The translations under genes and the position numbers were made by a program. Under the pieces are notes generated by a model. That model did no database searches and had not been told where the DNA came from. It saw only the letters and a program-made list of their open reading frames with translations. Below are positions 1-64,000 of a stretch of 64,000 bases of DNA, one piece after another. Source of the stretch: Chondrosia reniformis (Eukaryota > Porifera > Demospongiae > Chondrillida > Chondrillidae); contig OX359193.1 of NCBI GenBank assembly GCA_947172415.1, positions 7,248,501-7,312,500 on the forward strand, read 5' to 3'. Every line of letters starts with the position of its first letter. Position 1 is the first letter of the stretch.

Positions 1-3000
1 CCAAATTAATGTATGGTGAGAGATAGGGCAAATATGTCAAGATTTATGAAAATTTCAAATTCTCTTGGAAATGTTTCATACATGTCTGTGAATGCTGACA
101 GCAAGTTTGAGCTTCATATCTTTCTATTTGACAGAGTTAGAGCACCAAATGTACATTCATATACTGGAATACCAAACTAATGTATAGTGAGAGATAGGGC
201 AAATGTAAAGATTTATGAAAATTTCAAATTCTCATTGGAAATGTTTCATACATGTCTGTGAATGCTGACAGCAAGTTTGAGCTTCATATCTTTCTATTTG
301 ACAGAGTTAGAGCACCAAATGTACATTAATATACTGGAATACCAAATTAATGTATAGTGAGAGATAGGGCAAATGTAAAGATTTATAAAAATTTCAAATT
401 CTCATTGGAAATGTTTCATACATGTCTGTGAATGCTGACAGCAAGTTTGAGCTTCATATCTTTCCATTTGACAGAATTAGAGCACCAAATGTACATTCAT
501 ATACTGGAATACCAAATTAATGTATAGTGAGAGATAGGGCAAATGTAGATTTATGAAAATTTCAAATTCTCATTGGAAATGTTTCATACATGTCTGTGAA
601 TGCTGACAGCAAGTTTGAGCTTCATATCTTTCTATTTGACAGAGTTAGAGCACCAAATGTACATTCATATACTGGAATACCAAATTAATGTATGGTGAGA
701 GATAGGGCAAATGTAAAGATTTATGAAAATTTCAAATTCTCATTGGAAATGTTTCATACATGTCTGTGAATGCTGACAGCAAGTTTGAACTTCATATCTT
801 TCCATTTGACAGAGTTAGAGCACCAAATGTACATTAATATACTAGAATACCAAATTAATATATGGTGAGAGATAGGGCAAATGTAAAGATTTATGAAAAT
901 TTCAAAAACTGTTTGGAAATGATTCAATCATGTTTGTGAATGCTGACACCAAGGTTTAGCTTATTAACTTTCCATTTTACAGAGTTATAGTACCAAATGT
1001 ACATTAAAGTATTGGTATACGAAATTAATGTATGGTGAGAGATAGGGCAAATGTAAAGATTTATGAAAATTTCAAATTCTCATTGGAAATGTTTCATACA
1101 TGTCTGTGAATGCTGACAGCAAGTTTGAGCTTCATATCTTTCCATTTGACAGAGTTAGAGCACCAAATGTACATTAATATACTGGAATACCAAATTAATG
1201 TATAGTGAGAGATAGGGCAAATGTAAAGATTTATAAAAATTTCAAAAACTCTTTGGAAATGATTCAATCATGTTTGTGAATGCTGACACCAAGGTTTAGC
1301 TTATTAACTTTCCATTTTACAGAGTTATAGTACCAAATGTACATTAAAGTATTGGTATACGAAATTAATGTATGGTGAGAGATAGGGCAAATGTAAAGAT
1401 TTATGAAAATTTCAAAAACTCTTTGGAAATGTTTCAATCATGTTTGTGAATGCTGACACCAAGGTTTAGCTTATTAACTTTCCGTTTTACAGAGTTATAG
1501 TACCAAATGTACATTAAAGTATTGGTATACGAAATTAATGTATAGTGAGAGATAGGGCAAATGTAAAGATTTATGAAAATTTCAAATTCTCATTGGAAAT
1601 GTTTCATACATGTCTGTGAATGCTGACAGCAAGTTTAAGCTTCATATCTTTCCATTTTACAGAGTTAGAGCACCAAATGTACATTAATATACTGGAATAC
1701 CAAATTAATGTATAGTGAGAGATAGGGCAAATGTAAAGATTTATGAAAATTTCAAATTCTCATTGGAAATGTTTCATACATGTCTGTGAATGCTGACAGC
1801 AAGTTTGAGCTTCATATCTTTCCATTTGACAGAGTTATAGTACCAAATGTACATTAATATACTGGAATACTAAATTAATGTATGGTGAGAGATAGGGCAA
1901 ATGTAAAGATTTATAAACATTTCAAAAACTCTTTGGAAATGATTCAATCATGTTTGTGAATGCTGACACCAAGGTTTAGCTTTTTAACATTCAATTTTAC
2001 AGAGTTATAGTACCAAATGTACATTCATATACTGGAATACCAAATTAATGTATGGCGAGAGATAGGGCAAATGTAAAGATTTATGAAAATTTCAAATTCT
2101 CATTGGAAATGTTTCATACATGTCTGTGAATGCTGACACCAAGTTTGAGCTTCATATCTTTCCATTTGACAGAGTTAGAGCACCAAATGCACATTAAAGT
2201 ATTGGTATACGAAATTAATGTATAGTGAGAGATAGGGCAAATGTAAAGATTTATGAAAATTTCAAATTCTCATTGGAAATGTTTCCTACATGTCTGTGAA
2301 TGCTGACAGCAAGTTTGAGCTTCATATCTTTCCATTTGACAGAGTTAGAGCACCAAATGTACATTAATATACTAGAATACCAAATTAATGTATGGTGAGA
2401 GATAGGGCAAATGTAAAGATTTATAAAAATTTCAAAAACTCTTTGGAAATGATTCAATCATGTTTGTGAATGCTGACACCAAGGTTTAGCTTATTAACTT
2501 TCCATTTTACAGAGTTATAGTACCAAATGTACATTAAAGTATTGGTATACGAAATTAATGTATGGTGAGAGATAGGGCAAATGTAAAGATTTATGAAAAT
2601 TTCAAATTCTCATTGGAAATGTTTCATACATGTCTGTGAATGCTGACAGCAAGTTTGAGCTTCATATCTTTCCATTTGACAGAGTTAGAGCACCAAATGT
2701 ACATTAATATACTGGAATACCAAATTAATGTATAGTGAGAGATAGGGCAAATGTAAAGATTTATGAAAATTTCAAATTCTCATTGGAAATGTTTCATACA
2801 TGTCTGTGAATGGTGACAGCAAGTTTGAGCTTCATATCTTTCCATTTGACAGAGTTAGAGCACCAAATGTACATTAATATACTGGAATACCAAATTAATG
2901 TATAGTGAGAGATAGGGCAAATGTAAAGATTTATGAAAATTTCAAATTCTCATTGGAAATGTCTCCTACATGTCTGTGAATGCTGACGTTAAGTTAAAGC

Positions 3001-3069
3001 TTCATATCTCTCCATTTGACAGAGCTACAGCACTCTAATGTACATTAAATTTCTAGTAAACGACTTTAA

Positions 3070-4114
3070 ATGGGTGTAGCATATATATCGTGCGATACTA
3101 TTTTGAAAATTATCGGCATACGAAGTTAAAATGTTTTGACATGAATGGGGCAACTAGAAACACGCAGGGACAGTCCAGAACGCAGCTGTCAGAAGGCCTT
3201 TACATAGAGGCAGGTAGCCATTATGCTATTACTGCAATTGAGATTGAGTGTGGCTGGTTATACCAGTTTACGTTCATATCGGAACACCTCTCGCTAAAAT
3301 CGTTTCTACATGGGACCAGAAAAGTTGGTCTCCTCCGCCAATCAAGACACTTACAGGATTCTATCCATTTTTCCCAGTTTCTAGATGAACCACGAATACT
3401 GGATATACCTTTAAAATGGCTTGGAACGATGCACTCATCCCGAATTAACTTGATATAATTTGACTACATTTTTCTCGCAAATACCCTATTCTTAAGTATG
3501 GAATAGCGCCAACCACAATCGTTTCCTTTTGAAATTTTCTTGTTTAAATAGAAGCGCAAAACCTTATAAAGTAGGCCTACCTGGACACATCTCTATGGTG
3601 GTAGCGGTTCCCATAGAGGTTGGTAGCGCTTAGACTCTGAAGCTGTCTCCTAATCGGTTGGTGCCATAGAGACGTGCTCACCAATAATCCGGATATCGGG
3701 GGGGTTCCACGTAATGTGGGATTGGCATCTGATATCTTAGGATTCATATGAGTCGGCCATATCGAGAAGAACTGGTTCTTCTCACGCAAGTGACACCCAA
3801 AGCTCAACTCGGCAGAGCGTTACCACCGATCCCGGCCTCTGAGCGTCGTGGATGGTAGCGTTCGGTATGGTCCAACTTTTTTTCTTTGGAGTTTCGTTGG
3901 CCGTCGATCGGCAAAATTTCACTTTAACGACATCCATATAATATATGTGGATAGAAACTGCTTCAACAACAATCAAGTACTACACAGTGCATATCCATGT
4001 GTATAAGAAATCTTTCAAAGAGTTCTATTTTTTCAGAAATATATACAGTACGGCATGTTCACTCTTACACCTACTCAAGGTCGGCCATTTATAGTATTAC
4101 GCAATTAGGGTTAG
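3070..4114. repeat. Spacer unit embedded in the satellite, copy 1
   Basis: About 1,045 bp unrelated to the 170-bp monomer, starting just after a TTAA (3,066-3,069) and ending just before another TTAA (4,115-4,118). Monomer homology stops at the first TTAA and resumes at the second. It contains a 122-residue open frame on plus (3,090-3,458) and 76- and 64-residue frames on minus. None resembles a protein I recognise. No long terminal inverted repeats are visible. The right end reads TTAGGGTTAG (4,105-4,114), about one and a half animal telomere repeats. The flanking TTAA could be a target duplication of a piggyBac-like insertion, or chance in AT-rich DNA. Confidence 0.85.
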
Positions 4115-4414
4115 TTAATGTATGATGAGAAATTTATGTAGAAATCAAAATTTCTAAAACTGTTTGGAAATGTTTCATACATGTCTGTGAATGTAGACAC
4201 AAAGTTTAAACTTCATATTTAGCCATTTGACAGAGTTACAGCACTAAGTGTACATTGTATTAAGAAAATGTATGGGGAAAGATAGGGTAAATTTATGTAA
4301 AAATCAAAATTTCTAAAACTGTTTGGAAATGTTTCATACTTGTATGTGAATGTGGATACCAAGTTTAAGCTTCAAATTTACCAATTTGACAGAGTTACAT
4401 CACTCAATGTACAT
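4115..4414. repeat. Two shortened, diverged satellite monomers right of spacer copy 1
   Basis: Two monomers of roughly 150 bp, clearly related to the main satellite (they keep GGAAATGTTTCATAC and TTTGACAGAGTTACA) but with an altered, shorter GATAGGG-to-TTTGGAAATG interval reading AAATCAAAATTTCTAAAACT. The same pair follows the spacer in copies 2 and 3, so the spacer and these two monomers are amplified together as one unit. Confidence 0.85.
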
Positions 4415-7400
4415 TTAAGTTAATGTATGGTGAGAGATAGGGCAAATGTCAAGATTTATGAAAATTTCAAATTGTCATTGGAAATGTTTCAATCATGTTT
4501 GTGAATGCTGACACCAAGGTTTAGCTTATTAACTTTCCATTTTACAGAGTTATAGTACCAAATGTACATTAAAGTATTGGTATACGAAATTAATGTATGG
4601 TGAGAGATAGGGCAAATGTAAAGATTTATGAAAATTTCAAATTCTCATTGGAAATGTTTCCTACATGTCTGTGAATGCTGACAGCAAGTTTGAGCTTCAT
4701 ATCTTTCCATTTGACAGAATTAGAGCACCAAATGTACATTAATATACTGGAATACCAAATTAATGTATGGTGAGAGATAGGGCAAATGTAAAGATTTATA
4801 TAAATTTCAAATTGTCATTGGAAATGTTTCATACATGTCTGTGAATGCTGACAGCAAGTTTGAGCTTCATATCTTTCTATTTGACAGAGTTAGAGCACCA
4901 AATGTACATTCATATACTGGAATACCAAATTAATGTATGGTGAGAGATAGGGCAAATGTCAAGATTTATGAAAATTTCAAATTCTCATTGGAAATGTTTC
5001 ATACATGTCTGTGAATGCTGACAGCAAGTTTGAGCTTCATATCTTTCTATTTGACAGAGTTAGAGCACCGAATGTACATTAATATACTGGAATACCAAAT
5101 TAATGTATGGTGAGAGATAGGGCAAATGTAAAGATTTATATAAATTTCAAAAACTCTTTGGAAATGATTCAATCATGTTTGTGAATGCTGACACCAAGGT
5201 TTAGCTTATTAACTTTCCATTTTACAGAGTTATAGTACCAAATGTACATTAAAGTATTGGTATACGAAATTAATGTATGGTGAGAGATAGGGCAAATGTA
5301 AAGATTTATGAAAATTTCAAATTCTCATTGGAAATGTTTCCTACATGTCGGTGAATGCTGACAGCAAGTTTGAGCTTCATATCTTTCCATTTGACATAAT
5401 TAGAGCACCAAATGTACATTAATATACTGGAATACCAAATTAATGTATAGTGAGAGATAGGGCAAATGTAAAGATTTATAAAAATTTCAAAAACTCTTTG
5501 GAAATGATTCAATCATGTTTGTGTATGCTGACACCAAGGTTTAGCTTATTAACTTTCCATTTTACAGAGTTATAGTACCAAATGTACATTAAAGTATTGG
5601 TATACGAAATTAATGTATAGTGAGAGATAGGGCAAATGTAAAGATTTATGAAAATTTCAAATTCTCATTGGAAATGTTTCATACATGTCTGTGAATGCTG
5701 ACAGCAAGTTTGAGCTTCATATCTTTCCATTTGACAGAGTTAGAGCACCAAATGTACATTAAAGTATTGGTATACGAAATTAATGTATAGTGAGAGATAG
5801 GGCAAATGTAAAGATTTATGAAAATTTCAAATTCTCATTGGAAATGTTTCCTACATGTGTGTGAATGCTGACAGCAAGTTTGAGCTTCATATCTTTCCAT
5901 TTGACAGAGTTAGAGCACCAAATGTACATTAATATACTGGAATACCAAATTAATGTATAGTGAGAGATAGGGCAAATGTAAAGATTTATAAACATTTCAA
6001 AAACTCTTTGGAAATGATTCAATCATGTTTGTGAATGCTGACACCAAGGTTTAGCTTTTTAACTTTCAATTTTACAGAGTTATAGTACCAAATGTACATT
6101 CATATACTGGAATACCAAATTAATGTATAGTGAGAGATAGGGCAAATGTAAAGATTTATGAAAATTTCAAATTCTCATTGGAAATGTTTCCTACATGTCT
6201 GTGAATGCTGACAGCAAGTTTGAGCTTCATATCTTTCCATTTGACAGAGTTAGAGCACCAAATGTACATTAATATACTGGAATACCAAATTAATGTATGG
6301 TGAGAGATAGGGCAAATGTAAAGATTTATTAACATTTCAAAAACTCTTTGGAAATGATTCAATCATGTTTGTGAATGCTGACACCAAGGTTTAGCTTATT
6401 AACTTTCCATTTTACAGAGTTATAGTACCAAATGTACATTCATATACTGGAATACCAAATTAATGTATGGTGAGAGATAGGGCAAATGTAAAGATTTATG
6501 AAAATTTCAAATTCTCCTTGGAAATGTTTCATACATGTCTGTGAATGCTGACAGCAAGTTTGAGCTTCATATCTTTCCATTTGACAGAGTTAGAGCACCA
6601 AATGTACATTAAAGTATTGGTATACGAAATTAATGTATAGTGAGAGATAGGGCAAATGTAAAGATTTATGAAAATTTCAAATTCTCATTGGAAATGTTTC
6701 CTACATGTCTGTGAATGCTGACAGCAAGTTTGAGCTTCATATCTTTCCATTTGACAGAGTTAGAGCACCAAATGTACATTAATATACTGGAATACCAAAT
6801 TAATGTATAGTGAGAGATAGGGCAAATGTAAAGATTTATAAAAATTTCAAAAACTCTTTGGAAATGATTCAATCATGTTTGTGAATGCTGACACCAAGGT
6901 TTAGCTTATTAACTTTCCATTTTACAGAGTTATAGTACCAAATGTACATTAAAGTATTGGTATACGAAATTAATGTATGGTGAGAGATAGGGCAAATGTA
7001 AAGATTTATGAAAATTTCAAATTCTCATTGGAAATGTTTCATACATGTCTGTGAATGCTGACAGCAAGTTTGAGCTTCATATCTTTCCATTTGACAGAGT
7101 TAGAGCACCAAATGTACATTAATATACTGGAATACCAAATTAATGTATAGTGAGAGATAGGGCAAATGTAAAGATTTATGAAAATTTCAAATTCTCATTG
7201 GAAATGTTTCATACATGTCTGTGAATGCTGACAGCAAGTTTGAGCTTCATATCTTTCCATTTGACAGAGTTAGAGCACCAAATGTACATTAATATACTAG
7301 AATACCAAATTAATGTATGGTGAGAGATAGGGCAAATGTAAAGATTTATAAAAATTTCAAAAACTCTTTAGAAATGATTCAATCATGTTTGTGAATGCTG

Positions 7401-9013
7401 ACACCAAGGTTTAGCTTATTAACTTTCCATTTGACAGAGTTAGAACACCAAATGTACATTAATATACTGGAATACCAAACTAATGTGTGGTGAGAGATAG
7501 GGCAAATGTCAAGATTTATGAAAATTTCAAATTCTCATTGGAAATGTTTCATACATGTCTGTGAATGCTGACAGCAAGTTTGAGCTTCATATCTTTCCAT
7601 TTGACATAATTAGAGCACCAAATGTACATTAATATACTGGAATACCAAATTAATGTATGGTGAGAGATAGGGCAAATGTAAAGATTTATAAACATTTCAA
7701 AAACTCTTTGGAAATGATTCAATCATGTTTGTGAATGCTGACACCAAGGTTTAGCTTATTAACTTTCCATTTACAGAGTTATAGTACCAAATATACATTA
7801 AAGTATTGGTATACGAAATTAATGTATGGTGAGAGATAGGGCAAAAATCAAGATTTATGAAAATTTCAAATTCTCATTGGAAATGTTTCATACATGTCTG
7901 TGAATGCTGACAGCAACTTTGAGCTTCATATCTTTCTATTTGACAGAGTTAGAGCACCAAATGTACATTCATATACTGGAATACCAAATTAATGTATAGT
8001 GAGAGATAGGGCAAATGTAAAGATTTATGAAAATTTCAAATTCTCATTGGAAATGTTTCATACATGTTTGTGAATGCTGACAGTAACTTTGAGCTTCATA
8101 TCTTTCTATTTGACAGAATTAGAGCAACAAATGTACATTCATAAACTGGAATACCAAATTAATGTATGGTGAGAGATAGGGTAAATGTAAAGATTTATGA
8201 AAATTTCAAATTCTCATTGGAAATGATTCAATCATGTTTGTGAATGCTGACACCAAGGTTTAGCTTATTAACTTTCCATTTGACAGAGTTATAGTACCAA
8301 ATGTACATTAAAGTATTGGTATACGAAATTAATGTATGGTGAGAGATAGGGCAAATGTAAAGATTTATGAAAATTTCAAATTCTCATTGGAAATGTTTCC
8401 TACATGTCTGTGAATGCTGACAGCAAGTTTGAGCTTCATATCTTTCCATTTGACAGAATTAGAGCACCAAATGTACATTAATATACTGGAATACCAAATT
8501 AATGTATAGTGAGAGATAGGGCAAATGTAAAGATTTATGAAAATTTCAAATTCTCTTTGGAAATGTTTCATACATGTCTGTGAATGCTGACAGCAAGTTT
8601 GAGCTTCATATCTTTCCATTTGACAGAGTTAGAGCACCAATTGTACATTAAAGTATTGGTATACGAAATTAATGTATAGTGAGAGATAGGGCAAATGTAA
8701 AGATTAATGAAAATTTCAAATTCTCATTGGAAATGTTTCCTACATGTCTGTGAATGCTGACAGCAAGTTTGAGCTTCATATCTTTCCATTTGACAGAGTT
8801 AGAGCACCAAATGTACATTAATATACTGGAATACCAAATTAATGTATAGTGAGAGATAGGGCAAATGTAAAGATTTATGAAAATTTCAAATTCTCATTGG
8901 AAATGTTTCAAACATGTCTGTGAATGCTGACGTTAAGTTAAAGCTTCATATCTCTCCATTTGACAGAGCTACAGCACTCTAATGTACATTAAATTTCTAG
9001 TAAACGACTTTAA

Positions 9014-10058
9014 ATGGGTGTAGCATATATATCGTGCGATACTATTTTGAAAATTATCGGCATACGAAGTTAAAATGTTTTGACATGAATGGGGCAACTA
9101 GAAACACGCAGGGACAGTCCAGAACGCAGCTGTCAGAAGGTCTTTACATAGAGGCAGGTAGCCATTATGCTATTACTGCAATTGAGATTGAGTGTGGCAG
9201 GTTATACCAGTTTACGTTCATATCGGAACACCTCTCGCTAAAATCGTTTCTACATGGGACCAGAAAAGTTGGTCTCCTCCGCCAATCAAGACACTTACAG
9301 GATTCTATCCATTTTTCCCAGTTTCTAGATGAACCACGAATACTGGATATACCTTTAAAATGGCTTGGAACGATGCACTCATCCCGAATTAACTTGATAT
9401 AATTTGACTACATTTTTCTCGCAAATACCCTATTCTTAAGTATGGAATAGCGCCAACCACAATCGTTTCCTTTTGAAATTTTCTTGTTTAAATAGAAGCG
9501 CAAAACCTTATAAAGTAGGCCTACCTGGACACATCTCTATGGTGGTAGCGGTTCCCATAGAGGTTGGTAGCGCTTAGACTCTGAAGCTGTCTCCTAATCG
9601 GTTGGTGCCATAGAGACGTGCTCACCAATAATCCGGATTTCGGGGGGGTTCCACGTAATGTGGGATTGGCATCTGATATCTTAGGATTCATATGAGTCGG
9701 CCATATCGAGAAGAACTGGTTCTTCTCACGCAAGTGACACCCAAAGCTCAACTCGGCAGAGCGTTACCACCGATCCCGGCCTCTGAGCGTCGTGGATGGT
9801 AGCGTTCGGTATGGTCCAACTTTTTTTCTTTGGAGTTTCGTTGGCCGTCGATCGGCAAAATTTCACTTTAACGACATCCATATAATATATGTGGATAGAA
9901 ACTGCTTCAACAACAATCAAGTACTACACAGTGCATATCCATGTGTATAAGAAATCTTTCAAAGAGTTCTATTTTTTCAGAAATATATACAGTACGGCAT
10001 GTTCACTCTTACACCTACTCAAGGTCGGCCATTTATAGTATTACGCAATTAGGGTTAG
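9014..10058. repeat. Spacer unit embedded in the satellite, copy 2
   Basis: Same element as at 3,070-4,114, nearly identical. Visible differences include GGCAGGTTATACC in place of GGCTGGTTATACC, GGTCTTTACA in place of GGCCTTTACA and GGATTTCGGGG in place of GGATATCGGGG. Start-to-start distance from copy 1 is 5,944 bp. TTAA flanks both ends. The plus-strand 122-residue frame (9,034-9,402) is intact with one tryptophan-to-arginine change. Confidence 0.85.
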
Positions 10059-10366
10059 TTAATGTATGATGAGAAATTTATGTAGAAATCAAAATTTCTA
10101 AAACTGTTTGGAAATGTTTCATACATGTCTGTGAATGTAGACACAAAGTTTAAACTTCATATTTAGCCATTTGACAGAGTTACAGCACTAAGTGTACATT
10201 GTATTAAGAAAATGTATGGGGAAAGATAGGGTGAATTTATGTAAAAATCAAAATTTCTAAAACTGTTTGGAAATGTTTCATACTTGTATGTGAATGTGGA
10301 TACCAAGTTTAAGCTTCAAATTTACCAATTTGACAGAGTTACATCACTCAATGTACATTTAAGTTA
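10059..10366. repeat. Two shortened, diverged satellite monomers right of spacer copy 2
   Basis: Same pair of atypical short monomers as after copy 1, in the same order. A single change (GGGTGAATTTATG for GGGTAAATTTATG) is visible. Typical 170-bp monomers resume at about 10,367. Confidence 0.85.
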
Positions 10367-13300
10367 ATGTATGGTGAGAGATAGGGCAAATGTAAAGATT
10401 TATGAAAATTTCAAATTGTCATTGGAAATGTTTCAATCATGTTTGTGAATGCTGACACCAAGGTTTAGCTTATTAACTTTCCATTTTACAGAGTTATAGT
10501 ACCAAATGTACATTAATATACTGGAATACCAAATTAATGTATGGTGAGAGATAGGGCAAATGTAAAGATTTATATAAATTTCAAAAACTCTTTGGAAATG
10601 ATTCAATCATGTTTGTGAATGCTGACACCAAGGTTTGGCTTATTAACTTTCCATTTTACAGAGTTATAGTACCAAATGTACATTAAAGTATTGGTATACG
10701 AAATTAATGTATGGTGAGAGATAGGGCAAATGTCAAGATTTATGAAAATTTCAAATTCTCATTGGAAATGTTTCCTACATGTCTGTGACTGCTGACAGCA
10801 AGTTTGAGCTTCATATCTTTCCATTTGACAGAATTAGAGCACCAAATGTACATTAATATACTGGAATACCAAATTAATGTATGGTGAGAGATAGGGCAAA
10901 TGTAAAGATTTAAGAAAATTTCAAATTGTCATTGGAAATGTTTCATACATGTCTGTGAATGCTGACAGCAAGTTTGAGCTTCATATCTTTCTATTTGACA
11001 GAGTTAGAGCACCAAATGTACATTAATATACTGGAATACCAAATTAATGTATAGTGAGAGATAGGGAAAATGTCAAGATTTATGAAAATTTCAAATTCTC
11101 ATTGGAAATGTTTCCTACATGTCTGTGAATGCTGACAGCAAGTTTGAGCTTCATATCTTTCCATTTGACAGAATTAGAGCACCAAATGTACATTAATATA
11201 CTGGAATACCAAATTAATGTATGGTGAGAGATAGGGCAAATGTAAAGATTTATGAAAATTTCAAATTCTCATTGGAAATGTTTCATACATGTCTGTGAAT
11301 GCTGACAGCAAGTTTGAGCTTCATATCTTTCTATTTGACAGAGTTAGAGCACCAAATGTACATTAATATACTGGAATACCAAATTAATGTATAGTGAGAG
11401 ATAGGGCAAATGTAAAGATTTATATAAATTTCAAAAACTCTTTGGAAATGATTCAATCATGTTTGTGAATGCTGACACCAAGGTTTAGCTTATTAACTTT
11501 CCATTTTACAGAGTTATAGTACCAAATGTACATTAAAGTATTGGTATACGAAACTAATGTATGGTGAGAGATAGGGCAAATGTAAAGATTTATGAAAATT
11601 TCAAATTCTCATTGGAAATGTTTCCTACATGTCTGTGAATGCTGACAGCAAGTTTGAGCTTCATATCTTTCCATTTGACAGAGTTAGAGCACCAAATGTA
11701 CATTAATATACTGGAATACCAAATTAATGTATGGTGAGAGATAGGGCAAATGTAAAGATTTATGAAAATTTCAAATTCTCATTGGAAATGTTTCATACAT
11801 GTCTGTGAATGCTGACAGCAACTTTGAGCTTCATATCTTTCTATTTGACAGAGTTAGAGCACCAAATATACATTCATATACTGGAATACCAAATTAATGT
11901 ATAGTGAGAGATAGGGCAAATGTAAAGATTTATGAAAATTTCAAATTCTCATTGGAAATGTTTCCTACATGTCTGTGAATGCTGACAGCAAGTTTGAGCT
12001 TCATATCTTTCCATTTGACAGAATTAGAGCACCAAATGTACATTAATATACTGGAATACCAAATTAATGTATGGTGAGAGATAGGGCAAAAGTAAAGATT
12101 TATATAAATTTCAAATTCTCATTGGAAATGATTCAATCATGTTTGTGAATGCTGACACCAAGGTTTAGCTTATTAACTTTCCATTTGACATAGTTATAGT
12201 ACCAAATGTATATTAAAGTATTGGTATACGAAATTAATGTATGGTGAGAGATAGGGCAAATGTAAAGATTTATGAAAATTTCAAATTCTCATTGGAAATG
12301 TTTCCTACATGTCTGTGAATGCTGACAGCAAGTTTGAGCCTCATATCTTTCCATTTGACAGAATTAGAGCACCAAATGTACATTAATATACTGGAATACC
12401 AAATTAATGTATGGTGAGAGATAGGGCAAATGTAAAGATTTATGAAAATTTCAAATTCTCTTTGGAAATGTTTCATACATGTCTGTGAATGCTGACAGCA
12501 ACTTTGAGCTTCATATCTTTCTATTTTACAGAGTTAGAGCACCAAATGTACATTAATATACTGGAATACCAAATTAATGTATGGTGAGAGATAGGGCAAA
12601 TTTAAGGATTTATGAAAATTTCAAATTCTCATTGGAAATGATTCAATCATGTTTGTGAATGCTGACACCAAGGTTTAGCTTATTAACTTTCCATTTGACA
12701 GAGTTATAGTACCAAATGTACATTAAAGTATTGGTATACGAAATTAATGTATGGTGAGAGATAGGGCAAATGTCAAGATTTATGAAAATTTCAAATTCTC
12801 ATTGGAAATGTTTCCTACATGTCTGTGAATGCTGACAGCAAGTTTGAGCTTCATATCTTTCCATTTGACAGAATTAGAGCACCAAATGTACATTAATATA
12901 CTGGAATACCAAATTAATGTATGGTGAGAGATAGGGCAAATGTAAAGATTTATGAAAATTTCAAATTCTCTTTGGAAATGTTTCATACATGTCTGTGAAT
13001 GCTGACAGCAAGTTTGAGCTTCATATCTTTCTATTTGACAGAGTTAGAGCACCAAATGTACATTAATATACTGGAATACCAAATTAACGTATAGTGAGAG
13101 ATAGGGCAAATGTAAAGATTTATGAAAATTTCAAATTCTCATTGGAAATGATTCAATCATGTTTGTGAATGCTGACACCAAGGTTTAGCTTATTAACTTT
13201 CCATTTGACAGAGTTATAGTACCAAATGTACATTAAAGTATTGGTATACGAAATTAATGTATGGTGAGAGATAGGGCAAATGTCAAGATTTATGAAAATT

Positions 13301-14618
13301 TCAAATTCTCATTGGAAATGTTTCCTACATGTCTGTGAATGCTGACAGCAAGTTTGAGCTTCATATCTTTCTATTTGACAGAGTTAGAGCACCGAATGTA
13401 CATTAATATACTGGAATACCAAATTAATGTATGGTGAGAGATAGGGCAAATGTAAAGATTTATATAAATTTCAAAAACTGTTTGGAAATGATTCAATCAT
13501 GTTTGTGAATGCTGACACCAAGGTTTAGCTTATTTACTTTCCATTTTACAGAGTTATAGTACCAAATGTACATTAAAGTATTGGTATACGAAATTAATGT
13601 ATTGTGAGAGATAGGGCAAATGTCAAGATTTATGAAAATTTCAAATTCTCATTGGAAATGTTTCATACATGTCTGTGAATGCTGACAGCAAGTTTGAGCT
13701 TCATATCTTTCCATTTGACAGAGTTAGAGCACCAAATGTACATTAATATACTGGAATACCAAATTAATGTATAGTGAGAGATAGGGCAAATGTCAAGATT
13801 TATGAAAATTTCAAATTCTCATTGGAAATGTTTCATACATGTCTGTGAATGCTGACAGCAAGTTTGAACTTCATATCTTTCCATTTGACAGAGTTAGAGC
13901 ACCAAATGTACATTAATATACTGGAATACCAAATTAATGTATAGTGAGAGATAGGGCAAATGTAAAGATTTATGAAAATTTCAAATTCTCATTGGAAATG
14001 TTTCATACATGTCTGTGAATGCTGACAGCAAGTTTGAGCTTCATATCTTTCCATTTGACAGGGTTAGAGCACCAAATGTACATTAATATACTAGAATACC
14101 AAATTAATGTATAGTGAGAGATAGGGCAAAAGTAAAGATTTATAAAAATTTCAAAAACTCTTTGGAAATGATTCAATCATGTTTGTGAATGCTGACACCA
14201 AGGTTTAGCTTATTAACTTTCAATTTTACAGAGTTATAGTACCAAATGTACATTCATATACTGCAATACCAAATTAATGTATAGTGAGAGATAGGGCAAA
14301 TGTCAAGATTTATGAAAATTTCAAATTCTCATTGGAAATGTTTCATACATGTCTGTGAATGCTGACAGCAAGTTTGAGCTTCATATCTTTCCATTTGACA
14401 GAGTTAGAGCACCAAATGTACATTAATATACTGGAATACCAAATTAATGTATAGTGAGAGATAGGGCAAATGTAAAGATTTATGAAAATTTCAAATTCTC
14501 ATTGGAAATGTTTCAAACATGTCTGTGAATGCTGACGTTAAGTTAAAGCTTCATATCTCTCCATTTGACAGAGCTACAGCACTCTAATGTACATTAAATT
14601 TCTAGTAAACGACTTTAA

Positions 14619-15663
14619 ATGGGTGTAGCATATATATCGTGCGATACTATTTTGAAAATTATCGGCATACGAAGTTAAAATGTTTTGACATGAATGGGGC
14701 AACTAGAAACACGCAGGGACAGTCCAGAACGCAGCTGTCAGAAGGCCTTTACATAGAGGCAGGTAGCCATTATGCTATTACTGCAATTGAGATTGAGTGT
14801 GGCTGGTTATACCAGTTTACGTTCATATCGGAACACCTCTCGCTAAAATCGTTTCTACATGGGACCAGAAAAGTTGGTCTCCTCCGCCAATCAAGACACT
14901 TACAGGATTCTATCCATTTTTCCCAGTTTCTAGATGAACCACGAATACTGGATATACCTTTAAAATGGCTTGGAACGATGCACTCATCCCGAATTAACTT
15001 GATATAATTTGACTACATTTTTCTCGCAAATACCCTATTCTTAAGTATGGAATAGCGCCAACCACAATCGTTTCCTTTTGAAATTTTCTTGTTTAAATAG
15101 AAGCGCAAAACCTTATAAAGTAGGCCTACCTGGACACATCTCTATGGTGGTAGCGGTTCCCATAGAGGTTGGTAGCGCTTAGACTCTGAAGCTGTCTCCT
15201 AATCGGTTGGTGCCATAGAGACGTGCTCACCAATAATCCGGATTTCGGGGGGGTTCCACGTAATGTGGGATTGGCATCTGATATCTTAGGATTCATATGA
15301 GTCGGCCATATCGAGAAGAACTGGTTCTTCTCACGCAAGTGACACCCAAAGCTCAACTCGGCAGAGCGTTACCACCGATCCCGGCCTCTGAGCGTCGTGG
15401 ATGGTAGCGTTCGGTATGGTCCAACTTTTTTTCTTTGGAGTTTCGTTTGCCGTCGATCGGCAAAATTTCACTTTAACGACATCCATATAATATATGTGGA
15501 TATAAACTGCTTCAACAACAATCAAGTACTACACAGTGCATATCCATGTGTATAAGAAATCTTTCAAAGAGTTCTATTTTTTCAGAAATATATACAGTAC
15601 GGCATGTTCACTCTTACACCTACTCAAGGTCGGCCATTTATAGAATTACGCAATTAGGGTTAG
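14619..15663. repeat. Spacer unit embedded in the satellite, copy 3
   Basis: Third copy of the spacer, 5,605 bp after copy 2. It shares GGATTTCGGGG with copy 2 and has private changes such as CGTTTGCCGTCG (others CGTTGGCCGTCG) and TATAGAATTACG (others TATAGTATTACG). It is flanked by TTAA on both sides, and the 122-residue frame is intact (14,639-15,007). Confidence 0.85.
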
Positions 15664-15968
15664 TTAATGTATGATGAGAAATTTATGTAGAAATCAGAAT
15701 TTCTAAAACTGTTTGGAAATGTTTCATACATGTCTGTGAATGTAGACACAAAGTTTAAACTTCATATTTAGCCATTTGACAGAGTTACAGCACTAAGTGT
15801 ACATTGTATTAAGAAAATGTATGGGGAAAGATAGGGTAAATTTATGTAAAAATCAAAATTTCTAAAACTGTTTGGAAATGTTTCATACTTGTATGTGAAT
15901 GTGGATACCAAGTTTAAGCTTCAAATTTACCAATTTGACAGAGTTCCATCACTAAATGTACATTTAAG
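15664..15968. repeat. Two shortened, diverged satellite monomers right of spacer copy 3
   Basis: The same atypical pair as in copies 1 and 2, with scattered changes (for example GAGTTCCATCACTAAATG where the others read GAGTTACATCACTCAATG). Only about four and a half ordinary monomers follow before the array ends. Confidence 0.83.
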
Positions 15969-16720
15969 TTAATGTATGGTGAGAGATAGGGCAAATGTAA
16001 AGATTTATGAAAATTTCAAATTGTCATTGGAAATGTTTCATACATGTCTGTGAATGCTGACAGCAAGTTTGAGCTTCATATCTTTCCATTTGACAGAGTT
16101 AGAGCACCAAATGTACATTAATATACTGGAATACCAAATTAATGTATAGTGAGAGATAGGGCAAATGTAAAGATTTATGAAAATTACAAATTCTCATTGG
16201 AAATGTTTCATACATGTCTGTGAATGCTGACAGAAAGTTTGAGCTTCATATCTTTCCATTTGACAGAGTTAGAACACCAAATGTACATTAATATACTGGA
16301 ATACCAAACTAATGTATGGTGAGAGATAGGGCAAATGTAAAGATTTATGAAAATTTCAAATTCTCATTGGAAATGTTTCATACATGTCTGTGAATGCTAA
16401 CAGCAAGTTTGAGCTTCATATCTTTCCATTTGACAGAGTTAGAGCACCAAATGTACATTAATATACTGGAATACCAAACTAATGTATGGTGAGAGATAGG
16501 GCAAATGTAAAGATTTATGAAAATTTCAAATTCTCATTGGAAATGTTTCATACATGTCTGTGAATGCTGACAGCAAGTTTGAGCTTCATATCTTTCCATT
16601 TGACAGAGTTAGAGCACCAAATGTACATTAATATACTGGAATACCAAATTAATGTATTGTGAGAGATAGGGCAAATGTAAAGATTTATGAAAATTTCAAA
16701 TTGTCATTGGAAATGTTTCA

Positions 16721-16900
16721 TTTAACGGACATAGCTTCAGGATAGGAGCAGCTTCATCTGCCTCTCAAGCTGGTGTCCCGGAAACCACAATCAAGATTCT
16801 TGGGAGGTGGAGGAGCATGGCGTATCAAGGGTACATCAGGCCCTCAACCAATACTCTGGCCCAAGTATCTCAGCAGCTGGCTAAAACCGATGGGCAATAG
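16721..16900 (+). mobile_element. C-terminal fragment of a tyrosine recombinase, probably of a DIRS/Ngaro-like or related element
   Basis: An open frame with no start codon runs from the satellite junction at 16,721 to a TAG at 16,898-16,900 and gives 59 residues. It begins FNGHSFRIGAASS, continues through IKILGRWRSMAYQGYIRP and ends at TDGQ. These are the last catalytic blocks of the tyrosine recombinase family: the H-x-x-R box (HSFR), the tryptophan in the GRW block, and a following tyrosine that would be the nucleophile. The GHSFRIGAA wording is typical of recombinases in YR retrotransposons and related animal elements (family knowledge). The N-terminal part and the first catalytic arginine are missing because the satellite replaces them, so this copy cannot be active. 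Confidence 0.85.
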
Positions 16901-17185
16901 GCATTAATTCCTTGCCTATACACGTTTTGTTAAATGCTATACTTGAAAACACTATGCTCCTTCAAGATTTTAGCTCTGCATTATTGTATTTTATTTGTGC
17001 ACGGCATATGTGTCCATATAATAGCTATATAGGTATAGTTCATTTCACTGCCATTTTCACATTATATACATGCACGTATGCATTCATTAATGATTTGATG
17101 TATTTACTTTTAATGTAATTTTGGTTCATGTTTTATGGTTCATATAAAATTAAATAGGTTTTACACACCTGGGGGATCCTTTTCA
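16901..17185. other. AT-rich stretch after the recombinase fragment
   Basis: No conserved coding signal is seen. A 68-residue plus-strand frame (16,912-17,118) is hydrophobic, of low complexity and unlike any protein I know. The stretch is probably the 3' non-coding part of the truncated mobile element. Confidence 0.4.
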
Positions 17186-17317
17186 GGACCTTGGGTCTGT
17201 GCCCCCCGGTGTGTCCTCTTCTGTGAGTCAATGTTAGTATATAGTTTGACTCATACTGTTAGGCTCAAGGGGGTTAAGTACAAGGGTCAAAGGACACGGT
17301 GGGTGCAACCCAGGTCC
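17186..17317. repeat. Large imperfect inverted repeat (hairpin)
   Basis: The left arm at 17,186-17,216 (GGACCTTGGGTCTGTGCC then CCCCGGTGTGTCC) is the imperfect reverse complement of the right arm at 17,292-17,317 (GGACACGGTGGGTGC then AACCCAGGTCC). Nested inside are GAGTCAA (17,225-17,231) and its complement TTGACTC (17,246-17,252). It is GC-richer than the flanks. It lies 285 bp after the recombinase fragment and may be a terminal or internal complementary repeat of that element, as DIRS-type elements have; this is inference. Confidence 0.7.
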
Positions 17318-17511
17318 CATACGCCAAGGAGGTTCTCATTCAATGAGTCCCTCTAGCCAGATTGGGTAGATCTAGAGTCTATTTATATAGAGGATTACTC
17401 TATATAGGCTTGGGGTATCATGCACTATAGATGTACTCGTAGGCACTGGAGAACCAACTAGTCCAGAGGTGAGGAGTCATTAACTACCAGTAGATTTTTA
17501 ATATAGCCAAA

Positions 17512-17879
17512 ATGGCCGATACATCGGACGTGGAAACGTGGTCCGACCGTTCAGACACAGAATGTGCACCGTACGAGGAATCTATTGTCAAGGAGTCAGA
17601 GTACTCGCCCGTAGCTATGGCGAAAGAGATAAAAGAAAAGAAAATACTTGTAAATACTTCATCACAAACGGGTGATCAGTTAACGTGGAGGGATTTCTTA
17701 AAGGAAGGTTGGCGAATGTAACGAAGTGCATTTCTCTGTAGTGAAATAAGAAGTGTTTTCTAATCGGTTATATCATCTATGTGAACCGCGTTCCCGTTTG
17801 TGTAGGTTTTCATGTTGCTGTGAGTGTTCTATTCATTGGCTTAGCATCAGCTATAGTGTGGAGTGCTTTTAAAAAATAA
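17512..17879 (+). CDS. Small predicted tail-anchored membrane protein, two exons
   Basis: Exon 1 is 17,512-17,707, starting at an ATG with good context (CCAAAATGGCC). Exon 2 is 17,806-17,879 and ends in TAA. Joined at a phase-1 GTTGGC donor and a TTTGTGTAG acceptor, they give 89 residues. The N-terminal part is acidic and polar (MADTSDVETWSDRSDTE). Next comes a stretch reading LTWRDFLKEG, then a single hydrophobic helix (VAVSVLFIGLASAIVW) and a short SAFKK tail. That layout suggests a tail-anchored protein of the ER or outer mitochondrial membrane. A better-looking donor ten bases later (AAT then GTAACG) shifts the frame and gives a cysteine-rich ending without a helix. I do not recognise the family. 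Confidence 0.55.
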
Positions 17880-18120
17880 CGTCATCTAAGCCTACATGTA
17901 TGCTGAAATGGAGAAGTTCTTCTGCTGAATAGATATTGATCTATTAAATTTGAATCATTATTTAATCAGCCGTGAAAATTTTACATAACTAACTTTTAAT
18001 AGTAACAAATTATTTTATCAATCTGCATATATCCACTGTAACTGTAAAACACTACACGTTGTGGTTTGCTTATCTATTGTCGAGAATATGGCGACATAAC
18101 ATGGAAGATCCTGGTTATCG

Positions 18121-21100
18121 ATGCTGCTGAATCTTATTGCGAGATCAAATGCGTGGCGGAACTACTCCCGCACGCACGGACGACGCAGATGGTTCTCCAG
18201 TGGTGCAGAGGATGCGACCAAGGTAGCTTAGGAGTCTTTGGAAGCAAATACAATAGAATGCATGCATCTACTACAGTTAATTAGGCCATCCTGAGTGATT
18301 ATATGTTAACCATGTCACTGAATATCCCATAATTATGCAAAGTCAGCTTTACTTTACTAACAATGTAGCCATTTGATAAAATCTTGATTGCCAACAGAGG
18401 AGAGATAGCGTGTCGTGTGATAAAGACTTGCAGGGAGATGGGGATCAAAGCGGTTGCTATATTTAGCGATGCGGATGCACAAGCAGTAAGCTCCAAACTG
18501 TACATTCATCCCCAACCTTTACCAGCACCTTGGCAGCACACACATTGACATTGCATGTGGTGTTTGTACCTGCTCCAGCTTCATGTTAAAATGGCTGACG
18601 AGGCGGTCAATGTAGGCCCCGCCATGGCTGCAGACAGCTACCTCAACATGGATGCTATAATGAAAGCAATCAGGACCACAGGCTCACAAGCAGTAGGTGG
18701 CAGAGCGATGCACATGTAGTTCATGTGCTATTCATTCTCTATACATTAGGTCCATCCTGGATATGGCTTCTTTTCTGAGAATCAAGCATTTGCCCAAGCT
18801 CTAGTTAGTGAATAGTGTTGAGTTGTAAAGAGCTTTTTAAATACTCACTGGTCATGTTTAGGAGAAAATGAAGGTAACATTTATTGGACCCGGTGTCCAT
18901 GCTATTGGAGTGATGGGGGACAAACTGGAGAGCAAACGGACAGCAGAGAATGCAAAAGTTAACACCATTCCGGGCTATGATGGCATTGTGAAGGTACAGA
19001 ATCATGTGATTATGTAGAGTTGAGATTGATAATAACTTTGTCAATTCAAGTCTACTTTTATCACACTTTAGGATGAAAATGAAGCTGTTAAACTTGCCAA
19101 TGAAATTGGTGAGTGTCTCATCTGTGATTGGTATAGGTTATATGTAAATTTCATACAATGTCAGTGTGACAACCTTAATGAAGTTGGTTCATCTTAAAAT
19201 CCATTACCCCATTCTCCCAGGCTACCCTGTCATGCTAAAAGCAAGTGCTGGCGGAGGAGGCAAAGGGATGAGAATTGCTTGGAATGATGAAGAAACAGTT
19301 AAAGGATTTAAATTAGCATCCGATGAAGCAAGATCTGCTGTCAAAGACGACAGACTGCTGATAGAGAAGTTTATTGATAAACCTCGTCACATTGAAGTCC
19401 AAGTGTTGGGAGACCAGCACGGGAATGTTGTAAGTTCCTCTCTCCATCAGCAGTTTACCATCAGTAACAGTTTGTGTGTTGTAATGGCATCAGATATACC
19501 TGAATGAGAGGGAATGTTCCATTCAAAGAAGGAACCAAAAGGTGATCGAAGAAGCTCCGAGGTATTGCAGTTGTTCAGAGGTATTCTCCTCTTTTATGAT
19601 CGCACCCTCTCATTCCATTCTCCTTATTTGGTTAACAGTACATTTATAGACCCGGATACCCGACAGGCCATGGGAGAGCAAGCGGTGGCGTTGGCCAAGG
19701 CTGTGGACTACTGTTCTGCCGGGACTGTAGAGTTTCTGGTGGATTCTAAAAAGAACTTTTATTTCTTAGAAATGAACACACGACTACAGGTAAGGCTAAT
19801 GGATCATATGCTCTCAGCCCAACCGTAGCCCCGCCCACATTGACAGGTGGAACACCCAATCACTGAGTGCATAACTGGAGTGGACTTGGTGAAGGAGATG
19901 ATCAACGTGGCGGCCGGGAACCCACTGTCTCTGAGGCAATCTGATGTTGGTATCAATGGCTGGGCTGTGGAGGCAAGAGTGTATGCGGAGGTGAGCTAGC
20001 GTAAAGATGGCCGTCAGATATATAGTTGTTCTTTGTTGTGCTTCTCTGACAGGATCCAGTTAGATTCCTTCCTTCAATTGGGTTCTTGTCGAGGTATTCA
20101 GAACCAAAGGGCCTGCCTGGATTGGAGAATGTGAGTCACTTACAAAATATCTAAGTCATATGAAATAGAAAATGTTTCTGTGCCAGTATGTCTAAACCAT
20201 CATGGCTTCCCTTCCTGTCACCTCAGGTTAGAGTGGACACTGGCATCATAGAAGGGAGTACCATAAGCATGTATTATGACCCCATGATATCAAAGGTACA
20301 GTTACCAGGCAACACTAAAGGAAACAGGACTACGTGTGTACTCTTGGGAATGCCATTCCACACTGACTTCATACAGCATGTGACATCTGATTATAGACCA
20401 GCACAGCATGCCTAAAGCCTAGGATAGGACCAGAGTCCTCCTAATTAATAGACTGTACCGGAGTGTCCCGTTCTCTGGTTCTACTTCACTTGTTTGTTAA
20501 ACTCTTCCTGAGGTGCAATGGGCATGTGACTTAAGTTTCCATCTGTCCTTAGCTGGTGACTTATGGTGCAGACAGAGGAGAAGCTCTCAAGGTTATGGCT
20601 AAAGCTCTAGATAACTACTGCATACAAGGTATGCATGTAACAGTACAGTCCTTCATTGGCTGTGACCTACAGCGTATCATCCATTTCTTTGCGTGTAGTT
20701 AAAGTGCATTCACATATAATAATAATATAATAATGTTTAGTACCTTTACAAACATAGCACTCACTGTATACGTGCATATGAATGGTTCAAAGATTGTGGT
20801 GCTATTGATAGCATTGCTTTGTTACATGACTCAGAGGTGTAGACTTTAAGGTACTATAGTACCAATTACTTTGCAATGTCTTTATTACTAACTAACTGTC
20901 CCTGCCAATGGTCCCCTGCCTTTAGGAGTGAAGCACAATATTCCTATTCTACGTGACATCATCACAAACCCAAGGTTCCAGGCTGGGAACATTACTACCA
21001 ATTTCATACAAGAGGAGTATCCTGAAGGGTTCAAAGGTCGTCACCTTGACAACAAAGAGAAACTCCAGCTTGTTGCAGCTGCAGTCTACATGCATGTGGA

Positions 21101-23024
21101 GAGACTTGAGGCAGCCAAAGGTTTCCTCAATCAAGACAGGTACTGCACAAGAATAATCCAACACACACCACTTTTCAACATGCTACATCTACTTTAGAGT
21201 AAAAGGCCTATAGGGAACTAAACCTAGTGAGAGATATGGATGAGGATACAAGACTTTTCTCCAACTTCTTCTCCATTGGGTCACAAGTACATATCATACG
21301 AACTGTGTACTTCAATATCCTTGGGGTTTTGAATGTTAAACATTTTAAGTATATATAAATGGACACGTCTTTACTCTGTGAAGGGTCTATTCAGGGGAGA
21401 CAGATCTGCTGAACTCTTGGAAGTTGTTGGCTTGTATTGGAGATGAGAGGTTTAGCACAACAGCTTATTATGATGAGGATGGATTCCAGATTCAAATTGA
21501 TGAAGAAAAGATCAATTTGGAATGTAACTGGAGTTTAGGTGAGCCTGTGATGAGAGCCCTGATTAGCGGAGAAGAGGTCACCATCCAATATGAAGGCAGA
21601 AAAGGACAAATACTGCAGCTTAGGCACTATGGCAACCAGGTACAGTGAAGTATCACCTGTGAATGTTGCCATAGCAACTAGATACATGAAAGTGTATTTC
21701 TAAGGTAGTTTCATGTTATTTTATTTTTGTAGTATGATGTTACTGTATATGATGAGAACCAAACTGAATTCATTGATATAGTCCCAAGTCAAGCTGATGT
21801 GAGTGTATCTTCAGTAGTTTTAGTATGTGTACTTCTATCAGCTTTGAACCTTCTTCCCATGCAATCTCTTCTCTGTGGTGTACCAGAAACAAGATGATAA
21901 CGTACTAAGAGCACCCATGCCAGGTGTTGTTAAATCAGTCCTCTGTAAAGTGGGAGATGAGGTTAGTATAGCTATGGCTATAGGACTGTGATAAAGTAAA
22001 CTTTGCAGGTACAGGTCAACTTTGATTTGTGATTGTGGTGTAGTCAAGAAATTATATGGCTTCATCATAACTGTTTTATGATGTCCTTGAATGCATGTCC
22101 TTGGAGACACCACCACACTATGGTACTTATAGAGAGGTGGACAAATCAGGTTTTTGTGCTTAATAGGCTATAGCTATATGCATTGTTACAGCTCAATGCA
22201 CTGCATTGTCTACACTTCCTGCTCAACAGATACAGACCATGTATAATCTGAAACTCAATTTTATGAGGCTAAGGGAAATAGGATTGACTGTTTCCTAGAC
22301 CTATTACCTAGGCAACAACTGTGCCACATGCAGATCTGTTCTGGGGGGTCCACCATTCATCATGGCCCTGGGAGGAGTCTCTGTCTTCTTCTCTAAATCC
22401 TAAGTTCTAAATGTATGGTACAAGGGAGGTATGTCAGACCACATAGTGCCCTCTTAAATTATCTTACAGACTATTCAAGATGTGTCAAGTATATATAAGA
22501 TAGGAAGCCATATTTCTGACAGTCTGTTTACTACATATAGTCTACTTGTACATTAGGATGTGTAGCCAGCAATTAAGTCTTTAGTGTGTTAATACAATAT
22601 GTAGGTTGAGGTTGGAATGGAGGTGTTAACACTCGAGGCCATGAAAATGCAGATGCCCTTATTTGCTCCTAATACTGGAAAGGTTAGCCTCACAGCCCAA
22701 ATCATGTATTAATTCTATACATACCCTTTCCTATATATAGCAGCCTGAATCATGTATTAATTCTATACATACCCTTTCCTGTATATAGCAGCCTGAATCA
22801 TGTATTAATTCTATACATACCCTTTCCTGTATATAGCAGCCTGAATCATGCATGTATTAATTCTATACATACCCTTTCCTGTATATAGCAGCCTGAATCA
22901 TGTATTATATAAGCTAGTATTTCTTGCTTGATAGGTCACAGCCTTGTATGTCAAAGTCAATGACAACCTGATGGATGATGATATAATAATGGAAGTACTG
23001 ACACCAGAGAGACCACCGATTTAA
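18121..23024 (+). CDS. PCCA: Propionyl-CoA carboxylase alpha chain, mitochondrial (19 exons)
   Basis: Biotin-carrying subunit of the matrix enzyme that carboxylates propionyl-CoA to methylmalonyl-CoA. I reconstructed 19 exons joining in frame to about 709 residues (human is 728). Exon 1 (18,121-18,222) gives a targeting peptide ending [11 protein letters not shown]. Exon 2 (18,369-18,485) has the biotin carboxylase start [17 protein letters not shown]. Later exons give [11 protein letters not shown], the ATP-grasp glycine loop [14 protein letters not shown], the [13 protein letters not shown] block, and the [10 protein letters not shown] region specific to this class. The biotinyl domain near 21,885-22,680 ends in the acceptor motif EAMKMQ. 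The last exon ends PERPPI. The full glycine loop and biotin lysine suggest an active enzyme. MCCC1 is the main alternative; the tail and DPVRFLPS block favour PCCA. Confidence 0.95.
21176..21254 (-). repeat. Short interspersed repeat in PCCA intron 14
   Basis: The reverse complement of this stretch matches 41,927-42,005 in an intron of VPS13B over about 78 bp with few differences, including the core CTCACTAGGTTTAGTTCCC and TAGATGTAGCATGTTG. The similarity fades towards 21,290. It is a small interspersed element present in opposite orientation in two genes of this window. Confidence 0.8.
22690..22911. repeat. Intronic minisatellite, 48-bp unit
   Basis: About four and a half tandem copies of a unit containing AATCATGTATTAATTCTATA and CATACCCTTTCCTGTATATA, inside the last intron of PCCA. 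One copy has an extra CATG. The acceptor of the final exon lies about 25 bp downstream. Confidence 0.9.
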
Positions 23025-23083
23025 TATAGTACATTTGACCCACTTCAGCTTAATACTTTGCAGTTGTGGTTTAAGTGATAACA

Positions 23084-23089
23084 AATAAA
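23084..23089 (+). terminator. Poly(A) signal of PCCA
   Basis: AATAAA lies 60 bp after the PCCA stop codon, in an AT-rich 3' region that converges on the minus-strand gene ending at 23,214. This is the only canonical signal in the short interval; a second AATAAA-like site (AAATAAAATT) follows near 23,137. Confidence 0.6.
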
Positions 23090-23213
23090 ATATATGTACA
23101 TCCATAAGTATAAAAGACATTTGATACACAGTAAAGAAATAAAATTGATGAATAGGTTTAAAATGAGCGTAGAGTGATTTATAGGCTAGCGTTTGACGTT
23201 CCTAGCTATTGTA

Positions 23214-23603
23214 TTACAGCTGCACATTCAGATGAGAGCTTTCAACTGACGGGACTTGTAGAAGCGTGGGACTAGTTATTTGGCCAAACTGCGCGTCGGT
23301 TCTTTTCTCTAATGTCTTACTGTTAATGCTGTACTTGGAGGAAGAGTCGGAAAAGCATTCTTCAGTTGTCTTTATGCTTGATAAGGAGTTTGTGACGCGT
23401 ATGTGCGGCTCGCGCCAAGTAATAGTACGTCGAACGACAGGAACCTCTCTTTTTCTCTGAGTAAATCCGAACCATAGAAAGATTACTACTCCGACTAATA
23501 CGCTACTAACAAATACGACAGATATCACAATCACTAGGATGTATTGTCCACCAAGATCATTTCCAAGTACTTCGGTTGCATCGCTTGTTGAATTATGCTC
23601 CAT
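23214..23603 (-). CDS. Small single-pass membrane protein, unknown family
   Basis: A single open frame of 129 residues starts at MEHNSTSDATEV. The short N-terminal part has an N-glycosylation site (NST, residue 4). Residues of about 21-47 form one long hydrophobic helix (YILVIVISVVFVSS onward to FLWFGF) followed by the basic stop-transfer stretch TQRKREVPVVRR. The remaining 75 residues are polar and serine-rich and would be cytoplasmic. The last residues, NVQL, fit a class II PDZ ligand. It has no signal peptide, so a type III topology is likely. It converges tail-to-tail on PCCA. An upstream exon cannot be excluded, and I do not recognise the family. Confidence 0.6.
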   Translation of the reverse strand: MEHNSTSDATEVLGNDLGGQYILVIVISVVFVSSVLVGVVIFLWFGFTQRKREVPVVRRTITWREPHIRVTNSLSSIKTTEECFSDSSSKYSINSKTLEKRTDAQFGQITSPTLLQVPSVESSHLNVQL

Positions 23604-23933
23604 CTATAAAGCTTCAACAACTTTGCAGCCCCAGGGTCCAGTTAATTAAGCGAGTACACCACTCGCAATCTCTGTATTTTTTAGACTGATTTACAGACGC
23701 TATATCCTTGGCCCAGTCGACTGAAATTGGAACTCCTCTATTGTTTAGCTGCTAAAATTGGATATACTTTATACGAACGCATTACATTACCATACCTCGC
23801 TATTATATAACTAAGTTAAGAGAAGTCGTGTAAGTGGCACTCTATAGAGGCAGCACGTTTTCCATTTCAAACAAAAATAGGGTCAAAGTGCATATGTGAA
23901 CTTGTTTTAATATAATTAATGAATTAATGGAGT

Positions 23934-25509
23934 TTACAAAATTGATTCAATATCAGATTTTTCTTGAGTGATGATGACATTAAATGGTGATCCAGGGATG
24001 TGAAATCCACTCCACTGTACATCAATTAGATAAGAGCCCTGAAGAATTGGATCGTAAGTGACAGTTACTCTCCTCTTGTTTTCTGGATCTCTTTTCATGT
24101 CCAACTTGAAGCCTCCCTTTGGACCGTGGATCACAATGACTAAGTTCCCCTCTCCTGCATCACTCGCATCAATAAGGAACCATCCTTTCTGTCCTACGCT
24201 GCCATCTAGGAGCCCCGGGCCCTTTGCTATCACACGATCTGCAGAAAACACTTTTATTTTAAAAGGGCTTCTAGGCATGTGAGATCCGTCAATAAGACAG
24301 CTGATGATGTGTGGACCTGGTTTTACAGGTGTAAACGATACTTTATATGATTTCTGATCTTCTATAGATATGGAATTCTGAAGCAGAGCTTGTGATGGTT
24401 CCTTGATCATTACCTCCAGATTCTCTTTCCCAATCTCATCCTCTGACTCAATTGCCAATGTAACCGGAACTCCCAAGCATGAAAATTTAGGTAATTCTTT
24501 GGAGATGAAGTATTTTGATGGATCAGCTAGGGGGTGACATACTATCTTGAAGGGGGAACCATTGAAGTGTTTTCCGTGCCATTTAACAGTCATCATGTAC
24601 TCTCCAGGTGTCATGATGGTATACTGAACTGTACATACCCCAGGCTCTGTGTAAAATAGCAGTGGTAGCAAGCACATATCTTCGTTCTCTATATGAACAT
24701 CAAGCAGTTTCACATCCTCTTCGGGGTAGTACACTTTAAATGTTTCTTGTTTCCCTTCTTTGGCTGCGGCAGTAGCTGCTCCAACCACTTTACACTGAGA
24801 CATGTCGTGTTTTGCCTTCTTCTCTGAGCACATGATACAGAATGGTGATCCTTCGATATCTTTTCCATTGTAGTACACACTTAACCAATATTCTCCAGGT
24901 TCGGCCAACTGGAAATTTATTCTTTGTAGTGTTTCAGTAAGCTGTTCAATCTGCAGTGGAAGTGACGTTCCTGATGGTTCTTGCTCTAGCTTTGCTGTTA
25001 GAGTTGCCTTCCCAGCTCCCACAGTGCTTATCATGAAGAAGACAATCTTTCCAACCTCAATATCTTTCTTTACATTATTCATCACTGCCCTACAAGCCGC
25101 TGGATCTATTTCTTCACTCGTCAATCTGCTGGAGGGATCTAAAACAGTCTGCCTCTTTTCAAAGCAAGTTTCCAGAGTTGCAAATACCTACACAATAGAA
25201 TTCATTAATGAAAATAGTTCAAGCCTTCCATAAATTTTCACATTTTATATCACAAAGCACATTCCTTCCATGTACATACGTACCTTGTCAAAGTTTTTCT
25301 TTAAGTTTTCCTCTGTCACCTGTGCACAGATATGTAAAAATGTATTACTGTACATGTCATACAGGAAGGAACATCAATACTGGTATATAGGCTAAATTTT
25401 AACTTCTAATGTTGCATATGTACCTTATTGAGTGATAACATTAGCTGAGTGTAGAAACTGTCAACCTTTTTCAAAGTGCTCCATTCTTTTGCATCTGATT
25501 CAGTTGCTG
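23934..25509 (-). CDS. Filamin-repeat protein (5' end unresolved)
   Basis: Three exons join in frame on the minus strand: 25,509-25,434 (about 29 residues, DAKEWSTLKKVDSFY), 25,319-25,284 (VTEENLKKNFDK) and 25,187-23,934. The long last exon carries about four immunoglobulin-like filamin repeats. Each ends in the typical block, for example GKDIEGSPFCI, GKHFNGSPFKI, GSHMPRSPFKI and GFHIPGSPFNV. Such repeats bind actin-linked and signalling partners in filamins and filamin-TRIM proteins. No actin-binding calponin-homology domain or B-box is visible, so I do not call it a true filamin. A coding-like exon at about 25,800-25,920 (WYKKKEADKRKAF) may belong upstream, but its junction does not keep frame with any donor I found, so the true start is unknown. 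Confidence 0.85.
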
Positions 25510-27072
25510 CTAAGATATACAACCCTTTAAACCTACATGAGCACTAAATGTATATTTCGTGGATAATCAAAGTAAAGTCCAAGTACATGATCATTATGAA
25601 GAGGAAAAAAAACAAATTGCTGGGAATTTCAACCCAGATAGATCTTTATTAAATTATTGACACTTTTTAGCAGATAGTTAATGTTCGTGTGTACCAGAAT
25701 TGCTATTGTCTCAGCTTATTCTTACTAACAGAGTTTCACTATTATTGTTATTAACAATAATAACAATAATAATTATTGACCTTTTATATGTGACCCTCCA
25801 GTTGTCCTCAAGGAATGTCCCACTGACGTGTTGCTTTGATCCTATGATTATGCCACTAATGCAGTTGGCGGTGAAGGCCTTCCTTTTGTCTGCTTCCTTT
25901 TTCTTGTACCAAACCTGCAAGCAGACGCTTCCAGAAGAATTGAAAATCACGACACAATTCACCTAAATAATCATTATAGAATAACCCCTAACTTGTATTG
26001 TATATATATTCATTGAAAACAAATGCGTGACATAGAGTATGCAGAAAATAGATAGTGTCCCCCAGTTAACAGTTCAGTCATCTATTGCTTATCTGGGTTG
26101 ATAAAACTATAGTTACTTCTACAAGCAGTGTTAACAAAATGTGCTTTAGCAAAATATATAATTATAAGTTGCATAAAGAATATATATTCTGTAATAGGCT
26201 CAATAGTGTATATCAAAATATTAATATGAGTGCATACTGAGGGGAATATTTACGCTCTCCAACTTTGTGGCCCTCATCTGTTATTCAATGTTATTCTCAC
26301 CATTGTCTATTTAGTCCTGGAACATAAGTTCTTTCCTTCTAACAGACAGGTAACTGACACACTATATATCTCTTACACTTATTACAGCACCCTTGAGTTA
26401 AGGCTGTATATGTCCTGCCTTTCTATTTTGAGGCGTCCTTTTTGAGCTGCTATAACGTATGTGTATATATACATATAAATGTCTTACACAGTACACACAC
26501 ATATATATAATGCAAGCCATTAAATGCCTTTAGTTGTGATAATGCTTTTGAAAGGTAAACACCACATTGACACTAAATCAATAATGGTCTGAAAATGTCC
26601 CTCAATGGATTTGATTATATAGAGGAAACCCAGGACAGTACTCTAGCAATGGCTTAAAGCACTACCTCCCTCAGAGGTAAGGAAGCCATATTGATGACTA
26701 TTCATTCATTAGGGGTTAATTGATTTCCGTTGACCATTTTTATTGATAAATTTGGGACTGCTAAGTGTCAAATTGGAACATCCAATAGAAAATTTGATTG
26801 CAATTGCTTCAAATAACATATTCATTAAAGCTAGCCCAAGATGTTTATTATCAAATATCTTTGGAGGTGAAGCATGAACAATGTGGTACAGTAAGTATCC
26901 ACTCAATGAAAGCATCATGCAGTGTGTGCATGTAGCCAGCGGTGACATTTACATATTAGCAAACAATATTTATCAAAACTTTGCATTCTTAAACATACGC
27001 ATGTAGTGTACACATGTGCTCAAATAATAATGTTTTCATGGTGGGCAGTGCCATAGGATTGTCAATGGGTCA
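25510..27072. other. Interval between the filamin-repeat gene and ECT2
   Basis: This holds a minus-strand exon-like open frame at 25,800-25,920 that may be the missing 5' part of the filamin-repeat gene, an (ATT/AAT)n microsatellite at 25,738-25,779, and AT-rich DNA. A 79-residue minus frame at 26,709-26,948 has no clear splice context and no recognised match. Nothing else is supportable. Confidence 0.5.
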
Positions 27073-30000
27073 TCATACAAAGTAGCTCTTTCTGTCTGAA
27101 GCGCCAAAGGATCTTGTGACTGCCGCTCTCTTTGGCTGTGGAGTTCTGAGATCTTGTACAGAAGTAAACATGCACATTGATGTTGTGCTCACAATGCTCT
27201 GGTTGCCAGGGGAATCCTGCAGTGGGTAGCATGTAGGCAGATGGATGAAGTACGTACGTATGTACATTAGAATAAAGTAATAAAGGGTAGTTGTTGCGTT
27301 CATAATGAATTGGTTACAATTTGAGCATCAGCAACACTCATTATTAATCAGATTATTAGGACGTTTCGACCCGTAGGTCTTCTTCAGCAATTTTACCAGT
27401 ACATTAGAATGTACGCCTTAGGATAAACATCTAATTGTAATAGTATGCCCTCTGTGTATTTCCCAATGGCTAACCGGAGGTTCCAGCATGCTGCTTCTGC
27501 CTGTTGGTGAAGATGAGGGAGTGTAGAGGACTGACTCATCGGTAGCTTGGAGATTCAACGGCAGACTACATTTTAAATCAATTAGAAGGTATGATACCTT
27601 TCTGCATACCAAATATATATGTGTTTATGTACATATGTACATACATACAAAAGTGCACAAGGAGCTTGATGCTGAATTTTATGGCACCATCACATAATAC
27701 ATTGAATAGGGTAGCCATTTATGTACGCATGTATGCCATCCCCTAGGTGTTCTTTGATAGATACGTATGTAAGTTACTTACTTGACAAACGGTTTCCTAT
27801 CAGTTCTAGTTGAAAAGGCACGTTTAACCTTCTTTCTGGCCCCACTAAGAATAGAATTTACAACCTTTTAAAGTACTTACACAAAGGGAGTAAAGTTATC
27901 TATGTACGTACGTACACATTCCATATGGTCATAGTGTGATGGGTACACAAGCCTGGTATTAGTTACCTGAGAGCTTTCTTGAAGGCCGATGACGTTGCCT
28001 TCTTCACTGAAGAGGGTCCCAGGACTGACTCAGATGAAACATTAAGCAAAAAGTTCTCATGATCTGGGTTATAGTTTAAGTTTGCAATTTGCCTACAAAG
28101 CTTCATTATCAAATCATGTGTGTCCATTTCCTCAGACAATTGTCGAAAAACAAGAAGTTTTTCGTGTTCTGGATCGCTGGGCCATTTTACCAGTAAACCA
28201 AACATATCTACATAAAGCATAAATATGGTGTCTAGGTACGTACGTATGTACATGCGTACATATTGTGAATAGGTGTGTATATACTGAAGTGTGATTACCA
28301 GGAAAAGGTTACAGCACTGGTCATTAGCCATACATGGAATTAGTATAGGAAAATTTTGCTGATATGCATTTTGAACTACAACTACTAATGACAGACCAAT
28401 ATAAAGTAATTACAGTTTAGACTACGCAGGTGCTGATAGTGAAGTGTAACACTTTGAAAGGAAAAGAAAAGGAGTTTTCAAAGGTAACAAATGCTCTGGT
28501 ATCACTTGAAAAGCACATACACATATGATGTAAGGAGGGACTATTAAAGGTACTTAACGCTGTCTTCTCACCGTCAGCATCACTGAATGACACAATTGAG
28601 GAACAGTGCATTAATGAGAGAAACTGAATGTGTCTGTATTGTTTAGAAGTACGATTGAAGGTGGAAAGGTTTCGCTTTTTTGCAATCTAAAATTGAAAAA
28701 AATGATATGTATTGAGTATACATATATATTTATATATGCTTACTGGCATTCGTATGTACGTATATGGAAAATATATAAGTACATTCTTATATGTGTTATA
28801 CATATGTACAGTATATTGTTAAGGTTGCTTTACACACCTCAATACTATCAGTGAATAGGAAAAGTGTCAATAGTTCTCCCTTGCTCCCTTTATGACTGGC
28901 TATGTCTACAACATCTATCTTACCCACAAAGCTACGACTGGAGGAGAGGATGTTGGCCTAACAGATCAAAGAAGACTGCTTCAATACACACATTCAGATG
29001 TCTCAAAAGAAGACACTTACAGGACAGTCTTCTACATCTCTCAGTATCTCAAACATTTGCACTTGCCCTTCTGTCTTCCTTTTATCTTCATTAATGTGGC
29101 TATAGGCGTGTTAGAGGGAGCTGATAAATGATAAGGCCAAAGAGTGGAACAGAATACAGGGCAGACACTCACGTCATAACATCTCTCAGCCCTTCTAAAG
29201 CTTTCTGCAGGTTGATATAGTCCTCATGGTCTTTGCCTGTGTGCTTGGTCAAATCTAAACCAACAAGAGACAAGATGGTGTACGTATGTATGTAATAGTA
29301 TATGTACATGTGTACGTACATATGTAATAGTATATGTACATGTGTACGTACATATGTATGTATACTGGCTGGCTGTACAGCAAATTATGTATGTAGAGTT
29401 TCCCAAAATGAGTACGTACAGACATACATACGTATGTAAATAGAATAAATATAGCACACATCCTAATCAATTTCAACCTGTAGATATGGATGAGTGCATT
29501 TAAAACCACCTACGTACCAAACAAGCTGTTATTAGGAAATGTAATTTTTTGTTTCATTAAATTCAAATTACCTTGTAACAGTAGAATTATCCTCGGCAAT
29601 CTCTGTATTGGAGTGATTAGGAGGTCCACTATAGTCTGTCTTGCACACTCTGCTTCAGACTCCTTGGCCTTAAGGAACGCATGAAACCGTGGGTACTGTT
29701 TGTCACAGCGCTGAAGTGTCTCTTTGCTGATCTCAAAAAAGTTGATGAACTTGGGATACACATTCATCAAAACCTCAGCCTAGGAAGGTTCATCAGAGAG
29801 TTGTGACTGAGAACAATATATAATGCGTACCACTTCAGTATTCACTCACTTCTTTGACTAAAGTAATACCAATACAAGTTTCATCCGACCAATTTGAAAT
29901 TAGATCTGACAAGTTACCCTATAAAGGAAGCAACATGGCTGTTTAGTATAGACTGCAGACAGGTTCTGAGAAACACAGCTCTGTAGTGTAGCTCTCTCAC

Positions 30001-32999
30001 CATTATCCGTTCATGTACATGCAAGATGTCCTCAATATTTGCAAATATGCATTTCACATCTTCTCTGTCCAGTACAGGACCGCCTCTCATGGAAGGATTC
30101 TCCAGTGGTTCCTTGAATACCTACAGAAATGACACACATTGCTTCATTCCCCAATACAGAAGTGCTTGCAAATAGCTAAACAAGCATGGTACAAATTTGG
30201 TCATACGTACTTTGACAATTATTTGTAAGATGTTGACGTAATTTCTCTCCGTCTGCAACAGTTCAGACGCTATGTGATGCCTGGCAGAAGAGACAGGTTT
30301 GGGTGACTTAATTGTCTCTGAAGATGCACATGCTTCTGTTTTAGTGGGAGCTGCAAAGAGGAAGGAACACACAGTCATTGATCTTAGGTGCTGCTAGACT
30401 CTGGGGGTTGTACATACTTGACAAACTACACAGGGAGGAGGATGTGACAGAAAAGAGAGAGGCATCAATTCCACTTCTATCACAACTTCCATTCATTGCC
30501 ATTGACTGTCTCTTCCTCTTCTTCTTACTCACAGCATCCTGAAACAAAGACATGTTAGACTGAGACAGATTCATCAAGTCACATGCACCTAACTCACCTT
30601 GGCTAGATACAGTGCCTCATCCACGCATGCTTCGATCTGTATACTCTCCCAGAACCACTACAGACAGAGGTCAGTTGAGATAACAAAGTCAGTACAGAGA
30701 CACCCGTGAGACTGCCGTAATTATGTAAGTGAAACAGGAACTATTGGCACAACAGAGCACAAAATATACGTAGTTAGGCCTACACTAACATACCTGCACT
30801 TTGACAACACTGACTCTAGAAGACACTACAGGTATGTCTTCTACATCGAGTTCACTGGCCACCACTAGATGGGTCACACCAGAACTACCCAACTCCTTCA
30901 CCTCAGCACCTTCACACAAACACACATTACATATGTAAATAAACAATACACTAGAATACGTAGCTTCTGGTGAATGAAGTTGGTAAATTGCCATCCACCA
31001 GTAGCCATCACTCAATGATGGCAGATTTATAAGGACACACAGACTGGTAAGGTTCATGTGGATGCTCACCATTGCTCTGTGCAACCTCCTTCATGTGATC
31101 TTCCTCCTCCTCTGTGAACCCGAGGAAGGCAATAGTACAGCCAGCAAATGGATGCTGCTTGCACTGCATCTAAAATAATAATGTACATATCGCACCATTA
31201 GCACAGTACACAAGGCACACATGTATCCCTTGGTAGGGGAGAGGAGACTCACCAATTCTTCTTCGAAGGAAAACACATCTCTATACAGAAATGAAAGAAA
31301 AATACATAATTCAAATTCCTTTCCAAATCATTTAAACAAACTGTTTTGCAGAGGACATGAAAGTAAAACATATGGCACTTACAATTTTGTCTTTTTCTCC
31401 CAGGAACTTTCAATCCAAGCTTCACTCATTATTGGCGTACCTAATCCTACGGCAACTTTGTACTTTGAACCGTTCACTGCATGTGCCACAACGTGGGTGA
31501 CACTGCTGGTCATCTCCTTCCGAATGCTACCTCCCATTAGGTGTACTTTGTTACAAAGGGCATGCTACATAGGGATGAATGCATCTCATGTTAGTGTGAA
31601 TACACACTGAATAGCTCACATTATATCAGAACAAATGTTCCATGTAGCTACACAAACTGTATTACTTTCTAGACAAAAAGGATGCTTTATTAAAAAAATA
31701 TAAAGTACATAAATAATGTATACTAGCAGTTGGCATGTCGTTTGATCTTTGAGAGGTTGTGAGGAACTCCACCTCACTCCTTTGAAGGTGCTGTGTGACA
31801 GCTTATGAGTTGCTAATGGGAGTAATTGGTCACTAATTTACAATTCTATTCCTGACTAGTCTACAATGACAGCTTAATTAGTTTACAAAGCGTTATACAA
31901 ATGGGCTCCAAGCATTACCAATACACACAGCAGACACTTTGAATATGCACTACCAGAGTACTAGTATTAGCAGATATGAAACTTTGACCAGTCATAAGTT
32001 AAAATTTGTCCACTATATTCAGGAGGTTATGTTAAAAAGGAATGAAATATACTTTAAGAAAAGGTGATCATAATTAGATTTTTTGCATCAAAGCTGGAAG
32101 ATAAACAGACAAAAAGTAGCGATAATTGAAATTATCTATAATACCAGCTTTGTAAGCTATTAAATTATAGACACACTATCGCTGCATCACGCGAGGGCAT
32201 AACTCACAAGTTCGTCTTTATCTTTAAACCCGGTGAAGCAGACTACCGTTCCTTCCATAGTACAGGAAAACACAGGTCTGGTTGAAGTAGGCAAGGGCTA
32301 GGCAGGTTAAAAGTAGAAATAATCTTTCACACTCGACTCGACTGTAAATCTAGTATCTGTTATGAAACAGCTATTAGCAACTCACCTTGTTTCTCTTCGC
32401 ACTGGCAAGAACTGCAGGAAATCCTAAAATTCTTAAAATTGAAAAATACCCCGATTCAATATGCATTCAAACAGAATACGGTACGAGCTATACACTTATT
32501 TAACGCTCTCAACTTATATTCCCTTTCACAATCATCCCACCTGGTTTAAACTCAAAACAGTCCTGTAAACACGCCCACGGTAATTAACACTACCAAAACA
32601 TACCTCATGCCTGATGCTTTCAAGCGTTTAAAGACGGGTCCCTCGAAATCTTTCATGACGAAGATCATATCACATTCGTCCGGTACTTCTTCTGGTAGAT
32701 GCTTGCCGTCTGTCGAAGAACAGATCTTGAAACCGAGCTCCTGGAATTAGGCAAAACCACCAATCAAGGGTAAATCTGTCTAAACTAAGGTGCTGTTTAA
32801 AATTAGTACTGAGTGCCTCCTTTACTTTAAGCGCCTCTCGAATCTCCGACGGTTCGACACTCTCTTCCTCTACGATGATACAAGCATAGGTTTCTTCGAC
32901 TTCAACTTCGTTAATAATTTTACCCTTTGGAACAGGAACGCTTTTATTAGAGGTTAAAATTGTCGTATCCATCAAGTTGTCTTCCACTGTGGCTTCCAT
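27073..32999 (-). CDS. ECT2: ECT2, Rho guanine-nucleotide exchange factor of cytokinesis (22 exons)
   Basis: ECT2 activates RhoA at the cell equator to start cleavage-furrow ingression. I traced 22 exons giving about 839 residues (human about 883-914). Order: an N-terminal BRCT0-like part (MEATVEDNL to DMIFVMKDFEGPVFKRLK), BRCT1 (VVCFTGFKDKDEL, then SSVTHVVAHAV and LGTPIMSEAWI), BRCT2 (CTIAFLGFTEEEED, then GVTHLVVASEL and WFWESIQIEA), a basic linker (KKKRKRQS, a likely nuclear signal), the DH domain (ASELLQTERNYVNILQIIV through FINFFEISKETLQRCDKQ and VDLLITPIQRLPRI), and the PH domain (HINEDKRKTEGQ, GELLTLFLFTDSIEIAKKR). The tail ends ASDRKSYFV. All domains look intact. It is divergent from RTF2, with 165 bp between the two start codons. 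Confidence 0.94.
27361..27387 (-). ncRNA. Hammerhead-ribozyme-like core motif
   Basis: Read on the minus strand this is CTGAAGA, then a short hairpin (GACC paired with GGTC), then GAAAC. That is the order of the hammerhead core (CUGANGA, stem II, GAAA). It lies in the last ECT2 intron. A related sequence occurs at 63,661-63,688. Such minimal motifs are known in Penelope-like retroelements and retrozymes. Stem I and the cleavage triplet are not convincing here, so activity is unproven. Confidence 0.4.
29281..29365. repeat. Short tandem duplication rich in TACGTA, ECT2 intron
   Basis: Two tandem copies of a unit of about 32 bp containing GTAATAGTATATGTACATGT and GTACGTACAT. Alternating TAC/GTA sequence of this kind recurs in other ECT2 introns (27,250, 27,905 and 28,237). 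Confidence 0.8.
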
Positions 33000-33164
33000 A
33001 TCTCTTTTGCGAGTTGGTTACCGCGGAAATTTTAAATATAGTCTATGATTGCGACATCACAAGGCGAGATTTAAATGGCTGACCAGAGTTAAGGTAAATA
33101 TTTGACCTTACAAAAGTTTAGAACATTATTTTGAACTAACAACAATAGACGACAATAGACAAAC
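33000..33164. promoter_or_regulatory. Shared divergent promoter of ECT2 and RTF2
   Basis: 165 bp separate the start codons of ECT2 (minus, 32,999) and RTF2 (plus, 33,165). No TATA box is evident at a standard position. The gap is too short for two independent promoters, so it is read as a bidirectional promoter; this is inferred from spacing only. Confidence 0.6.
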
Positions 33165-36100
33165 ATGGGTTGCGATGGAGGCTCGATACCCAAAAGGATA
33201 GAGATGGTTAAGCTGAAGAAGAAGGATGAAAAGGTGAGATTTAGATAAATTGTTGTTCTAGTTTGACTGTGGGCTTAATTTTTAGCAAGTGGTACTATCG
33301 TGCATGTTAGCACTGCTTTAGCTATCTTGTTACGTTTTATCGCTTTTAGGCACAGAAGGACGCGGCTTTAGTGGCTAAATGGAAACATTGCGCCATCAGC
33401 TCCCAACTTCTAAGAGAACCAGTAGTGGCTTGTGGTCTTGGTAATCTTTACAACAAAGAGTCAGTTATCGAGGCCCTGCTTGACCCGGCCAAGATGCCCG
33501 AATTAGCCTCTCACATCAAATCCTTGAAGGTAGGCTTGTAGTGTTATTCATATTATACACTCCCAGATATGGTTTGTTAATATACGTAAGTATGTACCTA
33601 TCTTCATTATGTGTCAAGTAATTAAATCTTGAATTAATAACTAAATATACCTACGTACTTCCATTTGTAGTGTATTAGCCATCAGCAATAATGTGTCTGT
33701 AATACTGTACATTAATAGATATTTGCACTATACATACATACGTAGGTCCTATGTTAAGTGGTTGGAGTTAATTAAGAATGTGGAAAGATTAATGTCCATA
33801 AGGATTGCCCAAGTCTGGCCAGTTCTTTGGACAGACTGATTCACAGGTACTGAGTGTTCGTTCTTGACTGCCCACTTTGTACCTGCAGTGGTTGGCATTG
33901 AGATAGGAGCAGCGAGGGCTGGGACGTTTGGGACACTCCCAGGGGGAGAAGGTCTTTATCTTGCTCAAGGGGGTTGGTTGCCTCATCCATTCTATTAGCT
34001 GGGTGTGGGTGACTATATAGACATCTGACATTCCTTTGATGTAATCCAGAAACTTTACAAAGGCTGGGAAGTGGTATGTAGGATAAAAGAAGAAAGCTGA
34101 ATGACCATAGAGACCAAAGGGAGCTCTGTTTCCCTTGTAATGGCTCTCAAAGTTGTTTGTAAGGAATTGTACCCATTCATCCTCGCTCATTTCAGCAGTA
34201 CATTGATCTAATACAGCACAGACCTGTCCATTTTTTTGTATATTTTCAATATTGGGCACCACCCAAATACCCGGATAAGAGTCGTTGGGACAGGTTGCTG
34301 GGCTCTGACAGAGTGGGGACTTGTAGTCTAGAGTGAATGGCCAGTAAGCTGTTCGGGAGGGCATGGAGGCATCGTAGGTGAAGCTTGTGTTCTTCAGGGC
34401 CCTGATTTCATTTTCAGAGGAGGCTAGAAAGGGGGCCCTGAATCCAGTAACCTCTTTGGGAGGTACATTCCCCCAAGCCTCCAAAATGGTTTTCATGTCA
34501 GCTATTTCCTGTGACCATTGTGCTGATGAGGCATTCAGCCAGAAGGAGGTGGGGGTCTGATGAGTTACAGTGTGGTCGGCTATCTCATGTCCTTGCGAGT
34601 AGAGGTCCTCCACTAGAGAGTAGTCTGTACTGTAGTAGTGAGTGGTGAAGAAGGTGAGAGGAATTGGGCAGCCATTTGGATTGGAATGGTTAAACAGAAA
34701 TTTTGAGTAGAACATTTCATAGTCTTCGACTCTTACACCATCATCAAAGCTGATGACTATCATCTGAGGTGTCTCTTCTGCAGTTAGTCCTCCAGGTATA
34801 GAGGTGCTGGCACAGTGACAGCTGGGCAGCTTACATTTTGATTGGTCACAAGGCTGGGCTGGATCACCCACCACTAAAACCAGTACTACACTGAAGAGAA
34901 TAACCTTCTGGAGAAACATCTTGTCAAATGGTTCACTAAATCAACTGAGCCAAAGAGTGATAGCCTAGGTTTTATAACTAGACCACAGCCTTAGTTTAGC
35001 TGTAGCTAGTACTTGGGGAATTTCTAGGTGACCTATGCATAGTATCATGTGACTATTAATACTGAAGGTATGAGGATGTAACCTATTATATTGTAATATT
35101 GCTATATAATATGTTGATTCAGTACTAATTGTTTACATAGTAGCAATTCTGTTGTTTTGGTGAACTGAATATTTTATTAACCTCAAATAAAAGGTATTTG
35201 GGAATTTTTAAGGTGACCTTTTTAGTTAAAAGGTTTACTTTCCAGTCAAATGAGTGCTAATTAAGCAGTTACATCATGTGACCTCTCAGCTGGTTTAGCC
35301 ATAGCTACTTGTGGTAAGGTGTCAGTTAACTAGCAGCTGTCAAGATGCTAAGCCGATTGAAAATGAAGATGTTTTTCTTTTTGTGCAGCTCAGTCATTTA
35401 AATATAATTTAATAATATGCAAAAATCTGTATGTTTTGTACATACGTACATACCTACATATGATATCTACATATGTGTATGTTAACATACTAAAATTCAA
35501 GGGAACTAGACACTTTATATACATACCGGCAGAGCAATCCTTAAGCTTGACATATACATTGTACAGTGTAGAACTGACATTCATTTATGAATATACATGT
35601 TATAGTACATGCATGAATGTTTATTCGGTTGTATTGAAATTGGTCCTATTATCTTGATTCAATTAATGTCCATAAGGATTGCCCAAGTCAGGCCAGTTCC
35701 TTGGACACACTGGTTCACAGGTACTTAGGATCCGCTGTACACCTGCCACTGTATACCTGCAGTGGTTGGCATTGAGATAGGAGCAGCGAGGGCTGGGACG
35801 TTTGGGGCACTCCCAGGGGGAGAAGGTCTTTATCTTGCTCAAGGGGGTTGGTTGCCTCATCCATTCTATTAGCTGGGTGTGGGTGACTACATAGACATCT
35901 GACATTCCTTTGATGTAATCCAGAAACTTTACAAAAGCACTTAAATGGTAAGACTGTGTATAAAAGAAAGCTGAAGTGGCATATACTCCCAAAGGTGCCT
36001 TCTCTCCACTGTAATGTGCTTCAAAGTTGCTTATGAAGAACTTGACCCAATCGTCTTCACTCTGAAGTGAGGTACATTGTTCCAAAACAGCACAGACCTG

Positions 36101-38869
36101 TCCATTGCTCTGCTTGTTATCAATATTGGGCACCACCCAAATACCCGGATAAGAGTCGTTGGGACAGGTTGCTGGGCTCTGACAGAGTGGGGACTTGTAG
36201 TCTAGAGTGAATGGCCAGTAAGCTGTTCGGGAGGGCATGGAGGCATCGTAGGTGAAGCTTGTGTTCTTCAGGGCCCTGATTTCATTTTCAGAGGAGGCTA
36301 GAAAGGGGGCCCTGAATCCAGTAACCTCTTTGGAAGGTACATTCCCCCAAGCCTCCAAAATGGTTTTCATGTCAGCTATTTCCTGTGACCATTGTGCTGA
36401 TGAGGCATTCAGCCAGAAATCTGCTGGACTTCTATGTGTGACCGTCTGGTCGGCTATCTCATGTCCTTGCGAGTAGAGGTCCTCCACTAGAGAGTAGTCT
36501 GTACTGTAGTAGTGATTAGGGAAGAAGGTGAGAGGAATTGGGCAGCCATTTGGATTGGAACGGCCAATCAGAAATTTGGAGTAGAACATTTCATAATCTT
36601 CAACCCTAAGGCCATCAGAGAAGCTGATGACTATCATCTGAGGTGTCTCTTCTGCAGTTAGTCCTCCAGGTATAGAGGTGCTGGCACAGTGACAGCTGGG
36701 CAGCTTACATTTTGATTGGTCACAAGGCTGGGCTGGATCACCCACCACTAAAACCAGTACTACACTGAGGAGAATAACCTTCTGGAGAAACATCTTGTCA
36801 AACTGTCTTCTTAAAGGGAAACTTTGTGCTGTATAGTCTATTTATCGCCTTTGGTGACCTTAAATATCATGTGATGCCAGCTGTTGTTTTCATTAGGTCA
36901 GTCAGTTTAGATAACTAGTAGACGTATATAACCCAATTAGTACAGTGTTTCCCTCCCTGGTGATGCTTTGCAAAGGTTATAGGGTAGCCACCATTGCTCA
37001 TGTACAGATAAGGTTAGCAGCAATTAGTACAGTGGTTTCCCTAGCTGTATGTATTCACCTCTCAAATATATGTACTTTTATTATAAGTAAGTGCATTCAT
37101 GAGATGTCACCCAATGCAATAATCAGAGGCTAGAATGGCTTCTGGTAACAGAAAGATTAACTACGTACAATTACGTATATACAGTTTTGCCAGAATTGAA
37201 CTCAGTATTCCCATGCATCCTTGTGGAAGGCTTAATTCTAATTGCTTCTGCAATGATTCAATTTAAAGTATTACAAATATAGGGCTAGGATCTTTTTAGA
37301 AATACCAGGGAGGGGGAGAATACAATACAGTAGTATTTTGAGGAAGCAACCTAGTTCAATATGTTGTTTGCTATATTACAAATGACCAATTTGACTTGCT
37401 TCAAGGGGACAAAGCCCGACACCCCTTAAAAGAAATCTTGATACGTAGATAATAGATAGCTGTCAGTAAGGAGGCCAAGAGAAGTACTGTCAAGTGTTTA
37501 TAGCGATAGACATGATCACTTAATCCTTAATTTGTTCTTTTGACACATTAGGATGTAACTGAATTGAATCTAACCCCCAATCCATCAGCAGAGAAGAATG
37601 CAAAGTCATTGGACCAGTTTAAGGATGCACAGTCAGCGGCCTTCATATGTCCCATTACCAGCCTGGAGATGAGTGGAGTTTACAGGTAATTTCACCAAGT
37701 TTGCTGTGGTATTGGGTTGTTTACATCCTAAAATCCTTTTCTTAAGTATTTGTTTAAAAGTGTGTAATGGTTTGAATTTATTTATCTTGTTCTACAAGTT
37801 CAAAAAACAAATATCTGTGTTTTTATTTGATCAACCACAAGTGTTTTCTTTGATGAAAACTTTGTTTAAATAAATGACGCCTACCATTATATATGGGGTT
37901 GATTGCATGTGCTGAAGCTGAGCTTACTTACATCTTCACAAGCCAGTAGAAGCCATGTGGTCGGCTCCGCCCTTTTACCGTATATGGACGGGCTGGCTCC
38001 GCCCTTTTACCATATATGGAAGGGTCACAGGAATGTACATGTGGTTATCTTGACTCCGCCCTCTTTCCTTATATGGATACTTATAGCTAAACCACAAGTT
38101 TCCATATGTGGATTCTAACCTTTAAACCACAACTATTTACTTTATGCTCATTTACGTAAGTAACTAAAGCTTGTTTGTTTTTGTAGATTTTTATTCTTGA
38201 GGAGTTGTGGATGTGTATTTTCAGAGAAAGCCTTGAAGGAGGCCCCTTCTGAAGTCTGTCACACTTGTGGTAAGCCTTTTGATAAGATGGACCTGCTTGT
38301 CCTCAATGGAGATGAGAAGGATGTGGAGAACCAGAAGGCATTCATGGAAGAACGAAAGAAACAAGTAAAAGTAGCAAAAGTAAGCAAGTTCTAGCTAATC
38401 AGACTTGTTTTCACTAGTTGGAAGTTTCTGAAAGGAAATGAGTATTATTGTATTGTAAGTTTTAATTTAATTTTACCACATTTAGAGTGTTGTTTAATTA
38501 AAGAATTTTGTGTCCACAACTTTATAGAAGAAAAGAAAAGTGGCTGAATCTCTTCAAAATGGACATAAGAATGGCAAAGACGAGGAGGTTCCTTCAGAGA
38601 AGAAACTGAAATGTTCAGCAGTAAAGAAGTTTGATGCCAAGCCATGTGCTCCAAAGGACAGGAAGCCACAAAAGGACACCAATGGAAGCAATTTGAGTGG
38701 GGCAACAAAGCACATTGTTCAGAAGATGGCAAAACACCTGGCAAATGACCCAGAAAAGGATGAACTGAAGAGCAGAAAGGCATACAAGTCCATCTTCACC
38801 TCAAGCCAAGAGACTGTCACTAATGATAAGAAGAAACCACACTGGGTTACTTTTAACTCATACCATTAA
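33165..38869 (+). CDS. RTF2: Replication termination factor 2 (five exons, large intron 2)
   Basis: RTF2 is a nuclear protein that stabilises stalled replication forks and has a RING-like Rtf2 domain. The exons are 33,165-33,233, 33,350-33,529, 37,552-37,685, 38,187-38,379 and 38,528-38,869, together 918 nt or 305 residues; human is 306. The start MGCDGGSIPKR is the family signature. The RING-like region spans AKWKHCAISSQLLREPVVAC, then FICPITSLEM, SCGCVFSEKALKEAP and EVCHTCGKPF. The C-terminal half is lysine-rich and low in complexity, ending with AYKSIFTSSQ and HWVTFNSYH, which match the family tail. Intron 2 is about 4.0 kb, far longer than the others, and contains two complete antisense genes. 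Confidence 0.95.
33789..34919 (-). CDS. Chitin-deacetylase-like secreted enzyme, copy 1 (motifs intact)
   Basis: A single-exon frame of 376 residues. Residues 1-18 form a signal peptide (MFLQKVILFSVVLVLVVG). A cysteine-rich segment follows (CDQSKCKLPSCHC), then a carbohydrate esterase family 4 (NodB) domain as in animal chitin deacetylases, which remove acetyl groups from chitin outside the cell. Motif 1 is SFDDG (D59 expected catalytic base, D60 metal ligand), motif 2 is HTVTH (H116 and H120, metal ligands), motif 3 is RAPF (161-164), and a later GHSAFF and VTHTQLIEW complete the fold. The C-terminus is a second cysteine-rich segment ending LGNPYGH. The gene lies antisense inside RTF2 intron 2, in tandem with copy 2. 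Confidence 0.9.
   Translation of the reverse strand: MFLQKVILFSVVLVLVVGDPAQPCDQSKCKLPSCHCASTSIPGGLTAEETPQMIVISFDDGVRVEDYEMFYSKFLFNHSNPNGCPIPLTFFTTHYYSTDYSLVEDLYSQGHEIADHTVTHQTPTSFWLNASSAQWSQEIADMKTILEAWGNVPPKEVTGFRAPFLASSENEIRALKNTSFTYDASMPSRTAYWPFTLDYKSPLCQSPATCPNDSYPGIWVVPNIENIQKNGQVCAVLDQCTAEMSEDEWVQFLTNNFESHYKGNRAPFGLYGHSAFFFYPTYHFPAFVKFLDYIKGMSDVYIVTHTQLIEWMRQPTPLSKIKTFSPWECPKRPSPRCSYLNANHCRYKVGSQERTLSTCESVCPKNWPDLGNPYGH
34920..35662. other. Spacer between the two nested deacetylase genes
   Basis: AT-rich, 743 bp. It should contain the promoter of copy 1 and the 3' end of copy 2, since both read leftward. A TACATACGTACATACC-type stretch lies at 35,437-35,455. No coding signal is supportable; the small frames at 35,390-35,657 overlap on both strands and look random. 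Confidence 0.5.
35663..36793 (-). CDS. Chitin-deacetylase-like protein, copy 2 (predicted inactive)
   Basis: A single-exon frame of 376 residues, the same length as copy 1 and mostly identical to it, with the same signal peptide and cysteine pattern. The open frame is undamaged but catalytic positions are changed. Motif 1 is SFSDG, so the expected base D59 is serine. Motif 2 is QTVTH, so the first metal histidine H116 is glutamine. GHSAFF of copy 1 is ATSAFF here (H273 to threonine). The RAPF motif and D60 remain. This pattern predicts loss of deacetylation with a preserved fold, for example a chitin-binding pseudoenzyme. Divergence is concentrated in patches, with near-identical blocks between them. 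Confidence 0.9.
   Translation of the reverse strand: MFLQKVILLSVVLVLVVGDPAQPCDQSKCKLPSCHCASTSIPGGLTAEETPQMIVISFSDGLRVEDYEMFYSKFLIGRSNPNGCPIPLTFFPNHYYSTDYSLVEDLYSQGHEIADQTVTHRSPADFWLNASSAQWSQEIADMKTILEAWGNVPSKEVTGFRAPFLASSENEIRALKNTSFTYDASMPSRTAYWPFTLDYKSPLCQSPATCPNDSYPGIWVVPNIDNKQSNGQVCAVLEQCTSLQSEDDWVKFFISNFEAHYSGEKAPLGVYATSAFFYTQSYHLSAFVKFLDYIKGMSDVYVVTHTQLIEWMRQPTPLSKIKTFSPWECPKRPSPRCSYLNANHCRYTVAGVQRILSTCEPVCPRNWPDLGNPYGH
36794..37551. other. Remainder of RTF2 intron 2
   Basis: Contains the presumed promoter of deacetylase copy 2 and an interspersed repeat-like stretch at 37,305-37,420. That stretch resembles 62,690-62,780 in the NT5DC intron; both contain the phrase CCTAGTTCAAT followed by GTTTGCTAT. 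No gene is seen. Confidence 0.5.
37962..38077. repeat. Three copies of a GC-box plus CArG-like unit in RTF2 intron 3
   Basis: Three related units, at 37,962-37,987, 37,994-38,020 and 38,052-38,077. Each reads (G/A)CTCCGCCC, then T/C-rich DNA, then a TATATGGA-type end. The middle one contains CCATATATGG (38,010-38,019), a perfect CC(A/T)6GG box of the kind bound by SRF. The spacing is irregular. Confidence 0.6.
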
Positions 38870-39169
38870 CCACACTCTCATATGTGAAACACATCTACAT
38901 CAATATGCCTATTAACCAACAATTTGAAAGTATACACTTTGGATTAAACTACATACATATATGTATAGATTGTTTTTGAAGTAACTGTTCCTCTGAATGG
39001 TACTTCACAGCTTTATTTCAATTTTGGAATATAATCGAAATAATTGAACTATCCGTCTATTAATGGCTAATTGGCCCGAAGGGAATTTCCTTGTTCGGTG
39101 ACAAATGGCGACACGTACTGGATTCCGTCCCAAATCTCACTACATTACTTAGTGCATAGTCGCTTAATC

Positions 39170-42100
39170 ATGTTGGAGAAGTATATAACTCCAGTGTTGA
39201 TGTATTACTTGGAGAGGTACGTGAAGAATATCGACCCGAAGGACCTTCAGTTGTCGTTCTGGGGCGGCGATGCCACCTTGAAGAACCTGGAGTTGCGATG
39301 CGACATTCTTGAAAAGGAAATGAGCGATTTTCCTTTAATCATAACAAGTGGTAAGGTGCAGGAGCTGATAATACACGTACCGTGGACGACCATAGGCTCA
39401 GAACCGGTAGAAATTACAATTGCAGGAATCGATTGCTCTGCCATTTTGAGAGGTAGCGAAGCAGACAAGAAACACAAGCTTAGTGTAGAGCAAGAGCGGT
39501 CTGACGTGCCAGCCAATCAAACGGAGGACCCGTCGCCTGTACAGTCAGCCAGTTATCTGCAAGGCCTTCTTAATCGCATAGTAAACAACGTGGTTTTCCA
39601 CATTAAAAATTTCACAATTAGGGTCACAGATATTGACATACGCCTGACATTTCATGCGCGTGGGATGGATGTATTTACCACAGAGGAGGGGTGGAATAGA
39701 AAGTATGTATACACAGACTACCTTAAAGAGAACTACACCATTCACAAGGAGTGTGTTGTCACGGATATGTATGCCACTCTGGAGCAACTCAACGGTGCAG
39801 GACAAGTGGAATACTATGAAGATCCCTTTACATCAAATTTTGCAATGATTGTTCGAATAATGTCCACTTTTAAAGACAATGCTTTAAGAGAGAAGAGGAT
39901 TGAGTTCTGGTGTACGTCGATAGATTTCTCAACAACACCACTTCAATTCAGTTTGTGTGTTACACTGCTTGATCGTCTCCTTGCCATGTACTACTCCTCA
40001 AAGGAGCACAGAAAAGCAGGCGAGGAGACAACACAAGAATCAGGTCAAATGGCAGAGGAACAAAAGATCTCCGACCCAAGTCTGTCCTCCTCAGACAACC
40101 AAACAGAGAAGGAAGATCCAAAGCATGTTTCTGCAGATGCACCATTGTCCTGGTCCTCATGGGCGTGGTCCTTTGTGGTTGACCCTGGAGACAGCAGCCA
40201 GGAACCAACCAAAGAAGAGTTGGAGGAGGTATCTAGCCTGGGAGTAAAGCCAGGTGAGAAAGGAATATGTAACTGCCAGTGTCTTTATCTAATTGTACCT
40301 TTTCTGACAATGCTCTGAATTTGTGACCTTTCCTTGTGACCTTTGTTAGGTTTTCTTGTTATGTACATATGTGAACACAATAGTTTCTTTTGATTTACCA
40401 TTTTACCTCAGAATACCAGCCAGTTCAAGTAGCAAAGCAGTCGCCATCTTTTCATTTAATCATTGTGGTAGATAAGGCTACCCTCACAATAAAGGCAGCT
40501 CAATATCCCAGACCCTCCACTCTCTATGGACCAGTCCCCACCCTACGTCCGCAAATGGCCCCCATGGCCAAGGTGACCTTTACAGGTTGCATGTTCAGAA
40601 TGTCCTTGGAGCCAGATTCAGATTTCTTTGCTGTTTACCAAGGATTCATGGACATAGAGGCCAGTCTAATTGGACGCTGCTCCTGCTTCAAATTTGAAAA
40701 CCAGCCGCCTAGCAACAAGAGAAAAGCCTTTCAGAACACTGAACCAGAGGAGGTAGTTTTACACTGATGCCTAATGCAAATGACAAGCTATGTATGTTTA
40801 GGTTGGCATACTTAGGTAGTTCTGAGATAATCTCCAAATTTTACTCTTTAATTTTATGGTACATATTAATGTTTTCCATTTGTTATGTGTACGTAGTTTA
40901 CTGTATTTCGGTTGGAGGGAGAGAATGATGATGATTCTCTTCAGTCTGGTAAACTCCTTCAAGGTACATTGTTTGATCCCAAGTGGAATGCTGAGTCAGC
41001 AGACAAGAGAAAGCTCTCGGATCAACTGTGTCCTTCAGCTTCCTTCCAGGGTTTCTGGTTCTCGTATGAATATTATGAAGCAGGGAAGGGGAGAGAGAGG
41101 GAGACTTGTGATGAAGTAATGCAGTTTGGTCAGGTATCTTGTCTCTGGTGCGTGGAAGTACAGCATTGCATCAGTCAGCTGAAATCAAGCATCCAGCAAA
41201 CACTAAGTGTGAACCCATGGAATAGTTCCAGTGAGTGTGATTATTGTTGTCCACATCTTCCTAATATGGAAGAGGTGTAGCACACAAAGTTGTACCTTAT
41301 GTGTAGGTTTCATTGTAATTGGAGATCCTTTGGCCAAGACTAAGATACGTGTTGCTACTCCTGGCATCAAAGTGATCATTCCAAGCTGCTCACATGATTC
41401 TGTCCAATCAGAAGAGACGTCATATTTTGCTTCTTGTCAGGGTAGCCATTTTATTCTCTCTGTCAATAAGGGTGTATCCATTGACATCACCCAGCCAATG
41501 TATAAGGAAAATGCAACATTTGACCTGGTACAACACACGTCTCTGGAAATGGAGGTTTGTACATGACCAGAGTATACGTATGTGCATCAAAATTAATGTT
41601 CATCACAAGTGAATATTACTAGTAAATATAAAGTTGCTACAGATATTAAGTACATATATATTGCAAGCTGTGTAATTTAGACATCATCATTTTGAGAGTT
41701 GCATTACAGGAGTCAGGTTTGATATGTTCCTTCTTGTTTAGGCTCCAAAACTAAAATTGGTGCTTGTTGATAATGGAAGTTGGGATCTTGTGGACCTTGC
41801 TCATTGGAATATCAATTACCATGCAAGGAATAATGGTGCTGAAACAACAAGGTTTGGAACATGGGAAATTATTTCACTGCCAGTAGACCTAAATGTAGAT
41901 TGTGCATCAGAAGAAGAAGGAGAAGGCTCTTGTATCCTCATCCAAAGCTCTCACTAGGTTTAGTTCCCTATAGGCCTTCATTCTAGTATAGATGTAGCAT
42001 GTTGAAAATGAGTATTCATCTAGTGTCTACATTGAAAAATAGGGGTTTTAAGATCTAGAGCCAGTCTTGATCTTTGATGTCATCACCATGTGACTCTGGA

Positions 42101-45100
42101 TTGCCCCACCCACTCTTGTCTGTTACATGCTCCTGAACTCTCCATTTTAGGACATCCTACTGGCAGTCAATCAGTGAAGTGGTGACTGTTGAGCTGGAGA
42201 CTAGTACGTTTAGCAAAGCACTCTCTATTGCCTACTCTTGGATGTCTGACCAAACCAGTCAAGTGCCACTCAGCGAGACCAAACTTCCTTTTTCTTCAAA
42301 CTCTACCAAACTTGATGTTACAATGCGAACTGTCTCCATGGAAATCAGTACTATAACAGATTATACAACATATTCTGCATCTATTGGTCAGTTGGAAGGT
42401 CATCTTCTAGAAAAAGTGGGAGGAGACTACAATCCCATCCCACTTCTCTTCGGTCCTATTGAGACATTGTCACTAGCAACCTTTGAGGACATCAAGACCT
42501 TCTCCAGTGGAAAGGTAGATCAGTACCTTGATCCTGATAACTTGGTGGAACTGTACTACTCAATCCCAAGTGATATCATCTCTGGTAAGCTTACAGTATT
42601 ACTAACTGGCTATGTACCACCATTATGCGGCCATCTTGGTACTTGAAAGAGCAAGCGTTTATAAACATCCTCCTCCCGTCTTGTTTAGATCTCAAGTTTC
42701 CAACACTAAAGATTAAAACTTCTGGTGTATTCTCTTTGCTCACTTCCGACATTCTTGCCATGCTCTCAGAAATTGTCAGACAGCTCTACTGTATTTCCAC
42801 GACAACAGATAAAGTAGCCATGGCAACTCAATCACCCACAGAAACATTGGAACCGCAAGACCAACTTATGTTGAGCCTTGAGGCTGTAGCAGAAGGGACC
42901 AATCAATCGGTCGACAGAGGCGGCCATCTTCCTCTTATTAGTAAGTGGTCTATAATACATAGAGTATGTAGCAAAATATACACTGTCATTAAAATATTAA
43001 TAAAAGTGCAGTATACGTATATTAAAATATACTGTATGTATGTAATAATATAACTTTTAAATACTGCCTCTTATTGCTGTACATTATTACTGGATGAGTA
43101 CATATATGATTATTAATTCTGTGTCTCTACAGTCAAAGAAGATGCTTTAAATGCTACTAAGAGTGAAGTCCATTCTGAAGTAACTGATGAAATCCTTAGG
43201 AAGGAACATGTCAGTGATTCTCATTCCAACTCCCAAACTGTAGAATCAGAATCAGAATCAGATTGGTTTAGCACCATCTGCAGGACAGCAATTGAAGTCT
43301 CCTCAAAGCCCAATGTAGTCATATACGCCTGCTTTTCCACAAGCTCCATTGGACCCACACTTGAAGACAATTTTGCTAGCGGTAGAGAATCTCCCGTTAC
43401 AGTAATAGAAAGACTGCAAGCCTGTGTTTCACCTCTAGTGGCCTCAATGGCTAGTGTGTTGCCAGGCAACAGGACACAAAGTGGCTCAGCACAGACAGAC
43501 CAAGCTGTCCTTATCAGCTCTCCAGGGATTCAAATCAGCTGTAGCCTGTCAGAGACAAATTCATTGGGTGAACCGATCCCTAAAGCAGAGTATAAGGACA
43601 CTTTTCCCTGGCAGATAGACGTCAACAGACTATCCTGCTCTACCCTGGACAAAGGCCTGGGGTACCCCTTACTGAAGCCTGTCTCCCTTGAAGCAACTCT
43701 TACTTCTGTCAAGCCACAGGAAACAGGTACACGACCTTCAGGCAAGGTGGACAGCAGGCAGAAGTCACTGGCAGTGCATATAAATATGCAACCAGTCTTG
43801 TTGAATGTATCAAGGAGTCAAGTGGAGATGATTTCTTCAGCTGTTAGCTCCATCCTTTACGTGTTCTCAGCCAAACAGACTGCTGCAGACAAACCCAAGA
43901 GAAGAGCTTCTGATATTGCACCATCTCCACAGGCTGTCAATGAATCTCGTTATTTTCCCTCTCCTCCTCATTCTGTTATTTCTATGGCAACCCTTCCCCA
44001 GCACTCAAGTATCTCTGGTACTAGCTCCGATTCACACTCAAGGGTAGATCCCTCTAATTCCCATCTGTTGCTATGGATACAGTGTGCTGTTAGCAAGATC
44101 AGTTTTGCATTATATGCTGTCGAAGAAGATGGCAAGGAAGTAAAGGTCGAAGCAGTCAGTGAAGATCTCACTGTCTCTTGGGATCAGCAGGCTGTCTTGT
44201 CCGAAGGCCAGCTGAAGATGAGTATGGTCGAAGTCTTCTGCATGAAAAGGTATTATTATAGTATAATTATTTGGTTAGATCTCCTACAACATCACAAGTA
44301 TAGTTTATTTCTGTACTTGTAGGTCATCCCTGCAGCCATGGCAACCAGCAGTTTTGGATGGACTATTATTATCATCACGACACTCCATTCTTGGTAGTGA
44401 ATTATCTGCTACAGTTTCCAGGGAGATGAGCAGTTGCTATATAGCCATCAGAAGCCATACCCACTCACCCAATCCAACTCACCCTTTGCACTTTGTTACG
44501 GTGGGACTGAGGACGAAACACCATTCCCTCCACCGCCCTCCGCTACTGAACATATCTGTACAACCTTTTGAGGTTCTCATCTGGTATCCAATGTTGAAAA
44601 TGATGAGTGACCTAATTGAAGGAATTTCCTCGCTAGGGCATACAGCTGCTCCATACAGTAAACCTGAACCTGAACCTGAAGCTGGCCCATTGAAGTGGCC
44701 TTCCTTACAAGTCAATATAGCCGTCTTTAGAATACTCTTAGCTAACCAGACCTGTTCAAAGCTAGTCTTGTTACAGGTAAGCTCACATAATTATGAGTGA
44801 ACATGCACGTTTATTTATAATTTTAGGGTTGTCCCCTAAGTGCTGGATATACCCTACTTATGTAACTCAAGCATGTGTATATCTATTTCTTCTTGTGTGT
44901 ACAAAGTCCTATTAATGTAGTCATGTTTCATATACATAGGCTGAGAGTATTACAGGGTCTTCCTCACTGGACTATGCCCCACAGAGGTACATCTTGAATG
45001 ATACACTGTACAGAAGTGCAAAGGTGTCAGTGAAGGAAAAGACACGTCCACCCCTCCCAGCCTACCAGGGGCAGGTGAGGTCCCTTTCAGTGTGGGCATG

Positions 45101-48100
45101 CAGTCTTAATGGGAACATCACAGTTGTACCTGTACTGACTGGAGCTGATGTAAGGAGTTTATACACACCCAGTCTATCAGTGTCTGGTATGGACCGATTC
45201 CCAACTGTTGGATCCAGAATCAAAACTAATCTTGCATGCGGTGAATATTTTGAGTTGAGTATGACTTCAGATATTACTTTACTTGTAGTACCATTTGCAG
45301 TCGATATAATTACAGGAATTACCTCATCTCTTGGTAACTCCTCCCTTCAATCTCCCACATCTCTTGACAGCCCTACTCTCAAATCCTCCACATCTAAACA
45401 AAGTCAGAGAGTACTTCCATACCAAATAACACTAACTGGTCAACTGTGTCGGGTCTTTGTTGCCATGACAGCAGAAGAAAGAGCCTCTCTGGATACAAAT
45501 GAAACAATCATTCCGGTTTTAATGTTGAGTATTCAGAATCCAGTCTTTGTGCAGAAGACAATCAGCACCCAAAGGGAAATGACTCTGTCAATATTCAATG
45601 TTTCAGCATTGGCATCAGAAAGGGAAAAGCACATTCTACCCTCAGAAATTATAAATGAGAAGAAGATAAAGATCTTCTTTCCCAGACCCCTCTTTGAGGC
45701 TAGGCAGGGACTACCTCTTCACGACCAGAGAGGTGTTTATCCATCTCTACTAACTTTCCATCACATTTCTGCTTTGAAAGCTTCTGAAGAGAGCAGCAAG
45801 GTTTGGATTGAGTTAGGCCGACCTCTAAAGCTAAGTGTGTCTTTCAGAGTGTTAGAAGTTATGCTAAAGTGCCTAAACCAGCTTCAGTCATGTCTGGCAC
45901 CATTAACTCAGCCACATCAGTGCACTAAGCTGGAGGTTGGTGAAGAAGGTGCTGCTCCCTCTAAGGATTGTTCCAAAGACTCCTTCCAGCTTCCTCATCT
46001 TTGTTTCAAGACTAGTCAGTTTATATTTGAGTATACTGACCTCTATAAGCAAACAAGAGTGGGTGTGTCTTTTGGGTGGGAGAGGTTGAAGGTGGAACCA
46101 AAGTGTGATAGTTTAGCAACAGTGAAGCTGTCCCTCTGTTGGGTAAAGATGGCTGACCCACATAAAGCTGAATCCTTCATTGTTCTTCCTACAACTATAT
46201 CAGCCAACGTACAGCAACACTTACCTCACTCCCCACACGACAGGTTAGCTATATATACCCCATTAGTATACGTTAGTTTAAGTATGTATTAATATTAGTG
46301 TATATATACTGTATATAGTGGAATATCTAATATTAGAAATATGGATGACGGATTTCCAAGTCCACCATGTTTCCTTGAATATTACATGCACTTAATTTCT
46401 TTGTAGCCACTTTTTCAATGTGGGTATAGTTATTTCAAGTTTACAAATGAAATTCAGCCAGCAAACGGTAGCCATTTTAAGAGCTATTTTTGGTCACCTT
46501 GGAGATGGCCTTTACCCTCTTATTGTCAGGAAAGAGTCAGACCCAGTCAAAGAGGAAGTTGTTGAAAACATTTCATCTGATAAGTCTAAAAATTTAGTTT
46601 TCTTTGAAGACGACCTTAGGAGCGGTTTACTCAGATTTATTGCACCAAGTGAAGATGGTCAGTGCATGTGTGAAGGCTGTGTCTGTAAATTGTACAATTT
46701 ATATTTAAATATTCTCTGTATAGATAATTCACCTTATACACTCCCTGAGCAAGGCACCATTTTATGTTACCCTGGTGACGGTGAAATAATGCCAGCCATA
46801 ACCTGGACTTATACTGAACCGCACTGCCTAATACACATCCACACAATGCCTGTACCCTTTGATGTCTCCATAGCAACAAAAGACCTAGATTTGTCTGTGA
46901 GTTGAGAAGGTTTCTACTTTGGAACAATATGCTATGCGATGCCTTTGTTATATTTACAGTTGGGCGTGCTGATACAGTTTCGAGACGAAATAAAGGAAGA
47001 CTTTGTGACAATTCAAAAGTCTTTTCTGTCAGAATCCTCTGCTTCTTCAGTTTCCCTTACCCAAGAGTCCCTCAGTGTCTTCTCAAGGACCTGGCGGGTG
47101 TGCATCCAGGAAATAGAGTGGACTGGAATTGATAATGATGAATCTGAAAAGTATAAATAATCATAGTGATAATCTAAACACAAGTGTTTCAATATTGTTC
47201 ATCGAGTTGTCACTGAGTCTATTTTTAATTTGTCCACAATAGGCTATCGAATACCATCAAGGGTGGAATGCTCAGTATTGTGTCTCCAAGTGCACTGATT
47301 GGATGCATGAAAGTGGACTCAGTTTATATGCCTTCCACTGTTCCAGTACTGAATTCAAGTCTGAAAATTGAAAGTTTGGATGTAACTCTATGGCATAATC
47401 AAGAAGTGGAAGGTATATACATGATTGATCACTGCATGTGGTTAGATATCCCATACTAGGCAACTAATCAGAAAGTACCTCTTTCTCTACTCTCAGATGG
47501 AAAATTCCTCAACTTTACTCTTCACCCACCTGATAATGCTGCCTCCTTCGATGAAGAGGTTTTGTCTTGCACATTTAAAGATGCCACCTGTAGGCTAATC
47601 TCTCTAAGTGGAGGTGGAACAAGATTTAGCCTGTCGGTGGATAAGGCCCACCTCAAGCATGTGGACTATGGGAGTCTACTGTGGCAGCATTCATTTGCCA
47701 TGGAAACTGCTTCTTTTATAGCTAATTCATTTTGTGGTCAAGTGCTGGATGGTTCCAGTAATACAGCTGCAAGCAAGTCAAAACTTGGACAGGTTTCAAA
47801 TTTAGATGTTTTAGAATGCAATGTTGAAGTGGGAATTGTTGTAGGTGATATTTCACCAAGTTTGGCTCATACTGTAACTTTGTTGTGCCAGACCTGGTCC
47901 AAAGCTCTCTTGTCTCAAGAGGAGAAAGCTGATAGTGTTACTATTTTTAACCACTACATCATTGTAAACAATATGTCAGAGAGTGTTTACTTTAGTCAAG
48001 TAGGAACAGATGAAAATCTTGAGCTGCCCATGCTCAGTTTTCTAGGCTACAGCTGGAGAAATAACAAATGTAGCAAGGTAAGCAGAGAGAGGTACATTTA

Positions 48101-51100
48101 AATCAAAATATTCTGTAATGATGTCTCTACAATAGTTTAGATTATATTTTATTACTTTTTTCTCAGATGTTGCATGTATCGCTTGGCTCCAAATCTGGTT
48201 GGAGATGGAGTGCAGCATTTCCAATAGATATTGTGGGAGTACACCATGTACAGATACCTTTTGAGCAGCAAGAATCAGCAAGCCTTTTTGTTAAGGTTGA
48301 ACAAAATGGTGGATGCCAGAAGTTGGTATGTCAATGTTTTTCCTCATTAATTGTCAACACATTTATATCTTTTGATACCTCCTTGTAGGTGACCCTCCTT
48401 GGTAACTGGATTTTCTGTTCCCATTTATCACAAAACCTACAGTTTAAATTGGAAACCGTAATGTCTTCAAGATCTCCTTTCATAAGAAAGATTGATCAGG
48501 TAGAGGATAGTAAAACTGCTGATCTAGTTGGGCTGTTTCCCGGCAACTCAACCCTTCCCTCCTGCCTGGCGCCAGACAGTAAATTTGCAGGGATACTCTT
48601 TTGTGGTGTTGAAGTGGAGGACCTAAGGGTCTGGTCGGACTGTCTTCCTCTCACAAATAGTAATGAGAAATGGAACAAACCAAGACTGCTTGCCAAGGTA
48701 ACCCTAAACATCATCTCATATGAGATTTTATCATAAGATACTTTTAACATGTCTTATTTTATTTTATACATACATACCTGAGTATAAGTTTCATGTATAT
48801 TATGTATAATACTTGTGTACAGGTTCCCCTGAAAGTTAACTGTGAACCAATACAATGTTGGTATAGCATTCAGTTAATGGAGAAGGACACTCCAGTTCCC
48901 TCTCCCATGAAAGTGAGTCCTTAGATGTCTCACTTAAAGCCTTAAAGCTTAAAATTAATATTTCTATTTATATATACGTATAGCATCCTAGTAGTAATCT
49001 GTTATTGGGTGGTTGCATCACATCTTTTAACTTGTTATTGTACTTGTACAGGTGATCCTGGCACCACTGTATATTGCAAGGAGTTTCCTACCATTTGGTG
49101 TTGCAATCCATTGCAAAACGGGAGATGTGACCGAATCTTTTGATGTTCCAGGCAAGGGGAGGGTCACTGAATTGACAGGATTATTAGCAGATATAGAATA
49201 TAGTATTGATATCGTTTGCAACCAGTTAAGGTATCCATAGTATTACATATTCCAACTTTAATACATATTCCTGTCTGTATGTATTAGTGATATAATTTTG
49301 TAATTGTTGGTTCTAGCACTAATTTCATTGGTCAAGACAAGCATCCAATCACACTATCTACAAAGTTCCTGAATAGTGTTCCTCTAGTGGAGAATGTTTC
49401 TCTGGAGGTTGAGTCTTCAGGAGCTGGAGTAAGGTGGACTGAAGGCATTCCGTCCTTCTCCCTCCCCCAAACCTCAAATGATGAAGTTACCAAAAGGGTC
49501 AAGTGGGATACAGGAGCAGTGTATTCACTAGTTTTAACTCCAGAGGAACATCAATCAGAGTTTGATCAGTTGGGTCCAATAGTCTTTTCTTTAACTAGAA
49601 CAAATGAAGGGAGTCTTCTTGTAGACTTAACACCGAAATACTTTGTAGTCAATCATTTGCCAATAGATTTGAAAGTGCAATCCTATTATGATGTCAGTAG
49701 GGAGCCACAATCACCTAAGGATCAAGTCAAAGCTACCTCCATTGAGAGTGAAGGTTGCTGTGTTATTCCCCAAACTAAGGTACCAATGTACTCAATTCAG
49801 GTCTCTGAATAGCCTGAATTAAGTACACCTGTAATTACCTGTTAAATGGATAGGTCTATTGTCTTTATTGAATGAAAAACATCTTTTGTTTCAATTAGTT
49901 TTCCCTGGGTTTGTCATGGAGTCAGCAGTGTCAGCTAAACTCCAACATAATTGACTTGTGTGACATGCTGAAAGATGTCAAAGAGTCAGTCACCAAACTC
50001 ATCTACCTAACAGGTCCAAAGGTGGGTGAATCTGCATGTACCTACCAAACCCTGGCAAGCTGCAATTGAATGGGATCATTGTGCACTCTAAACTTACCAT
50101 TTAGGGCATATTAGCCACTGTCAGTGTAAAGTTCCAGCAGAAAGGACCAACTAGTATTGTCACTGTTCAACCAAAATACATTTTACACAACAGAACTAGT
50201 TTCAAGATACAAGCTTCACCCATAAGACTCTCATCAAAGGTAACTTTGTATTTTTATGCAATTCTAATTTCTCATAGACATTGGCTTGTTCTTTCTCCAG
50301 CAAAGGATATAGATATGCCTGTTAAACTATATTTATTTAGAAGGTGTTCCCTTTTGGCTGTTAGGTTCTCTTTAGCTTCTCCTATGAAGACCTGTATCCT
50401 GTCAATATCATACAGAAAGATGCATCAGCCTGTCTCATCTTTTGGCAAGTCTTTGGTGAAGAGTTCCCTTTGAGTGCACTTTGCCTCACAGCTGCATCCG
50501 ATAGCTTCTCCTGGTCCTTACCATTGTCACTGAAATTTATCAGGCATTCCTTTGCTCTGCCATTACCAGAGACAGTAGGGAAGACTGTCCCTTGTGTGCT
50601 GTCTTCCCATGAGCATACAAGTAAGATTTAGAACATTTACAGCATGCATAGTTATGGTAAATTCATATCTGCATTTACATGTATTGAATATTGGTAAGCA
50701 AGCTTATTGTCAATGTAATTTGTAATATTTTATTGTACATATCTTTAAATATGCAGACAATACAATGTATCTGGTGATTTCAGAGGATCCAGTCCCTAGA
50801 CTTCAGTTCCAAAACTTGTGTCGTTTTCCCATTGATGTTGTGGAGGCGGGTGCTCGAGGTATCCATGCAGTACCATGGACCATCCAGCCAGGTCATACCA
50901 CAGTATACGAGCCCCCAACCATGGCGAAAGTCTATCCTATGGTACTCGGAGGTGAGGGAGAAACAGAACAGACACAAGAGATCCAGGAAACACTGAGAAG
51001 CTTGTCGATTAAGCTAAGAGATGCTTCAGATAAACTTCCTGGACACATTAATCTGTCTGAACCCATTAGCCCTTTAGATGCAAAGAGTTCCCTATCTCGC

Positions 51101-53424
51101 AGCTCCTCATCCAGTTCTCTAGCTTCTAGCTTTTTGAGTGGAGAGGATTGGAGTGGGCCTGTTTCTTTGCAGTTCAAGAGGGACGAAACCATACAATTTG
51201 CGAGTATGCGCAAGGTCTTTTTGACCTCTCATTGCCACACTCACACGCTGCATGTCACCATCTTGCCTTCGGGAGACACAGCTCCAATGTGTCCCATCGC
51301 ATCTTCTTCAGATGACTCTACACTTCAGCTAAAGAAGAAGCAAAATGTCACCTTTTTGTTGAAACTACAATCGGCATCTCTTATGTTGCAGGATACTGAT
51401 GAAAATAGAAAAATTCCTTCAGTTGAAAATATTTTATCACTCACAAGCAGTAACTTAAGCCTCCTCTATAGAGACGGTCCTTTTGTGGTGAATCTTCCTC
51501 AAGACCATGGGAAAATGGAAATAATTTGTCAGAAGCTTCAAATTGACAATGAATTAACCAGTGGATCCTGTGAGTACAGGGTAATCTTTGCTTCAAGGTC
51601 AAGTCACGAGTGGCAGGCAAGTCCCTTTGAAGAGGACAAACCGCTCCTTCAAGCCTTGTTAATATTTCACTGTTCACCTCTGCACTGCATCAAAAGTCTG
51701 AGACTAAAGGTTCAACCTGCAACTGTACAACTGGAGGATGAAATGATTAGCAACCTTAAAGAGACCATGAACCACTTATCTCCATCCCTCCCTCTGCCTA
51801 GGAACAAGCCGCAATATTTAAAGGAAACAGTAAGTTAAATCATATTTCAATCATATGTCACATATTAATTGTAAACTTTTTTATCTTTAGAACTCCTCAT
51901 ATGTACCTGCTGAGGTACTTTTAGAGGCTGACCGGGACCAATTCCCACTCATGATTGGAAATTTTGAAATAGAACCAGTAGTTCTCTATGTTAATGCTCA
52001 AGTGCACTTTAGAATGCTTCTCTCCTGCAGTGACCTGCCCCTAAAGTTTGAGTCTTATCAACAAAATGCCATCTTTTCTAACTGGTTTGAGCTGTCTCAA
52101 GCTATAGCTGCTAACTACTCCGCTGCCGCCATTTTAAAGGTGGGCTGGGCATTAGGGTCTCTAGAAATTCTTGGTTCCCCAGGGACACTAGTTAGGAATA
52201 TTGGAGCTGGATTCAGAGATTTTTTCAGGATTCCCTACGAAGGCATCACTCGTAGCCCCACCCACTTCATCTGGGGCATTGGAAGGGGCAGCAGTTCACT
52301 AGTGTCACACATGGCCTCAGGAACACTGCGTTCAATCACATCATTCACAAGCAGCATTGCTCGCAATATGGAGAAGCTATCTATGGATGACAGACACATT
52401 CAGGAGAAGCAAGCCCTCCGCACACAATACCAAAGCGACAGTGACAGTAACACCTTGACCTCAGGGCTGGTGAGTGGAGTCACAAGTCTGGGGTTGAGTT
52501 TGGTGAGTGCTGTGAGAGGAGTGGTCGATCAGCCTTTACAAGAAGTGCAGAAACAGTCAAAAAGTGGAACTAAGAAAGGCTTTGCAGCAACTCCACAAAG
52601 TCTAGTAACAGGCTTTGGAAAAGGTGTGTTTGGTGCTGTAACCAAGCCAGTGGGTGGGGCCATGGATCTGGTGTCTCACAGCAGTCAAGGTCTCATTGAC
52701 AGCCTCGGACTTTCAGTTCAATTAAAGTACTCAACTGAAAAGAAGAGCTTGAGACAGGAGCTGTCATTTCCAATGTCACAGTTTCCCCTACTGAATACAA
52801 TTATTGGGTAAGATTGAAGTGTTGTTATGTAATATAGGTCAACGAGGAAAAGGGTTAACATCATAAAATCTATATATTTATTCAAATTTCTCAACTTGTA
52901 GGAGTAGAGAGGCAGCTCTAGTCACAGTTTTCTTCCCCAAGCTTTTGGTCTCTCCATTGTTGGGTATCCCAAAGGAGGAGGTTGTCCTCATTCTCTCCCA
53001 TGAGAGCATTACTCTTGTTCCCTTGAACAAGGAACCTCATGAACCAAAGGTATACAGTATTGGAAGACATGCCATTGTCCCCAAAAGTGTTGAACAGAGT
53101 AAGATGGAGGAGGAGAATCCATCTCCTGTCACATCTGATTCAAAGAGTGTTGACCAGTTTGATTTATATCTGGTTAAGCGTGATGAACCAACTGGTAATT
53201 CCTCCACAAATGTAACTTCTGATGCACATTCAGCAGTGTTGGAGTGGAATATTGACGTGGCTGATAGAGGACACAATCCCCAAGTAGACGAGAAGAAGTC
53301 TAGCTCAATGGAAGTTGCTCTGGTGTTACACTGCAACTACGCACAACACAACCAATTAGTGGAGATTAGCAATTCTTGTTTTTTTGACAAACATGTTGAT
53401 GGATTCTTTAATTCATTTTCTTAA
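39170..53424 (+). CDS. VPS13B: VPS13B-type bridge lipid-transfer protein (about 26 exons)
   Basis: VPS13 proteins are long hydrophobic-groove bridges that move lipids between membranes; VPS13B acts mainly at the Golgi and recycling endosomes. The start at 39,170 gives MLEKYITPVLMYYLERYVKN, the chorein domain, followed by LSFWGGDATLKNLEL. A SWSSWAWSFV block near residue 330 matches the VPS13B subfamily rather than VPS13A, C or D. The C-terminal part reads FTSSIARNMEKLS, SAVRGVVDQPLQEVQ and GVFGAVTKPVGGAMDLVSHS, the conserved ATG2-C-like region. Exons sum to about 11.3 kb, near 3,780 residues (human about 4,020). Large exons are at 39,170-40,253, 43,132-44,250, 44,940-46,242, 50,758-51,829 and 51,891-52,808. 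Exon 5 most likely ends at 41,894 and exon 6 starts at 42,167; that junction is the least certain. Confidence 0.94.
41895..42007 (+). repeat. Short interspersed repeat in VPS13B intron 5
   Basis: Matches the reverse complement of 21,176-21,290 in PCCA intron 14, best over 41,927-42,005. Its left edge lies at or very near the exon 5 donor (AAT then GTAGAT at 41,895). Ignoring the repeat and reading through gives a false 16-residue extension (SEEEGEGSC onward) that fails to join exon 6 in frame. Confidence 0.75.
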
Positions 53425-53793
53425 TGCTTCTATAAACATACTTATTGATTTTGTATTTAGTTCAATTACAAGAATTATTTTTATATATGCCTTTGTACGT
53501 TATTAGATGTATACATACATACGTAGATATATACAAGTTATAGGCTTCTGTATCCTTTGAATATATGACTTGCAGCTTGCTGTCGTACTGTGACTCCACA
53601 CGTTCTCAGAAGAAGTAATTAAATGGCTCTGAAGCTGTCTCTAGATCTGCAAAAGAAAATGAGCTATATATATACACAGTGTAAGTTATATACCATATAT
53701 GGTGTCCATTAACTTTACTTTACCAGAGTTATATATGGCACCCTTAGAGGCTTAATTGTTGCCATGGAATTGGTTGCTATATATGGAAACTCT
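53425..53793. other. 3' region of VPS13B
   Basis: AT-rich, with no long open frame. A CCATATATGG sequence lies at about 53,693-53,702. A splice-acceptor-like TTTTCTTTTGCAG is present on the minus strand near 53,648, but I cannot attach it to a gene. Confidence 0.4.
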
Positions 53794-54820
53794 TCATTTG
53801 GCTTTGTTGAAGATGAAACTGGGCTGTGGAAAGAGAAAACAAGTAAGTCAAATATATAATATAGCATATCAAAGCTATACTCTCTATACATGGACATAAT
53901 TATAAGGTTTAAAAGAAAAACATAAAAAGCAGTAAACAATCAATAATTTAGTTATTGAATTGAATTGTCTGTGTTATTTGCTTAAGAATACAGATCTACA
54001 CAGAAAGGCTTAATGTGAACATCAATTAACCTACCCTGTTCATATTTAGCAATAACTTCCTCAACTTACTCACTTAAACAACAGTAACAAGAGAAACATA
54101 AACAATGTCTACAAACAGAGATGACAAAGTGGTCAGGAGACAGTATACAAATGCAAATTGATTAATTGGCCATAGCTATAAGAATTGAACAACTAAACTA
54201 TTGAAATAATTAGAAACTAGAAATTGGTACAGATTTCTATCATATTACAATTGCCATTTAAGAATATTATCTTAACTTAACAATTCCATACATTACAAGT
54301 ACAAATTACCATAGCAACACCTAAAAACAACATTGCCATAGTAACAGCTGTAATCATGTAGTTTTGAACCTTTAGAGTATTAACTTAGCAGGTAATTAGG
54401 GAATTTCACCAGTTGGGCAGGACTTGTCATACACATCCAATATGTACAGACACTTAGAATTTCAAATAATACTAAATTCCGTTTTCAATGTACATTATGA
54501 AGTGTCTATTTATCAAGTGTGTTATTAGTTAAGATATTAGTTGCAATGTTCCAAAACTTACACTCAAAGCAGAGCTAATTGTAACGTATCCATCATCTTC
54601 TCGATCAAACAAACATTGTCCATCCAACAAAATATCTACGACTAGGACATTTTGAAAATTGCTTTAATGTAATAATAAACTATGTCAACGTTTAGGCAAC
54701 ACTAAAAGACAAATATAAGTTGCGGGTGTGAGGTAAGCAGAAGGAAAGAAACGACCGAAACGACTTCAATCTAAAAAAGAAACGTTTATTTGGCAAATAA
54801 TTTTACCTGAAGGCTGCCAT
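53794..54820 (-). CDS. Possible three-exon small protein gene
   Basis: Exon 1 is 54,820-54,807 (ATGGCAGCCTTCAG, then donor GTAAAA). Exon 2 is 54,661-54,562, an open frame reading NVLVVDILLDGQCLFDRED then DGYVTISSALS, followed by a consensus GTAAGT donor. Exon 3 is 53,823-53,794, after a TTTCTCTTTCCACAG acceptor, and adds PSFIFNKAK and a stop. The total is 47 residues and the frames join. Points against it are the weak exon 2 acceptor (no pyrimidine run) and the very short product. I do not recognise the protein. Exon 2 is the most believable part. Confidence 0.35.
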
Positions 54821-55149
54821 TTTAATCACGTTACAAACTCAATGTAGGCCTATTGATCCTGATTCATTGCGTATCTCTCTATTTGCATTAGATGTGCATG
54901 CATATGATCTTGCTCATTGAATTTTTAATGTTTGGTTTACAGTTAGTTCGATGAAAATATACAATTTGTATAATTGTGAAATAAAAGATCGCTGCTGAAA
55001 CAATCAGAGGTTCATTAAGATACTGATAGCTTGTTTATTAATTAAGTTTTCTATTCATGGGGTCACTGGACATTTTATGATTTGCTTCGCTGGATAGCCA
55101 TGAATGATTTCTAATAGAAACTCAATAACAATAACAACTTGCTGAATAG

Positions 55150-56110
55150 GCCGGGTCATGTTCTGCATGTAGTTTATTGTTCTTGAACAGGATCTCGAAA
55201 ACAATAAGCAAAAGTTTGGTTACACAATTTTCCGCCAAGCTCACAATATTTCCCGCCGACAATTTCTAATAAATAGTCGAGGAAATTTTCAGTCTTTGGC
55301 CTCCGGGCTATCAACTCTGGAGGTCTACTTTGGTGTGGATCGATGCGAAAACCGTGGTAGGAGCACGACCATGGTACCATGCGACAAAGGGTCATCGGTG
55401 TTCGTATAGTGGGGTGGTCTCTCTACCTATGGGTTAGTGCCTGGAGATGTATCTCACTATTAATCCTGCTTGTGTGTTAAATTGGCACTTGCGGATTCTT
55501 GCTATACGACCCGTACCTGGAGGAGCGTGGGTCCAGTGCCACTACGTAGTCGGTCAGGAACCCCTGTTGTAGGCTGCAGCTTCAGGTTGGTTTGCAAGGC
55601 ATTTGCATTTGAATTTAAATTGTATTCAGTTTTCGTATCCATACATTAATGCAGTATTTCATTGTATATCATGTTTTTTCAATTCTTTTCTTATAGTTCA
55701 TTGAACTGATGGGTCCCTACTCTAAAGCGCCTGGCCGATCCCAATGAGCTAAAGTCTGTGTGCAGTGTTCCCAAGCTACGTTGTGTACACATGATGATTC
55801 TCATTGGTGGGAGTTTGTGGTCCGCCAGGGTCGGGCTTGGTCTGTTCGTAGCGTGGCAGAGCAAGACTAGTAACTGGTCAGAGGTCGGTCAGGTACGCCG
55901 GATCGCTCCCGTGCAACTTCTCTTACGACGCAAGTAGTGGAAGTGTCAAACAGAGTTGAGAAACCGGAGGCCATTTGGGGCACGAAGTACTTCTACCTCC
56001 ACGTGGTGTGCCCTGGGATCACTCAGTAAAGTGATGCTAAGCGAAGTACTGCAACCACAATCCAGTAGCCACTCAAGAAGGAAAAGAAACGAAGCTAAGA
56101 ACAACCAGGA
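55150..56110. other. GC-richer island with broken reading frames, possible mobile-element remnant
   Basis: This stretch is visibly richer in G and C than the AT-rich DNA on either side. On the plus strand at about 55,697-55,873 a frame reads FIELMGPYSKAPGRSQ, meets one in-frame TGA, then continues CVQCSQATLCTHDDSHWWEF and WSVRSVAEQD to a TAG. On minus, MASGFSTLFDTSTTCVV occurs. The interrupted frames suggest a decayed coding element, but no family is recognised. Confidence 0.4.
55174..55395 (-). CDS. Doubtful open frame in GC-richer island
   Basis: A 73-residue frame (MTLCRMVPWSCSYHGFRI to FRDPVQEQ) with several cysteines. The opposite strand is also open across much of it (VWIDAKTVVGARPWYHATKG), so GC content alone may explain both frames. 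No splice sites or known domain support it. Confidence 0.2.
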   Translation of the reverse strand: MTLCRMVPWSCSYHGFRIDPHQSRPPELIARRPKTENFLDYLLEIVGGKYCELGGKLCNQTFAYCFRDPVQEQ

Positions 56111-56458
56111 AGAACTAATTTAAGAAATGTTGTTTGAACACTTTTTCTTTTTAGTTTGTATTATTTTTAATTGTCAAACAAAAATGATCAATGTGCAAAG
56201 ATAATTATGATGAATTCATAATAAAATTGGTATATTAAAAAGAGCTATAGTAATTAAATGCTTCCATCTATGCATAAGCATTCAGTATACTCTTGTAAAT
56301 TATCGCATAACAAGTATATCATCCACCTTGCAAGCGTGTATGGTGTCTGCATGAGTTGAATTATATGTATATATTTATTACTGTTAAATATATAATTAGT
56401 ATGCGCATCAACTTTACAACAGGAAATTAAATTATTTGCATAATGTCGTTCATAATAA

Positions 56459-56553
56459 AAAGAGGAATTTTCGATAGAAAAAAAAGAAACAAAAAGAGGA
56501 AAAAAAGAAAAAAGAAAGGAAGAAAACGAAAAGAAAAAAAGGAAAAAAGGAAG
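56459..56553. repeat. Homopurine tract (A/G only on plus)
   Basis: After TTTTCGATAG the sequence is almost purely A and G for about 80 bp (AAAAAAAAGAAACAAAAAGA, later AAAAAAGGAAAAAAGGAAG), interrupted by single C bases. The matching minus-strand frame, rich in phenylalanine and serine, is an artefact of this composition. Confidence 0.85.
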
Positions 56554-56897
56554 ATCTATTATCTGCATGCTTCTACAATGAATATATATTACAGATGATA
56601 TATCCTGTGCTCATGCAGTGCAGATGAGTCAATGCAGTCACCCATCTACAGAGAACCTTTTTGATGTTAAAATTTATGTATTTATTAAAGTAATGTATTT
56701 CCATTCACTAGACCAGAAGAGATTTGTATAGTATATCAATACACACTCATAGTACTCCGCAGGGACATGTGCATCCTCTAACCACACTCGCTCACTTAAT
56801 CTTTTCTCTCCATCAAAACCTCATATATATCATAATTTCTAAACCCATGAGATATGCTTTTTGAATGATGACAGCAATCAGCAATGATACACATTTG

Positions 56898-59142
56898 TTA
56901 ATAATATATCTTATTATGGATCTTGTGCAATATAGTCTCTTTCAGTGATGGGATTGCTTCAATTTCAGCCTTCACTCTCTTTTGCATCAGACGAAGCTCT
57001 CTGTGATAGAAAGGATTCACCTGCAGCCAAGATAACACTACGTAAGTACATCTTTACCACTTAACAACAAACAGAATGTTTAGAAATATACCAATGTGCG
57101 GTTAACTCAATTATTGTCACTCTATGTGTACATACGTATTCTTTCAGTGCTGTGCAGAGACCGCTGTAAGTCTTTTCATCACTAGGAGACCATGGCTGAA
57201 GGACATCCTCAGTGACCTTACAAGAGTCATTGGTACTGTCAAATATGTCATAATAATGTACTCCTAGCCACTTAACATCTACAGCTGAGAAAGGTATATG
57301 TTTTGATCCAATTAACATTTCTGTATGACGTTTATATCTATCAATCTCCATGCACAAAGAATATAGTACCAGTAACCTCCTTATATACATACATAAAGGG
57401 ATATACATAATATATATACATACATAAAGGGATATACATAATATATATACATACCAAAGGCATGACTTTCTGTTCCCATTCGTGTGGAGCCAAACTTGTA
57501 TGTTAACAGAATTCCCATTCCATGAGGCTGAGATGAGGAAACAGAAGTGAAATTAATATATTTAACCACATCATGCCAGTAATATTATATATAAGTCATA
57601 CAGATGTGTGTACATCATGTATGAAGCTTACATTATAATCAAACAGTCCCAATACAGGCACTTGCAGTGACTCAGACAGTTTCCTAGTAACTGCTCTAAC
57701 ACTAAGTGGTGGGTACCCACATCCTGGAGGACGGGAATTACATCTGCCTTGATGTATGTCTGTGGGGAGGTCCCCTGTGGGGAGGCCCCCCTAATTACCT
57801 GTAATGATAACACAAGGTAAGGTTTCCCAGAATTTCTGCCTGCAAAGGTTATTAAAAATGGCATCTGCGTAAAGCAAAGGGAGGTCTGTAAAGTGAGACT
57901 AAACAAGCAGTTATTATTGTAAGAGCTATATGGACTTTCTGTACCTTTTTCCACAACAAGAATGTAGCGTGCTCCTAGTGCTGCAAAAGTCAGCTTATCC
58001 ACAATGCCAGGAATCTATATACGTAATAGGCCTATATGTATCAATTCAAATGTATACACATGTACAAAGACCATGCAGAGAATTATTACATGGGCTCACT
58101 TGCTTGCCAGATTCACTGACTGAGCAATCATAAGGCACTGCCCCATCTTCCTATATATACAGTATATAAACATATAGCCAGAAGAATTGCTGACAGGTAA
58201 TTTAGTTTGGCAATTTTGGCAGTTTATGAGCTAACCACTAAGGTATAATATATTCTGCCGGCATAAGATATAATATAATCTACCAGTATAATCTGCCAGC
58301 ATTAACGTACAACTTACTGCATATAGCTATATGGTACATGAACACTCTGAAGAGCTGCACTAACCTTCCATAGGACAAGACCAGCAATATAGCCAGAACC
58401 ACTGGCACAGATACCAAGCGATCTTCTTGCACACTGTGTCAGTGCTACCACATCTGACATATAAAATCAAATATCAAGATATTGTGTGTTACACTACTAT
58501 CATATATAAATACACATTGATCTGGAAGGAATTAAAAAGGTATAGTTCATGTGTGTATGGGTTATGGTGACGGAGAAGTTCAATGTAGATCACCTTGCAG
58601 GATAGAATTGAATTCATTTTGGTTTTTGAATTGCTGTACAAGGCAGTAGTAAGCCTCTCTCTGTGTTACTACTTTTCCTTCATCCAGGAGCTGATAGATC
58701 AAACTCAGAACCTGCCATACTTTAGATAACAATGTATTTTGATGATGCACATGTAGGCCTATACATAAATACAGTTTACAAACAGTTCACTTTTAACAAA
58801 ACTTTTACTCCCAGCTCCACTGTTCGAGAACAATCTCTTGACTGTTTTTGCTTTCCCCAAGTGTACAGTGCCATCTCTATCTCTCAGAACATTACCACCT
58901 GATCTACTGATCTGTAATAATCATATACTTAGACACCACGAGTTAATTGTATAAATTACATCATCACAAACACTCACTAATTCCATTGAAGGATTTTTAC
59001 CATTAGCAACATCACTCAAGAAAGACAGGAGTAGATTTTCGATTATCTTTTTCGTTTCCTCCGGTTCGGTTAAACGTGCATCATAAAAATCGTCTCCAAC
59101 GTGGCTGTTAAAGTCCTGAACTTGCCTGTTAGCAGCAGCCAT
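56898..59142 (-). CDS. SPO11: SPO11, meiotic double-strand-break transesterase (11 exons)
   Basis: SPO11 is the topoisomerase VI A-like protein that makes the breaks starting meiotic recombination. Eleven exons give about 381 residues (human 396). Exon 1 starts MAAANRQVQDFNSHVGDD at 59,142. The winged-helix part has KIWQVLSLIYQLLDEGK and VTQREAYYCLVQQF; the second tyrosine of the pair, about residue 120, aligns with the catalytic one. Then come RRSLGICASGSGYIAG and the Toprim part: YILVVEKD (metal glutamate), LPCVIITG, and GLFDYNPHGMGILLTYKFGS (the D-x-D/N motif). The end is NPFYHRELRLMQKR to HNKIYY. The usual TGKGxPD stretch reads TGCGYPP. All expected regions are present. A minus-strand AATAAA lies at 56,681-56,686. 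Confidence 0.95.
57386..57452. repeat. 31-bp tandem duplication in a SPO11 intron
   Basis: Two and a bit copies of a unit with TACATAAAGGGATATACATA followed by ATATATA, between the PHGMG exon and the AVDVKW exon. Confidence 0.8.
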
Positions 59143-59210
59143 CTCTCGTATGTGCGCGAAATATTCAAGTTTCCCGGGTCTCTCAGGAGACAGAACAACT
59201 TCATTTTAAA
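59143..59210. promoter_or_regulatory. Shared divergent promoter of SPO11 and the NT5DC-like gene
   Basis: Only 68 bp separate the SPO11 start codon (minus) from the NT5DC-like start codon (plus). CTCGTATGTGCGCGAAATA and TTTCCCGGG lie inside. Both 5' untranslated regions must be tiny or overlap. Confidence 0.55.
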
Positions 59211-62200
59211 ATGGCCACCAGTAAGATGAATTTTATAGCTAGTAGGCTGACCCAGGGAAGTAAATTTCTTTACCCATGGAAAAGTCAATCTAAAATATTT
59301 TATCCCAAGAGGTACTTCAGAACACCTCAAATTGAAAATACTCCATCTATTCCTGAATTAGAAAATTTGTTTGAAAGTAGACTGAAAAAATTTAGAAGTC
59401 GGTAATGCAGTGTGGTCGCCAGCCGTAACGCATGACTGAGTGTATTGCTTTGACTTGCTTTGTAGGAAATTATGAACATATAAAGGTTAATAAGAATGCA
59501 ATATTTGCGAATAGCGAGCTATCGTTAAAGTACATAGACACATATGGATTTGACTACGACTATACTCTAGCCAGCTACACTACAGAGCTTCACAGGATGT
59601 TGTACAATTTGTGTAAGGAGAGGTTGGTCAGTAGGTATAAGGTGAGTATTTACGAGTCACTTGCATAAGTAATATGTGTGTTCAATTTTGAATTTGGAAT
59701 GGGGATTAGTCTCTCCAACCCCCTTATATAGTATCCAAAAGAATTACTACACTTTGAATTTGATCCAGACTTTGCAATTAGAGGCCTCCATTTTGATAGC
59801 AGAAAGGTGAGCCAGACCACTCACCTATAAACTGTGATAGTAATTATTGTTGTGTATCATGTGCAAAGTGTGTTATTATGTAGGGACTGTTGTTAAAGAT
59901 TGATGCCTATCAACACATTGAGCTAGGGACAGTATACAAGTATGTTATTTATACATGGAGGGAGGGATATCCCCCCACACTGATCTTGATGTACCCCTCC
60001 CACACTCATCTTGATGTACCCCTCCCAAACCGATCTTGATGTACCCCTCCCACACTCATCTTGATGTACCCCTCCCACACTGATCTTGATGTACCCCTCC
60101 CACACTCATCTTGATGTACCCCTCCCACACTCATCTTGATGTACCCCTCCCACACTCATCTTGATGTACCCCTCCCACACTCATCTTGATGTACCCCTCC
60201 CACACTCATCTTGATGTACCCCTCCCACACTCATCTTGATGTACCCCTCCCACACTCATCTTGATGTACCCCTCCCACACTCATCTTGATGTACCCCTCC
60301 CACACTCATCTTGATGTGTAATTACGACAGAGGCCACCGTCCTGTGTCTGATGAGGAGACCATTAGGTACTACGGAGGAACACACATCCCTCTTCACATG
60401 ATGAATCCTTTCAACGAGAGGAGACATAGTGTAAGTTTAGACCGTGCATGTCACTATATCAAGCTCAACTTAAGACCACTGCTCACTTTGTAGAATGGAT
60501 GTCTGTATCACTATCTTGACATGTTCTCTGGACCGGAAGTCAGTCTCTTGGCAGATATTGTTGAGGTACTGGATTGCCACGTTATGTACGCTAGCATGTT
60601 TGTTCTACAGCTCCTTTCATCCTCCCACTTGTAGTTCCTGTCAACAAAGAGAAAGTCATTTCATCCTCAGTATATTGCTAATGATTGCAAGGTACATATG
60701 CCAAAGATTGGAAAAGTCTGAATGCTGGTCTCAGAGATGACTGCATACTACGTCCATATAAGGAGCTTGTATTGCAATTTATATATTTTCATTTTGCTTT
60801 GCAGTCTGCAATGGCAGACATCCATCACAGCGGGGACATGCATCAGAGGATTGTGGAGAATATTGATGCATACATTTGCAAGAGTTCAAAGGTTGCTAAT
60901 TTGCTCAGTAATTTGAAGGCAAATGGAAAAAACCTGTTTCTTATTACAAACAGTTTATTCCCATTTGTGTAAGTTACACTGTTTACTTCATTTGTGGAAG
61001 ACTAGTTATGAGGTATCACTTTGTGAGAGCATGTTTCAACAAATGTAGAACTTGTAGACTCCTACGTATTAATACAAAGCTATTGTGTGATGGTCTAGGT
61101 AAACAGGTACTTGATCATCAACTACACTGACATGACTCGCTTGGGTTACCTGCATGACCTATTGTAATGTGATATGCGGTAGATTAGTATATCTACAGTA
61201 TGGTAATACAATAGGTCTTAATCAGCTGTACTACTAATGATATACAGTTACTTTAACATAGTTTTAGATCATCATAAGCACTGGGTTTATTCCACCCACT
61301 CATGTCTCCTGAGGAGCACAATGAGTTAATGGGTTGAACCAAAGTTACTTTATGAGAAAACGTATTGCTTAAGATCAGCTTTGACCATAAAGATCCTTTG
61401 TCCTTTTAACAGTTTTAATTGAGTTGTGTGTTCCATCATAGTCATTTGAATCTGGGTTTTACTCCACCCATTCAAGGAGCGAAAGAGCTAATGGGCGGAA
61501 TCAAGTACACGCAATGGGAATCTCCCCTTTGCTGCTTGAAATGATAGCTTTTCAATTTGTATTCTAGTTATGGCTTGTATGGTTTATATGTGCTATAATT
61601 ATATGTCCCCAATTCTGCTATATTAGTGACAAGGGGATGCAGTATATTGTTGGAGCTGACTGGAGGGACCTGTTTGACATCATAGTAGTGAGAGCAAGAA
61701 AGCCACATTTCTTCTTGAACAACCAAAAGTTAGTTCAAAGCTGTAGACTGTATTGACATTGAGTGAAGAGCTTTCTTTTACAGTCCCTTTCGTAGGATTG
61801 ACAGCACTGATCTCAGTCCCATGTGGGATACAGTATCAACACTGGAAAAGGGAGAAATATACACAGAGGTACGTATATACAGTAAATATATGTACATGCT
61901 ATATGCTGTATTGAATACGGAAAATGCCTGGTGAAGTATCCCTCAGTCAAAGTGTATACCTTAAATTGTGTCTAGTTTTCTGGTAGAGTAGCCATTATGT
62001 AATAGTGATGATTAATTTTGACTTTTGTTGGGAGCACTTACCTCCAGTGATGCCCCTTTCTGCCACCTATGGCTAAAGAACTAGTGGTTTATTCTTGGTA
62101 GGGTAACATTGTGGATTTCATGACGTTGACTGGATGGAATGGCTCTAGTGTGCTATACTTTGGTGACCACGTCTACAGTGACTTAGCAGTGAGTCATTAA

Positions 62201-63030
62201 TACTTATATAGTGCTTTGTATTCTACCCAAAGACACTATACAACGGCAGCTCAGTCATGTGTACAGGACTCTAATATGTGTGTCACATAGGATCCTATTC
62301 AGAGATTTGGATGGAGTACTGGTGCTATTGTACCCGAACTGGAGGTAAGATTTTCATGTCTCTTTATGACAATTTGTGATCTTAATGCATTAAACTCTTT
62401 GCCAGAATGAGGTGGAGAAGGTTAGTTCTGACGAATACAAGTTGCTATTATCAGAGCTTCTTACCATTGAAAGTCTGTTGAGAGATTACCAAGTGAGCTA
62501 ACTGTAAATCAGACATGGCAATCTCTTCAATTTGGCAAACCTTTCCTTGAAGGGATGCAGTGAACCTGAACATGTTGCACTCATGGAAGCTTGGAAGGAG
62601 AGAAGGAAAATTGCAAGGTATACTTGTACTTCAAAGATGGCACTTCCCTAGTTTGTGATGATAGTTTTGCTTGCATATGTCACAGGGGAGGGAATACAAT
62701 AGTGAGGGGGTACCTAGTTCAATGTGTTTGTTTGCTATTAAAAATTACCCAAAACAGTTTCAAGGGTGCCTCCTAGTGATTTTATGATGTGTTTGGCTAC
62801 AAGGATCCCTTTGCTTACTTAGAAATGGAATGAAGTCTCAGGTCAACCCAAGATTTGGCGGGATTTTTAGGACCCAAAGGGGACCCACATACTTTACAAG
62901 GAGACTGATCAGACTCGCCAATGTCTATACCTCTTCTGTTACCAATCTGTTAAGCTATCCCTTGGATTATGCTTTTTACTCTAGACGTTATGCACTGCCG
63001 CATGAACTGGCTGTTAATTTTGGCATCTGA
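59211..63030 (+). CDS. 5'-nucleotidase domain-containing protein of the NT5DC2/NT5DC3 group (about 15 exons)
   Basis: A HAD-superfamily protein of the cytosolic IMP-GMP 5'-nucleotidase family; the NT5DC2/3 members are often mitochondrial and their substrate is not settled. Exon 2 has the nucleophile motif [12 protein letters not shown] (D-x-D-x-T). Later exons give [48 protein letters not shown] (motif II), [34 protein letters not shown] (the late acidic motif) and [12 protein letters not shown]. The C-terminal exon reads [18 protein letters not shown] and ends LAVNFGI. Exon 1 ([19 protein letters not shown]) is basic and could be a mitochondrial signal. Its junction to exon 2 needs a weak GTCGGT donor, because the better GTAATG donor puts a stop in frame. 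Confidence 0.92.
59971..60318. repeat. 25-bp minisatellite in the NT5DC-like intron 4
   Basis: About 14 tandem copies of a 25-bp unit, CACACTCATCTTGATGTACC followed by CCTCC. A few early copies have CACTGATC or AAACCGATC. The last copy runs into the acceptor of exon 5 (GTGTAATTACGACAG at about 60,316-60,330). The 60-residue minus-strand frame across it ([17 protein letters not shown]) is an artefact. Confidence 0.97.
61285..61505. repeat. Two related hairpin elements in the NT5DC-like intron 8
   Basis: Element 1 (about 61,285-61,341) pairs TTCCACCCACTCAT with ATGAGTTAATGGGTTGAA. Element 2 (about 61,453-61,505) pairs CTCCACCCATTC with GAGCTAATGGGCGGAA. The two elements resemble each other in the same orientation. 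They look like tiny inverted-repeat elements. Confidence 0.6.
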
Positions 63031-63396
63031 CTTTGCCACCAATTCTTCAAAAATGTATATTCATGTTCTCAATCCTCGTTGCCTTTTTCTATTTAAACCA
63101 GACCATATGTATATCTCTCCTAATTCATTCCAGTAATGTTTATGCTATCTATTTACTGTTATATACTACTAATGAACGTAATACAATGCACATATTTTAA
63201 TTATTTATTTAATATTATAATAGATTTTTATATTACTCCATAATTGTAGTGTCTTAATTCAATAGTATATGTATTCCACTACTAATAGCCGTAATTTATA
63301 GAATCAATCTATAGGACTTTTATGAAAATTAATGAAATTATGAATGCTTAGCAGAAGCTGTTGATGTTTGACACAAAAGTGTGAAAAACGTTCTCG

Positions 63397-63545
63397 AGCA
63401 ATGTTTTTTAGTAGATAAATCAAGCAATGTTTTTAGTAGATAAATCAAGCAATGTTTTTAGTAGATAAATCAAGCCATGTTTTTTAGTAGATAAATCAAG
63501 CAATGTTTTTTAGTAGATAAATCAAGCAATGTTTTTTAGTAGAGA
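63397..63545. repeat. Minisatellite, 28-29-bp unit
   Basis: Six tandem copies of a unit reading GCAATGTTTTTTAGTAGATA followed by AATCAA, differing in the length of the T run and one C for A. It lies about 370 bp after the NT5DC-like stop codon. Confidence 0.93.
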
Positions 63546-63660
63546 ATATGATGTTAATATAAAGTCTGTGGATTCCATTGTACCCAGTATTGCATTTGGA
63601 TGGTGCATCTTTCGACTCTGAGCATCTAAGTCGCAGTTTGAATTTAAATCCTTTGGTCAA

Positions 63661-63688
63661 ACGTTTTGACCCTATGGGTCTTCATCAG
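63661..63688 (-). ncRNA. Hammerhead-ribozyme-like core motif, second copy
   Basis: The minus strand reads CTGATGA, then a hairpin (GACCC paired with GGGTC), then AAAAC, where the ribozyme core has GAAAC. CTGATGA matches the hammerhead core exactly; the first base of the GAAA box is changed. It is related to 27,361-27,387 and probably part of the same family of mobile elements. Confidence 0.4.
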
Positions 63689-64000
63689 TGGCTGTTGGAT
63701 CAGGTCTTTGGCAGTCTTTTTATAGATACATTGTCCCACAGTTCATTATAATTATAGAAGAAATCTTATTTCATTACAACTACATATCACACAACAGTAG
63801 GCCTAGACACTTCAGAATGTGGCTTTCCCATTTTAGATTCAAGTTGATTGTATTCCTCTATAAGACTTGACATGGATTCCAAACTTTCTTGAAACAAATC
63901 CATTTCCATTCCCTCTACTCTGGTGTAATGATGCAAATGTGCCTGAAACATTATCATGGAAACCAGGAATGGTTTAACTTGTATAAATGGACTGCAGAAA

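Follow-up and report, generated by a model that had tools for sequence, protein, structure and literature searches.

Chitin deacetylase-like (CDA-like) proteins with changed catalytic motifs are known from arthropods, where they have been called inactive and their roles argued from sequence and knockdown. Among group V insect CDAs, members without some motif residues have been reported and may be inactive, CDA-like proteins of the lepidopteran midgut that lack motif residues are thought to be inactive, and knockdown of ApCDA5a/5b has been linked with breakage of the peritrophic matrix (all as given in the accessible part of PMC11719712). Group V is not all dead, as BmCDA8 is active (PMC6463723) and BmCDA7 is reported to be active (PMC3958831); BmCDA1 requires accessory proteins for activity (PMC6463723). 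TnPM-P42, which is CDA-like, is a strong chitin binder (as told in PMC3958831). In the tick peritrophic membrane, IsCDA carries substitutions in its catalytic motifs, and a structural, non-enzymatic function has been suggested for it (PMC3798397). A separate precedent concerns gene conversion: the human red and green opsins are tandem duplicates homogenised by conversion, with a peak of divergence at sites selected to differ, and the Teshima-Innan model describes divergence peaks under gene conversion (PMC3924837, through which we cite the model).

Here we analysed a window of 64,000 nucleotides, which appears to be part of chromosome 5 of the sponge Chondrosia reniformis and which holds two tandem CDA-like genes, called copy 1 and copy 2 below. 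The likeness of copy 2 to the group V insect CDAs (BmCDA8; the midgut ApCDA5a/5b and HaCDA5a/5b) is that the CDA domain is the only domain in the protein, whereas the host here is a sponge and a motif-complete twin lies 0.74 kb away. The group V proteins considered inactive reportedly keep motifs 1-3, as far as the accessible source goes, whereas copy 2 loses residues of motifs 1 and 2. Copy 2 resembles IsCDA in its substituted catalytic motifs, but the available portion of PMC3798397 describes neither an active tandem twin nor a conversion mosaic for IsCDA. As with the opsins and in the Teshima-Innan model, divergence between copies 1 and 2 peaks in discrete islands. Both opsin twins are functional receptors, whereas the protected sites of the sponge pair appear to include an active site that one twin has lost. 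Inactive CDA-like proteins and divergence peaks under conversion were already known separately. Among the matches listed in a search of the open-access literature, none reported a sponge pseudo-deacetylase, and none reported live and dead deacetylase twins, homogenised except for active-site islands, in a sponge. The pair offers a natural control, in that silent differences have nearly all been erased except in islands lying mostly on the active site, and the differences that remain in those islands are candidate residues separating the enzyme from the non-enzyme.

A nested tandem pair and its catalytic motifs

The C. reniformis assembly comprises 117.37 Mb in 14 chromosomes plus a mitochondrial sequence, with 8.8 Mb in chromosome 5 and 8.13 Mb in chromosome 8 (PMC12181767). 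Both twins are on the minus strand in a head-to-tail arrangement with 743 bases between them, the pair spanning 3 kb, and each consists of one uninterrupted, single-exon open frame. They align over an equal length of 376 codons without a gap, stop or indel, which bears out the initial description of copy 2 as full-length and undamaged; all 14 of its cysteines are in place. A signal-peptide-like start, judged by eye, is common to both. Judged by motif matches only, a TATA-like element lies 52-57 bases 5' of the ATG in both copies, and an AATAAA begins 41 bases from the first base of the copy 2 stop codon; none was found within the 503 bases checked for copy 1. As an observation in its own right, the two single-exon genes are nested antisense within one intron of an RTF2-like gene, whose GT...AG boundaries were identified by eye (Table 1).

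Both proteins belong to the CE4/metazoan chitin deacetylase fold family, as indicated by PF01522, by solved CDAs and by the 87% identity of the twins. Copy 1 scored 46.9 bits against PF01522 and copy 2 scored 32.2 bits (residues 86-181), with a cut-off of 23.1. A structure search with copy 1 as the query returned 5z34 (BmCDA8, E 1.3e-76) as the closest solved structure, along with 5zns (BmCDA1, E 2.4e-71). Two further related domains are present in the genome, both in one paralogue on chromosome 8; searching the genome exon by exon and scoring the best candidates yielded no related domain beyond these two.

Structures of BmCDAs show that motif 1 provides the catalytic base and one zinc ligand, that motif 2 provides two zinc ligands, that the motif 3 arginine stabilises the base, and that the pocket owes its shape to motifs 4 and 5 (PMC6463723, accessible part). 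The roles that the initial annotation had given to the motif 1 base and the motif 2 metal histidine agree with this BmCDA1 structure paper, and the three substitutions that it had listed for copy 2, with copy 1 unchanged, are seen at the codon level. Codon 59 in motif 1 reads TCT instead of GAT (D59S), codon 116 in motif 2 reads CAG instead of CAC (H116Q), and codon 273, the position of the motif 5 histidine, reads ACT instead of CAT (H273T). Copy 1, both chromosome-8 domains, BmCDA8 (5z34) and BmCDA1 (5zns) all have D, H and H at these positions. Copy 2 thus has serine in place of the catalytic base aspartate, retains D60 and H120 of the Asp-His-His zinc triad with Q116 as the third residue, and has T273 where copy 1 has H273; copy 1 has D59 and all three triad residues. 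The motif 3 arginine, R161, is retained in copy 2, and motif 4 is altered by D238E, a change that, like the mosaic described below, the initial annotation had not noted. Work on bacterial CE4 enzymes assigns the aspartate of motif 4 a role in assisting the histidine of motif 5. In the alignment with BmCDA8, the +1 subsite residue Q125 is matched by T124 (copy 1) or A124 (copy 2), a replacement that may weaken sugar binding and is a point against the chitin-binding role considered below. From these residues, copy 2 is very probably unable to deacetylate by the CE4 mechanism, and copy 1, with all five motifs kept, should be an active secreted deacetylase.

Table 1. Coordinates of the twin genes, their divergent and converted tracts, and other features mentioned in the text. 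Positions are those of the window unless a contig is given; islands are placed on copy 2.
Feature	Position	Strand	Evidence or content
Copy 2, chitin-deacetylase-like, 376 aa, predicted deacetylase-dead	35663..36793	-	PF01522, motif residues
Copy 1, twin with catalytic motifs kept, 376 aa	33789..34919	-	PF01522; 5z34 match
Island A, codons 58-78, motif 1 (D59S)	36560..36622	-	14/63 nt and 3/4 fourfold sites differ
Island B, codons 92-93	36515..36520	-	3/6 nt differ; no comparable fourfold site
Island C, codons 116-125, motif 2 (H116Q)	36419..36448	-	15/30 nt and 4/4 fourfold sites differ
Island D, codons 225-286, motifs 4 (D238E) and 5 (H273T)	35936..36121	-	64/186 nt and 7/13 fourfold sites differ
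Island E, codons 348-368, C-terminal part	35690..35752	-	16/63 nt and 4/7 fourfold sites differ
Longest converted tract of copy 2, codons 126-224, motif 3	36122..36418	-	1/297 nt and 0/48 fourfold sites differ
RTF2-like gene intron enclosing both copies in antisense	33530..37551	+	Pfam Rtf2 in flanking exons
VPS13 N-terminal region, open frame	39071-40318		Pfam VPS13_N, 126 bits
Satellite array	1-16720		TRF, 85.9 copies of a 170-base unit over 1-14597
Chromosome-8 paralogue, 2234 aa	C8:4608794-4615498 (L010 2794-9498)		Intronless open frame, two CDA domains
GH18 cluster	C7:5774659-5780506 (L012-L014)		Three GH18 (chitinase-family) matches in 6 kb

Identical and divergent tracts between the twins

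The copies differ at 49 of 376 residues and, in clusters, at 117 of 1131 nucleotides. All but three of the residue differences (46) lie in five islands totalling 116 codons, which we drew by eye once the differences were known. Island D alone contains 26 changed residues out of 62, and the identical stretches between A and B and between B and C are short, at 13 and 22 codons. The twins differ at 18/28 fourfold sites inside the islands and at 0/117 outside, with NG86 dS values of ~2.1 and 0.012, respectively. Low silent divergence except in peaks is one feature of duplicates under gene conversion with selection to stay different. Between copy 1 and the first chromosome-8 domain, fourfold sites differ both in the islands (13/24) and outside them (41/61), so the tracts outside the islands are under no special silent constraint.

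The clustering is strong. Runs at the 145 fourfold sites were fewer than in every one of 200,000 shuffles, and runs over the 311 codons encoding the same residue in both copies were fewer than in every one of 100,000 shuffles. As a control, copy 1 compared with the chromosome-8 paralogue was unclustered, with as few runs in 34,300 of 50,000 shuffles. The longest identical run between the twins is 214 nt, compared with a maximum of 135 among 20,000 shuffles; for fourfold sites only, the longest run of 51 sites was reached in 407/100,000 shuffles, a weaker result than the count of runs.

Recent gene conversion overwrote the sequence outside the islands; we found no other reading that fits. The contrast in dS indicates that the conversion is young and the duplication old. 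The same follows from the fourfold sites of the islands, where the divergence between the twins equals that between copy 1 and the chromosome-8 paralogue, so that the split is old and the similarity comes from recent conversion. On this evidence the twins are not new, contrary to what had been proposed for copy 2, and the case is a caution, since 87% whole-gene identity makes an old pair seem young. The alignment of the twins extends no more than 9 nt 5' of the ATG and a single base past the stop codon. In the flanks there are only short, scattered matches, the best of which is a 36-base inverted one, and none extends the gene alignment, which also fits an old duplication. A recent duplication is ruled out by the saturated silent sites in the islands together with the non-aligning flanks.

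We next considered where the islands lie relative to seven catalytic-motif residues (59, 60, 116, 120, 161, 238 and 273). The islands contain four of the five catalytic motifs and hold six of the seven scored residues, although islands B and E hold none. A placement holding six was equalled in 6/376 circular shifts, with the real placement counted, and in 136/20,000 random placements. When islands were defined from silent differences alone, five of the seven were held (9/376 circular shifts; 583/20,000 random placements), and with one codon added on each side of these, six were held (5/376; 94/20,000). These statistics are modest, from 0.005 to 0.03, and refer to islands delimited after the differences had been seen. 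Conversion theory predicts such a placement for a small region selected to stay different, as has been argued for the opsins (PMC3924837). The placement is suggestive but not proof; the mosaic might equally have been produced by one patchy conversion event.

Selection on the islands and competing explanations

Pairwise omega in the islands is 0.166, and a likelihood ratio test against 1 gave 45.4 (p = 1.6e-11). An omega this low rejects neutral decay of the pair, the constraint belonging to the pair as a whole. A three-sequence codon model rejected neither a neutral copy 2 (p = 0.19) nor a neutral copy 1 (p = 0.87), and with free branches the omega of copy 1 ran to its upper limit, 7.4, on a branch of 0.03. 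Because silent sites are saturated, the constraint is not assignable to copy 2 alone. The earlier appeal to selection accordingly finds support at the level of the pair: the proposed ratio of non-synonymous to synonymous change gives the 0.166 between copies, from which the copy-2 branch is not separable. Support for constraint on copy 2 itself is indirect. The 116 divergent codons of copy 2 contain no indel and no stop. We calculated that 4.7% of neutral mutations in the islands would create a stop, so that the islands would escape stops with a probability of 0.04 if the branch were 0.6 substitutions per codon long, as estimated for copy 2 under the neutral model, and of 0.004 at 1.0.

Five other CDA domains (copy 1, the two on chromosome 8, BmCDA8 and BmCDA1) share the same residue at 24 island positions. 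Copy 2 retains 18 of these residues, the four cysteines included, and has lost six (D59S, H116Q, D238E, N264E, R265K and H273T). Changes at these invariant positions affect 4/6 active-site residues (D59, D60, H116, H120, D238 and H273) and 2/18 others (Fisher p = 0.018); measured against all other island residues, there is no significant active-site excess (4/6 vs 42/110, p = 0.21). The idea that loss had occurred only at catalytic sites is too strong, given the 46 island residues that differ. With the first chromosome-8 domain as the reference, copy 2 carries 16 unique residue changes within the islands, compared with 5 for copy 1 (p = 0.027).

We conclude that copy 2 is probably an old, deacetylase-dead, secreted protein that binds chitin or serves as a partner, with selection shielding its active-site region from conversion. 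On this view copy 2 goes back to an old tandem duplication shared with copy 1 and is still folded and secreted, though without CE4 chemistry: the base (D59), one zinc ligand (H116) and the histidine of motif 5 (H273) have gone, and the motif 4 aspartate has been altered. Conversion has recently homogenised the remaining coding sequence, with the five islands escaping. Alleles in which conversion had overwritten the active-site region of either twin may have been selected against, because the pair presumably has to keep one catalytic and one non-catalytic member. The likeliest role for copy 2 would be to bind chitin or a similar GlcNAc polymer without deacetylating it, or to partner copy 1, acting in a structural or regulatory rather than an enzymatic way; a chitin-binding or decoy role, as had been suggested initially, is plausible by analogy with the arthropod precedents. 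We put forward only tentatively the stronger idea that conversion between the active and the dead deacetylase is ongoing and that selection vetoes it at the active site, both versions being needed. If so, the twins may act together on one chitin fibre as an obligate pair, and the islands map the residues that make them different.

Several other explanations bear on the same data. Copy 2 could be a dispensable, decaying duplicate whose frame is repaired by conversion, the islands being tracts that have not yet fallen. The non-rejection of the copy-2-neutral model, with a copy-2 branch estimate of 0.60, is compatible with decay, as are the faster change of copy 2, the loss of the family-invariant N264 and R265, and a no-stop probability that at the neutral branch length is not vanishing. 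We nevertheless consider decay unlikely, since 116 divergent codons have accumulated neither an indel nor a stop, three quarters of the family-invariant island residues are kept, and the losses lean towards the active site, with the islands sitting on catalytic motifs. That copy 2 is instead a changed enzyme, using D60 and H120 with new neighbours for another hydrolysis, metal chemistry or substrate, seems to us quite improbable. Its retention of D60, H120 and R161 and the extensive remodelling of island D (26/62 residues) would suit such a change, but D59 (the base), H116 (a zinc ligand) and H273 (in motif 5) were lost together, and none of the replacements (S, Q and T) is acidic or a histidine.

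The mosaic could also have arisen the other way round, if a recent duplicate of copy 1 had received its islands from a third paralogue that has since been lost, and the shortness of the tracts between islands A, B and C is in keeping with this. We regard this origin as very improbable: the exon-by-exon search found, among the best candidates that it scored, no related domain besides the two on chromosome 8, the flanks of the twins do not align as those of a recent duplicate would be expected to, and the twins share small indels relative to chromosome 8 in or beside island D, although these are not polarised. To an assembly artefact or haplotype duplication we give practically no credence. Near-identical tandem tracts can mislead assemblers, and curation removed four haplotypic duplications from this assembly, but the HiFi coverage was ~70x with a mean read length of ~12.9 kb (computed by us from 10.31 Gb in 0.80 million reads) and the primary consensus quality was 69.8 (PMC12181767, accessible part). 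The pair, moreover, spans just 3 kb and its flanks do not align. The reading of copy 2 as an old, non-catalytic partner or chitin-binding protein remains the one we favour.

Relatives elsewhere and neighbouring features

The chromosome-8 paralogue begins with a signal-peptide-like start, and its two CDA domains are nearly identical to each other, with 1 of 133 compared fourfold sites differing. After these domains comes a repeat present 30 times at a spacing of 37 residues (39 twice), with 43% Ser+Thr, and a hydrophobic stretch starts at residue 2146. In layout the protein resembles a membrane-anchored mucin that carries a pair of deacetylase domains. A pattern search elsewhere returned 70 matches in genome contigs and 24 in viral contigs, none of which was confirmed as a relative. 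On contig 7, the clustered GH18 matches are possibly further duplicated chitin-metabolism genes.

Within the window, the VPS13 open frame lies downstream of the RTF2-like exons. At the other end, large blocks of the satellite array recur at an offset of ~5.9 kb, and the three largest are 91.5-94.3% identical.
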